Source of the DNA: Streptomyces sp. NBC_00539
GTDB lineage: Bacteria; Actinomycetota; Actinomycetes; Streptomycetales; Streptomycetaceae
DNA length: 64,000 nt
Assembly: GCF_036346105.1 (NCBI RefSeq)
Contig: NZ_CP107811.1
Location: 1,612,001 to 1,676,000 of the forward strand
Reading direction: 5' to 3'
This document shows positions 1 through 64,000 of this stretch, in pieces (the first letter of the stretch is position 1; each line of letters opens with the position of its first letter). The translations under genes were made by a program, and so were the position numbers. The notes beneath the pieces were generated by a model, which saw only the letters and a program-made list of their open reading frames with translations, ran no database searches and was not told the DNA's origin.

Positions 1-3000
1 CACCAGCCGGAACAGGGCGACCTCGACCGCGAACAGCGCCGGCTGGGTGACCGCGGTGGCGTTCAGCGCGTCCGCGTCCTCACCCCACACCACGTCCTTG
101 AGTGACCGCCCGAGGTGGAGGTCGACCTCCGCGCACACCGCGTCGAACGCGGCGGCGAAGGCGGGGAAGGCCTCGTACAGTTCCCGGCCCATCCCGAGGC
201 GCTGCGCACCCTGGCCCGTGAACAGGAACGCCGTCGAACCCTTGGTCACCGTGCCGGTCAGCAGGCCGGGGTGCGGTTGCCCCTCGGCCAGTGCGGCGAG
301 GGCCTCCGTGCGGGCGCCCACGACCACCGCCCGGTGCTCCATCACGCCGCGCGTGGTGGCGAGGCTGAGGCCGATGTCCTCGGGGCGGTGCGCGTCCGCC
401 ACGGCCAGCAGGCGTTCCGCCTGCCCGGCCAGGGCCCGCGGGGTCTTCGCCGACAGCAGCCACGGCACGGCCGGCAGCGCGGCCCGCGTCTCCGGCTCGG
501 TCTCCGGCTCGTCCTGGGGTGCCTGCTCCACGATCACGTGGGCATTGGTGCCGCTCAGGCCGAAGGAGGAGATGCCGGCCCGGCGCGGCCGCCGGCCCGG
601 GGCCTCCCAGTCCCGTGTCTCGGTGAGGAGCTCCACGTCGCCCGCCGACCAGTCGATCTGGTCCGACCGCTCCTGCGCGTGCAACGTGGGCGGCAGGACG
701 CCGTGCCGCATCGCCATGACCATCTTGATCATCCCGGCGACACCGGCGGCGGCCTGGGTGTGGCCCATGTTGGACTTGATGGAGCCCAGCCAGAGCGGCT
801 GTCCCTCCTCGCGTCCCTGGCCGTACGTGGCCAGCAGCGCCTGCGCCTCGATGGGGTCACCGAGACGGGTTCCCGTACCGTGCGCCTCGACCACGTCGAC
901 GTCGGCCGCCGACAGGCCCGCGTCGGCCAGCGCCTGGCGGATCACCCGCTGCTGCGCCGGCCCGTTCGGAGCCGTCAGACCGTTGCTGGCACCGTCCTGG
1001 TTCAGCGCGGAGCCCTTCACCACCGCCAGCACCCGGTGCCCGTTGCGCCGCGCGTCCGACAGCCGCTCCAGCAGCAGCACACCCGCACCCTCACCCCAGC
1101 CCGTACCGTCCGCGCCCGCACCGAACGACTTGCACCGCCCGTCCGGGGCCAGGCCGCGCTGCTCGCTGAAGTACACGAGCATGTCGGGGGTCGCCATGAC
1201 GGTGACTCCGCCCGCGAGCGCCAGCGAGCACTCCCCGGACCGCAGGGCCTGGGCCGCCATGTGCAGGGCCACCAGGGACGACGAGCACGCCGTGTCGACG
1301 GTGACCGCCGGACCCTCCAGGCCCAGCGTGTAGGCGACGCGGCCGGAGACCAGGCTGCCCGCCGTGCCGCCTGCGTAGTCGTGGTACATCACACCGGCGT
1401 ACACACCCGTCCGGCTGCCCTTGAGCGCGGCCGGGTCCACGCCCGCGCGTTCGAGCGCCTCCCAGGAGATCTCCAGCAGCAGCCGCTGCTGCGGGTCCAT
1501 GGTCAGCGCCTCGCGCGGGGAGATCCCGAAGAACGCCGGGTCGAACGCGGCCGCGTCGTAGAGGAATCCACCGTCACGTGCGTACGACTTGCCCGGCACG
1601 CCCGGCTCGGGGTCGTAGACGCCGGGGTCCCAGCCCCGGTCGTCGGGCAGCGGGGCGATGGCGTCGACCCCGCCCGCGACGAGCTGCCAGAGCCCGTCGG
1701 GCGTGGTGACGCCGCCCGGATAGCGGCAGGCCATGCCGACGATCGCGATGGGGTCGTCGTCCGCGCCCCGGACGGCAGGTGCGGCGGGTGCGGGCGTGGC
1801 GTCCGGGGTGCCGTCGAGGACTTCGAGGATGTGGGCGGCGACCGCTCCGGCCGTCGGGTAGTCGAAGATCAGCGTGGCGGGCAGCCGCAGGCCGGTCTCC
1901 TTGTCGAGCCGGTTGCGCAGTTCGACGGCGGTCAGGGAGTCGAAGCCCAGTTCGTCGAAGGCGCGCCGCGGTTCGATGGCGTCGCCCGAGGCATGGCCCA
2001 GTACGGCGGCGATCTTCGTCCGGACGAGGCCGAGGACGGCGTCGGCGCGGTCGGCGCCGGTCAGCCCGGCGAGCCGGTCGCGCAGGGCCGGGGAGCCGCC
2101 CCGGGCGGCGGCGCGGCGGCCGGGGGTTCGGACGAGGCGGCGCAGCAGGGCGGGGGTGTCGTCCACGTGGGCGCGCAGGGCCGTGAGGTCCAGGCGTACG
2201 GGGACGCTCGCGGGCTCGCCGGATGCGAGGGCGGCGTCGAACAGGGCGAGGCCCTGCTCGGCGGAGACGGCCGGGGTGCCGGCCTGCCGCATCCGCTCCA
2301 CTTCGGCCTCGCCGAGCTGCGTGCCCATGCCACCGGGGGTGTCCCAGAGGCCGAAGGCCAGGGAGGCGGCGGCGAGTCCGCCGGTGCGGCGGTGGGCGGC
2401 GAGGGCGTCGAGGAAGGAGTTCGCCGCGGCGTAGTTGGCCTGGCCGGTGGAGCCGAGGGTGCCGGCGAGGGAGGAGAAGAGGACGAACGCGGTGAGGTCG
2501 TGGCCCTGGGTCAGCTCGTGGAGGTGCCATGCCGCGTCGGCCTTGGGGGCGAGGACCGCGTCGAAGCGTTCGGGGGTGAGCGAGGTGAGCACGGCGTCGT
2601 CGAGCACGCCGGCGGCGTGCACGATCCCGCGCAGGGGGTGCTCCGGGTCGATCGCGTCCAGCACGGCGGCCAGCGCGGCCCGGTCGGCCACGTCGCAGGC
2701 GGCGACGGTGACGGTGGCGCCCGACCCGGCGAGTGCGGTGGTGAGTTCGGCGACTCCGGGGGCGTCCGGCCCGCGCCGGCCGACCAGCAGCAGTCGGCGC
2801 ACTCCGTGCTCGGCGACCAGGTGGCGGGCGACGAGGGCGCCGAGGCCGCCGGTACCGCCGGTGATCAGCACCGTTCCGTCGGCGTCCCACACCGGCGGTG
2901 TCGCGGCGGCGGCCGCCCGGACCAGCCGGGGCACCGACACGCGGCCTCCGCGTACCGCGAACTCCGGTTCGCCGTCGGCCCCTACGCGGCCGAGGCCCTC

Positions 3001-6000
3001 GGTGCCGTCGGTGTCGACCAGGAGGAACCGGCCCGGGTTCTCGGCCTGCGCCGCCCGCACCAGACCCCACACGGGGGCCTGCCGTACGTCGACCGGATCG
3101 CCGTCGGCGACGGCCACCGCGCCCCGGGTGAGGAACACGAGGGACGCCCCGGCGAAGCGCGGGTCCGCGAGCCAGGCGTGCAGCACGCCGAGGACCCGGT
3201 GGGTGACCGCGTGCACCGCGTCCACCACGTCCTGCGCGTCCTCCGTCCCGGCGGCGCAGTCGAGGACGACCGTGCCCTCGACCGGGCCGCCGTCGGCGGG
3301 GAGGTCCTCCCAGCGCAGCCACTCCTCCGCCGCGGCCGGGTCGGTCGGCTGCCACGCGACGCGGTACAGCGGGTTCTCGGCGCGACCACCGGCCCGCGTG
3401 TCGTCCATCGCACGGCCGACGACCCCGCCGACCGCGGCGATCGGCGTGCCGTCGGCGTCGGCGAGCTCCAGCGACAGGCTCTGCGGGGTGGGCCGGGTGA
3501 TCCGCACCCTGGCCTCCCCGGAACCCGCGGCGTACAGCCGGACGTCCTTCCACACGAACGGCAGGACCGTCGCGCCGCCGTCGTCCGCGCCGTCACCGGC
3601 GGCTCCGTCGACCATCGCGGCGTGCATCGCGGCGTCCAGCAGGGCCGGGTGCAGCCCGTACGCGTCCGCCGCCGTGTCCTGCGGCAGCACGACCTCGGCG
3701 TACAGCGCGCCGCCGTCCCGCCAGGCGGCCGTCAGGCCCTGGAAGGCGGGCCCGTAGGCGAGACCGCGCTCGCGCAGGGTCTCGTACGCGCCGTCGAGGG
3801 GCAGTGCGGCCGCGCCCGGCGGGGGCCAGGCGCTCAGGTCGAAGGCGGGCGCGTCCGCCCCCTCGGCCAGTACGCCCTCGGCGTGCAGGGTCCAGTCGGG
3901 TTCGCCCCCGTGCTCCGGGAGGCCCTCCGGGCGTGCGTACACGCCGACCGTCCGGCGTCCGGAGTCGTCGGGCGCCCCGACCACGATCTGTACGGCGACG
4001 GCGCCTTCCTCGGGGAGGACCAGCGGGGCGTGCAGGGCGAGTTCCTCCAGGACCTCGCAGCCCGCGTGGTCACCCGCGCGGATCGCCAGTTCCACGAATC
4101 CGGCGCCGGGGAAGAGGATCGCGTCGCGCACCACGTGGTCGCAGAGCCAGGGCTCGGCGGCGACGGCCAGCCTGCCCGTGAGGACCACCCCGCCGGAGTC
4201 GGCGAGGGAGACCACGGCACCGAGCAGGGGGTGCTGGGGCGTGGACAGCCCGGCGGGTGCCTGGCCGCCGGGGCGGAAGGCGTCGATCCAGTACCGGGTG
4301 CGCTGGAAGGGGTAGGTGGGCAGGTCGACGCGGCGGGCGCCGGCGGGGGCGTAGAACGCCTCCCAGTCGACCCGTACGCCGTCCACGTGGAGGTGGGCGA
4401 GGGCCGCGATCAGGGTCTCTGCCTCGGGGCGGTTGCGGCGGACGGCCGGTACGAGGACCCGCTCCTGGTCGGAGTCGAGGCTCTGCGCGGCGAGACCGGT
4501 GAGGATGCCGTCGGGCCCGATCTCCAGGAACCGCGTCACCCCCTGGCCCTCCAACGCCCGGACCGCATCCGCGAACCGCACCGCCTCACGGGCCTGACCG
4601 ACCCAGTACTCGGACGACTGCCAGTCCGCACCGCAACGACCGGCCACCGTCGACACGACACCGAACTTGGGCTCCGCGTAGGAAAGTTCGGACGCCAGGG
4701 CGCCGAACTCGGCCAGCATCGGGTCCATCAGGGCCGAGTGGAAGGCGTGCGAGACGGACAGCCGGCTGGTCTTGCGACCGGCCGCCGCGAAGTGCCCGCC
4801 GACGGCCAGGACGGCCGCCTCGACGCCCGAGACCACGACGGACTGCGGCCCGTTGACGGCGGCGATACCGACTCCGCCGGTCAGCAGCGGCAGGACCTCG
4901 TCCTCGGCGGCCTGCACGGCCAGCATCGCGCCACCGGCAGGAAGCTCCTGCATCAGCCGGCCCCGCGCCACCACCAGCCGCGCCGCGTCCGCCAGCGAGA
5001 AGACACCCGCGACGTGCGCGGCGGCCAGCTCACCGATCGAGTGACCGGCCACGACATCGGGCCGCACGCCCCACGCCTCCACGAGGCGGAACAGGGCGAC
5101 CTCGACCGCGAACAGCGCAGGCTGCGTCAACGCGGTGGCGTTCAACGCCTCCGCGTCCTCACCCCACACCACGTCCTTGAGCGACCGCCCGAGATGGACG
5201 TCCACTTCCGCGCACACCGCGTCGAACGCGCCCGCGAACTCCGGGAAGGCCTCGTACAGTTCCCGGCCCATCCCGAGGCGCTGCGCCCCCTGGCCCGTGA
5301 ACAGGAACGCCGTCCGGCCGCCCTGCCGGGCCTGGCCGGTGATCAGGGCCGGGTGTTCCTCGCCCGCCGCGAGGGCGGCGAGCGCGGCCGTGCGGTCGCC
5401 GACCACCACGGCGCGGTGCTCGAAGAGGGAACGGGTCGCCGCGAGGGAGTGGCCGACGTCGACCGGCTTCGGGTCACCGTCGCGCAGGGAGTCGAGCAGG
5501 CCGCGGGCCTGGTCGGCGAGGGCCTGCGGGGACCTCGCGGACACCGGCCAGGGGGCGGCCGCCACGCCCGCCGGCAGGGCGGGTGCGGGGGTTCCGTCGG
5601 CTTCCGGCTGCTCGGGGGCCTGTTCCACGATGACGTGGGCGTTGGTGCCGCTCAGGCCGAACGAGGAGATGCCCGCGCGCCGGGGCCGGCCGTCGGCCTG
5701 CCATTCCCGCGCCTCGGTGAGCAGGGCCACGTCGCCCACCGACCAGTCGACCTGGTCGGACGGGGCGTCCACGTGGAGGGTCTTGGGCAGTACCCCGTGC
5801 CGCATGGCCATGACCATCTTGATGATGCCCGCGACACCGGCGGCGGCCTGGGTGTGCCCGAAGTTCGACTTCACCGACCCCAGCCACAGCGGCCGGTCCT
5901 GCGGCCGCTTCCTGCCGTACGTGGCCAGCAGCGCCTGCGCCTCGATCGGGTCGCCCAGCCGGGTGCCCGTGCCGTGCGCCTCGACCGCGTCCACGTCGGC

Positions 6001-6951
6001 CGCCGTCAGACCCGCGTCGGCCAGCGCCTGGCGTATCACCCGCTGCTGCGCGGGGCCGTTGGGAACGGTCATGGCGCTGGACGCGCCGTCCTGGTTGACG
6101 GCGGAGCCGCTGACGAGGGCGAGGACCGGGTGGCCGTTGCGGCGCGCGTCGGAGAGCCGCTCCAGCAGCAGTACGCCCGCGCCCTCGCCCCACCCGGTGC
6201 CGTCGGCGGCCGCGGCGAACGGCTTGCACCGGCCGTCCGGGGCCAGTCCGCGCTGGCCGGAGAAGTACACGAGCATGTCCGGGGTGGACATGACGGTCAC
6301 ACCACCCGCCAGGGCCAGGTCGCACTCACCGGACCGCAGGGCCTGGGCGGCCATGTGCAGGGCCACCAGGGACGAGGAGCAGGCCGTGTCCACGGTGACG
6401 GCGGGACCTTCCAGGCCCAGCGTGTAAGCGGTGCGGCCGGAGACGAAGCTGCCCGCGCTGCCGTCGGCGTAGTCGTGGTACATCACACCGGCGTACACGC
6501 CGGTCCGGCTGCCCTTGAGCCGGGTCGGGTCGACGCCCGCCCGCTCGACGGCCTCCCAGGAGATCTCCAGCAGCAGCCGCTGCTGCGGGTCCATGGTCAG
6601 CGCCTCGCGCGGGGAGATCCCGAAGAACGCCGGGTCGAACGCGGCGGCGTCGTAGAGGAACGCACCGTCGCGGGCGTACGTCTTGCCCGGCACGCCCGGC
6701 TCCGGGTCGTAGACGTCGGGGTCCCAGCCGCGGTCGGCGGGGAAGCCGGACACGGCGTCGGTGCCCTCGGCCACCAGCCGCCACAGGCCTTCGGGCGTGC
6801 CCGCGCCGCCCGGGTAGCGGCAGGCCATGGCCACGATCGCGACGGGGTCGTTGCCCGCCGCGGTCAGCCGTGCGTTCTCTTCGCGCAGTCGCTCGTTGTC
6901 CGTGAGTGACTTGCGCAGTGCCGCTACGACCTGTTCCACCGATGTGCTCAC
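1..6951 (-). CDS. Type I modular polyketide synthase (module 4 and start of module 5), 3' end outside window
   Basis: Cytoplasmic megasynthase extending a polyketide chain; 2317 residues are visible and the gene runs off the left edge. The GTG start (complement of 6949-6951) gives a short coiled-coil N-terminus (about residues 1-30, rich in E/R/L) typical of PKS docking domains. Order by approximate residues: KS 35-455 (Cys191 in TACSSSL), AT 550-830 (GHSIGE and HAFH, malonyl type), DH 930-1130, KR 1365-1550 (TGGTGG; LDD motif, B type; YAAAN), ACP 1635-1710 (GFDSL), KS 1730-2150 (Cys1889), then AT from about 2240, cut by the window. No ER is present. The DH motif HxxxGxxxxP reads H939-VVR-D943-AILF-P948, so the Gly is Asp. 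It lies 34 bp downstream of the other PKS gene on the same strand and is probably cotranscribed. Function class is certain; the product is not identifiable from the sequence. Confidence 0.95.
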
Positions 6952-6985
6952 GTCATCCTCGAATTCCGGGTCGGTCCGGTCGGTT

Positions 6986-23380
<16,395 letters not shown>

Positions 23381-23706
23381 CTGCACGCTCCCAGCTCGGT
23401 ATCGATTGCCCCGGGCGCGGTTCCGGCCACGGGGTGATCGCACGCTAGGTCGGTCGCGAACGGGCGCGACACCCCTATCCCCCCAGGTGTTGACCCTGCC
23501 CGCGGCCGGCCCCCACGGCGCCCGGCGACCCGCGCCCGGGCGCCCGGTGGGACGACGTGCCAGCTGGGCAGGGGTGCGGGGCGCTACGGGCGCGGTCAGG
23601 GGGGTGGTCGGTGTTCTCGGCGCGCTCCCCGGACGCCTTCAATGGCACGCACTGCCCAGGGCGCCGCCTCCCGCGGGCCCCCGAGGCGAGAAGAGACGGG
23701 TGGAGC
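23381..23706. promoter_or_regulatory. Divergent promoter region between PKS and carboxylase genes
   Basis: A 326 bp gene-free stretch drives the PKS to the left and the acyl-CoA carboxylase to the right. TAGGGGTG lies on the minus strand at 23470-23477, 90 bp before the PKS start. CAGGGGTG lies on the plus strand at 23569-23576, 131 bp before the carboxylase start. A TANNNT-type -10 (TAGCGT, minus strand, about 23440) is downstream of the first motif. The 8-mer also recurs near pqqA, so it may be a regulator site. No conserved regulatory family is recognised. Confidence 0.45.
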
Positions 23707-25266
23707 ATGACAGTTGCCGATGTGAACGTGCGAGTGGCCGAACTGGGAGCGATCAAGGAGTCGGCCGAGCTGGGCCCGTCGCCGAGCGCGTCGCAGGCGC
23801 AGCACGCCCGGGGCAAGCTGACGGTGCGCGAGCGGCTGGACCTGCTGTTCGATCCGGGCACGTTCCGGGAGATCGAGCAGCTGCGCCGTCACCGGGCTTC
23901 CGGATTCGGGCTGGAGGACCGCCGGCCGCACACCGACGGCGTGGTGACGGGCTGGGGCAAGGTCGACGGCCGCCGGGTGTTCGTGTACGCGCACGACTTC
24001 CGGATCTTCGGCGGCTCGCTCGGTGAGGCCCACGCGCAGAAGATCCACAAGGTGATGGACCTCGCGGTCGCGGCGGGCGCCCCGCTGGTCTCGCTGAGCG
24101 ACGGCGCGGGGGCCCGTATCCAGGAGGGCGTGACCGCGCTCGCCGGGTACGGCGGCATCTTCCGCCGCAACGTCGCCGCCTCCGGGGTGATCCCGCAGAT
24201 CAGCGTGATGCTCGGGCCGTGCGCGGGCGGAGCGACGTACTCCCCCGCCCTGACGGACTACGTGTTCATGGTCCGTGACATCGCGCAGATGTACATCACG
24301 GGCCCTGACGTGGTGCAGGCGGTGACGGGCGAGCGGATCAGCCACAACGACCTCGGCGGCGCGCAGGTGCACTCGTCGGTGTCCGGCGCGAGCGCGTTCC
24401 TGTACGACACGGAGGAGGAGTGCCTGGAGGAGGTGCGCCACCTGCTGTCGCTGCTTCCTTCCAACAACCGGGAGCTGCCGCCGTCGGTGGCGGCGGACGA
24501 TCCGGCCGACCGGCGGTGCGGGGCGCTGGCGGAGCTGGTGCCGGCCGATCCCAACCGCTCGTACGACATGCGCGCCGTGATCGAGGAGATCGTCGACGAC
24601 GGGGACCTGTTCGAGGTCCACGCCAACTGGGCGACCAACATCATCTGCGGTCTGGCCCGGCTGGACGGGCACGTGGTCGGCATCGTCGCCAACCAGCCCG
24701 CCTCCCTCGCCGGCGTGCTGGACATCCACGCCTCGGAGAAGGCCGCCCGGTTCGTGCAGACCTGCGACGCGTTCAGCATCCCGCTGGTGACGCTCGTGGA
24801 CGTGCCGGGCTTCCTGCCGGGCAGCGACCAGGAGCACAACGGGGTCATCCGGCACGGTGCGAAGCTGCTGTACGCGTACTGCGCGGCCACGGTGCCGCGG
24901 GTGCAGGTGATCCTGCGCAAGGCGTACGGCGGCGCGTACATCGTCATGGACTCGCGCTCGATCGGCGCGGACCTGTCGTTCGCGTGGCCCACCAACGAGA
25001 TCGCCGTGATGGGTGCGGAGGGCGCGGCGAACGTCGTCTTCCGCCGGGAGATCGCCGCCGCGGACGACCCGGAGGCGGCGCGCGCGCAGCGCGTCAAGCA
25101 GTACCGCCAAGAGCTGATGCACCCCTACTACGCGGCCGAACGCGGCCTCGTGGACGACGTCATCGACCCGGCCATGACCCGGCAGGTGCTGGTGGACGCC
25201 CTGGAGGCGCTGCGGGCCAAGCACGTGCCGCTGCCCGAACGCAAGCACGGCAACCCGCCGTTCTGA
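23707..25266 (+). CDS. Acyl-CoA carboxylase beta (carboxyltransferase) subunit, acetyl-CoA type
   Basis: A 519-residue carboxyltransferase subunit of a biotin-dependent acyl-CoA carboxylase, which transfers CO2 from carboxybiotin to an acyl-CoA. The ATG at 23707 follows a GGTGGAGC ribosome site; longer upstream reading lacks family similarity. Crotonase-fold motifs are clear: GARIQEGV, GPCAGGATYSPA, and in the second half GFLPGSDQEHNG and RKAYGGAYIVM. In Streptomyces PccB/AccB enzymes the residue after AYGGAY sets substrate choice: Asp in propionyl-CoA-specific PccB, Ile in AccB. Here it is Ile412, so acetyl-CoA (or broad short-chain) use and malonyl-CoA output are expected. This matches the all-malonyl AT domains next door. 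The epsilon subunit follows 31 bp downstream. No biotinylated alpha subunit is in the window, so a housekeeping one is probably shared. Confidence 0.93.
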   Translation: MTVADVNVRVAELGAIKESAELGPSPSASQAQHARGKLTVRERLDLLFDPGTFREIEQLRRHRASGFGLEDRRPHTDGVVTGWGKVDGRRVFVYAHDFRIFGGSLGEAHAQKIHKVMDLAVAAGAPLVSLSDGAGARIQEGVTALAGYGGIFRRNVAASGVIPQISVMLGPCAGGATYSPALTDYVFMVRDIAQMYITGPDVVQAVTGERISHNDLGGAQVHSSVSGASAFLYDTEEECLEEVRHLLSLLPSNNRELPPSVAADDPADRRCGALAELVPADPNRSYDMRAVIEEIVDDGDLFEVHANWATNIICGLARLDGHVVGIVANQPASLAGVLDIHASEKAARFVQTCDAFSIPLVTLVDVPGFLPGSDQEHNGVIRHGAKLLYAYCAATVPRVQVILRKAYGGAYIVMDSRSIGADLSFAWPTNEIAVMGAEGAANVVFRREIAAADDPEAARAQRVKQYRQELMHPYYAAERGLVDDVIDPAMTRQVLVDALEALRAKHVPLPERKHGNPPF

Positions 25267-25297
25267 CCGCCGCACGCAAGAGCGAGGAGTACGCCCG

Positions 25298-25498
25298 ATG
25301 ACCGAGCGGGCCGAACCACTGATGAGGATCGGGCGCGGGACCCCGGACGGCGCCGAACTCGCCGCGCTCCTCCTGGTGTTGCTCGCCGCCGGCCGGCAGC
25401 GGGAGCACCCCGGCGCGGACGCCGCGCACGGGCCCCGGGCCGCCGCCTGGGGTCCGGCGCGCGGCTGGCGCCCGCCCGGCACCTGGACCGCCCGGTGA
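25298..25498 (+). CDS. Acyl-CoA carboxylase epsilon subunit
   Basis: A 66-residue protein matching the small epsilon subunits (AccE/PccE) that stabilise actinomycete acyl-CoA carboxylase complexes. The family pattern is visible: an N-terminal RIGRGTPDGAELAALL segment that packs on the beta subunit, an Ala/Leu-rich helix, and a C-terminal tail with W and PP-x-TW. The ATG at 25298 follows GAGGAG at a good distance, 31 bp after the beta-subunit stop, so the two are cotranscribed. The thioesterase begins 52 bp later on the same strand. Its short length and low complexity lower certainty, but position and pattern agree. Confidence 0.8.
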   Translation: MTERAEPLMRIGRGTPDGAELAALLLVLLAAGRQREHPGADAAHGPRAAAWGPARGWRPPGTWTAR

Positions 25499-25550
25499 AC
25501 CGGGCAGCTTCCCCACGCACCACACCTCACGGAACGGGACACCGAACGAC

Positions 25551-26309
25551 ATGACCGCGACCACGACCACGACCGCAGGCGCCTGGCTGCGCCGGTTCCA
25601 CCCCGCCGAGGACGCGCCCGTACGGCTGGTCTGCCTGCCGCACGCGGGCGGCTCGGCCAGCTACTACTTCCCGGTGTCCCGGGCCCTGTCCCCGCAGGCC
25701 GACGTGGTGGCCGTGCAGTACCCGGGCCGCCAGGACCGCCGCCACGAGCCGTGCCTGGACGACGTACGGGAGCTCGCCGACCGGGTGGTGGCGCAGCTGC
25801 TGCCGTGGTGCGACCGGCCGGTGGCGCTGTTCGGGCACAGCCTGGGCGCGACCCTCGGCTTCGAGGTGGCGCTGCGGCTGGAGGAGGCCGGGCACCCGCC
25901 GGTTGCGCTGTTCGCGTCGGGCCGCCGGGCGCCGTCCCGGCACCGGGAGGACGAACGGATCCACCTCGCACCGGACGAGCGGCTGCTGGCCACCATCAAG
26001 GGGATGAGCGGTACGGATCCCGCCGTGCTCGCCGACGACGAACTGCTGCGGGCGGTGCTGCCGGCGATCCGCGGCGACTACAAGGCCGCGGAGAGCTACC
26101 GGTACCGGCCGGGACCGCTGCTGAACTGCCCGGTGCTGGTGCTGAACGGGGACGCCGACCCGGAGGTGACCGCCCTGGAGGCCGAGGGCTGGACCGACCA
26201 CACGAGGGGTCCCGTGTCCTTCCACTGGTTCACCGGGGGGCACTTCTACCTGAACGAGCACGCCGCAGAGGTCATCGGCCTGGTCCGCAGGCGCCTCGCA
26301 GGGTCCTGA
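25551..26309 (+). CDS. Type II thioesterase (polyketide editing)
   Basis: A 252-residue alpha/beta hydrolase of the PKS/NRPS-associated type II thioesterase family. These discrete enzymes remove aberrant or decarboxylated acyl groups from carrier proteins. Visible motifs are LPHAGGSASYYFP near the N-terminus, the nucleophile elbow GHSLGA (about residue 100), the catalytic Asp region NGDADPEVT (about 204), and the His in GGHFYLNE (about 231). Length is normal for the family. It is the third gene of a plus-strand set with the carboxylase subunits, divergent from the PKS. A GC-rich hairpin immediately downstream separates it from the convergent pqqB. Confidence 0.93.
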   Translation: MTATTTTTAGAWLRRFHPAEDAPVRLVCLPHAGGSASYYFPVSRALSPQADVVAVQYPGRQDRRHEPCLDDVRELADRVVAQLLPWCDRPVALFGHSLGATLGFEVALRLEEAGHPPVALFASGRRAPSRHREDERIHLAPDERLLATIKGMSGTDPAVLADDELLRAVLPAIRGDYKAAESYRYRPGPLLNCPVLVLNGDADPEVTALEAEGWTDHTRGPVSFHWFTGGHFYLNEHAAEVIGLVRRRLAGS

Positions 26310-26315
26310 ACGCGC

Positions 26316-26350
26316 GGGGGTCCGGCCGCCGTGCGGGCAGCCGGACCCCC
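26316..26350. terminator. Hairpin terminator between convergent thioesterase and pqqB
   Basis: GGGGGTCCGGC at 26316-26326 pairs perfectly with GCCGGACCCCC at 26340-26350 (11 bp stem, 13 nt loop). It lies 6 bp past the thioesterase stop and 14 bp from the pqqB stop on the other strand. No T-run follows, as is common for Streptomyces terminators. It could serve both transcripts. Confidence 0.75.
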
Positions 26351-26364
26351 TCGCCTTCGGGTGC

Positions 26365-27264
26365 TCAGAGTTCCAGGCGCGTTCCGTCCGCCGGGATCTG
26401 CGCCCCGGCCCCGCGGACCTCCAGGTGCTCCTCGGAGCGGGGATCGGCCATCGCGTTGGTGTTGTTCAGGTGCGTGTACGCCCACCGGGTCTCCGGCCGC
26501 GTGGCGCGCAGCCGCCGGACGTGCTCCAGGCTGGCGCCCTCCCCCACCACCGGCAGGTGGCCCATCGCCGCCTGCGGTGCCGTCGTCCCCGCGGCGCCCG
26601 TCGCACCGCCGAACTCCCGCGCCGTGTGGAACGTACCGTCGAGCAGTACGTAGCCGGCGCCCGCCGTGAAGGCGTCGAAGCCGTCGGGCCAGCCGGCCAG
26701 GCAGGGCGCGTACACGAAGGCGCCGCCCGTGGCCGGGTCCTCGAATCGGTAGGCGACCACCCACGGTCCCGCTTCGGCCGACGTACGCGCGTACTTGGGG
26801 CGTTTGTCGCCGACCGCGAAGGCGGTGACCCGCAGCCCCCCGATGTCCCTCGCTCCGCCCGCCGCGAGCTCGGACCATTCCCAGCCGCTGTAGCCGCCGA
26901 GGATCCCGCGCACCGGGAAGCCGTCGTCCAGCGCCCCGAGTACGGCCCGGCTCGCCCACACCCGCAGCCCGCCGCCTTCGCGGAGCATCATCAGGCCGAG
27001 GGTGTGGTCGAGTTCGGCGTCGGTGAGCAGCACCCCGCGCACCGGGGTCTGGCGGGGGCCGGGGCCGGCAGCCAGCTCCGGGGTCGCGAGGATCTGCGCG
27101 CGGATGTCGGGCGAGGCGTTGACGAGGTACCAGTCGCGGCCGTTCGCGCTGACGGCGACGCCGTCCTGGCTGCGGGCGGGCGCACCCGAGGTGCACACCG
27201 GGCAGGCGCAGTTCCACTGCGGGCAGCCGCCGCCGGCCGCCGTGCCGAGCAGGATGACCTTCAC
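26365..27264 (-). CDS. pqqB: PQQ biosynthesis protein PqqB
   Basis: A 299-residue metallo-beta-lactamase-fold protein of PQQ biosynthesis; the family acts as an oxygenase on the processed Glu-Tyr precursor before the PqqC step. The sequence begins VKVILLGTAAGGGCPQWNC followed by A-C-P-V-C, giving the cysteine-rich structural metal site typical of PqqB. TDAELDHTLGL and THLNNTNAM are the other family signatures. The GTG start (27262-27264) overlaps the pqqE stop as GTGA, so it is translationally coupled. It is the last gene of the pqqA-C-D-E-B operon. Length fits the family at about 300 residues. Confidence 0.95.
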   Translation of the reverse strand: MKVILLGTAAGGGCPQWNCACPVCTSGAPARSQDGVAVSANGRDWYLVNASPDIRAQILATPELAAGPGPRQTPVRGVLLTDAELDHTLGLMMLREGGGLRVWASRAVLGALDDGFPVRGILGGYSGWEWSELAAGGARDIGGLRVTAFAVGDKRPKYARTSAEAGPWVVAYRFEDPATGGAFVYAPCLAGWPDGFDAFTAGAGYVLLDGTFHTAREFGGATGAAGTTAPQAAMGHLPVVGEGASLEHVRRLRATRPETRWAYTHLNNTNAMADPRSEEHLEVRGAGAQIPADGTRLEL

Positions 27265-28385
27265 CGGCGCACCGCCGCAACCGGGCGGGGTCCGCGCATG
27301 ACCATCTCGGGCACAGCCGCGCCGGGCGTGGCCAGCAGCAGGTCGACGACGCCGCGCCGGTCCGACTTGGAGCAGACGGGGTCGGTCGCGGCCGCGTCCC
27401 CGGTGAGCAGGAACGCCTGGCAGCGGCAGCCGCCGTGGTCGACGGAGCGCCGGTCGCAGCTGCGGCACAGGTCCGGCATCCATTCCTCGCCGCGGTAGGC
27501 GTTGAAGGAGCCGGACTTGTACCAGATGTCGCCGAGGGGGGTGTCCTTGACGTTGTCGAGGGTGAGGGTGGTGATCGCGCCGGCCGCGGGGCAGGGCAGC
27601 ACGGTGCCGTCGGGGGCGACCGTGAGCTGGAGCGCGCCCCAGCCGTGCATGCACGGCTTGGGGTAGGGCTCGTAGTAGTCCGCGAGCACGTACACGATCT
27701 CCATCGTGCCTTTGAGCCGCTCGATGGCGGCCCGGACGACCGGTTCGGCCGCCGCCAGCTGGTCGGGGGTGGGCATCAGGGCGGCCCGGTTGCGCAGGGC
27801 CCAGCCGTAGTACTGGGTGTTGGCGAGCTCCAGGCGGTCGGCGCCCATGGCTTCGGCGAGTTCGATGAGGCCGGCGAGCTGGTCGTGGTTGCCGCGGTGC
27901 AGGACGGCGTTGACGGTCAGGGGCAGGCCGCGTGCGCGGACCAGCGCCGCGGCGGTGATCTTGTGGTGGTGGGCCCGGGCGCCGGCGAGGAGGTCGGCCC
28001 GTTCGGCTGTCGCACCCTGCACCGACAGCTGTACGTGGTCCAGGCCGCGCTCGGCCAGGTCCGCGAGGCGTGCTTCGGTCAGTCCGAGACCGCTCGTGAC
28101 GAGGTTGACGTACGCGCCGAGGCCGCTCACGTGCGAGACGAGCTCGGGCAGGTCGGGGCGGGCCAGCGGCTCGCCGCCCGACAGGTGCACCTGCAGGACG
28201 CCGATCTCGCGGGCCTGGGTGAACACCTCCGTCCACTGCGCAGTGGTCAACTCCTTCTCGCGCTCGATGAGTTCGAGCGGGTTGGAGCAGTATCCGCAGT
28301 GCAGCGGGCAGCGGTGGGTGAGTTCGGCGAGCAGCCCCAGCGGCGGGGCGGCGGCCGGTGTCTGCGGTGCGGGGGTCAGGTCCAT
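27261..28385 (-). CDS. pqqE: Radical SAM PQQ synthase subunit PqqE
   Basis: A 374-residue radical SAM/SPASM enzyme. PqqE, with PqqD as peptide chaperone, forms the C-C bond between the Glu and Tyr side chains of PqqA. The radical SAM CxxxCxxC motif is in THRCPLHCGYCSNP (about residues 25-35), followed by HLSGGEPLARPDL. The C-terminal SPASM cysteines are visible in CMHGWGALQ, LPCPAAG, LCRSCDRRS, CRCQAF and DPVCSKS. The ATG at 28383-28385 gives MDLTPAPQTP and overlaps the pqqD end by 10 bp. Every family feature is intact. Confidence 0.97.
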   Translation of the reverse strand: MDLTPAPQTPAAAPPLGLLAELTHRCPLHCGYCSNPLELIEREKELTTAQWTEVFTQAREIGVLQVHLSGGEPLARPDLPELVSHVSGLGAYVNLVTSGLGLTEARLADLAERGLDHVQLSVQGATAERADLLAGARAHHHKITAAALVRARGLPLTVNAVLHRGNHDQLAGLIELAEAMGADRLELANTQYYGWALRNRAALMPTPDQLAAAEPVVRAAIERLKGTMEIVYVLADYYEPYPKPCMHGWGALQLTVAPDGTVLPCPAAGAITTLTLDNVKDTPLGDIWYKSGSFNAYRGEEWMPDLCRSCDRRSVDHGGCRCQAFLLTGDAAATDPVCSKSDRRGVVDLLLATPGAAVPEMVMRGPRPVAAVRR

Positions 28386-28630
28386 CGGACGACTCCGTTC
28401 TCGGCGAGCCGTGCCAGCACCGCACCGACCTCTTCCTCGCGCACCCCGGCGTACGTGGCGCCCAGCGCCTCGGCGATCCCCGGTACGGTCGTCACCCCGT
28501 CGCACAGTTCGAGCACCGAGACGGCCGTGCGGTTGGGCACGAGCACGCCTTCGGGGTGGAGGACGACGTGGGTCTGCCGGGTCTTGTCGTAGATGAGCCG
28601 CACACCGCGGCCGAGTACGGGCCGCTCCAC
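28376..28630 (-). CDS. pqqD: PQQ biosynthesis protein PqqD (PqqA-binding chaperone)
   Basis: A small winged-helix RiPP recognition protein that binds PqqA and presents it to PqqE. The reading begins (V)ERPVLGRGVRLIYDKTR and contains the PqqD hallmark LHPEGVLVPNRTAVSVLELCDG, with a C-terminal LARLAENGVVRW. I place the start at the GTG at 28628-28630 because AAGGAG lies 5 nt upstream. A GTG two codons earlier (28636) would sit inside that site. The resulting 84 residues fit the family at about 90. It lies 40 bp after pqqC and overlaps pqqE. Confidence 0.93.
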   Translation of the reverse strand: MERPVLGRGVRLIYDKTRQTHVVLHPEGVLVPNRTAVSVLELCDGVTTVPGIAEALGATYAGVREEEVGAVLARLAENGVVRWT

Positions 28631-28670
28631 GGCCACTCCTTCTCGCAGGTCTCGCAGGTTCGGTTCCCCG

Positions 28671-29369
28671 TCACCCGGGCACGGTGACGGCGGCGCGTTC
28701 GATGGCGTCGAGCATCAGCCACAGCACCTCGCACTTGAAGCGGAGCGCGGCGACGGCCGCGTCCTGGTGCTCGCGGGTGGTGGCGTACCGGACGACGATG
28801 TCGAGGGTGCCCTTGCCCTCCCCGGAGACCGCTTCGATCCGGTCGGTGAAGTAGGCGAGGTCCTCGGCCCGGATCCAGTCGTAGTGGGCGAGCATGTCGG
28901 TGACCCTGCGGGTCATCAGGTGCCCGGCGAACATCTCCGTCAGGCCCGAGGCGATCGCCTCGGTCCACGGCTTCGTGCGGGCGAAGGTGACGTACGCGTC
29001 GACCGCGAACCGCACCCCGGGCAGCAGGTGGCGTTCGTCCAGCACCTCTTCGCGGGTCAGGCCCACGGCCTCGCACAGCCGCATCCAGCGCTCGATGCCG
29101 CCCTCGTCGCCGGGGGTGCCGTCGTGGTAGGCGAGGCGGTCCACCCAGGCCCGCCGGACCTCGGGCAGCGGGCAGTTGCTGATGATCGCCGCGTCCTTCT
29201 GCGGCAGCATGCGCTGGTAGTACCAGCGGTTCGCGGCCCACAGCCGCAGCTCGCGCCGGTCCAGGGCGCCGCTGTGCAGGCGCCGGTGGAAGGGGTGGGC
29301 GCCCCAGTAGGAGGAGGACAGCCCGCGCAGGGCGCCGATGAACTCGGACTCGCCCAGAAGTGTGGTCAT
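28671..29369 (-). CDS. pqqC: PQQ synthase PqqC
   Basis: A 232-residue all-helical, cofactorless oxidase that performs the final ring closure and eight-electron oxidation to PQQ. Family motifs are HPFHRRLHSGAL, LWAANRWYYQRMLPQKDAAI (substrate-binding Arg/Tyr region), DEGGIERWMRLCEAVGL and ALRFKCEVLWLMLDAIE near the C-terminus. The ATG at 29367-29369 follows a GGGAAACC stretch. The gene is 83 bp downstream of pqqA, and that gap carries a strong hairpin. Length is close to the usual 240-250. Confidence 0.96.
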   Translation of the reverse strand: MTTLLGESEFIGALRGLSSSYWGAHPFHRRLHSGALDRRELRLWAANRWYYQRMLPQKDAAIISNCPLPEVRRAWVDRLAYHDGTPGDEGGIERWMRLCEAVGLTREEVLDERHLLPGVRFAVDAYVTFARTKPWTEAIASGLTEMFAGHLMTRRVTDMLAHYDWIRAEDLAYFTDRIEAVSGEGKGTLDIVVRYATTREHQDAAVAALRFKCEVLWLMLDAIERAAVTVPG

Positions 29370-29407
29370 ATCGGTTTCCCGCCCGTGGTCCGTCGTCCTG
29401 TGACCGT

Positions 29408-29437
29408 GGCGGGTGCCGGTGTGCGCCGGCCCCCGCC
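29408..29437 (-). promoter_or_regulatory. Stem-loop between pqqA and pqqC (possible attenuator or mRNA processing site)
   Basis: GGCGGG-t-GCCGG at 29408-29419 pairs with CCGGC-c-CCCGCC at 29426-29437: 11 base pairs with one symmetric mismatch and a 6-nt loop. It is wholly within the 83 bp pqqA-pqqC gap. A partial terminator here would yield more transcript of the small precursor than of the enzymes, as reported for other pqq operons. That role is inferred. Confidence 0.6.
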
Positions 29438-29452
29438 GTCCCGAGGGCCGGT

Positions 29453-29572
29453 TCACTTCTCCAGACGCGCGGCGTACGCGGTGACCTCGAAAGCCGTCTC
29501 GAAGGCGACGAAGTCGGGGGTCGTCCACACCTCGGTGGTCCACGCCTCGGGGGTCTCGGTGATCTCAGCCAT
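29453..29572 (-). CDS. pqqA: PQQ precursor peptide PqqA
   Basis: A 39-residue precursor peptide whose Glu and Tyr side chains become PQQ. The core reads VWTTPDFVAF then ETAFEVTAYAARLEK, aligning with the classical PqqA pattern W-x-x-P-x-F ... FEVT-x-Y. The conserved pair is Glu29 and Tyr33 (E-V-T-A-Y). The Gly usually preceding FEVT is Ala here. The N-terminus is longer than in proteobacterial PqqA (about 23 residues) and contains an extra W-T-T-E segment, perhaps part of the PqqD-binding leader. The ATG is at 29570-29572 with AGGAGC 6 bp upstream. It is the first gene of the operon. Confidence 0.93.
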   Translation of the reverse strand: MAEITETPEAWTTEVWTTPDFVAFETAFEVTAYAARLEK

Positions 29573-29744
29573 GGGGTGCTCCTTCGCTCGATGCCCTGCC
29601 GATTCGGGCAGAAACCTACGGCCGCCGGCGGCCGCCGCCGATCCCCTAAACACCCCTGACCACCGCCCGGCACCCCTGCCACGGGCGTCACCCGGCCGGC
29701 TGACCCCGTTGGCCGTCTGGCGCCGGGCCCGGCTTGCTGGACGG
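29573..29744. promoter_or_regulatory. Divergent pqqA / membrane-protein promoter with repeated AGGGG motifs
   Basis: This 172 bp gap lies between pqqA (minus) and a membrane protein gene (plus). On the minus strand, reading toward pqqA, it holds CAGGGGTG (29671-29678), CAGGGGTG (29651-29658) and TAGGGGAT (29641-29648). Their starts are spaced 20 and 10 bp apart, close to whole helical turns. The same 8-mer precedes the PKS and carboxylase genes. An activator site is a reasonable guess; no -35/-10 pair is clear. Confidence 0.45.
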
Positions 29745-30377
29745 ATGAGACAGCGATCACCGGGCGCGTCCCGGACCCAGAACCTGGAGACGCCCCGGGC
29801 GGCGGGAATGGCGGGCATCGTCTTCGCGGTCCTGCTGGCCGCGGCGATCGTGCTCGCCCGTCTCGCGCTGCCGGAAGGAGCCGGCGACTCCGCGGTGCAG
29901 CCCGACGCGGGACAGCGCAGCCAGCTGAGCACGGCCGTGGCACTCGTCCCCTTCGCCGGCATCGCCTTCCTGTGGTTCATGGGCGCCGTGCGCGCGCACA
30001 CCGGGGAGGCCGAGGACCGGTTCGTGGCCACCGTCTTCCTGGGCAGCGGACTGGTCTTCGTCGCCTCCCTCTTCGGCGCCTCCGCGGCCGCCGGGACCGT
30101 GCTCTCCGCCCACCAGCCGCAGGACTTCGGCCGGTACTTCGCGTACGAGCTGCTCACGACGTACGGCATGCGGATGGCCGCCGTCTTCGTCTTCGCGACG
30201 TCCACCATCGGACGCAAGCTGGGCGTCTTCCCCCGCGCGCTGAGCGTGGCCGGGCTCGTGGCCGGCCTGGCGCTCCTGGTGGTGGGCTCCTCCGTGCCGT
30301 GGTCCGAGCTGGTCTTCCCCGCCTGGGCGCTCCTGATCAGCCTGTACATCCTGCGGGCCGCCCGCCCCGCTCCCTGA
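29745..30377 (+). CDS. Membrane protein of unknown function, about five TM segments
   Basis: A 210-residue hydrophobic protein I cannot assign to a named family. After a polar N-terminus (RSPGASRTQNLETPRAAG) come hydrophobic stretches at roughly residues 22-42 (MAGIVFAVLLAAAIVLARLAL), 65-85 (STAVALVPFAGIAFLWFMGA), 98-120 (ATVFLGSGLVFVASLFG), a region around 140-160 (MRMAAVFVFATSTIG) and 165-205 (two segments ending in LLISLYILRAARPAP). The ATG at 29745 is the first in frame after pqqA. It is divergent from pqqA and shares its promoter region, and it lies 111 bp before the ferredoxin gene. It could be housekeeping or cluster-linked; nothing in the sequence decides this. Confidence 0.75.
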   Translation: MRQRSPGASRTQNLETPRAAGMAGIVFAVLLAAAIVLARLALPEGAGDSAVQPDAGQRSQLSTAVALVPFAGIAFLWFMGAVRAHTGEAEDRFVATVFLGSGLVFVASLFGASAAAGTVLSAHQPQDFGRYFAYELLTTYGMRMAAVFVFATSTIGRKLGVFPRALSVAGLVAGLALLVVGSSVPWSELVFPAWALLISLYILRAARPAP

Positions 30378-30488
30378 GGGCGCGGGAGCGGGCGGCCGTC
30401 ACCCCGATGGTCCGCCCGGACGGGCCGGAACGGCGCGCGCACGGCACGCTGGTCCGGGGAGCCAGGGGGTCACCGAAAGGACCGCACG

Positions 30489-30722
30489 TTGCTGAGGCTT
30501 GTCGTCGATCTCAACCGGTGCCAGGGGTACGCGCAGTGCGCGTTCCTCGCGCCCGACGTCTTCGCGATGCACGGGGACGAGGGGCTCCTCTACGATCCGC
30601 AGGCCGAGGAGGCCCAGCGCGAGCGGCTGGCGCAGGCCGCCGCCGCCTGCCCCGTACAGGCCATCCTCGTCGACGACCTGGACCGCGACCTGGCGGGTGC
30701 CGCGGAGGGCCGCGATGCATGA
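30489..30722 (+). CDS. [3Fe-4S]-type ferredoxin for P450
   Basis: A 77-residue small ferredoxin starting at TTG 30489, with GAAAGGA upstream. Cysteines occur in NRCQGYAQCAF and AACPVQAI. The C-x5-C ... C-P spacing is typical of the [3Fe-4S] ferredoxins that feed electrons to actinomycete P450s, where one cysteine of a [4Fe-4S] ligand set is lost. It overlaps the next gene (ferredoxin reductase) by 8 bp, so the two are coupled. With the P450 two genes downstream it makes a complete NAD(P)H-to-P450 chain. An alternative use as a general electron carrier is less likely given the operon. Confidence 0.9.
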   Translation: MLRLVVDLNRCQGYAQCAFLAPDVFAMHGDEGLLYDPQAEEAQRERLAQAAAACPVQAILVDDLDRDLAGAAEGRDA

Positions 30723-32106
30723 AGTGACCCTGGACCACCTCAAGCGCGAGGGCCGGATCGTCGTGGTGGGAGCCTCGCTGGCCGGGCTGCGCGCCGCCGA
30801 GACCATCCGCGACAAGGGCTTCACCGGCTCGCTGACCATGATCGGTGACGAGCCGTACGAGCCGTACGACCGCCCGCCGCTCTCCAAGGGCGTCCTGCTC
30901 GGCAAGTCGACCGCCGAACGCACCGCGCTGCCCCGCCGCCGCGCCATCGACGCCGAGTGGCGGCTGGGCACGGCGGCGACCGGCCTCGACATGGCCGCCC
31001 GGCGCGTCAGGCTCGCCGACGGCGACGAGGTCCCGTACGACCGGCTGCTGATCGCGACCGGCGTACGGGCACGGCCCTGGCCGAACGCGGCCGAGGGCGA
31101 GCTCGACGGGGTGTTCGTGCTGCGCACCCGCGACGACGGCGCGGCGCTCGCGCGACGGCTGGACGCCGGACCCCGCAGGGTCCTGGTGATCGGCGCCGGG
31201 TTCACCGGCTCGGAGATCGCCTCGGCGTGCCGGGAACGCGGGGTGCAGGTCACCGTCGCCGAACGCGGCGACGCGCCCCTCGTGGGCGCGCTGGGCGGGG
31301 TGATCGGGGCGGTGGCCGCCGAACTCCAGCGGGAGAACGGCGTAGACCTGCGCACCGGCGTCATGGTCACCGCCCTGGAGGGCGACTCCACCGGACGGGT
31401 GCGGGCCGCGCACCTGTCCGACGGCACCACGCTGGAGTGCGACGTGGTCGTCGTCTCGCTGGGCGCCCAGCGCAACACCGAATGGCTGGCCGGCTCCGGA
31501 CTCGGCGCGGGGCCGCGCGGCATCGCCTGCGACGCGGGCTGCCGGGCGTTCGACATCCGGGGCATCGTCACCGACGACATCTACGTCGCGGGCGACGTGG
31601 CCCGCTCCCCGCACCCCCTGTTCGGCTACCAGTTCCTGTCGCTGGAACACTGGGGCAACGCGGTCTCCCAGGCGGAGACCGCCGCCCACAACATGCTCAG
31701 CGTAAGCACGGACCGGCGGCCGCACATCTGGGTGCCGGCCTTCTGGTCCTCGCAGTTCGGGGTCAACATCAAGTCCGTCGGCGTGCCGTCGATGGGCTCC
31801 GAGATCATGATCGCCCAGGGTTCGCTCGCGGAACGCCGCTTCACCGGCGTGTACGGGTACCAGGGCCGCGTCATCGGGGCCGTCACCTTCGACAACGCCC
31901 GGTGGCTGCAGTTCTACCAGCAGCAGATCGAGACGACCGCGCCCTTCCCGGTGCCGTTCCCGACGGTCGACCGGCGCCCGGACGGCCACCGGCCCGTCCC
32001 GGCCGACTTCCCCGACCCGTCCGTGCCCACGCACGGGCCGACCATCACCCTCAGCGGATATTCGCCGGCCGACCGGCGGATGACGTTCACCCCCGCCGGG
32101 CACTGA
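30715..32106 (+). CDS. NAD(P)H-dependent FAD ferredoxin reductase
   Basis: A 463-residue two-dinucleotide-domain flavoprotein. The FAD-binding motif is RIVVVGASLAGLRAAETIR near residues 13-31, and PYDRPPLSKGVL follows as in putidaredoxin-reductase-type enzymes. The NAD(P)H motif is VLVIGAGFTGSEIA at about residues 158-171, and a C-terminal FAD contact lies in DIYVAGDVARS. The ATG at 30715 begins MHEVTLDHLK and overlaps the ferredoxin stop. The enzyme reduces the ferredoxin encoded immediately upstream. The P450 gene follows after 25 bp. Its C-terminal extension (about residues 400-463) is slightly longer than usual and of unclear role. Confidence 0.94.
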   Translation: MHEVTLDHLKREGRIVVVGASLAGLRAAETIRDKGFTGSLTMIGDEPYEPYDRPPLSKGVLLGKSTAERTALPRRRAIDAEWRLGTAATGLDMAARRVRLADGDEVPYDRLLIATGVRARPWPNAAEGELDGVFVLRTRDDGAALARRLDAGPRRVLVIGAGFTGSEIASACRERGVQVTVAERGDAPLVGALGGVIGAVAAELQRENGVDLRTGVMVTALEGDSTGRVRAAHLSDGTTLECDVVVVSLGAQRNTEWLAGSGLGAGPRGIACDAGCRAFDIRGIVTDDIYVAGDVARSPHPLFGYQFLSLEHWGNAVSQAETAAHNMLSVSTDRRPHIWVPAFWSSQFGVNIKSVGVPSMGSEIMIAQGSLAERRFTGVYGYQGRVIGAVTFDNARWLQFYQQQIETTAPFPVPFPTVDRRPDGHRPVPADFPDPSVPTHGPTITLSGYSPADRRMTFTPAGH

Positions 32107-32131
32107 CCCGCAGGCCCCCGGAGGACCCGCA

Positions 32132-33370
32132 ATGACCCACGGCATCCTGAGCGACATCCTGGACTACGCCAACCGCGCGAACCCGTACCCGCTGTACGAG
32201 GAACTGCGCAGGACTCCCGTCTTCCACGACGGGAGCGGGCCGTACGTCATCAGTACCTACTACGAGATCCAGGGCCTGCTGCACGACCCGAGGCTCAGCT
32301 CCGACGCCCGCAACCTGGCCGCGACGGCCGGGGACCCGCTGGCCGGGGAGGCCGAGGAGGAAGCGGCGCTGCCGCCCAGCTTCCTCAAGCTGGACCCGCC
32401 CGAACACGACCGGCTCCGCCGGATGACCAACCGGCCCTTTGGGCCGCCGCACTCCCCGCGCCGCGTGGACGGGATGCGCGACGACCTGCGCGCCATCGTC
32501 ACGGGGCTCATCGACAACCTCGGGGACCCCGGACGGATCGACCTGGTCGACCAGTTCGCCTACCCGTTCCCCGTCACCATGATCTGCCGGCTGCTCGGGG
32601 TGCCGCGCGAGGACGAGCCCCGCTTCCACGTCTGGGCGGACACCCTCGCCGCGAGCCTGGACCCCGACCCTGACGCGGACCCCGCCGAACGGCAGCGCAA
32701 GACCCACGACTCCCGCATGGAGCTCGGCATGTACCTGGCCGGGCTGATCGAGGAGCGGCGCAAGCACCCCGGTGACGACATGCTGTCCCAACTGGCGGCC
32801 GGGCACGGTCAGGACGAGTCCATGTCCACCATGGAACTGCTCAGCACCGCCGCCCTGCTGCTGATCGCCGGCCACGAGACGACGGTCAACCTGATCACGA
32901 ACGGGATGCTCACGCTGCTGCGCAACCCCGACGTACTGGAGCGGCTGCGCCGGGAGCCGGAGCTCGCGGCGCCGCTGGTGGAGGAGCTGCTGCGGTTCGA
33001 ACCGCCGGTACAGCTGCTGCCGCAGCGCACCCCGCTCGTCGACATCGAGGTGGGCGGTGTCACCATCCCCAAGGGCTCCTCGATGTGGCTGATCCTCGCC
33101 TCGGGCAACCGGGACCCCAAGCGCTTCGAGAACCCCGACCGCTTCGATCCCGACCGCCGGGACGTCCAGCACCTGGGCCTCGGCAGCGGCATCCACAGCT
33201 GCTTCGGCGCCCCCCTGGCCCGCCTGGAGGCACAGCTCGCCCTCACCGAGCTGGCCCGCCGCCTGCACAACCCCCGCCTCCTGGAGGACCCGCCCCCGTA
33301 CCGCCAGAACGCCGTCCTGCGCGGCCCCCGCCACCTCCGCATCGCCTGTGACGAGGTCCGCTCGGCCTAG
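32132..33370 (+). CDS. Cytochrome P450 monooxygenase
   Basis: A 412-residue soluble bacterial class I P450. Diagnostic motifs are the I-helix LLLIAGHETTVN (oxygen-binding Thr), the K-helix ExxR in EELLRFEP, and the haem loop LGLGSGIHSCFGAPLARLE with axial Cys357. The N-terminus MTHGILSDILDYANRANPYPLYEELR is normal for the fold. A GGAGG site lies 10 bp before the ATG. As the third gene of the ferredoxin-reductase-P450 operon it carries its own redox partners. Its position suggests late-stage hydroxylation or epoxidation of the polyketide, but the substrate cannot be read from sequence. It may lie at the right edge of the biosynthetic cluster. Confidence 0.95.
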   Translation: MTHGILSDILDYANRANPYPLYEELRRTPVFHDGSGPYVISTYYEIQGLLHDPRLSSDARNLAATAGDPLAGEAEEEAALPPSFLKLDPPEHDRLRRMTNRPFGPPHSPRRVDGMRDDLRAIVTGLIDNLGDPGRIDLVDQFAYPFPVTMICRLLGVPREDEPRFHVWADTLAASLDPDPDADPAERQRKTHDSRMELGMYLAGLIEERRKHPGDDMLSQLAAGHGQDESMSTMELLSTAALLLIAGHETTVNLITNGMLTLLRNPDVLERLRREPELAAPLVEELLRFEPPVQLLPQRTPLVDIEVGGVTIPKGSSMWLILASGNRDPKRFENPDRFDPDRRDVQHLGLGSGIHSCFGAPLARLEAQLALTELARRLHNPRLLEDPPPYRQNAVLRGPRHLRIACDEVRSA

Positions 33371-33409
33371 AGCCGGGGTTCGACGACTGCCGGCCGCCCG
33401 CGCGTGCGC

Positions 33410-34144
33410 TCAGGCGGTCAGCAGTCGTTCGCGCAGGCGGAAGACCGTGGCCGGGGTGATGCCGACGCGGTCGAGGAGGTAGGCGCGGGGGGAGCCGTAG
33501 CGGGCCGTCAGATCGTCGAGGACGAGGGCGAGGACCGTCGCGGGGGCGCGGCCGTACGAGGGCCAGCCCATCGTGCGCCCCGGGTGGGCGGTGTGCCAGT
33601 CGGCGAGGAGGCGGGCCGTGGCCAGCTCGGTGAGGGCGAAGTCGGCCAGGACGTCCTCCCGGGAGACCCCGAGCAGCGTCAGCACGAAGGCGGCGATCAG
33701 CCCGGTGCGGTCCTTGCCGGAGGTGCAGTGGAACACCGTGGCCCCCGGCTCGGCCCCGGCGATCAGCTCCAGCGCGCCGCGGATCTCCTCGGCCCCGTCC
33801 TCGGTGACCTCGGCGGCGCGGTCCGCGAGGTAGCGCCAGGGGTCGACGGCGGGATCGATGGCGGCCTGGTCGTAGGGCCGGTGCTCGATGCTGAGGTTGG
33901 CGTACACGAACCGGTGCGCTTCGGGTACCCGCCCTTTGGCGTCGGCCTCCCACGGGTAGCGCAGGTCGATGACGGTCCGTATGCCGAGCTCCAGGAACCG
34001 CTGCCAGTCGGCGCCGCGGAGTTTGCCGAGGGAGTCGGCGCGGTAGAGCGCGCCCCAGGCGACCCGGCGGCCGTCGACGCCGCGGTAGCCACCCAGGTCG
34101 CGGAAGTTGTGCAGGCGTTCGAACTCGATGTGGCGACTCGTCAC
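33410..34144 (-). CDS. Tyrosine-specific protein phosphatase family protein
   Basis: A 244-residue phosphatase of the PtpB-like, dual-specificity-fold tyrosine phosphatase family. The P-loop C-x5-R is in VFHCTSGKDRTGLIAA. The N-terminal FRDLGGYRGVDGRRVAWGALYRA is a family hallmark, and the C-terminal YLLDRVGITPATVFRLRERLL also matches. The ATG at 34142-34144 begins MTSRHIEFER. It lies 67 bp downstream of the methyltransferase gene on the same strand and converges on the P450 gene with only 39 bp between stops. It could act on phosphotyrosine, phosphoserine or phosphoinositides. No cluster role can be shown. Confidence 0.9.
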   Translation of the reverse strand: MTSRHIEFERLHNFRDLGGYRGVDGRRVAWGALYRADSLGKLRGADWQRFLELGIRTVIDLRYPWEADAKGRVPEAHRFVYANLSIEHRPYDQAAIDPAVDPWRYLADRAAEVTEDGAEEIRGALELIAGAEPGATVFHCTSGKDRTGLIAAFVLTLLGVSREDVLADFALTELATARLLADWHTAHPGRTMGWPSYGRAPATVLALVLDDLTARYGSPRAYLLDRVGITPATVFRLRERLLTA

Positions 34145-34211
34145 GTGCGGGCTCCTGTCCGGTGCGGTGGTCTTCCGGTCAGGATGATCCCTCAGCCGTC
34201 GCCTCCCGCGC

Positions 34212-34880
34212 TCAGCGTTTGCGCGCCACCGTGAGGCCGTCCGCGATCGGCAGCGTGACCGACTCGACCCGCTCGTCGGCCCGCACGTGCGCGTTGAACT
34301 CCCGGATGGCCAGGGCGTTTCCCGTGGCGTCGGGGCGGACCGCCTCGCCGCCGTACAGGACGTTGTCGGCGAGCAGCAGGCCGCCCGGGCGTACGCGGGG
34401 CACGAGTTCGTCCCAGTAGGCGCGGTACCCGGTCTTGTCGGCGTCCAGGAACACCAGGTCGATCACCGGCTCGGGCGGCAGGTCGCGCAGGGTCTCCAGG
34501 GCGGGGGCGATCCTCAGGTCGATGCGGTCGGCGACCCCGGCCGCCTTCCAGGCCTCCTGGGCGATGCTCGTCCACTCCTCGGAGACGTCACAGGTGAGGA
34601 CCTTGCCGCCGGGGAGCAGGCCCTGGGCGAGGGCGAGCGTGGAGTATCCGGTGAAGGTGCCGACTTCGACGATGCGCAGGGCGCCGGCGAGCTTCGCCAG
34701 CAGGGTGAGGAGGACGCCCTGCTCGTGCGGGACCTGCATCTCGGACGGGCCGCCGAGGGCGTGCGTGCGCGCGATCAGCTGCCGTTGGACGGGGGTGGCG
34801 GGTTCGGCCTGGTCGACCAGGTAGGCGTACACCTCGGGCGTGAGGGGCACGGTCTTCGCTTCGTGGGGGGCACGGGGCAT
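34212..34880 (-). CDS. SAM-dependent O-methyltransferase (caffeoyl-CoA OMT-like)
   Basis: A 222-residue class I methyltransferase of the small, metal-dependent O-methyltransferase family that includes caffeoyl-CoA OMT and catechol OMT-like bacterial enzymes. The SAM motif I is IVEVGTFTGYSTLALAQ (about residues 65-80) and the metal/SAM Asp region is DLVFLDADKTGYRAY. LLLADNVLYGG is the next family signature. I chose the ATG at 34878-34880 (MPRAPHEAKTVPL) because GAAAGGA stands 7 nt upstream; a longer upstream reading is compositionally unlike the family. Natural substrates are usually vicinal diols on aromatic rings. It is divergent from the metalloprotease and upstream of the phosphatase. Confidence 0.92.
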   Translation of the reverse strand: MPRAPHEAKTVPLTPEVYAYLVDQAEPATPVQRQLIARTHALGGPSEMQVPHEQGVLLTLLAKLAGALRIVEVGTFTGYSTLALAQGLLPGGKVLTCDVSEEWTSIAQEAWKAAGVADRIDLRIAPALETLRDLPPEPVIDLVFLDADKTGYRAYWDELVPRVRPGGLLLADNVLYGGEAVRPDATGNALAIREFNAHVRADERVESVTLPIADGLTVARKR

Positions 34881-35121
34881 GGAGTTGCTCGGTCCTTTCT
34901 CAGGGGGTGCGCGGGGGGCGCGGTGGCCGTCATGTCCGGCCGCCCCGCCCCGCACACCTGGTTATCCAGCGGGGCAACGACGGCGCTGGCCCCTCGGAAA
35001 CGGCGCATCCACCCCTCTATCCACGCCCTGTCACATGTGAAATATTACCTGCGCTCCCCGGCCGCCCCGCTGGCCGGCCCGTCGGCCGTCTCCCGGCCAA
35101 CTCCTGGGAAGGACCCCCGCG
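34881..35121. promoter_or_regulatory. Divergent promoter region, methyltransferase / M6 protease
   Basis: A 241 bp gap. It holds a perfect palindrome TCACATGTGA at 35031-35040 followed by the unusually AT-rich AATATTA, about 80 bp before the protease start; this is a plausible operator or -10 zone for the protease. GAGGGGTG lies on the minus strand at 35010-35017, 130 bp before the methyltransferase and related to the motif in the PKS and pqqA promoters. No gene was seen. Confidence 0.35.
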
Positions 35122-37458
35122 TTGCGCAGACTTGCCGTGGCCGGAGCGGCGATATCACTCGCCCTCCTCGCCGCCACCCCCGCACTCGCCGCCTCACCCC
35201 CGCCGCCCCCACCCGCGACGGCCGGACGGCAGGCCCCGGCGGCCGCCCAGCAGGCCCCCGCCCCACCGCCCGCGCCGCTCGAACTCCAGCGCCAGGCCCT
35301 GCGCCGCCAGGCCCTCGAAGGGATCGCGGCCGGCGGCGGCAACGGCCCCGGCGCCCTGCGCGCCGAGTCCGACCGGACCCTCCCCCGCCAGGCAAAGGTC
35401 GGCGACCGGTACGTCGAACTCGCCCAGGAACGCAAGGACAAGGTCTTCGTGATCCTCGCCGAGTTCGGCGACCAGGTGGACACGACGACCGAGTACGAGG
35501 GCAAACCGCGGTTCGGCGGCACCCCCGGCCCCCGCCACAACACCATCGGCAAGCCGGCGGCCGACGACAACCACACGCTGTGGCGCAAGGACTTCGACCG
35601 CTCCTTCTACCAGCGGCAGTTCTTCTCCGACGCGCCGGAGTCGGCGAGCATGCGCGCCTACTACCGGCTCCAGTCCTCGGGCCGCTACGACATGGACGGC
35701 ACCGTCACCGACTGGGTCAAGCTGCCCTGGAACGAGGCGCGTTACGGCACGGACAACTGCTCCGAGCCGGGCCAGTGCCGGACCAACTGGGACCTGGTCC
35801 GCGACGCCACCACCGCCTGGTACGACTCGGAGCGGGCGAAGGGACGTCCAGCCGCCGACATCAAGGCGCAGCTGGCCGAGTACGACCAGTGGGACCGCTA
35901 CGACGCCGATCACGACGGCAACTTCAACGAACCCGACGGCTACCTCGACCACCTCGTCATCGTCCACGCGGGCAAGGACCAGACGTGGGGCGGCGGCGCC
36001 CAGGGCAAGGACGCCGTCTGGGCGCACCGCTGGTTCGCGTACTGGGACCAGGCCGGAAGCGCGGGTCCCGCGGGGAACAAGGCGGGCGGCACCCCCGTCG
36101 GGGACACCGGCATCTGGGCGGGCGACTACCTCACGGGTGGCGAGAACAGCGGCGCCGGCCTGTTCTCCCACGAGTTCGGCCACGACCTCGGCCTGCCGGA
36201 CCTCTACAGCTCGGACGGGGACAACGGCGTCAACTTCTGGTCGCTGATGTCGTCGGCCTCCTACCTCGGCAAACGTCCCTCGAGCACCGGCGAGTTCCCC
36301 GGCGACCTCGATCCGTGGAGCAAGCTCCAGCTGGGCTGGCTTGAGTACACCGAGGCGGACGCCGGCCGCAGGACCCGCGCGACCCTCGGCGTGTCCGGGT
36401 ACAACACCGAGGAGCCGCAGGCGCTGCTGGTGCACCTGCCGCCCTCACGGACCACGACCGAGCTGACCGACCCGTACGAAGGCCCGAGCCAGTGGTGGAG
36501 CGGCACCGGCGACTTCATGGACAACACGCTCGGCCGGACCGTCGACCTCACGGGCACGACCGGACCCGCCGTACTGGACGCCCGCGTCTGGTACGACATC
36601 GAGAAGGACTTCGACTTCCTGACGGTGGAGGCCTCCACCGACGGCGGCGCCGCCTGGACCCCGCTCCCGGCAACCGTCGACGGAACGCCGGTTCCGGCCA
36701 AGGGCGTCTCCGGCACCTCCGCCGGCTGGACGCGGCTGTCCGTCCCGCTCGACGCCTTCGCGGGCCGCGAGGTCCGGCTGCGGCTGCGCGTCACCTCGGA
36801 CGGCAACACCCACGGCCGGGGCGTCACCTTCGACGACATCCGCATCACCGCGGGCGGCCGTGAGCTGCTGCACGACGGCGCGGAGCAGGGCGCGAACGGC
36901 TGGACGGCGCTCAAGTGGTCCCGCACGGAGGGCCGCAGCGGCAGCGAGGAGCACCCGCGCGCCTACTTCGTCGAGAACCGGCGCTACACGGGCTACGGCA
37001 GCCTGCTCAAGACGGGCCCGTACAACTTCGGTTTCACGGGCGACCGCGTCGAGTTCTTCCCGTACCAGGAGGGCGTGCTCGTCTGGCTCTGGGACACCGC
37101 GTTCAGCGACAACACCACCAAGGCGCACCCGGGCGGCGGCCTGCTGCTGCCGGTGGACGCCCGGCCGGAGCCGCTCAAGTTCACCGACGGCAGCCTCCTG
37201 AACGCCCGGGCGCAGACCTTCGACGCCCCGTTCTCGCTCCGCGCGAGCGGGCGGGTCGTGCTGCACAAGGCGGGGACCCCGCTGGTGATCCCCTCGCGGC
37301 CCGGAGTCGCGGTCTTCGACGACCGCCACGGCTCCTACTGGAACCCGGAAGTGCCGCAGCTCGGGGTCAAGGTCCCGGACACCGGCACCCGGATCGCGGT
37401 GGTGAAGGAGGCTTCGGGCGGCGCTCTGACGACGGTCCAGGTGAGCCCTTCCCCCTGA
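35122..37458 (+). CDS. Secreted immune inhibitor A-type M6 metalloprotease
   Basis: A 778-residue exported zinc protease. The TTG start at 35122 follows GGGAAGGA and gives a Sec signal peptide (RRLAVAGAAISLALLAATPALA-like, cleavage near residue 24) and a Pro/Ala/Gln-rich propeptide to about residue 90. The catalytic domain contains the zinc motif HEFGHDLGLPD with first His at residue 350. A DADHDGNFNEPDG segment upstream could bind calcium. The C-terminal half carries a MAM-like beta-sandwich (VWYDIEKDFDFLTVEAST) as in InhA/PrtV proteases. The family degrades host or extracellular proteins. A terminator hairpin follows the stop. No link to the PQQ genes is apparent, since PqqA processing uses other peptidase families. 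Confidence 0.94.
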   Translation: MRRLAVAGAAISLALLAATPALAASPPPPPPATAGRQAPAAAQQAPAPPPAPLELQRQALRRQALEGIAAGGGNGPGALRAESDRTLPRQAKVGDRYVELAQERKDKVFVILAEFGDQVDTTTEYEGKPRFGGTPGPRHNTIGKPAADDNHTLWRKDFDRSFYQRQFFSDAPESASMRAYYRLQSSGRYDMDGTVTDWVKLPWNEARYGTDNCSEPGQCRTNWDLVRDATTAWYDSERAKGRPAADIKAQLAEYDQWDRYDADHDGNFNEPDGYLDHLVIVHAGKDQTWGGGAQGKDAVWAHRWFAYWDQAGSAGPAGNKAGGTPVGDTGIWAGDYLTGGENSGAGLFSHEFGHDLGLPDLYSSDGDNGVNFWSLMSSASYLGKRPSSTGEFPGDLDPWSKLQLGWLEYTEADAGRRTRATLGVSGYNTEEPQALLVHLPPSRTTTELTDPYEGPSQWWSGTGDFMDNTLGRTVDLTGTTGPAVLDARVWYDIEKDFDFLTVEASTDGGAAWTPLPATVDGTPVPAKGVSGTSAGWTRLSVPLDAFAGREVRLRLRVTSDGNTHGRGVTFDDIRITAGGRELLHDGAEQGANGWTALKWSRTEGRSGSEEHPRAYFVENRRYTGYGSLLKTGPYNFGFTGDRVEFFPYQEGVLVWLWDTAFSDNTTKAHPGGGLLLPVDARPEPLKFTDGSLLNARAQTFDAPFSLRASGRVVLHKAGTPLVIPSRPGVAVFDDRHGSYWNPEVPQLGVKVPDTGTRIAVVKEASGGALTTVQVSPSP

Positions 37459-37464
37459 GCCCTT

Positions 37465-37500
37465 CCCCTGAGCCGGACGGTGGCCCCGCCGGCTCAGGGG
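37465..37500. terminator. Hairpin terminator between convergent M6 protease and PLC genes
   Basis: CCCCTGAGCCGG at 37465-37476 pairs perfectly with CCGGCTCAGGGG at 37489-37500 (12 bp stem, 12 nt loop). It lies 6 bp after the protease stop and 24 bp from the convergent phosphodiesterase stop. There is no T-tract. It can act in both directions. Confidence 0.8.
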
Positions 37501-37524
37501 GGCGCCGGGGCGCCCGGGCGGGGC

Positions 37525-38577
37525 CTACCCGCGGGGCACCACCGTCGCCAGGACCTTCGGCAGCGGGTACCAGTCCGCCGAGGCTATGGAGGCGTGGTGC
37601 CCCGCCATCAGCGCGAGCCGGTCCAGCGCCTGGGTCTCGGTCGGGTGGACGCCGTCGATGGCCGGGGCCACGCCCTGGGCGTCGGTGGCGATCAGCAGGT
37701 AGTGGTTGCGGTCGTACCAGCCGGTGTCGATGGAGCCGCCCGCGTACGCGGCCGCATCGCCGTCGAAGACCACGAACCAGGGCCGCAGCGAGGCATCGGC
37801 GTAGCGGGCCCGCGGATCGCCCGCCTCGGCGCGGTGCACGGCCGGGAAGGCGGCGGCGCTGCCCAGCCTGCCCGTGGAGGCGAGGCCGCGCAGGTGCGTC
37901 GCGTACTCCCGGTCCGTCCAGAGGGTGTCGGCGCCGTTGCCCTCCTCCAAGGTCCCGGGGATCAGCTCGACGAGGAACTTCCCGGCCATGGCGGCGCGGC
38001 TCGGCCAGGCCCCGGCGCGGGCCGCGGTGTCCAGGTCGGGGTAGCCGGCGGCCAGCTGCCCGGGACGGTAGACGGCGTCGCCCAGCTTGGCGGTGAGCAG
38101 CGCGTCGAGGTCGGCGGGACCGCGCCCCAGGTTGGCGGCGAAGCCGTCCTTGAGCTCCAGCTTGAGCACGACCGGGCGGTGGCCGGGGTGTGCGTCGTGC
38201 CAGCTGCGGATGTCGGACAGGCAGCCCGCGAGGTTCTGGTCGCGGGATTTGGTGCGCAGCTGGGCGGGGCTGGTGGCGTTCTCGCAGTTGCTGTTGTTGC
38301 CGAAGGGGTTGTCGTGCGAGACCCGCCAGGAGCTGCCGAAGAAGTTCGTCCACACGTCGAGTTCGAGCATGGCCGCGCCGGAGTCCAGTGCGTCCGCGAA
38401 GTAGGGGTACTTGGCCTTCTCGTAGGCGTTGTGCACGCCGACGCCGGTGGATCCGATGTAGGACAGCCCGTCCTCGGCCCCGGCGGGGGCCGCCGCGCCC
38501 AGGGCGAGGCCCAGGCCGAGCGCCGCCACGGCCAGACCGGCCAAGGCCGTGTCCCTCCACCTGTTGCGCAGTCTCAT
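37525..38577 (-). CDS. Secreted Ca2+-dependent phosphatidylinositol-specific phospholipase C-like protein
   Basis: A 350-residue exported protein of the PI-PLC-like TIM-barrel phosphodiesterase superfamily. I use the ATG at 38575-38577 (MRLRNRW) because GGGGAG stands 9 nt upstream; it yields an Arg-rich N-region, a long hydrophobic stretch (LAGLAVAALGLGLALG) and an AxA cleavage site near residue 33. The mature part has IGSTGVGVHNAY with the first catalytic His, AMLELDVW with metal-binding acids, and WRVSHDNPFG with the second His. PVVLKLELKDG follows as in Ca2+-dependent Streptomyces PI-PLC. It cleaves glycerophosphoinositides in the family; the real substrate here is inferred. It is convergent with the protease gene. 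Confidence 0.85.
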   Translation of the reverse strand: MRLRNRWRDTALAGLAVAALGLGLALGAAAPAGAEDGLSYIGSTGVGVHNAYEKAKYPYFADALDSGAAMLELDVWTNFFGSSWRVSHDNPFGNNSNCENATSPAQLRTKSRDQNLAGCLSDIRSWHDAHPGHRPVVLKLELKDGFAANLGRGPADLDALLTAKLGDAVYRPGQLAAGYPDLDTAARAGAWPSRAAMAGKFLVELIPGTLEEGNGADTLWTDREYATHLRGLASTGRLGSAAAFPAVHRAEAGDPRARYADASLRPWFVVFDGDAAAYAGGSIDTGWYDRNHYLLIATDAQGVAPAIDGVHPTETQALDRLALMAGHHASIASADWYPLPKVLATVVPRG

Positions 38578-38780
38578 CTCTTCGGCTCCCCTCGGGTCCT
38601 TGTCGCTCAAGTCGCGTGGAGGCTAAGGGAGTTCGGTGACGTACGGAAGGACGCGGGATGTCGGGAAAGGGGGCGCGACCGTCCGGCTGTGAGCACCGAC
38701 ACACCGGAATGCGGAACTCCTGCCGCCCGCGCACCGTCGGACGGGACGTCGGAGGAACGTCAGGGGGCGGGGAGCGCCAC

Positions 38781-39755
38781 ATGGTCGGCAAGGTGAGGGA
38801 CCGCGCGGTTCGGGTCTCCGTGCTGCTCGGAATCTGCCTCGCCCTGGTGGCCGGCGGGGCCCTGGTGTGGGGAGAGCTGCGCGCCGTCGCCTCGAACCGC
38901 GCCGACGGCGACCCTGGGCAGGGCAGCTACCTCCAGGACCCCGAGCGCGCCGACCGTACGGCCGGTGACGTCCTGGACGGGATCGTCGCCGAGGGCGAGG
39001 ACCCGCCGGCCGACGCCACGGCCTTCGCGGGGACGGAGTCCGGCTCCGGGGCGTCCGGAGCCCCGGACCCGGTGCGGTGGGCGGACGGCGGCTGGCGGCC
39101 CTCCTCGCCGCTGCGGGCCCGCACGGCCCCCTCCGAGCCCGCGATCGGGGCGCTGTTCTCCCCCGGCAACGACTGGGACGCCGACCACCACTGCTCGGCG
39201 AGCGTGGTCCACTCGCCCGAGGGCGACCTCATCGCCACCGCCGCGCACTGCGTGTACCAGGACGGCTTCCGCACCAACCTGGCCTTCGTCCCCGGCTACC
39301 GCGACGGGAAGGCCCCGTTCGGCGTGTGGGTGCCCACCCGTATCGACGTGGACCCCCGCTGGACGGGCGACGAGGACCCGGACCACGACGTGGCCTTCCT
39401 GCGGCTGCGCCGGCCCGGGCACCCGGGTGAGCGGCTGGAGGACGTCACGGGCGCGCTGACGATCCGCTTCCGGCCCCGACTGCCGCTGCCCGCCCGGCTG
39501 GTCGGCTACCCGAACGACCGCGAGCAGCCGCTGGAGTGCTACAACACCGCCCGGGCCGAAGGGCCCACGCAGCTGCGGCTGGACTGCGCGGACGTACCGA
39601 ACGGCACCAGCGGCGGCCCCGTGCTGACCGACGGGCACACCTTGATCGGGGTCATCGGCGGCCGCGACGGGGGCGGCGACGAGACGACCTCGTACAGCAG
39701 CTGGTTCGACGACTCCGTCCACGGCCTCTACACGCGGGCGACCGGGGGGCGCTGA
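38781..39755 (+). CDS. Exported trypsin/V8-like serine protease
   Basis: A 324-residue S1-family protease with an N-terminal signal or anchor segment (VRVSVLLGICLALVAGGALVW, about residues 10-31). The catalytic triad is visible: His in IATAAHCVYQ, Asp in DPDHDVAFLRL, Ser in NGTSGGPVL. A DDWD/DHHCSASVV segment with a paired Cys precedes the His. The ATG at 38781 follows GGGGAG; upstream in-frame starts add a poorly conserved, polar stretch. A Gly/Asp-rich linker (about residues 40-110) separates the membrane segment from the domain. It is divergent from the PLC-like gene across 203 bp, which shows no further gene. Closest by motif to small glutamyl or trypsin-like extracellular proteases. Confidence 0.88.
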   Translation: MVGKVRDRAVRVSVLLGICLALVAGGALVWGELRAVASNRADGDPGQGSYLQDPERADRTAGDVLDGIVAEGEDPPADATAFAGTESGSGASGAPDPVRWADGGWRPSSPLRARTAPSEPAIGALFSPGNDWDADHHCSASVVHSPEGDLIATAAHCVYQDGFRTNLAFVPGYRDGKAPFGVWVPTRIDVDPRWTGDEDPDHDVAFLRLRRPGHPGERLEDVTGALTIRFRPRLPLPARLVGYPNDREQPLECYNTARAEGPTQLRLDCADVPNGTSGGPVLTDGHTLIGVIGGRDGGGDETTSYSSWFDDSVHGLYTRATGGR

Positions 39756-40009
39756 CCTCGGGCGGCGGTGCGGCGGGGCGGCAGGCGGCTGGGTGGTTGT
39801 CCGGTGCGTCGTCGTCCATGCCGCAGAGTCTGCGTGGGGGCCCGGCGCCGGAGCAGGGCCCATCCGGGGCGCCCGGGAGCGCGGCGGGGGCGGACGGGAT
39901 TCACGCGAGGGCGCCCGCGCGGCACCCGGTGCCACCCTGGTCCCTTCCCCCGTCACCGCGCCCAGTAGGCTGCGGGTCCACCCGCTTCCCGTCCCCGAGG
40001 TTCCGCGCC

Positions 40010-41278
40010 GTGAGCTCCGCCGCACCCCCCCGCCCCGTGACGGTCGTCGGCCTCGGCGCCGACGGCTGGGCCGGGCTCACCGCCGCCGCGCGCTCCGCGC
40101 TGGCCACCGCCGAGGTGCTGATCGGCGGCCCTCGGCAGCTGGACCTGCTGCCGGCCGGGGAGTGCCCCGGTGAACGCGTCGCCTGGCCGAGTCCGCTGCG
40201 CCCCGCCGTGCCGAAGCTGATGGCCGAGCACGCCGGCCGCCGCATCGCCGTACTGGCCAGCGGCGACCCCATGTTCTACGGGATCGGCCGGGCCCTCGCG
40301 CAGGAGCTCGGACCACACGCCCTGCTGGTCCACCCGCACCCCTCCTCCGTGTCGTACGCGTGCGCCCGCCTGGGCTGGCCGGTGGAGGACATCGAGGTGG
40401 TCACGGTCGTCGGCCGCCCGCTGGCCCGGGTCGCGGCCGCGTTGTACGAGGGCCGGCGGCTGCTGGTACTGAGTGCCGGGGCGGCCTCCCCGGGCGAGAT
40501 CGCCGCTCTGCTGAGGGAGCGGGGCTTCGGCCCCAGCCGGATGCGGGTGCTGGAACAGCTCGGCTCCGAGGACGAGACCGCGTACGAGGGCCACGCCGAC
40601 ACCTGGGACCGGGCGCCCGGCGACCCCCTGAACGTGGTCGCCGTGGAGTGCCGGCGCGACCCCGGCGCCGACGTGCCGCGGCTCGGCGCCACCCCCGGCC
40701 TGCCCGACACCGCCTACGAACACGACGGCCAGCTCACCAAACGGCACGTCCGCGCGGCGACCCTGTGCGCGCTCGCCCCGGCCCCCGGTGAACTGCTGTG
40801 GGACATCGGCGGCGGCTCGGGCTCGATCGGCATCGAGTGGATGCGTACGCACCCCTCCTGCCGCGCCGTGACGGTGGAACGGGTCCCGGAGCGGGCCGAG
40901 CGGATCACCCGCAACGCGGCGGCGCTCGGCGTGCCGGGCCTGCGGGTGGTCACCGGCGCCGCCCCGGCGGCGCTGATCGGACTGCCCGCCCCCGACGCGG
41001 TGTTCATCGGTGGCGGCCTGACCGCGCCGGGCCTGTTGGACGCGGCCTGGGCGGCGTTGGCCCCCGGCGGCCGGCTGGTGGTCAACACGGTCACCTTGGA
41101 GTCGGAGGCCGCATTGACCGACCGATACCGCCGGCACGGCGGTGAACTGGTGAAGCTGGCCGTCGCGCACGCCGTGCCGGTCGGCGGCTTCACGGGCTGG
41201 CGGCAGGCAATGCCCGTCACCCAGTGGACCGTGAGCAAGCCGTGGCCGACGGCGACAGAGACGAGGGAGCAGACATGA
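40010..41278 (+). CDS. cobL: Precorrin-6Y C5,15-methyltransferase (decarboxylating), CbiE-CbiT fusion
   Basis: A 422-residue bifunctional cobalamin enzyme that methylates precorrin-6B at C5 and C15 and decarboxylates the C12 acetate. Residues 8-210 form the CbiE-type uroporphyrin-methylase fold (VTVVGLGADGWAGL, LASGDPMFYGIG, HPHPSSVSYACARLGW). After a linker, residues about 225-410 form the CbiT-type Rossmann methyltransferase (LTKRHVRAATLCAL, LLWDIGGGSGSIGIEWMR). I chose the GTG at 40010, in frame after a long upstream reading without family character. Its stop overlaps the cobM start as ATGA. It begins the plus-strand cobL-cobM-cobK set. The 254 bp before it contain no recognisable gene. 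Confidence 0.95.
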   Translation: MSSAAPPRPVTVVGLGADGWAGLTAAARSALATAEVLIGGPRQLDLLPAGECPGERVAWPSPLRPAVPKLMAEHAGRRIAVLASGDPMFYGIGRALAQELGPHALLVHPHPSSVSYACARLGWPVEDIEVVTVVGRPLARVAAALYEGRRLLVLSAGAASPGEIAALLRERGFGPSRMRVLEQLGSEDETAYEGHADTWDRAPGDPLNVVAVECRRDPGADVPRLGATPGLPDTAYEHDGQLTKRHVRAATLCALAPAPGELLWDIGGGSGSIGIEWMRTHPSCRAVTVERVPERAERITRNAAALGVPGLRVVTGAAPAALIGLPAPDAVFIGGGLTAPGLLDAAWAALAPGGRLVVNTVTLESEAALTDRYRRHGGELVKLAVAHAVPVGGFTGWRQAMPVTQWTVSKPWPTATETREQT

Positions 41279-42024
41279 CCGTGTACTTCATCGGAGCCGG
41301 CCCCGGCGCCGCCGACCTGATCACCGTGCGCGGCGCCCGGACCCTGGCGGCCGCCCCCGTCTGCCTGTACGCGGGCAGCCTCGTCCCGCGCGAGCTGCTG
41401 GCCGAATGCCCGCCGGGCGCCCGCCTGGTGGACACCTCGCAGCTCAACCTGGACGAGATCGTCGCCGAGTTCGTCCGGGCCGACGCCGCCGGCCAGGACG
41501 TGGCGCGGCTCCACTCCGGGGACCCGTCCGTCTTCTCCGCCGTCGCCGAGCAGATGCGCCGCCTCGACGCGGCCGGCATCCCGTACGAAGTCGTCCCGGG
41601 CGTACCGGCCTTCGCCGCGGCCGCGGCCGCGCTCAAGCGGGAGCTCACCGTCCCGACCGTGGGCCAGACCGTGATCCTGACCCGGATCGCCCAGCAGGCC
41701 ACGCCGATGCCGCCCGGCGAGGACCTGGCCACGCTCGGCCGCAGCGGCGCACTGCTCGTCCTGCACCTGGCCACCCGCTACGCGGAGCGGGTCGTCGCCG
41801 AACTGCTGCCCCACTACGGGGCCGACTGCCCGGCGGCGGTCGTCGCGATGGCCAGCCGCCCCGACGAGCTGATCCTGCGCGGCACCCTCGCCGACATCGC
41901 GGACCAGGTGAAGGCGGCCGGACTGGTGCGCACCGCGGTGATCCTGGTGGGGCGCACCCTCGGCGCCGAGCAGTTCCGCGACAGCCACCTGTACTCCGCC
42001 GAACGGGACCGGCATGCCTGCTGA
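41275..42024 (+). CDS. cobM: Precorrin-4 C11-methyltransferase
   Basis: A 249-residue SAM uroporphyrin/precorrin methylase-fold enzyme (CobM/CbiF) that methylates precorrin-4 at C11. The family start is TVYFIGAGPGAADLITVRG. The CobM signatures are YAGSLVPRELL, RLHSGDPSVFSAVAEQM and VPGVPAFAAAAAALKREL followed by TVPTVGQTVILTR. The ATG at 41275 overlaps the cobL stop by four bases and the gene overlaps cobK by 11 bp, so all three are translationally coupled. Length is typical at about 250. Confidence 0.96.
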   Translation: MTVYFIGAGPGAADLITVRGARTLAAAPVCLYAGSLVPRELLAECPPGARLVDTSQLNLDEIVAEFVRADAAGQDVARLHSGDPSVFSAVAEQMRRLDAAGIPYEVVPGVPAFAAAAAALKRELTVPTVGQTVILTRIAQQATPMPPGEDLATLGRSGALLVLHLATRYAERVVAELLPHYGADCPAAVVAMASRPDELILRGTLADIADQVKAAGLVRTAVILVGRTLGAEQFRDSHLYSAERDRHAC

Positions 42025-42775
42025 TGCCGCCCCCGTGCGGCACGTCCTGATCCTGGGCGGCACGACGGAGGCCCGCCGCCTCGCGGAGGCCCTGGAGGCG
42101 GCCCCGTACCGGGTGACGACCTCGCTCGCGGGCCGGGTCGGCGCGCCGGTGCTGCCGCCCGGCGGCACGCGGATCGGCGGGTTCGGCGGCCCGGACGGCC
42201 TGGCTGCCTGGATCACCGCCCACGGGGTCACGCACCTGGTCGACGCCACGCACCCCTTCGCGGAGCGCATGAGCTTCAACGCGGCCCGGGCGGCGGCCCT
42301 TTCGGCGGTCCCGCTGCTGGCGTTGCGCCGTCCCGGCTGGACGGCGGGGCCCGGCGACGACTGGCACGTCACGGACTCCCTCGCCGGGGCGGCGGCGCTG
42401 CTGCCGGAGCTCGGCGCGCGGGTCTTCCTCACCACCGGCCGGATGGGCCTGCACCACTTCGCGCACCTCACCGAGCCCTGGTTCCTGGTGCGTTCGGTGG
42501 ACGCCCCGGGCCCGCCCGCTCCCTCGCGCCTCGAAGTGCTGCTGGCGCGGGGCCCGTTCACCCTGGACGAGGAACGCGAACTGCTGGCCCGGCACCGGAT
42601 CGACGTCCTGGTGACCAAGGACAGCGGTGGCGACGCCACCGCTCCGAAGCTCACCGCCGCCCGCGAGGCGGGCGTCCCGGTGGTCGTCGTACGCCGACCG
42701 CCGGTGCCGACGGGCGTGGCGGAGGCCTCCTCGGTGGAGGCGGCCCGGCGCTGGCTGTCGGCCCACCCGGCCTGA
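42014..42775 (+). CDS. cobK: Precorrin-6A reductase
   Basis: A 253-residue NADPH-dependent reductase that converts precorrin-6A to precorrin-6B, the substrate of CobL. The N-terminus HVLILGGTTEARRLAEAL, then THLVDATHPFAERMS, FLTTGRMGL and VLVTKDSGGDATAPKL are the CobK/CbiJ signatures. It is the third gene of the coupled plus-strand set; its ATG at 42014 lies inside the end of cobM. The 87 bp downstream include a short direct repeat (CCCACCCGGCCTGATCCGCC is nearly doubled) and then the signal peptidase gene. Confidence 0.95.
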   Translation: MPADAAPVRHVLILGGTTEARRLAEALEAAPYRVTTSLAGRVGAPVLPPGGTRIGGFGGPDGLAAWITAHGVTHLVDATHPFAERMSFNAARAAALSAVPLLALRRPGWTAGPGDDWHVTDSLAGAAALLPELGARVFLTTGRMGLHHFAHLTEPWFLVRSVDAPGPPAPSRLEVLLARGPFTLDEERELLARHRIDVLVTKDSGGDATAPKLTAAREAGVPVVVVRRPPVPTGVAEASSVEAARRWLSAHPA

Positions 42776-42862
42776 TCCGCCCACCCGGCCTGATCCGCCC
42801 GCGCGCCGGGGCCGCGACGGCGTCTGTATAGGCTTCCCGGACACGCTGATGGCCGGAAAGAG

Positions 42863-43573
42863 ATGGTGCTCATGGAACGCGTACCGGGGCGAAGACGGCT
42901 GGTCTGGGCAGTCGTGCTGTCGGCCGCCGGGGCGGCGCTGGCGGTAGTGCCCGCGGTGGGGGCGTACGCCCTGGGCGCCGACTCCGCGGTGAAGTCGTAC
43001 TCCGTGCCCGGGGAGTCCATGGACCCGGCCTATCGGCGCGGCGACACGGTCTGGTGCGCCCTGGACGACGCGGACGGGCTGCACGTCGGGCGCGGCGACG
43101 TCGTGTTGGTCTCCGCCCGGGAGTGGAATCCCGACGGACTGCCCCTGCTCAAGCGCGTGGTGGCGGTCGGCGGCGACCGGATCTCCTACCGCACCGGCGA
43201 TACGTCACTCCTGCTCAACGGCACGCCCTTGGACGAGCCCTACCTGAAGGACCGTTCGGTGCCGGCGGTGGTCCCCTTCGACATCACCGTGCCTGCGGGG
43301 CGGGTGTTCCTGATGGGCGACAACAGGGTCAACTCGGCTGATTCCTCGATGCACCTCGATGACGAGGGCAGTGGCTCGCTCCCCCTGTCGGCGGTGCGCG
43401 GCGAAGCCGTCGAGCGGCCGACGGCGCTGATCGTGGCGGGTGGGGCGCAGGTCCTCGGTCTGCTCGCCTTCGCCGTCGGCGCCGCTCTCGGCGTCGCGGC
43501 GTGGGTCGTCCGGCGCCGGGCGGCGGCGCGGGCACGGCGGGCCGCCGCCCCCTGGCCGGTTCCCGGGGCGTGA
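42863..43573 (+). CDS. lepB: Signal peptidase I
   Basis: A 236-residue type I signal peptidase (S26 family) that releases Sec-exported proteins at the membrane. It has an N-terminal membrane segment (about residues 12-36), the catalytic Ser in VPGESMDPAYRRGD, the catalytic Lys in LPLLKRVVAVGGDR, the GDNRVNSADS box and a C-terminal membrane segment (about 190-215) with an Arg-rich tail. The start is ambiguous: ATG 42863 is very close to GGAAAG, while ATG 42872 has wider spacing and drops three residues. The location between cobK and cobIJ is unrelated to cobalamin. It converges on cobIJ. Confidence 0.92.
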   Translation: MVLMERVPGRRRLVWAVVLSAAGAALAVVPAVGAYALGADSAVKSYSVPGESMDPAYRRGDTVWCALDDADGLHVGRGDVVLVSAREWNPDGLPLLKRVVAVGGDRISYRTGDTSLLLNGTPLDEPYLKDRSVPAVVPFDITVPAGRVFLMGDNRVNSADSSMHLDDEGSGSLPLSAVRGEAVERPTALIVAGGAQVLGLLAFAVGAALGVAAWVVRRRAAARARRAAAPWPVPGA

Positions 43574-43591
43574 AAGGGACCGGAGCATGAA

Positions 43592-43636
43592 GGGGCCCCG
43601 GACGCGGCGACCCACGGTCGACGCGCCCGGGGCCCC
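43592..43636. terminator. Putative bidirectional terminator between lepB and cobIJ
   Basis: GGGGCCCCGG at 43592-43601 and CCGGGGCCCC at 43627-43636 form a 10 bp inverted repeat with a 25 nt loop. It sits in the 83 bp between two convergent genes. Each arm is also nearly self-complementary. No T-run was seen. Confidence 0.55.
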
Positions 43637-43656
43637 AGGGCCTCAGCGACGGCCCG

Positions 43657-45162
43657 TCACGGGTAGCGGCGCGGGGTCCAGGTCAGGCGGGTCCCGTCGG
43701 CCCGCTCCGTGACCTGCGTCTGCGAGGAGCCGACCAGCAGGATCGTGCGCATGTCCACCTCTTCCGGGACCAGTGCGTCCAGCGTGACGATCCGGACGGA
43801 CTGCTCGGGACCGCCCACGTCCCGCGCGACGACCACCGGGGTCTGCGGCGCGCGCAGTTCGAGCAGCAGCTCGCGGGCCTGCGCCACCTGCCAGGTCCGG
43901 CTGCGCGAGCCCGGGTTGTACAGGGCGAGCACGAGGTCGGCCTGCGCGGCGGACCGCAGCCGCTCCGCGATGACCTCCCAGGGCTTGAGCCGGTCGGAGA
44001 GGGAGATCGTGGCGTAGTCGTGGCCCAGCGGGGCCCCGGCCAAAGCGGCGGCCGCGTTGGCGGCGGTCACCCCCGGCAGGACCCGTACGGGCACGTCCTT
44101 GTACTCGGCCTGACCCGCGACCTCCAGGACCGCCGTGGCCATGGCGAAGACCCCGGGGTCACCGCCGGAGACCACCGCCACCCGCTTGCCGCGCCGGGCG
44201 AGGTCCAGGGCGAACTCGGCGCGCTCGGACTCCACCTTGTTGTCGGAGCCGTGCCGGACCTGGCCCGGCTTCACCGGCACCCGGTCCAGGTACGTGGTGT
44301 ACCCGACGAGCGCCTCGGCGTCCGCGAGCGCCCGCCGGGTCTGCGGGGTCAGCCACAGCGGGCCGGCCGGCCCGGTCCCGACGACCACGACCTCGCCCGG
44401 CCCCGACGGCACGCTGCCCGGGTTGCCGACGCGGCTGGGCACGACGGCGACGGCGAAGTACGGCACGCTGTCCGGGTCGGTGTCGGCGAGGACGCCGGTG
44501 CGCTCCCCCGCCATCGTGGCGCGCTCGACGTAGCGGGCCTCGGCGAGCCGGCCGCTGCTCTCCATGGCCCGGCGCACGGCGGGGAAGGTGCGCCCGAGCT
44601 TCATCACCACCGCCGAGTCGGTGGCGGCGAGCCGGGCGGTGAGCTCCTCCTCGGGCAGGGTGCCGGGCAGGATGGTCAGTACCTCCTCGCCCTCCACGAG
44701 CGGGGTGCCCAGCCGCGCGGCGGCGGCGCTCACCGAGGTCACCCCGGGGATCACCTCGGCCTCATAACGGTCGGCGAGCCGCTTGTGCATGTGCATGTAG
44801 GAGCCGTAGAAGAGGGGGTCGCCCTCCGCGAGCACGGCGACGGTCCGGCCGGCGTCGAGGTGCGCGGCGAGGCGGGCGGCGGAAGCCTCGTAGAACTCCT
44901 CCATGGCGCCCTGGTAGCCGCCGGGGTGGTCGGTGGTCTCGGTGGTGACCGGGTAGACCAGCGGCTCCTCGATGTGGTCGGCGCGCAGGTGCTCCGCGGC
45001 GATCGAGCGGGCGATGGACCGGCCGTGGCGCGCGGAGTGGTACGCGACGACATCGGCTCCGGCGATCACCTCGACGGCCCGCAGGGTCATCAGGGAGGGG
45101 TCGCCGGGCCCGAGCCCCACACCGTAGAGCTTTCCGGCGCCGGTGCTGTTCGCGGTGCTCAT
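43657..45162 (-). CDS. cobIJ: Bifunctional precorrin-2 C20-/precorrin-3B C17-methyltransferase (CobIJ fusion)
   Basis: A 501-residue fusion of two uroporphyrin-methylase-fold enzymes. The first half (about 1-245, CobI) starts [19 protein letters not shown] with [20 protein letters not shown] and [19 protein letters not shown]. The second half (about 255-501, CobJ) starts [19 protein letters not shown] with [36 protein letters not shown] and [11 protein letters not shown]. It methylates C20 of precorrin-2 and C17 of precorrin-3B with ring contraction. The fusion is common in actinomycetes. Its ATG overlaps the cobH stop (ATGA), and it is last in the minus-strand cobG-cobH-cobIJ operon. Confidence 0.96.
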
Positions 45163-45806
45163 TCTTCCTCGCTCGCGATCGCGTTGACGGCGGCGGCCGC
45201 GATGGCGCTGCCGCCGCGCCGACCCCGCACGATCAAGTGGTCCAGCGCGGAGGGGTGTGCGGCGAGCGCGTCCTTCGACTCGGCGGCGCCGATGAAACCG
45301 ACCGGGACGCCGATCACGGCGGCGGGGCGGGGCGCGCCCTCCTCGATCATCTCCAGCAGCCGGAACAGCGCGGTCGGCGCGTTGCCCACGGCGATCACGG
45401 AGCCCTCCAACAGGCCCCGGTCACGCCACACTTCGAGGGCCGCGGCACTGCGGGTGGTGCCCCTCTTGGCGGCGAGCGCCGGGACGGCCGGGTCGGAGAG
45501 GGTGCAGATGACGTCGTTGTCCGCGGGCAGCCGCTTGCGGGTGACACCGCTCGCCACCATCTGTACGTCGCACAGGATCGGCGCACCGGCGTGCAGGGCG
45601 GCCCGTGCCCGCAGCACGACGTCGGGCGTGTAGCCCAGGTCCTGGGGCAGGTCGGTCATCCCGCAGGCGTGGATCATGCGCACCGCGACCTGGGCGACCG
45701 AGGCGGGCAGCCCGGAGAGGTCCGCCTCGGCGCGGATCGTGGCAAAGGACTGGCGGTAGATCGCCGCGCCGTCCTTCTCGTACTCGAACACTGTGTACTC
45801 GCTCAT
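45159..45806 (-). CDS. cobH: Precorrin-8X methylmutase
   Basis: A 215-residue precorrin-8X methylmutase (CobH/CbiC), which migrates the C11 methyl to C12 to give hydrogenobyrinic acid. The active-site His is in [16 protein letters not shown]. Other family segments are [51 protein letters not shown] and the C-terminal [15 protein letters not shown]. The ATG at 45804-45806 ([13 protein letters not shown]) overlaps the cobG stop by four bases, and its own stop overlaps cobIJ. Confidence 0.97.
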
Positions 45807-47104
45807 TTCTTCGCTGCGTCGTGGGAGGTGGTGCGGCGTGCGTCCCTGAGGGCCGCGGGAAGGTCGGGGGGCTGTACGCCGTGGCGGGGGGCACGGCCGG
45901 GGGCGCGGACGTCGTAACCGTCGGGGGTCGCGAGCACGTCCGCCCAGGCGGTCCCGCGCGGGTGTCCGCAGCGCCGTTCGCACCCCGACCAGTGCACGGG
46001 CAGCGGTCCGGCCGCGAGGGCGGTGACGGCCCGCGCGTCGGCGCGCACGTCGCTGTGGGACCGGGCGCATCCGGGGCGCCCCGTACAGGCCGTCACGGAC
46101 CGCCAGGGATCGGTGGGGGTGGTGATCAGCCCGGCGTCGGCGAGGACGGCGAGGCCGCCGGCCGCGGTTGCGGCGGTCAGCCCGGGCACGACGACGCCGC
46201 GCCAGGGGGTCAGGCGCAGCTGCCCGGTGAGGCCGGCCAGGAGGTTCCACTGGGCGGTGGTGAGGCGCCCCAGGGGTGCGAGTACGGAGAGCGCCGCGCT
46301 CTGCCCGGGTCCTTCGACCAGACCGGGTTCGGGGGCGGCGCCCCGGGGCGCGCCGACGTCGGCCACGACGGTCGCGCGCACTGCGGCGCCCGCCAGCCGC
46401 TCGCCCAACTCCCCTACGGTGAGGGCTCGTTCGGCAGGCAGCTCGGCCACGCGCCAGGCCCGCGTCCCGGCGTCCCGGGCGGCGTCGAGGAAGTACCGGG
46501 CGGCGACCAGGGCGGCCCGCGGGGCGTCCGCCGCGGACACGAGCAGCCCTTCGCGGGCTCCGGCGGTCGTGAGCAGGGCGTGCCCGGGGTCGCGCGCGAG
46601 CAGGTTCACGTCGGCGTCGAGCGAGCTCACGTCGCCGCGACCGTCGTCGAGGGCGAAGAGGAAGCGCCCGGACAGCGCGACGGCCTCTTCGTCCCCGCAG
46701 AGCAGCCGGTCCAGTTCCGCGACCCAGGGCGCCACATCGGGCAGCCCGCTGCGGTCGAGCCCGGTCAGCGGCGAGGCGACGACGTTGCGAACCCGCTCGT
46801 GGGACGGGGCGGCCAGCAGCCCGGCGTCGGTCAGTGCGCCCGCGAGGTCCCCTCCGCACGACGCGCCCAGCCCACGCAGCTGCACGTTCCCGCGCGAGGT
46901 GAGGTCGACGTGCCCGTCGCCGAGCCGGTCCGCCGCATCGGCGAGCAGCCGGGCCGCGCGCGCTCCGAGCATCCCCCCGGGTATCCGCACCCGCGCGAGG
47001 TACCCGTCGTCCGCCGCATGCAACCGCAACGCGCCGGGACATGCGTCCCCGCGATCCCGTATGACGGGTTCATCCCGCGATGCGGCGGAAGGCGGCTGTG
47101 ACAT
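45803..47104 (-). CDS. cobG: Precorrin-3B synthase (aerobic route)
   Basis: A 433-residue nitrite/sulfite-reductase-like [4Fe-4S] enzyme that uses O2 to hydroxylate precorrin-3A, so it marks the aerobic cobalamin pathway. Typical segments are [27 protein letters not shown] and, in the C-terminal half, the cluster cysteines in [15 protein letters not shown] and [10 protein letters not shown]. The start is taken at the ATG 47102-47104 (MSQPPSAAS). An in-frame ATG 12 bp upstream (47116) is equally possible, as neither has a strong ribosome site. It is the first gene of the cobG-cobH-cobIJ operon and divergent from cobN. Confidence 0.93.
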
Positions 47105-47194
47105 GGCCGCGAGCATACCCACGTTTGCCCACCCCCGACCTGTGTCCACCGCCACCCTGATCTGCGGCGCCCGCCCCCCGGGCCCCCAACTCCC

Positions 47195-47300
47195 CCTCCA
47201 GCCCCCGCCGCCCCTCTCCGGCCCCGGCCGCCCTCCAGCCCCGGCTGCCGCATCCGGCCCCGGCCGCCACCATCCGGCCCCGCCGCCACAATGCAGCCCC
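47195..47300. repeat. Degenerate tandem repeat of a ~19 bp GC-rich unit
   Basis: Between cobG and the riboswitch about five imperfect copies of a unit like CCGGCCCCGGCCGCC plus a few bases follow one another (for example near 47216, 47233, 47253, 47272). The stretch is almost free of A/T and no gene is supported in it. Replication slippage is the simplest origin. Confidence 0.5.
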
Positions 47301-47342
47301 GCCGGCGTTTGAGGCGCGGGGGCCCGGGGGCAGAGCCCCCTC
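47293..47342. repeat. Streptomycete-type dispersed intergenic element, possible terminator
   Basis: The sequence CAGCCCCGCCGGCGTTTGAG (47294-47313), followed by a GCGCGGG run and GGGGGCAGAGCCCCC (47326-47340), resembles a short element I recall as frequent in Streptomyces intergenic regions. Its end forms a 5 bp GC hairpin. Recognition is from memory only; copy number in this genome is unknown. Confidence 0.4.
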
Positions 47343-47407
47343 AACGAACCGCACCCGCACACGCACCCCCGCCACCCCGCCCCGGCCCCAGCCCACCTAA
47401 GATGACC

Positions 47408-47545
47408 CCCGGCGGAGCCACACGGCCCGCCATCGCCGAGGACGGCGACATGGGAGGAAGCCCGGTGCGATTCCGGCGCGGTCCCGCCACTGTGAACCCC
47501 GCGGAGCATCCGGCAGGGTGAGTCAGGAACTCCCGCCGTCCACAC
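47408..47545 (+). ncRNA. Cobalamin riboswitch upstream of cobN
   Basis: The conserved core GGGAGGAAGCCCGGTGCGAT (47452-47471), then TTCCGG and GTCCCGCCACTGTGA, is followed by the B12 box AGTCAGGAACTCCCGCC at 47521-47537. These match the class of adenosylcobalamin aptamers, so cobN should be repressed when B12 is abundant. Downstream, CGGGG (47550-47554) can pair with CCCCG (47563-47567), which abuts the GAGGAAGG ribosome site; this suggests control of translation. The aptamer borders are approximate. Confidence 0.93.
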
Positions 47546-47585
47546 TGCCCGGGGCGCGGAAACCCCGAGGAAGGCCTGCCGCCGC

Positions 47586-50500
47586 ATGATCCTGCTGCTG
47601 TCGACGTCCGACACCGATCTGCTCAGCGCCCGCGCAGCCGACGGGCCCGTCCCGTACCGGTTCGCGAACCCCTCCCGCCTTCCCCTCGACGACCTCCCCG
47701 CCCTCCTCGACGGGGTCGAGCTGGTCGTCGTACGCCTCCTCGGCGGCCTCCGCGCCTGGCAGGACGGCCTCGACCTGCTCCTGGCCCCCGGCCAGCACCG
47801 CCCGGTCGTGGTCCTGACCGGCGAACAGGCCCCGGACGCGCAGCTGATGGAGGCCTCCACCGTCCCCATCGGCATCGCCGCCGAAGCGCACGCCTACCTC
47901 GCCCACGGCGGCCCCGCCAACCTGGACCAGCTGGCCCGCTTCCTCTCCGACACCGTGCTCCTCACCGGTCACGGCTTCGAGCCCCCCGCCGCCGCCCCCA
48001 CCTGGGGCCCCCTGGAGCGCACCCCGGCCGGTACCACCGGTCCCCGCGTCGCCGTGCTGTACTACCGCGCCCACCAGATGAGCGGCAACACCGCCTTCGT
48101 GCACGCCCTCTGCGATGCCATCGAGGCCCACGGCGCCCGGCCGCTCCCCCTCTACGTCTCCTCCCTCCGCGCCCCGGAGCAGGAACTGCTCACCGCCCTG
48201 GAATCGGCGGACGCCATCGTCACCACCGTCCTCGCGGCGGGCGGCACCAAGCCCGCCACCGCCTCGGCCGGCGGCGACGACGAGTCCTGGGACGCCGGCG
48301 CCCTGGCCGCGCTCGGCGTGCCGATCCTCCAGGCCCTGTGCCTGACCGGCTCCCGCAGCACGTGGGAGGAGAACGACGAGGGCCTCTCCCCGCTGGACGC
48401 CGCCACCCAGGTCGCCGTCCCCGAGTTCGACGGCCGCCTGATCACCGTCCCGTTCTCCTTCAAGGAGCTCGACGACGACGGCCTGCCCGCCTACGTGGCC
48501 GACCCCGAGCGTGCCGCCCGCGTCGCGGGGATCGCCGTACGCCACGCCCGGCTGCGCCACATCGAGCGCCGCGACAAGAAGGTGGCGCTGGTCCTCTCCG
48601 CGTACCCGACCAAGCACTCCCGCATCGGCAACGCGGTCGGCCTGGACACCCCGGCCAGCGCGGTCGAACTCCTTCGCACCCTCATCGCGGCGGGCTACGA
48701 CTTCGGTCCGACCGCCGACATCCCCGGCCTCGTCTCCGGCGACGGCGACGAGCTGATCCGCGCCCTGATCGAGGCCGGCGGCCACGACCAGGACTGGCTC
48801 ACCGAGGAGCAACTGGCCCGCAACCCCGTCCGCATCCCCGCCGCCGACTACAAGCGGTGGTTCGCCGAGCTCCCGGCCGAACTGCGCGACAGCGTCAACG
48901 AGCACTGGGGCGAGGCTCCCGGCAGCATGTTCGTCGACACCTCCGCCAACCCCGAGGGCGACATCGTCCTGGCCGCCCTGCGCCGCGGGAACCTCCTGAT
49001 CCTCATCCAGCCGCCGCGCGGCTTCGGCGAGAACCCGATCGCGATCTACCACGACCCGGACCTGCCGCCGTCGCACCACTACCTGGCCGCGTACCGCTGG
49101 ATCCAGGCCCGCGAGGAGGACGGCGGTTTCGGCGCGGACGCGATGATCCACCTGGGCAAGCACGGCAACCTGGAGTGGCTGCCCGGCAAGAACGCCGGCC
49201 TGTCCGCCTCCTGCGCCCCGGACGCCGCCCTCGGCGACCTCCCCCTGATCTACCCCTTCCTCGTCAACGACCCGGGCGAGGGCACGCAGGCCAAGCGCCG
49301 CGTGCACGCCACCCTGGTCGACCACCTGGTGCCGCCGATGGCGCGCGCGGAGTCGTACGGCGACATCGCCCGCCTCGAACAGCACTTGGACGAGTACGCG
49401 CAGATCAGCGCCATGGACCCGGCGAAGCTGCCCGCCATCCGCGCGCAGATCTGGACGCTGATCCAGGCGGCGAAGCTCCACCACGACCTGGGCCTCGAAG
49501 AGCGCCCCGACGACGAGGGCTTCGACGACTTCCTCCTGCACGTCGACGGCTGGCTCTGTGAGGTCAAGGACGCCCAGATCCGCGACGGACTCCACGTCCT
49601 GGGCGGCGCCCCGACCGGTGAGGCCCGCGTCAACCTGGTCCTGGCGATCCTGCGCGCCCGCCAGATCTGGGGCGGTACGACGGCCCTGCCGGGCCTGCGC
49701 GAGGCCCTCGGCCTGGACGAGTCCGCGGCGACCCGCACCTCGGCCGACGCCGTGGAGGAGACGGCCCGCGCCCTGGTCCAGGCGATGGAGGACGCGAACT
49801 GGGACCCCTCGGCGGTGGCTTCGGTCGCCGCACCGTACTCGGCAGACGTCGCGGCGGTGCTGGACTTCGCCGCCCGGGAGGTGGTCCCCCGCCTCGCCGG
49901 CACCACGGACGAGATCGCCCACGTCGTGGCCGCCCTCGACGGCCGCTTCATCCCGGCGGGCCCCTCGGGCTCCCCCCTCCGCGGCCTGGTGAACGTCCTG
50001 CCGACCGGCCGCAACTTCTACTCGGTGGACCCCAAGGCCGTCCCCTCCCGCCTCGCCTGGGAGACGGGCCAGGCCCTGGCCGACTCGCTCCTGACCCGCT
50101 ACCGCACGGACAACGGCGAATGGCCCGCCTCCGTCGGCCTCTCCCTCTGGGGAACGAGCGCGATGCGCACGGCGGGCGACGACGTCGCCGAAGCCCTGGC
50201 CCTCCTGGGCATCCGCCCGGTCTGGGACGAGGCCTCGCGCCGCGTCACGGGCATCGAGCCCATCCCCCTCGCGGAACTCGGCCGCCCCCGCATCGACGTC
50301 ACCCTGCGCATCTCGGGCTTCTTCCGCGACGCGTTCCCGCACGTCATCGCCCTCCTCGACGACGCGGTGCGCCTGGCGGCCTCGCTGGAGGAGCCCGCGT
50401 CCGAGAACTACATCCGCGCCCACGCCCAAGCAGACCTCTCCCTCCACGGGGACGAACGCCGCGCGACGACCCGCATCTTCGGCTCCCGCCCGGGCACGTA

Positions 50501-51194
50501 CGGCGCGGGCATCCTCCAGCTGATCGACTCCCGCGACTGGCGCACCGACGCCGACCTCGCGGAGGTCTACACGGTCTGGGGCGGCTACGCCTACGGCCGC
50601 GGCCTGGAGGGCCGCCCGGCCCGCGCCGAAATGGAGACCGCCTACAAGCGGATCACCGTCGCCGCGAAGAACACGGACACCCGCGAGCACGACATCGCCG
50701 ACTCCGACGACTACTTCCAGTACCACGGCGGCATGGTCGCCACGGTCCGCGCCCTTCGCGGCACGGCCCCCGAGGCCTACATCGGCGACTCCACCCGCCC
50801 CGAGACGGTCAAGACCCGCACCCTGGTCGAAGAGACCTCGCGCGTCTTCCGCGCCCGCGTGGTGAACCCCAAGTGGATCGAGGCGATGCGCCGCCACGGC
50901 TACAAGGGCGCCTTCGAACTCGCGGCGACGGTGGACTACCTCTTCGGCTACGACGCCACCACCGGCGTCATCGCCGACTGGATGTACGACAAGCTGACGG
51001 AAACCTACGTCCTGGACCCCGAGAACCGCGCGTTCCTCGAACAGGCCAACCCCTGGGCCCTCCACGGCATCGCGGAACGCCTCCTGGAGGCCGAATCCCG
51101 CGGCATGTGGGAAAAGCCGGACCCCCAGATCCTCGAATCCCTCCGCCAGGTCTACCTGGACACGGAAGGCACCCTGGAATCCGAGGCCGAATAA
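47586..51194 (+). CDS. cobN: Cobaltochelatase subunit CobN
   Basis: The 1202-residue large subunit of aerobic ATP-dependent cobaltochelatase, which inserts Co2+ into hydrogenobyrinic acid a,c-diamide. It resembles the Mg-chelatase H subunit. Clear segments are VAVLYYRAHQMSGNTAFV, VALVLSAYPTKHSRIGNAVG, MIHLGKHGNLEWLPGKNAGLS, SLWGTSAMRTAGDDVAEAL and TRIFGSRPGTYGAGILQLI, in family order. Length is normal (about 1200). The ATG at 47586 follows GAGGAAGG, beneath the riboswitch. The CobS/CobT or ChlI/ChlD-like ATPase partners do not follow; geosmin synthase is next after a 319 bp gap. Confidence 0.97.
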   Translation: MILLLSTSDTDLLSARAADGPVPYRFANPSRLPLDDLPALLDGVELVVVRLLGGLRAWQDGLDLLLAPGQHRPVVVLTGEQAPDAQLMEASTVPIGIAAEAHAYLAHGGPANLDQLARFLSDTVLLTGHGFEPPAAAPTWGPLERTPAGTTGPRVAVLYYRAHQMSGNTAFVHALCDAIEAHGARPLPLYVSSLRAPEQELLTALESADAIVTTVLAAGGTKPATASAGGDDESWDAGALAALGVPILQALCLTGSRSTWEENDEGLSPLDAATQVAVPEFDGRLITVPFSFKELDDDGLPAYVADPERAARVAGIAVRHARLRHIERRDKKVALVLSAYPTKHSRIGNAVGLDTPASAVELLRTLIAAGYDFGPTADIPGLVSGDGDELIRALIEAGGHDQDWLTEEQLARNPVRIPAADYKRWFAELPAELRDSVNEHWGEAPGSMFVDTSANPEGDIVLAALRRGNLLILIQPPRGFGENPIAIYHDPDLPPSHHYLAAYRWIQAREEDGGFGADAMIHLGKHGNLEWLPGKNAGLSASCAPDAALGDLPLIYPFLVNDPGEGTQAKRRVHATLVDHLVPPMARAESYGDIARLEQHLDEYAQISAMDPAKLPAIRAQIWTLIQAAKLHHDLGLEERPDDEGFDDFLLHVDGWLCEVKDAQIRDGLHVLGGAPTGEARVNLVLAILRARQIWGGTTALPGLREALGLDESAATRTSADAVEETARALVQAMEDANWDPSAVASVAAPYSADVAAVLDFAAREVVPRLAGTTDEIAHVVAALDGRFIPAGPSGSPLRGLVNVLPTGRNFYSVDPKAVPSRLAWETGQALADSLLTRYRTDNGEWPASVGLSLWGTSAMRTAGDDVAEALALLGIRPVWDEASRRVTGIEPIPLAELGRPRIDVTLRISGFFRDAFPHVIALLDDAVRLAASLEEPASENYIRAHAQADLSLHGDERRATTRIFGSRPGTYGAGILQLIDSRDWRTDADLAEVYTVWGGYAYGRGLEGRPARAEMETAYKRITVAAKNTDTREHDIADSDDYFQYHGGMVATVRALRGTAPEAYIGDSTRPETVKTRTLVEETSRVFRARVVNPKWIEAMRRHGYKGAFELAATVDYLFGYDATTGVIADWMYDKLTETYVLDPENRAFLEQANPWALHGIAERLLEAESRGMWEKPDPQILESLRQVYLDTEGTLESEAE

Positions 51195-51332
51195 CCCCGG
51201 CGCAACACCCGCACAAGGGCCCCGGTCGTCCCACGCCCGGGGCCCGCACCATTCCCCCTGAACGACCCCGTCGACGGACGCAACCCGGCCGTCCTCCAGC
51301 GGGCATCGGCAGTCGGCGCCGGATGAATCCGC

Positions 51333-51363
51333 GGTGTCACGGCCCCATAGCGGCCGTGACACC
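51333..51363. terminator. Perfect inverted repeat between cobN and geosmin synthase
   Basis: GGTGTCACGGCC (51333-51344) and GGCCGTGACACC (51352-51363) form a 12 bp perfect stem with a 7 nt loop. It is 139 bp past the cobN stop and 150 bp before the geosmin synthase start, so it is either a cobN terminator or an operator. The rest of this 319 bp gap (51195-51513) shows no gene. Confidence 0.5.
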
Positions 51364-51474
51364 ACGGCGTTCGGGGATCGGCGACTTCGTCACCTGATGC
51401 GGTGAACCGCCCCTTGGGGTGGGGTCGAGCGGGGTAGGGCAGTGCTGATCTCGTGCGGGGGGCCGGGGATTTGA

Positions 51475-53730
<2,256 letters not shown>

Positions 53731-53742
53731 CCCCCGCGGCGC

Positions 53743-53767
53743 GGGGGCGGTCCGCTCGGCCGCCCCC
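53743..53767. terminator. Hairpin terminator between convergent geosmin synthase and beta-propeller gene
   Basis: GGGGGCGG (53743-53750) pairs with CCGCCCCC (53760-53767) around a 9 nt loop, 12 bp past the geosmin synthase stop. A further self-complementary GC run follows at about 53764-53780. It lies in the 95 bp between convergent genes. Confidence 0.6.
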
Positions 53768-53825
53768 GGGCCCCGGGCCCCCGAGGACTCCACCACTTCC
53801 ACCGGGACGACCCGCGCCCGGTCGG

Positions 53826-55067
53826 TCAGCGCGCCGCCGGTCCGCTCCAGCCGGCCGGGACGTGCCCGAGCCTGACCCGCTGCGGATGGTCGCCGACCGG
53901 GACGGAGACCCGCTTGGTCCCGGTGGCGAAGTCGATGGCGGTGACCCGGTCGGCGCCGCTCTCGGAGATCACGCAGGCGCTTCCGTCACCGTCGACGGTG
54001 GCCCAGTACGGCTTCACGGCGGGCACGGGCGCGGCTTCGGTGAGCGTGGCCCGGTCCACGATCGTCGCGTAGTCGTCCATGGTGCCGGCGACGCAGAGCT
54101 TCGCGCCGTCGGGGCTCATCGACAGCCCGTGGTGGCGCGAGTCGTTGACCCAGGTGGTGCGGTCGGTGCTGGTGGCGGGATTGCCGGGCAGTTCCTTGAT
54201 CCGGGTGATCCGGTCGGCGGTCACGTCGTACTCGACCACGCCGTTGAAGAAGGACACCTGGAAGTAGACCTTCGACTCGTCCGGACTGAACGACATGGGC
54301 CGCACGGCGTCCGAGAGGTCCGGGCGGCCGAAGGCGTCCAGGCGTTCGCGCATGTCGATCACCCGGACGGTGCGGAAGGTCTGGGTGTCGACGACCGTGA
54401 TCTTCCGGTCGCCCTTCGTCCAGTCCAGCCAGGGCGCGTCCAGCGCGGAGGTCACGTCGCCGATGGAGCTGTTCCACAGGTAGCGGCCGCCCTGCGTGAA
54501 GACGTTCTCGTGCGGCTTGTCCCCGGTGGTGAAGGAGCCGACCTGCCGGCCGGTGGCGATGTCGAGCACGTGCACGGTGTTGGCGGTCGAGGCGGAGACG
54601 GCGACCCGGGTGCCGTCCGGAGACAGCGCCATGTGGTCGGCGCGGTACCCGGCCACGGGGAAGCGCCAGTTGATCCTCCCGGTGCGGGCGTCGAGGGAGA
54701 CCACGTCGGCGAAGCTGGGCCGGGAGGCGACCACCGCGGAGCCGTCCGGGGTGGTGTACATGTCGTCCACGAACTGGTCGTGGCCTTCGCCCGCCGTGGC
54801 GCGGATGCCGAGGAAGAAGCCGAGCTTCACCGGGTTGAGGTAGATCTCCCGCAAGCGCTCGTCCTTGTCGGGGATCACGTTGATCCGGCCGACCTTGGCG
54901 AGATCGCCGGTGGAGGCGAGCACATCGGCGGTGCCTTCCCAGTTGTTCCCGACGAACAGCACCTCGCGCGGCGCGGAGGATCCGGGCTGCGGTGCGGGCG
55001 CCGCGCCGAGCGTGGCCGCGGCCAGGACGCAGGCGGACAGCAGGGCACGTGCGGGGAACCGGGGCAT
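53826..55067 (-). CDS. Secreted YVTN/cytochrome-D1-like beta-propeller protein
   Basis: A 413-residue exported protein of unknown function. It has a signal peptide (ARALLSACVLAAATLGAAPA, cleavage near residue 26) and then repeated blades of the YVTN type, for example DMYTTPDGSAVVASRPSFADVV, MALSPDGTRVAVSASTANTV, PMSFSPDESKVYFQVSFFNG and SMSPDGAKLCVAGTMDDYA. These S-P-D-G turns define a seven-bladed-like propeller. No haem Cys-His motif or WxxxGxxxY quinoprotein signature was seen, so PQQ binding is not supported. A perfect 14 bp palindrome lies about 30 bp upstream of the ATG, hinting at a dedicated repressor. It is 192 bp downstream of xdhC on the same strand. Confidence 0.85.
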   Translation of the reverse strand: MPRFPARALLSACVLAAATLGAAPAPQPGSSAPREVLFVGNNWEGTADVLASTGDLAKVGRINVIPDKDERLREIYLNPVKLGFFLGIRATAGEGHDQFVDDMYTTPDGSAVVASRPSFADVVSLDARTGRINWRFPVAGYRADHMALSPDGTRVAVSASTANTVHVLDIATGRQVGSFTTGDKPHENVFTQGGRYLWNSSIGDVTSALDAPWLDWTKGDRKITVVDTQTFRTVRVIDMRERLDAFGRPDLSDAVRPMSFSPDESKVYFQVSFFNGVVEYDVTADRITRIKELPGNPATSTDRTTWVNDSRHHGLSMSPDGAKLCVAGTMDDYATIVDRATLTEAAPVPAVKPYWATVDGDGSACVISESGADRVTAIDFATGTKRVSVPVGDHPQRVRLGHVPAGWSGPAAR

Positions 55068-55096
55068 TCGCTCAACTCCGTTGCGGGAAGGCGCCG

Positions 55097-55110
55097 TTAC
55101 CGGCCGGTAA
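55097..55110. promoter_or_regulatory. Perfect 14 bp palindrome, candidate repressor operator
   Basis: TTACCGGCCGGTAA lies 30 bp upstream of the beta-propeller gene start, flanked by an A/T-rich AAATA on its upstream side. Size and symmetry resemble operators of TetR-family repressors. No regulator gene is adjacent. Confidence 0.5.
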
Positions 55111-55138
55111 AAATAGGTGCAACGCCGGAAGGGCGCAA

Positions 55139-55217
55139 CCCCCGCGCAGTACCGGCCTCAGGCACGGCCCCCGCGCGGCGCCTGCCCCGGACACACCCCC
55201 GCGCAGTACCGGCCTCA
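55139..55217. repeat. Two 22 bp direct repeats
   Basis: Positions 55139-55160 and 55196-55217 are identical over 22 bp (core GCGCAGTACCGGCCTCA), 57 bp apart start to start, in the 192 bp gap between xdhC and the beta-propeller gene. The sequence between them holds further CCCCGCG runs. No function is evident. Confidence 0.75.
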
Positions 55218-55259
55218 CGCCCCCGCGGCACACCGCGCAGGCCCGCATCCGCCCGCCCG

Positions 55260-56423
55260 TCAGGCGACGAAGCCGATCCGGCCCGCCACCGTCCGCGCAC
55301 CCTCGCGGTGGATCGGTATCCCGCCACCCGTGAGGGCCGCGCCGGAGCCGCCGCGGCGGTTGGCGACGATCTCGGCGGCGATGGACAGCGCGGTCTCCTC
55401 CGGGGAGCGGGCGCCGAGGTCCAGGCCGATCGGCGAGCGGAGCCGCGCGAGTTCCAGTTCGGACACGCCCGCCTCGCGCAGGCGCTCGTTGCGGTCCTCG
55501 TGGGTGCGGCGCGAGCCCATGGCGCCGACGTACGCGACGGGAAGTCTGAGGGCCGTCTCCAGCAGCGGGACGTCGAACTTGGCGTCGTGGGTGAGCACGC
55601 ACAGGACGGTCCGGGAGTCGATGGTCCCGCCGTCGACCTGGGCCTCCAGGTAGCGGTGCGGCCAGTCGACCACGACCTCGTCCGCCTCGGGGAAACGGTT
55701 CTTCGTGGTGAACACCGGCCGGGCGTCGCACAGGGTCACGTGGTAGCCGAGGAACTTGCCGATCCGCACGAGGGCGGACGCGAAGTCGATGGCGCCGAAG
55801 ACGATCATCCGCGGAGGCGGGACGCTGGACTCGACGAGCACCTTGAGCGGCTCTCCGCAGAGCCGGCCGTCGGCGCCGATCTCCAGCACGCCGGTCCTCC
55901 CGGCGTCCAGCATGGCGCGGGCTTCCTCGGCGACGGTGCGGTCCAGCTCGGGGTGCGCGCCGAGGCCGCCTTCGTACGAGCCGTCGCCGCGGACTGCCAC
56001 CACCCGGCCCATCAGCTCCGCCGGGCCCTCGGCGACCCGGGCGACCGCCGCCGTCTCCCCGCGGGCGGCGGCGGCCAGCGCGGCCGCGAGCACCGTCCGT
56101 ACGGGAGAGCCCGGGAGAACCGGGGTGACGAGGATGTCGATGACTCCGCCGCAGGTCAGACCCACGGCGTAGGCGTCGTCTTCGCTGTAGCCGAAGCGTT
56201 CGGTGACGCTCTCGCCGTCCTCCAGGGACTGCCGGCACAGCTCGTACACCGCGCCCTCCACGCATCCACCGGACACCGAGCCGATCACCGTTCCCTCGCC
56301 GTCGACGGCGAGGGCGGCCCCGGGCTGCCGGGGAGCGCTGCCGCCGACCGCCACGACCGTGGCGACGGCGAAAGCACGACCCTGCTCGACCCACCGGTTG
56401 AGTTCTTCGGCGATGTCCAGCAT
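55260..56423 (-). CDS. xdhC: XdhC/CoxI family molybdenum hydroxylase maturation factor
   Basis: A 387-residue protein of the XdhC/CoxI family, which binds and sulfurates molybdenum cofactor and delivers it to xanthine dehydrogenase. The N-terminal domain has VATVVAVGGSAPRQPGAALAV, VIGSVSGGCVEGAVYEL and VGLTCGGVIDILV with the conserved Cys residues. A C-terminal Rossmann domain follows (MIVFGAIDFASALVRIGKFLGYHVTLCDARPVF, about residue 205) and ends YVGAMGSRRTHEDR. It lies 72 bp downstream of the purine permease on the same strand and completes the purine locus. Confidence 0.93.
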   Translation of the reverse strand: MLDIAEELNRWVEQGRAFAVATVVAVGGSAPRQPGAALAVDGEGTVIGSVSGGCVEGAVYELCRQSLEDGESVTERFGYSEDDAYAVGLTCGGVIDILVTPVLPGSPVRTVLAAALAAAARGETAAVARVAEGPAELMGRVVAVRGDGSYEGGLGAHPELDRTVAEEARAMLDAGRTGVLEIGADGRLCGEPLKVLVESSVPPPRMIVFGAIDFASALVRIGKFLGYHVTLCDARPVFTTKNRFPEADEVVVDWPHRYLEAQVDGGTIDSRTVLCVLTHDAKFDVPLLETALRLPVAYVGAMGSRRTHEDRNERLREAGVSELELARLRSPIGLDLGARSPEETALSIAAEIVANRRGGSGAALTGGGIPIHREGARTVAGRIGFVA

Positions 56424-56495
56424 GTTCGGCCTCCTCGGAGGGGTTCGGTTCCAGTATCGGATGCGTGGAGGGTCAGGTGCCGCTCACGCGCGCCG

Positions 56496-57959
56496 CTACT
56501 TCACGCCCAGCCAGCCCTCGATCGGGTGGAGCGAGAAGAAGACGATGAAGATGACGGTGAGCGCCCACATGAACGCACCGATCTCGCGCGCCTTGCCCTG
56601 CGCGACCTTGATGGCCACGTAGGAGATCACACCGGCGGCGACACCGGCCGTGATCGAGTAGGTGAACGGCATGAGCACCACGGTCAGGAAGACCGGAATG
56701 GCGGTCGAGCTGTCGGCCCAGTCCACGTGGCGGGCGTTCTGCATCATCATCGCGCCGATGACGACCAGGGCCGCGGAGGCGACCTCACCCGGGACGATCT
56801 GGGTGATCGGGGTGAAGAAGAGGCAGGCGGCGAAGAAGAGGCCGGTCACGACGGAGGCGAGACCCGTACGGGCCCCCTCGCCGACACCGGTCGCCGACTC
56901 GACGAACACGGTCTGGCCGGAGCCGCCCGCGATGCCGCCGATGGCGCCACCGGCACCGTCGATGAACAGCGCCTTGGACAGGCCCGGCATGCGGCCCTGG
57001 TCGTCGGCGAGCTTGGCCTCGGTGCCGACGCCGATGATGGTGGCCATCGCGTCGAAGAAGCCGGCGAGGACGAGGGTGAAGACGATCATGCCGACCGTCA
57101 TGACGCCGACGTCGCCCCAGCCACCGAACTCGACCTTGCCGAAGAGCGAGAAGTCGGGCATGGAGACCGCGGAGCCCGAGAGCTCGGGCGCGCCGTTCTT
57201 CCAGGCCTTCGGGTCGACGTTCGCGACGGCGTTGATGATCGCCGCGACGACGGTTCCGCCGACGATGCCGATCAGGATGGCACCGCGGATCTTGCGGGCC
57301 TGGAGCATGAAGATGGCCAGCAGGGTCAGGCAGAAGACGAAGACGGGCCACCCGGAGAGCTGACCGGCGGCGCCGAGGGTGACGGGCGGGGCGAACTCCG
57401 CGCCGTTTCCGACGAAGCCGGCCTTGTAGAGGCCGATCAGGGCCACGAACAGGCCGATGCCCATCGTGATGCCGTGCTTGAGCGCGAGCGGGATCGCGTT
57501 CATGATCATCTCTCGGAGGCCGGTGACGACCAGGAGACAGATCACGACGCCGTACATCACGCACATGCCCATGGCCTGCGGCCAGGTCATCTGCGGAGCG
57601 ACCTGCGAGGACAGCACGCCCGAGACCGACAGGCCGGCCGCGAGGGCGAGCGGCACCTTGCCGACGAAGCCCATGAGGAGCGTCGTCAGGGCGGCGGCGA
57701 AGGCCGTGGCCGTGATCAGCGCCTTCTGGCTCATGGTGTCTCCGGCGGCGTCCTTGCCGGAGAGGATCAGCGGGTTGAGCAGGAGGATGTACGCCATGGC
57801 CATGAAGGTCGTGACGCCGCCACGAATCTCATTGCCGACGTTGGACCCTCTGTGGGTTATGTGAAAGTACCGGTCGAGCCAAGAACGCCCGGCGGGGGTA
57901 CGAGTGCCGTCGCCGGCCTCTTCCGCGGTGGTCTTGGGCTCCACAGACGACTGGGTCAT
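56496..57959 (-). CDS. NCS2-family purine permease (AzgA/PbuG-like)
   Basis: A 487-residue membrane transporter of the nucleobase-cation symporter 2 superfamily, AzgA-like branch, which takes up hypoxanthine, guanine or adenine. The N-terminal ITHRGSNVGNEIRGGVTTFMAMAYILLLNPLIL signature is diagnostic. The GLRE and ALKHGITMGIGLFVALIG segments and many Ala/Gly/Val-rich membrane spans (about 12-14) follow, with DAMATIIGVGTEAKLAD in the middle. A 323 bp gap separates it from the xanthine dehydrogenase genes, so it probably has its own promoter. It likely supplies substrate for the dehydrogenase. Confidence 0.94.
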   Translation of the reverse strand: MTQSSVEPKTTAEEAGDGTRTPAGRSWLDRYFHITHRGSNVGNEIRGGVTTFMAMAYILLLNPLILSGKDAAGDTMSQKALITATAFAAALTTLLMGFVGKVPLALAAGLSVSGVLSSQVAPQMTWPQAMGMCVMYGVVICLLVVTGLREMIMNAIPLALKHGITMGIGLFVALIGLYKAGFVGNGAEFAPPVTLGAAGQLSGWPVFVFCLTLLAIFMLQARKIRGAILIGIVGGTVVAAIINAVANVDPKAWKNGAPELSGSAVSMPDFSLFGKVEFGGWGDVGVMTVGMIVFTLVLAGFFDAMATIIGVGTEAKLADDQGRMPGLSKALFIDGAGGAIGGIAGGSGQTVFVESATGVGEGARTGLASVVTGLFFAACLFFTPITQIVPGEVASAALVVIGAMMMQNARHVDWADSSTAIPVFLTVVLMPFTYSITAGVAAGVISYVAIKVAQGKAREIGAFMWALTVIFIVFFSLHPIEGWLGVK

Positions 57960-58282
57960 GGTGCCTAACTCCCAAGGTTCATAGGGGCACCCGCATGGGG
58001 ATTGAAGATCGCGGGATTTGGGATGGTGCGTTTGGCTGCACGACCCGGGGTGACGGCCCGAGGCGACGCGATGGTTACTGGGGTGATGCGGGGTACTGCG
58101 GTACTGCGGGGTACTGCATGGGGGGGTGCCGGTGGGACGGGCCGCGAGCGGTGCGGTCGGTCCCGTGTGTTCCGGACTTCGTACTCCGGGCGGTGCGGCT
58201 GGAAGTGTGACGTTCCCGTGTCACACCGCCCGGAGGATCCGTGGGGGTCGGTCCGGGGCCTCGCGGCCCGGACCACGCCGTC
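57960..58282. promoter_or_regulatory. Gap upstream of the purine permease: repeats, inverted repeat, terminator
   Basis: This 323 bp stretch has no credible gene. It holds three copies of GGTACTGC (58092-58099, 58100-58107, 58110-58117). An inverted repeat GTGTGAC (58205-58211) / GTCACAC (58220-58226) could be an operator of the permease. A terminator hairpin for the dehydrogenase operon is annotated separately. Confidence 0.45.
58250..58274 (-). terminator. Terminator of the xanthine dehydrogenase operon
   Basis: GGTCCGGG (58250-58257) pairs with CCCGGACC (58267-58274); after a one-base bulge CC pairs with GG, closing a TCGC tetraloop. It lies 9 bp past the stop of the molybdenum subunit gene on the minus strand. 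Confidence 0.75.
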
Positions 58283-60688
58283 CTAGAGGGTGCCGGTGAG
58301 GGCCTCCGGACGGATCGGCGTCTTGTTGAGCTCCAGTCCCGTCGCCTGCCGGATCGCGGCGAGGACGGCGGGAGTGGACGACAGGGTGGGAGCCTCGCCC
58401 ATGCCCCGGAGGCCGTACGGCGCGTTCGGGTCGGCGAGCTCCAGGACGTCGACCGGGAGGGTCGGCGTGTCGAGGATGGTCGGGATCAGGTAGTCCGTGA
58501 AGGAGGGGTTGCGCACCTTCGCGGTCTTCGGGTCGACGATGATCTCCTCCATGATCGCTACGCCCAGCCCCTGGATGGTTCCACCCTGGATCTGGCCGAC
58601 CACGGAGAGCATGTTCAGCGCCTTGCCCACGTCCTGGGCGGTGGCGAGCTCGACGACCTTGACGAGGCCGAGCTCGGTGTCCACCTCCACCACCGCGCGG
58701 TGCGCGGCGAAGGTGTACTGGACGTGGCCGTTGCCCTGACCGGTCTTGAGGTCGAAGGGCACGGTCGGCCGGTGCCGGAACTCCAGCTCCAAGTCGATCG
58801 CGTCCTCGCCCTCCAGGACCTCGGCGATGTCCGCGAGGACCTCGCCGCCGTCGGTCACGACCTTGCCGCCCTCCAGGAGCAGCTCGGCGGTCGCCCACGC
58901 CGGGTGGTAGGACCCGTTCTTGCGGCGGCCGATCTCCAGGACGGCCTCGCGCACGGCCTCGCAGGTGTTCTTCACCGCGCCACCGGTCATGTACGTCTGC
59001 CGCGAGGCGGACGTCGAACCGGCGGAGCCGACCTGAGTGTCGGCCGGGTGGATGGTGACCTGCGTGACGCCCAGCTCGGTACGGGCGATCTGCGCGTGGA
59101 CGGTGACACCGCCCTGGCCGACCTCCGCCATGGCCGTGTGGACCATCGCGACGGGCTCGCCGTTGATGACCTCCAGCCGCACGCGGGCGGTGGAGTAGTC
59201 GTCGAAGCCCTCGGAGAAGCCGACGTTCTTGATCCCGACGGCGTAGCCGACGCCGCGTACGACGCCCTCGCCGTGGGTGGTGTTCGACAGGCCGCCGGGC
59301 AGCGCGCGGACGTCCGCGCCCTCGCCGGCCGTCTCCCACTGGCGCTCGGGCGGCAGCGGGCGGGCCTTGACCCGGCGCAGCAGCTCGGCGACGGGGGCCG
59401 GGGAGTCCACGACCTGGCCCGTGGGCATGACCGCGCCCATCTCCATGGCGTTGAGCCGGCGGAACTCGACCGGGTCCATGCCCAGCTTCGCCGCGAGCTT
59501 GTCCATCTGGGCCTCGTAGGCGAAGCAGGCCTGGACGGCGCCGAAGCCGCGCATCGCGCCGCAGGGCGGGTTGTTCGTGTAGAGGGCGATCGCCTCGATG
59601 TCCACGTCGTCGATGACGTACGGGCCGGCCGACAGCGAGGAGGCGTTGCCCACGACCGCCGGGGAAGCGGACGCGTACGCGCCGCCGTCCAGGACGATCC
59701 TGCACTTCATGTGCGTGAGCTTGCCGTCCTTGGTGGCGCCGTGCTCGTAGTGCAGCTTCGCCGGGTGGCGGTGCACGTGGCCGAAGAAGGACTCGAAGCG
59801 GTTGTAGACGATCTTGACCGGCTTGTTGGTGGCCAGGGCCAGCAGGCAGGCGTGGATCTGCATCGAGATGTCCTCGCGGCCGCCGAAGGCGCCGCCGACG
59901 CCGGAGAGCGTCATGCGGACCTTCTCCTCGGGCAGCCCGAGGACCGGGGCGATCTGCCGCAGGTCCGAGTGCAGCCACTGGGTGGCGACGTAGAGGTCGA
60001 CGCCCCCGTCCTCGGCGGGTACGGCGAGGCCGGACTCGGGGCCGAGGAAGGCCTGGTCCTGCATGCCGAAGGTGTACTCGCCCTCGACGATGACGTCGGC
60101 GCGCTTGCGGGCCTCTTCCACGTCGCCGCGGACGATCGGCTGGCGGTGCACGATGTTCGGGTGCGGGACGTGACCGGCGTGGTGGTCGTCGCGGCCCTCG
60201 TGGATCAGCGGCGCGCCCTCGGCGAGGGCGGAGGCCTCGTCCGTGACGAGCGGCAGCTCACGGTAGTCGATCTTGATCTTGGCGGCGGCCCGGCGGGCGG
60301 TCTCCGGGTGGTCGGCCGCGACGAGGGCGACCGGCTCACCGTGGTGACGCACCCGGCCGTCGGCCAGGACCGGGGTGTCCTTGATCTCCAGGCCGTAGTT
60401 CTTCACCTCGGCCGGCAGGTCGTCGTAGGTCAGCACCGAGTAGACGCCGGGCATGGCGAGCGCCTCGGAGATGTCGATCGAGACGATCTCGGCGTGGGCG
60501 ACGGTGCTGCGCAGGGTCTGGCCCCACAGCATGTCCTCGTGCCACATGTCCGAGGAGTACGCGAACTCGCCGGTGACCTTGAGGGTGCCGTCCGGGCGCA
60601 GCGTGGACTCGCCGATGCCGCCCTTGTGGTGCTTCTGGGTGACGTTGGTCGGCGTACCCGCCGGGACCGTACGCGTGTGCTGCGCCAT
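58283..60688 (-). CDS. Xanthine dehydrogenase molybdopterin-binding subunit
   Basis: The 801-residue large subunit of a three-subunit xanthine dehydrogenase, which hydroxylates hypoxanthine and xanthine to urate. The ATG at 60686-60688 (MAQHTRTVPAG) follows the 2Fe-2S gene by only 2 bp. Motifs of the molybdenum hydroxylase family in order: IGESTLRPDGTLKVTGEF at the N-terminus, HHGEPVALVAADH, DQAFLGPESGLA, SGVGGAFGGRED, NPPCGAMRGFGAVQ, AEVGQGGVTVHAQIA and, near the C-terminus, GLRGMGEAPTLSSTPAVLAAI with the catalytic Glu. All cofactor motifs are intact. It is the third gene of the operon; a terminator follows. Confidence 0.94.
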   Translation of the reverse strand: MAQHTRTVPAGTPTNVTQKHHKGGIGESTLRPDGTLKVTGEFAYSSDMWHEDMLWGQTLRSTVAHAEIVSIDISEALAMPGVYSVLTYDDLPAEVKNYGLEIKDTPVLADGRVRHHGEPVALVAADHPETARRAAAKIKIDYRELPLVTDEASALAEGAPLIHEGRDDHHAGHVPHPNIVHRQPIVRGDVEEARKRADVIVEGEYTFGMQDQAFLGPESGLAVPAEDGGVDLYVATQWLHSDLRQIAPVLGLPEEKVRMTLSGVGGAFGGREDISMQIHACLLALATNKPVKIVYNRFESFFGHVHRHPAKLHYEHGATKDGKLTHMKCRIVLDGGAYASASPAVVGNASSLSAGPYVIDDVDIEAIALYTNNPPCGAMRGFGAVQACFAYEAQMDKLAAKLGMDPVEFRRLNAMEMGAVMPTGQVVDSPAPVAELLRRVKARPLPPERQWETAGEGADVRALPGGLSNTTHGEGVVRGVGYAVGIKNVGFSEGFDDYSTARVRLEVINGEPVAMVHTAMAEVGQGGVTVHAQIARTELGVTQVTIHPADTQVGSAGSTSASRQTYMTGGAVKNTCEAVREAVLEIGRRKNGSYHPAWATAELLLEGGKVVTDGGEVLADIAEVLEGEDAIDLELEFRHRPTVPFDLKTGQGNGHVQYTFAAHRAVVEVDTELGLVKVVELATAQDVGKALNMLSVVGQIQGGTIQGLGVAIMEEIIVDPKTAKVRNPSFTDYLIPTILDTPTLPVDVLELADPNAPYGLRGMGEAPTLSSTPAVLAAIRQATGLELNKTPIRPEALTGTL

Positions 60689-60690
60689 GG

Positions 60691-61299
60691 TCAGACCGCC
60701 TCTCCCTGACGGGCGGCCGCCAGGCGGACCGCGTCGAGGATCTTCTCGTAGCCCGTGCAGCGGCAGAGGTTGCCGGACAGGGCCTCGCGGATGTCCTGGT
60801 CGGACGGCGAGCTGTTCTGCTCCAGCAGCGCGTCGGCCTGCACCAGCAGACCCGGGGTGCAGAAGCCGCACTGCACGGCGCCCGCGTCGATGAACGCCTG
60901 CTGGACGGTGGAGAGCTCCGCGCCCTCGCCGGTCCGGGAGTCGGCGCCCTTGGCGGACCACTGCCTGGCCTCGTCCAGGGTGACGCCGCCCTTGCCGCCG
61001 CAAGCGCCGCCGGTGCCGCAGCCACCACCGTGGCCGTGCGCCTCGCGCTGCTTGGCGAACTCCGCCAGGCCTTCGACGGTCACGACGTCGCGGCCCTCGA
61101 CCTGGCCGGCGGCCACCAGACACGAACAGACCGGCACGCCGTCCAGACGGACGGTGCAGGAACCGCACTCGCCCTGCTCACAGGCGTTCTTCGAACCGGG
61201 CAGGCCCAGGCGCTCGCGCAGGACGTACAGGAGGGACTCGCCTTCCCAGACGTCGTCCGCTTCCTGCTGCCGGCCGTTGACCGTGAAATTGACGCGCAT
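60691..61299 (-). CDS. Xanthine dehydrogenase [2Fe-2S] subunit
   Basis: A 202-residue electron-transfer subunit with two [2Fe-2S] clusters. The plant-type cluster motif is ACEQGECGSCTVRLDGVPVC (about residues 39-58). The second, helical cluster domain has QCGFCTPGLLVQADALL and LCRCTGYEKILDAV. Between them is an extra Gly/His/Cys-rich insert (HGHGGGCGTGGACGGKGG, about residues 90-107) that most family members lack; its cysteines could bind metal or simply form a linker. Genes for the FAD and Mo subunits lie 2 bp upstream and downstream. Confidence 0.94.
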   Translation of the reverse strand: MRVNFTVNGRQQEADDVWEGESLLYVLRERLGLPGSKNACEQGECGSCTVRLDGVPVCSCLVAAGQVEGRDVVTVEGLAEFAKQREAHGHGGGCGTGGACGGKGGVTLDEARQWSAKGADSRTGEGAELSTVQQAFIDAGAVQCGFCTPGLLVQADALLEQNSSPSDQDIREALSGNLCRCTGYEKILDAVRLAAARQGEAV

Positions 61300-61301
61300 G
61301 A

Positions 61302-62198
61302 TTACGCAGCCCCTTCGAGCGAGCGGCCGTTGCCGGATCCGCGGTACTGCTCCCAGGTCCAGACGAGCTGGCGGCGAGCCATGATGCCGACCGCGTGGCG
61401 GCGGTACTTCGCCGTGCCGCGGACGTCGTCGATCGGGTTGGCCGCGCCGGAGGCCAGGTCACCGAACTGCTTGGCGATCGACGGCGTGATGACCTTGCGC
61501 GACTCCCAGAAGCCGCCCTCTTCGAGCGCTGCGTTCAAGAACTCCTCGGCGGTCTTCGCCCGGATCGGGGTCGGCGCGGCCGATCCGATTCCGGTACGGA
61601 CCGTGCGGGTCCCGGGGTGCAGGGCCAGGCCGAAGGCGCAGACGGCGATGACCATCGCGTTGCGGGAGCCGACTTTGGAGTACTGCTGGGGGCCGTCCGC
61701 CTTCTTGATGTGCACGGTCTTGATGAGCTCGTCGGCGGCCAGCGCGTTGCGCTTGACGCCGGTGTAGAAGGCGTCGATCGGGATCAGACGGGAGCCGCGT
61801 ACGGATTCCACCTCGACCTCCACGCCGGCCGCGAGCAGCGCGGGGTGGGCGTCACCGGCCGGCGAAGCGGTACCGAGGTTGCCGCCGACACCTCCGCGGT
61901 TGCGGATCTGCGGGGACGCGACCGTGTGCGAGGCGAGCGCGAGGCCGGGCAGCTCCGCACGGAGGTTCTCCATGATCTGGGTGTACGTGACCGATGCGCC
62001 CAGGCGCACCACGTCCTCGCCGACTTCCCACTCGCGCAGCACGGCGATGCGGTTCAGGTCGAGGAGGTGCTCCGGTCGGCGGTGGTCGAAGTTGATCTCG
62101 ACCATCACGTCGGTACCACCTGCGATCGGCACAGCGGTGGGGAACTCGGCCTTGGCGGCGAGCGCCTCCTCCCAGCTGGCGGGGCGAAGGAAGTCCAT
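61302..62198 (-). CDS. Xanthine dehydrogenase FAD-binding subunit
   Basis: A 298-residue FAD-binding subunit that passes electrons from the Fe-S clusters to NAD+. Family motifs are PIAGGTDVMVEINFDHRRPEHLLDLNRI (FAD pyrophosphate loop, about residues 24-50), SPQIRNRGGVGGNLGTASPAGDAHPALLA and YSKVGSRNAMVIAVCAFG. The ATG at 62196-62198 (MDFLRPASWEEAL) is first of the dehydrogenase operon and divergent from the PucR regulator across 253 bp. The three subunits are nearly back to back (2 bp gaps). Confidence 0.94.
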   Translation of the reverse strand: MDFLRPASWEEALAAKAEFPTAVPIAGGTDVMVEINFDHRRPEHLLDLNRIAVLREWEVGEDVVRLGASVTYTQIMENLRAELPGLALASHTVASPQIRNRGGVGGNLGTASPAGDAHPALLAAGVEVEVESVRGSRLIPIDAFYTGVKRNALAADELIKTVHIKKADGPQQYSKVGSRNAMVIAVCAFGLALHPGTRTVRTGIGSAAPTPIRAKTAEEFLNAALEEGGFWESRKVITPSIAKQFGDLASGAANPIDDVRGTAKYRRHAVGIMARRQLVWTWEQYRGSGNGRSLEGAA

Positions 62199-62348
62199 GA
62201 GCGGCTCTCTTCTTCCTCATCGTGTCGTTCACTTCAAGCCAGGTGGCCCAGAGTCCCTCGACTGGTCGTTCACGTGCCGTTAACGCGGTGTGAAGCCAGT
62301 ACACAAGCCGCGCGTCCCCCGGGTGCAGTCACCGAAACCATGAAGGAG

Positions 62349-62379
62349 TTGGCTGACGGGCTCCCTCGTCTTGTAGATT
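62349..62379 (+). promoter_or_regulatory. Possible promoter of the PucR-family regulator
   Basis: TTGGCT at 62349-62354 and TAGATT (TANNNT type) at 62374-62379 are 19 bp apart, 72 bp before the regulator start, in the most A/T-rich part of the divergent region 62199-62451. Spacing is a little long for the main sigma factor. No other feature was seen in this gap. Confidence 0.4.
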
Positions 62380-62451
62380 CGTATGAAAGGCAGGATGCGA
62401 CGACCTGCCCGTTTTCCAACGGCAACATCGAGACAGATCGGCGGCGACATC

Positions 62452-64000
62452 ATGCGGCTGCGCGCACTGCTGGAAACCGAGGCGCTGGGGCTGCGGCTGC
62501 TGGGCGGCGAGGAAGAACTCGACCGGACGGTCCGCGGGGTCATGACGACCGACCTGAGGGATCCCAGCCGATACCTCTCCGGAGGCGAACTTGTCCTGAC
62601 CGGCCTGGCATGGCGAAAGAATTCAGCCGACTCCGAGCCTTTCGTACGAATCCTCGCGAGCGCGGGGGTCGCCGGCCTCGCGGCGGGCGAGGCGGAGCTG
62701 GGGGACATCCCCGACGACCTGGTATCGGCCTGCCTGCGCAACCGGCTGCCGCTGTTCGCCGTGAACGAAGACGTCGCCTTCGCCACCATCACCGAATACG
62801 TGGTGCGGCAGGTCTCCGGAGAGCGCGCGGGGGACTTGGCGGCCGTCGTGGACCGGCACCGCCGCCTGATGACATCGGGACCCGCCGGTGGCGGCCCCGA
62901 CGTGGTGCTGGATCTGCTCACCACGGACCTCGATCTCCGGGCCTGGGTGCTCTCGCCGACCGGCCGGCAGATCGCCGGGGCGGGCGAGCCGCTGGCACCG
63001 GGCGTCTGCGCGGCGCTGGCGAGCGAGCACCTCGCGGCGGTCCGGACGGGCCGCAGGGGGCCCCACCGGATCTCGCTCCAGGGTATTACCTACTCCCTGT
63101 TCCCGATCAGAGGACACGGCCGCGGTCCGGGCGCCGTCAACCGTGACGTGCGCGAGAGCGTGCTGTCCGACTGGCTGCTGGCCGTCGAGGCCGACGCGGG
63201 CGACTGGCCCGCCGAGCGGCTCGACCTGCTCCAGGGCGTCACCCAGCTGATCGCCGTCGAGCGGGACCGGCGGGACGCGGCGCGCACCGTGCGCCGCCGG
63301 CTGGCCCAGGAAGTGCTGGAGCTGGTCCAGACGGGCGCGCCGCCCGCGGAGATCGCGGCCCGTCTGCGGGTGGCCGCGCCGGTGCTCCTGCCGGGGCTGT
63401 CCGCCGCCCCGCACTGGCAGGTCGTCGTGGCCCGGGTGGACTGGGCCGGCGGGGACATCCCGGGCGGCCCGGTGGCCCAGTCGCTGCTGGAGGAGATCCT
63501 GGTCGACCCGTCGCTCTCGGGGCCGGAGCCGTCCGACCGGATCGCGGTGGCCCATGCGGGTGACGAGGCCATCGCGCTCGTACCGCTGCCCGCGCTTCCC
63601 GGGGAGCCCGGGGAGGACAAGGGCCCCGACCGGGCGCTGCACGCCGACGAGCTGCTGACGTCCGTACGGGATCCCCTGGCGGCCGGTCTGGCCGACGACG
63701 GGCGGCTCACGCTGGGTGTCAGTGCGGCCGTGCACTCCGCCGAGGGGCTGCGCGGGGCGCTGGAGGAGGCCCGGCACGCCCGCCGGGTCGCCGCCGCCCG
63801 CCCGGGCCGGGTGTGCGCCGCCGGCCACCACGAGCTCGCCTCGCACGTCCTGCTGCTGCCCTTCGTCCCGGACGACGTCCGGCGTGCGTTCACGGCGCGG
63901 CTGCTGGACCCGCTGCGGGACTACGACCGACGCCACCGGGCCGAGCTGATCCCGACCCTGGAGGCGTTCTTGGACTGCGACGGCTCCTGGACCCGGTGCG
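62452..64000 (+). CDS. PucR-family transcriptional regulator of purine catabolism, 3' end outside window
   Basis: 516 codons are visible; the gene continues past the right edge. The N-terminus MRLRALLETEALGLRLLGGE, followed by VRGVMTTDLRDPSRYLSGGELVLTG, is the PucR ligand-sensing domain (about residues 1-125). A middle GGDEF-like domain of the CdaR type follows (about 330-460, LTLGVSAAVHSAEGLRGALEEARHAR), and the C-terminal RAELIPTLEAFLDCDGSW begins the HTH_30 DNA-binding domain, cut off by the window. PucR-type proteins activate or repress xanthine dehydrogenase genes in response to purine metabolites. Its divergent position beside the FAD subunit gene supports this. Confidence 0.93.
   Translation, partial: MRLRALLETEALGLRLLGGEEELDRTVRGVMTTDLRDPSRYLSGGELVLTGLAWRKNSADSEPFVRILASAGVAGLAAGEAELGDIPDDLVSACLRNRLPLFAVNEDVAFATITEYVVRQVSGERAGDLAAVVDRHRRLMTSGPAGGGPDVVLDLLTTDLDLRAWVLSPTGRQIAGAGEPLAPGVCAALASEHLAAVRTGRRGPHRISLQGITYSLFPIRGHGRGPGAVNRDVRESVLSDWLLAVEADAGDWPAERLDLLQGVTQLIAVERDRRDAARTVRRRLAQEVLELVQTGAPPAEIAARLRVAAPVLLPGLSAAPHWQVVVARVDWAGGDIPGGPVAQSLLEEILVDPSLSGPEPSDRIAVAHAGDEAIALVPLPALPGEPGEDKGPDRALHADELLTSVRDPLAAGLADDGRLTLGVSAAVHSAEGLRGALEEARHARRVAAARPGRVCAAGHHELASHVLLLPFVPDDVRRAFTARLLDPLRDYDRRHRAELIPTLEAFLDCDGSWTRC

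Follow-up and report, generated by a model that had tools for sequence, protein, structure and literature searches.

A complete pqq operon beside a quinoprotein-containing gene cluster, probably of the polyene macrolactam type, in Streptomyces sp. NBC_00539

The analysed window, 64,000 nucleotides from the genome of Streptomyces sp. NBC_00539 (G000), contains an intact operon for the biosynthesis of the cofactor PQQ beside a type I polyketide synthase (PKS), and a gene for a quinoprotein-type dehydrogenase lies at the opposite end of the same cluster. On the observed genes, their order and conservation, the family of the dehydrogenase and its site positions, we consider it probable that pqqACDEB supplies PQQ to this quinoprotein, which would oxidise the macrolactam product at a late stage. 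The cluster is a variant of the lankacidin arrangement, and its pqq genes are most likely an optional cofactor module for late oxidation.

The operon occupies positions 26365-29572 of the minus strand and comprises five intact genes in the order A-C-D-E-B, as had been claimed in an earlier sequence-only reading of this DNA. All five proteins exceeded the curated cut-offs of the corresponding NCBIfam equivalog profiles: the precursor peptide PqqA (29453..29572; TIGR02107, 27.0 bits, cut-off 20), the PQQ synthase PqqC (28671..29369; TIGR02111, 274 bits, cut-off 240), the peptide chaperone PqqD (28376..28630, GTG start; TIGR03859, 58.7 bits, cut-off 46), the radical SAM maturase PqqE (27261..28385; TIGR02109, 534 bits, cut-off 381) and PqqB (26365..27264; TIGR02108, 322 bits, cut-off 245). 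pqqD and pqqE were scored as 28376-28627 and 27261-28382, their starts being refined afterwards. Translation bore out the reported 39-residue PqqA with Glu29-V-T-A-Tyr33, that is, with the Glu-x3-Tyr spacing, and the CxxxCxxC radical SAM motif of PqqE reads CPLHCGYC. pqqA and pqqC are separated by 83 bp, pqqD and pqqE overlap by 10 bp, and the start codon of pqqB and the stop codon of pqqE overlap in the sequence GTGA. None of the five genes contains an in-frame stop or a TTA codon. The operon itself has no gene for a dedicated peptidase of the PqqF/G type. pqqACDEB is a complete PQQ biosynthesis gene set, from which production of PQQ is predicted.

The PKS is 52 kb long and extends leftwards beyond the window. 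A motif scan detected 10 KS and 10 AT domains, so that the AT domain claimed earlier for every module was indeed present in 10/10; all ten AT domains carry the malonyl-type HAFH motif. In the product of gene 1 (6986..23443, minus strand) the scan recognised an ACP at the N-terminus and modules 1-3 with the domains KS-AT-DH-KR-ACP; gene 2 (1..7017, minus strand) has its 3' end beyond the window. To the left of the window follow PKS genes 3-5 and then the starter, export and quinoprotein genes. The starter genes, of the beta-amino-acid type, encode a KamA-type enzyme (TIGR00238, 117 bits, and TIGR04368, 79.5 bits, each under its cut-off; no match in a Pfam search), an adjoining PLP class I/II aminotransferase-type protein and two adenylating enzymes (best PDB match 6akd, 569 bits; AMP-binding PF00501, 240 bits). 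Because these genes follow the PKS, the cluster is probably of the beta-amino-acid-primed polyene macrolactam type. We prefer this label to the original 'type I polyene-like PKS', of which the type I assignment stands.

Clusters for 3-aminobutyrate-primed macrolactams (the incednine type, lobosamide and salinilactam) likewise have a KamA-type enzyme, adenylating enzymes, a standalone AT and a modular PKS with a terminal thioesterase. The two adenylating enzymes, a FabD-like standalone AT and a PF00975 thioesterase at the end of the PKS are all found here, and the KamA-type enzyme is 68-70% identical to those of Salinispora and Micromonospora loci having PKS matches. The KamA-type and PLP proteins are candidates for the roles of the glutamate 2,3-aminomutase-type IdnL4 and the beta-glutamate decarboxylase IdnL3. 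What sets the present cluster apart is the quinoprotein together with the pqq operon. Neither PQQ nor pyrroloquinoline occurs in the main texts of three articles (PMC10662134, PMC9230918 and PMC5785472), and PQQ does not occur in PMC11284099. We found no PQQ-linked macrolactam cluster in the open-access literature searched, including passages of PMC6662830, PMC12301235, PMC6162330 and PMC7296167.

Two genes on the plus strand separate the PKS from pqqB. The first (23557..25266) encodes a PccB-like acyl-CoA carboxylase beta subunit (TIGR01117, 721 bits, under the profile's own cut-off) with a probable role in extender supply. The second (25551..26309; PF00975, 183 bits) encodes a type II thioesterase and ends 55 bp from pqqB. 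This thioesterase is found in 6/6 other clusters; in the five that lack pqq, the stretch read after it contains no pqq gene. In G054, which has an orthologous cluster, the next homologue of a window gene past pqqA follows after 1.2 kb and corresponds to the flanking gene 37525-38610; the pqq operon therefore forms the right edge of the cluster. The genes at 29743-37458, which were considered as cluster members, are missing at the corresponding place in G054 and were discarded.

The sequence-only reading had proposed a quinoprotein that either tailors the polyketide or makes its starter. Left of position 1 there is one gene of such a type, inside the same cluster: it lies about 37 kb away (G000:C1:1573112-1574710), and its product is the only PF01011 protein of the whole genome (105 bits, cut-off 26.7). 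The score with TIGR03075 (PQQ_enz_alc_DH) was 137.6 bits, under the cut-off of 480, and solved PQQ enzymes match remotely (best E 2.2e-27). At the Trp, Asn, D-x-D and Lys positions, which we take to form the PQQ and metal site, the protein aligns with quinoprotein alcohol dehydrogenases of Streptomyces; a vicinal Cys pair is not at the canonical place, one pair being found elsewhere. We infer that the dehydrogenase binds PQQ, with the macrolactam as its presumed substrate. The N-terminus, judged by eye, resembles a signal peptide, and the enzyme accordingly looks exported. Tailoring is the half of the proposal that we retain; a starter-making role was rejected because KamA-type, PLP and adenylating enzymes are already present and the dehydrogenase looks exported.

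It might be objected that the protein is quinoprotein-like without using PQQ, and that pqq is a hitch-hiker acquired separately. The 116-bit match to TIGR04528, a quinoprotein-like family named as PQQ-empty, would fit this, as would the fact that PqqE was not found in 4/7 genomes with an orthologous dehydrogenase (G147, sp. 2131.1, AC1-42W and S. smaragdinus, the assemblies of G147 and S. smaragdinus being in many contigs). However, the Trp, Asn, D-x-D and Lys are kept in 7/7 dehydrogenases, and in G356, apparently S. carminius, members of the same dehydrogenase subfamily (53-58%) stand on both sides of pqqCDEB. Moreover, an exported quinoprotein can acquire PQQ from outside the cell, as is established for the glucose dehydrogenase of E. 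coli. We regard the hitch-hiker explanation as quite improbable.

The precedent for PQQ supply to a quinoprotein acting on a polyketide in Streptomyces is lankacidin, whose cluster on plasmid pSLA2-L of S. rochei includes a quinoprotein dehydrogenase. According to the title of a 2018 report by Yamauchi, this enzyme is said to act at the final oxidation step. The sequence-only reading had pointed to the lankacidin cluster as a pqq precedent, and the parallel holds on the S. griseofuscus plasmid pSGRIFU1 (NZ_CP051007.1), which by its gene content we treat as lankacidin-type and on which our comparison was made. There, too, the pqq operon and a related quinoprotein gene lie at opposite ends, the order pqqACDEB being identical, and an FkbH-like HAD-IIIC phosphatase with an ACP, an MFS pump and an alpha/beta hydrolase are also common to both. 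The pSGRIFU1 quinoprotein is 42-44% identical to the present dehydrogenase and adjoins the ACP-FkbH genes; strain NBC_01224 has a similar layout, again with the quinoprotein beside ACP-FkbH. PqqE is 61-64% identical to its lankacidin-type counterparts and falls in a branch neighbouring theirs (SH-aLRT 89) in a rapidly built 39-row tree. The differences lie in the PKS and the starter: the pSGRIFU1 record shows a small number of PKS genes with a single discrete malonyltransferase, whereas here AT domains are present in all ten modules and a beta-amino acid is the starter. In addition, most relatives of the present cluster have the dehydrogenase without pqq.

The position of the dehydrogenase gene, between a loading-type A domain gene and the genes for the standalone AT and a fatty acyl-AMP ligase (FAAL), also admits a different reading. 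Two clusters might lie side by side, the dehydrogenase tailoring the product of the FkbH/ACP/KS-AT-ACP/FAAL/Sfp block and not the macrolactam; in lankacidin-type plasmids the quinoprotein gene does directly follow ACP and FkbH. We think this unlikely. Just 136 bp lie between the A domain gene and the dehydrogenase gene downstream of it on the shared strand, and the blocks occur together in 6/6 clusters with the FkbH block in reach (G000, G054, G147, sp. 2131.1, AC1-42W and S. spiralis), which suggests one product.

If the genes do serve one pathway, the KamA-type aminomutase and the PLP enzyme would make a beta-amino acid, probably 3-aminobutyrate, which the adenylating enzymes would load as starter. 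Ten malonyl modules would extend the chain, the thioesterase would release the product and the MFS pump would export it. The dehydrogenase, with PQQ supplied from the operon at the other cluster end, could then convert a hydroxyl to a ketone on the exported or membrane-side product, a late tailoring step comparable to that reported for the lankacidin quinoprotein. The enacyloxin oxidase of Gram-negatives is a PQQ enzyme that oxidises a hydroxyl of a polyketide at a late stage; the resemblance to the present enzyme would be one of function. As to the site of oxidation, our guess is an alpha-hydroxyacyl unit from the FkbH-like enzyme and its ACP, because these accompany the dehydrogenase both here and in the lankacidin-type cluster.

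pqq genes are mostly known from Gram-negative bacteria but are not rare in this genus: PqqE scored above its cut-off in 87/393 genomes. Neither is the present operon an instance of a general genus trait, as the common types, ADH-pqqB-C-D-E loci and a third lineage, have PqqE only 52-62% identical to this one. The ADH-pqqB-C-D-E loci share the PqqB-E families (PqqE 54-60%); they differ in gene order, the alcohol dehydrogenase that they carry belongs to another subfamily (identity about 30%), and no type I KS lies nearby (about 10 kb). Among the 101 further pqqE loci sampled across the genus, the one in the orthologous cluster of G054 is alone in having a type I KS at a distance of up to about 10 kb. 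A PqqE of the close type (at least 85%) was found in two of the 393 genomes, each having this cluster, so pqq of this kind without the PKS, which would have spoken against a connection, was not seen in the sample. PQQ might instead serve general metabolism or the genome's soluble sugar dehydrogenase (PF07995), its position beside the cluster being accidental. G000 does carry one PF07995 gene, at a distance (C1:2267934). Such genes do not track pqq, however, because they occur in 292/296 genus genomes irrespective of pqq, against 87/393 for PqqE. Within the sample, the pqq type in question is limited to the two genomes with this cluster. We therefore rejected the PF07995 enzyme as the PQQ consumer and hold this explanation, too, to be very doubtful.

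Whether homologous PKS clusters carry pqq has a mixed answer. Among the seven clusters with this dehydrogenase (our own and six orthologous), pqq adjoins two, G000 and G054; in other words, it is at the same place in 1/6 orthologous clusters and missing from 5/6. With a threshold of E <= 1e-30, relatives of the dehydrogenase are encoded in ten genus genomes; PqqE is above cut-off in six of these and not in the other four, compared with 87/393 overall. Between G000 and G054, dS of pqq (0.19-0.53) resembled that of six cluster genes (0.28-0.40) and of a flanking gene (0.48), and pN/pS was 0.16-0.32, showing purifying selection. Neither the KamA tree nor a six-protein tree separated G000, G054 and a three-strain clade; pqq may have been gained in an ancestor of G000 and G054 alone, or gained earlier and then lost.

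A tentative extension, for which we would claim rather less confidence than for the PQQ supply itself, is that an extracellular quinoprotein finishes macrolactams in most species with PQQ from neighbours, and that one lineage became independent by acquiring a lankacidin-type pqq operon. If true, the antibiotic would reach its final form only in the presence of PQQ, whether this is a public good or comes from the producer itself. Quinoprotein tailoring of polyketides, of which lankacidin is the single Streptomyces case to our knowledge, would be extended to beta-amino-acid macrolactams. With the enzyme, the cofactor supply and sister strains with and without pqq named, dependence of an antibiotic on community PQQ becomes testable.

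In a phylum sample, PqqE at E <= 1e-110 was present in 12/396 genomes, none besides our own exceeding 58%. The nearest other pqqACDEB (60-76%) is that of Actinocrispum wychmicini. No relative of the dehydrogenase was found in the 20 kb searched around it; four neighbours were annotated, two of them as metalloproteases and one each as an anti-sigma factor and a regulator.

The five-gene pqq operon proposed by the sequence-only reading (pqqA-C-D-E-B; window 26365-29572, minus strand) proved to be genuine. All five products (PqqA, C, D, E and B) exceeded their NCBIfam equivalog cut-offs, the frames were unbroken with coupled gene ends, and PqqA carried Glu29 and Tyr33 at the expected spacing.

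The surrounding cluster was mapped by reading 120 kb leftwards of the window, which covers 1612001-1676000 of contig C1 in the 7.5 Mb genome. From right to left, pqqA-C-D-E-B was followed by a thioesterase and an acyl-CoA carboxylase gene on the opposite strand and then by a set of five PKS genes that stretches leftwards from 1635443 to 1583270. These encode an N-terminal ACP, ten KS and ten AT, every AT having the HAFH motif of the malonyl type, with a thioesterase at the end. Beyond the PKS lay genes for an adenylating enzyme of the AMP-binding type, an MFS pump, a radical SAM enzyme of the KamA family (scoring under the cut-off of that family), an aminotransferase-class PLP enzyme, another A domain for which 6akd was the best match among solved structures (569 bits; we take this to be IdnL7 of incednine), a quinoprotein-type dehydrogenase, a standalone AT, a ligase that we presume from its sequence to be FAAL-like, a KS-AT-ACP protein and an FkbH-like protein (TIGR01686, 271 bits). 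An ACP, an Sfp-type transferase and a LuxR-type regulator were leftmost. A review assigns the formation of a 3-aminobutyrate starter to IdnL4, likely a radical SAM glutamate 2,3-aminomutase, and the decarboxylase IdnL3 (PMC11284099). On the basis of the gene set and this route we read the cluster as a beta-amino-acid-primed polyene macrolactam cluster, the starter probably being 3-aminobutyrate.

The dehydrogenase gene (1573112-1574710 of the contig; 1112-2710 of L006, the stretch read there) was the only PF01011 gene of the genome, about 65 kb from pqqE. Its product scored 105 bits against PF01011, over the cut-off, and 137.6 bits against TIGR03075, the PQQ alcohol dehydrogenase family, under the cut-off of 480. 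By eye, the N-terminus showed an export-signal-like RR-hydrophobic-AxA pattern. Alignment with Streptomyces alcohol dehydrogenases adjoining pqq and with the lankacidin-type quinoprotein revealed that the Trp, Asn, D-x-D and Lys positions were retained and that the vicinal Cys pair was not at its canonical place. The protein also scored 116 bits against TIGR04528, a family of quinoprotein-like members whose name marks it as empty, so that PQQ binding is likely rather than certain. In the region of the catalytic Asp the dehydrogenase has D-x-D, which is typical of lanthanide-dependent quinoproteins.

G054, another genome of the genus, possessed an orthologous cluster whose gene order, including the position of pqq, matched. 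Only 1.2 kb beyond its pqqA, the next window homologue was that of the flanking gene 37525-38610, and the pqq genes are therefore the right border of the cluster. Divergence of pqq between the two genomes was similar to that of the cluster genes, with pN/pS of 0.16-0.32, which argues that both have been retained under selection together. Between pqqA and gene 37525-38610 the window contained a block (29743-37458) absent from that place in G054, comprising a small unnamed frame and ferredoxin-reductase-like, P450, tyrosine-phosphatase-like, methyltransferase-like and M6 metalloprotease genes. The chromosomal flank (39536-51194) carried cobalamin genes (cbiE/T, cobM, precorrin-6A reductase, cobI/J, precorrin-8X methylmutase and cobN) together with a signal peptidase gene. 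A terpene cyclase of the kind carried as cargo by family 2 encapsulins was encoded at 51514-53730; at 1108 bits it fell short of the NF041168 cut-off of 1200.

PqqE over cut-off occurred at 102 places in 87 of 393 genus genomes. For each of the 101 places that lie outside the window, flanks were read to a maximum of about 10 kb per side (less at contig ends and for G054 and G356), and a type I KS was present only in those of G054. Close PqqE relatives (E <= 1e-128) were limited to 4/393 genomes (100, 85, 62 and 59% identity) and dehydrogenase relatives (E <= 1e-30) to 10/393, with identities of at least 70% only in the source genome G000, G054 and G147. Six of these ten genomes (G000, G054, G122, G142, G243 and G356) had PqqE over cut-off, and none was found in G147, G205, G276 and G284. 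In G356, apparently S. carminius, pqqC-D-E-B was flanked by two dehydrogenases of the same subfamily, one on each side (53-58%; L057:8061-19998), a stretch without a type I KS match. A third, common pqq lineage occupied many loci (L202-L280); relatives of either dehydrogenase type were not found within about 10 kb of them, and, judged by coordinates, several of its places lay close to a PF07995 gene.

In the annotated record of the S. griseofuscus plasmid pSGRIFU1, pqqB-E-D-C-A occupy 4-7 kb. A PQQ-binding-like protein is encoded at 40.5-42.1 kb, immediately after the genes for an ACP and an FkbH-like HAD-IIIC protein, and the PKS lies between this end and pqq; Streptomyces sp. NBC_01224 shows the same arrangement. 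From gene content rather than a record label, we read both loci as lankacidin clusters. Identities to these lankacidin-type plasmids were 61-64% (PqqE), 42-44% (dehydrogenase) and 32-34% (FkbH). A PqqE tree (39 rows, quick method) grouped G000, G054 and Actinocrispum (SH-aLRT 96), with Nocardia ninae and the two plasmids as neighbours (SH-aLRT 89), and separated all of these from the types common in Streptomyces. We regard the arrangement as a new lankacidin-type variant with a PKS of another class. Going by the title of Yamauchi et al., a quinoprotein reportedly acts at the final oxidation step of lankacidin. PMC6162330 gives the proposed lankacidin starter as lactoyl-ACP from 1,3-bisphosphoglycerate. 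An FkbH-ACP pair was present in 6/6 dehydrogenase clusters with the region in reach, which at most suggests that here too the quinoprotein may oxidise an FkbH-derived alpha-hydroxyacyl group. A quinoprotein step had been envisaged as either tailoring the polyketide or making its starter: the genomic data support a PKS-linked tailoring step well, though short of proof, and starter-making is unsupported.

A testable twist is that most sister clusters read retain the dehydrogenase without the PQQ cofactor genes. A KamA scan of genome contigs (best 80 of 572 relatives retained, 22 of these compared) gave four further dehydrogenase loci, in Streptomyces sp. 2131.1, AC1-42W, S. smaragdinus RB5 and S. 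spiralis, making seven clusters with G000, G054 and G147. Only two of the seven had adjoining pqq; past the thioesterase gene no pqq gene was found in the other five (at least 11 kb read each). PqqE at E <= 1e-60 was not found in the sp. 2131.1, AC1-42W and S. smaragdinus genomes, and S. spiralis had an ordinary alcohol-dehydrogenase-type pqq locus on a different contig from its cluster. The cluster ends were on separate contigs in G147, S. spiralis and probably S. smaragdinus. In G147 the searches gave neither PqqB at E <= 1e-10 nor PqqE over cut-off, and transposase-like remains lay beyond the thioesterase gene. By eye, a transposase-like frame (L079:10915-11721) directly followed that gene, the position of pqq in G000 and G054. 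At the 18 remaining loci of the KamA comparison, four of which (L089, L093, L094 and L102) had PKS matches, no dehydrogenase was found within about 10 kb. The dehydrogenase thus belongs stably to one cluster family, in which pqq is an optional extra. KamA relatives (70-73%) were also present on the large Streptomyces plasmids NZ_CP108009.1, NZ_CP109497.1 and CP109185.1.
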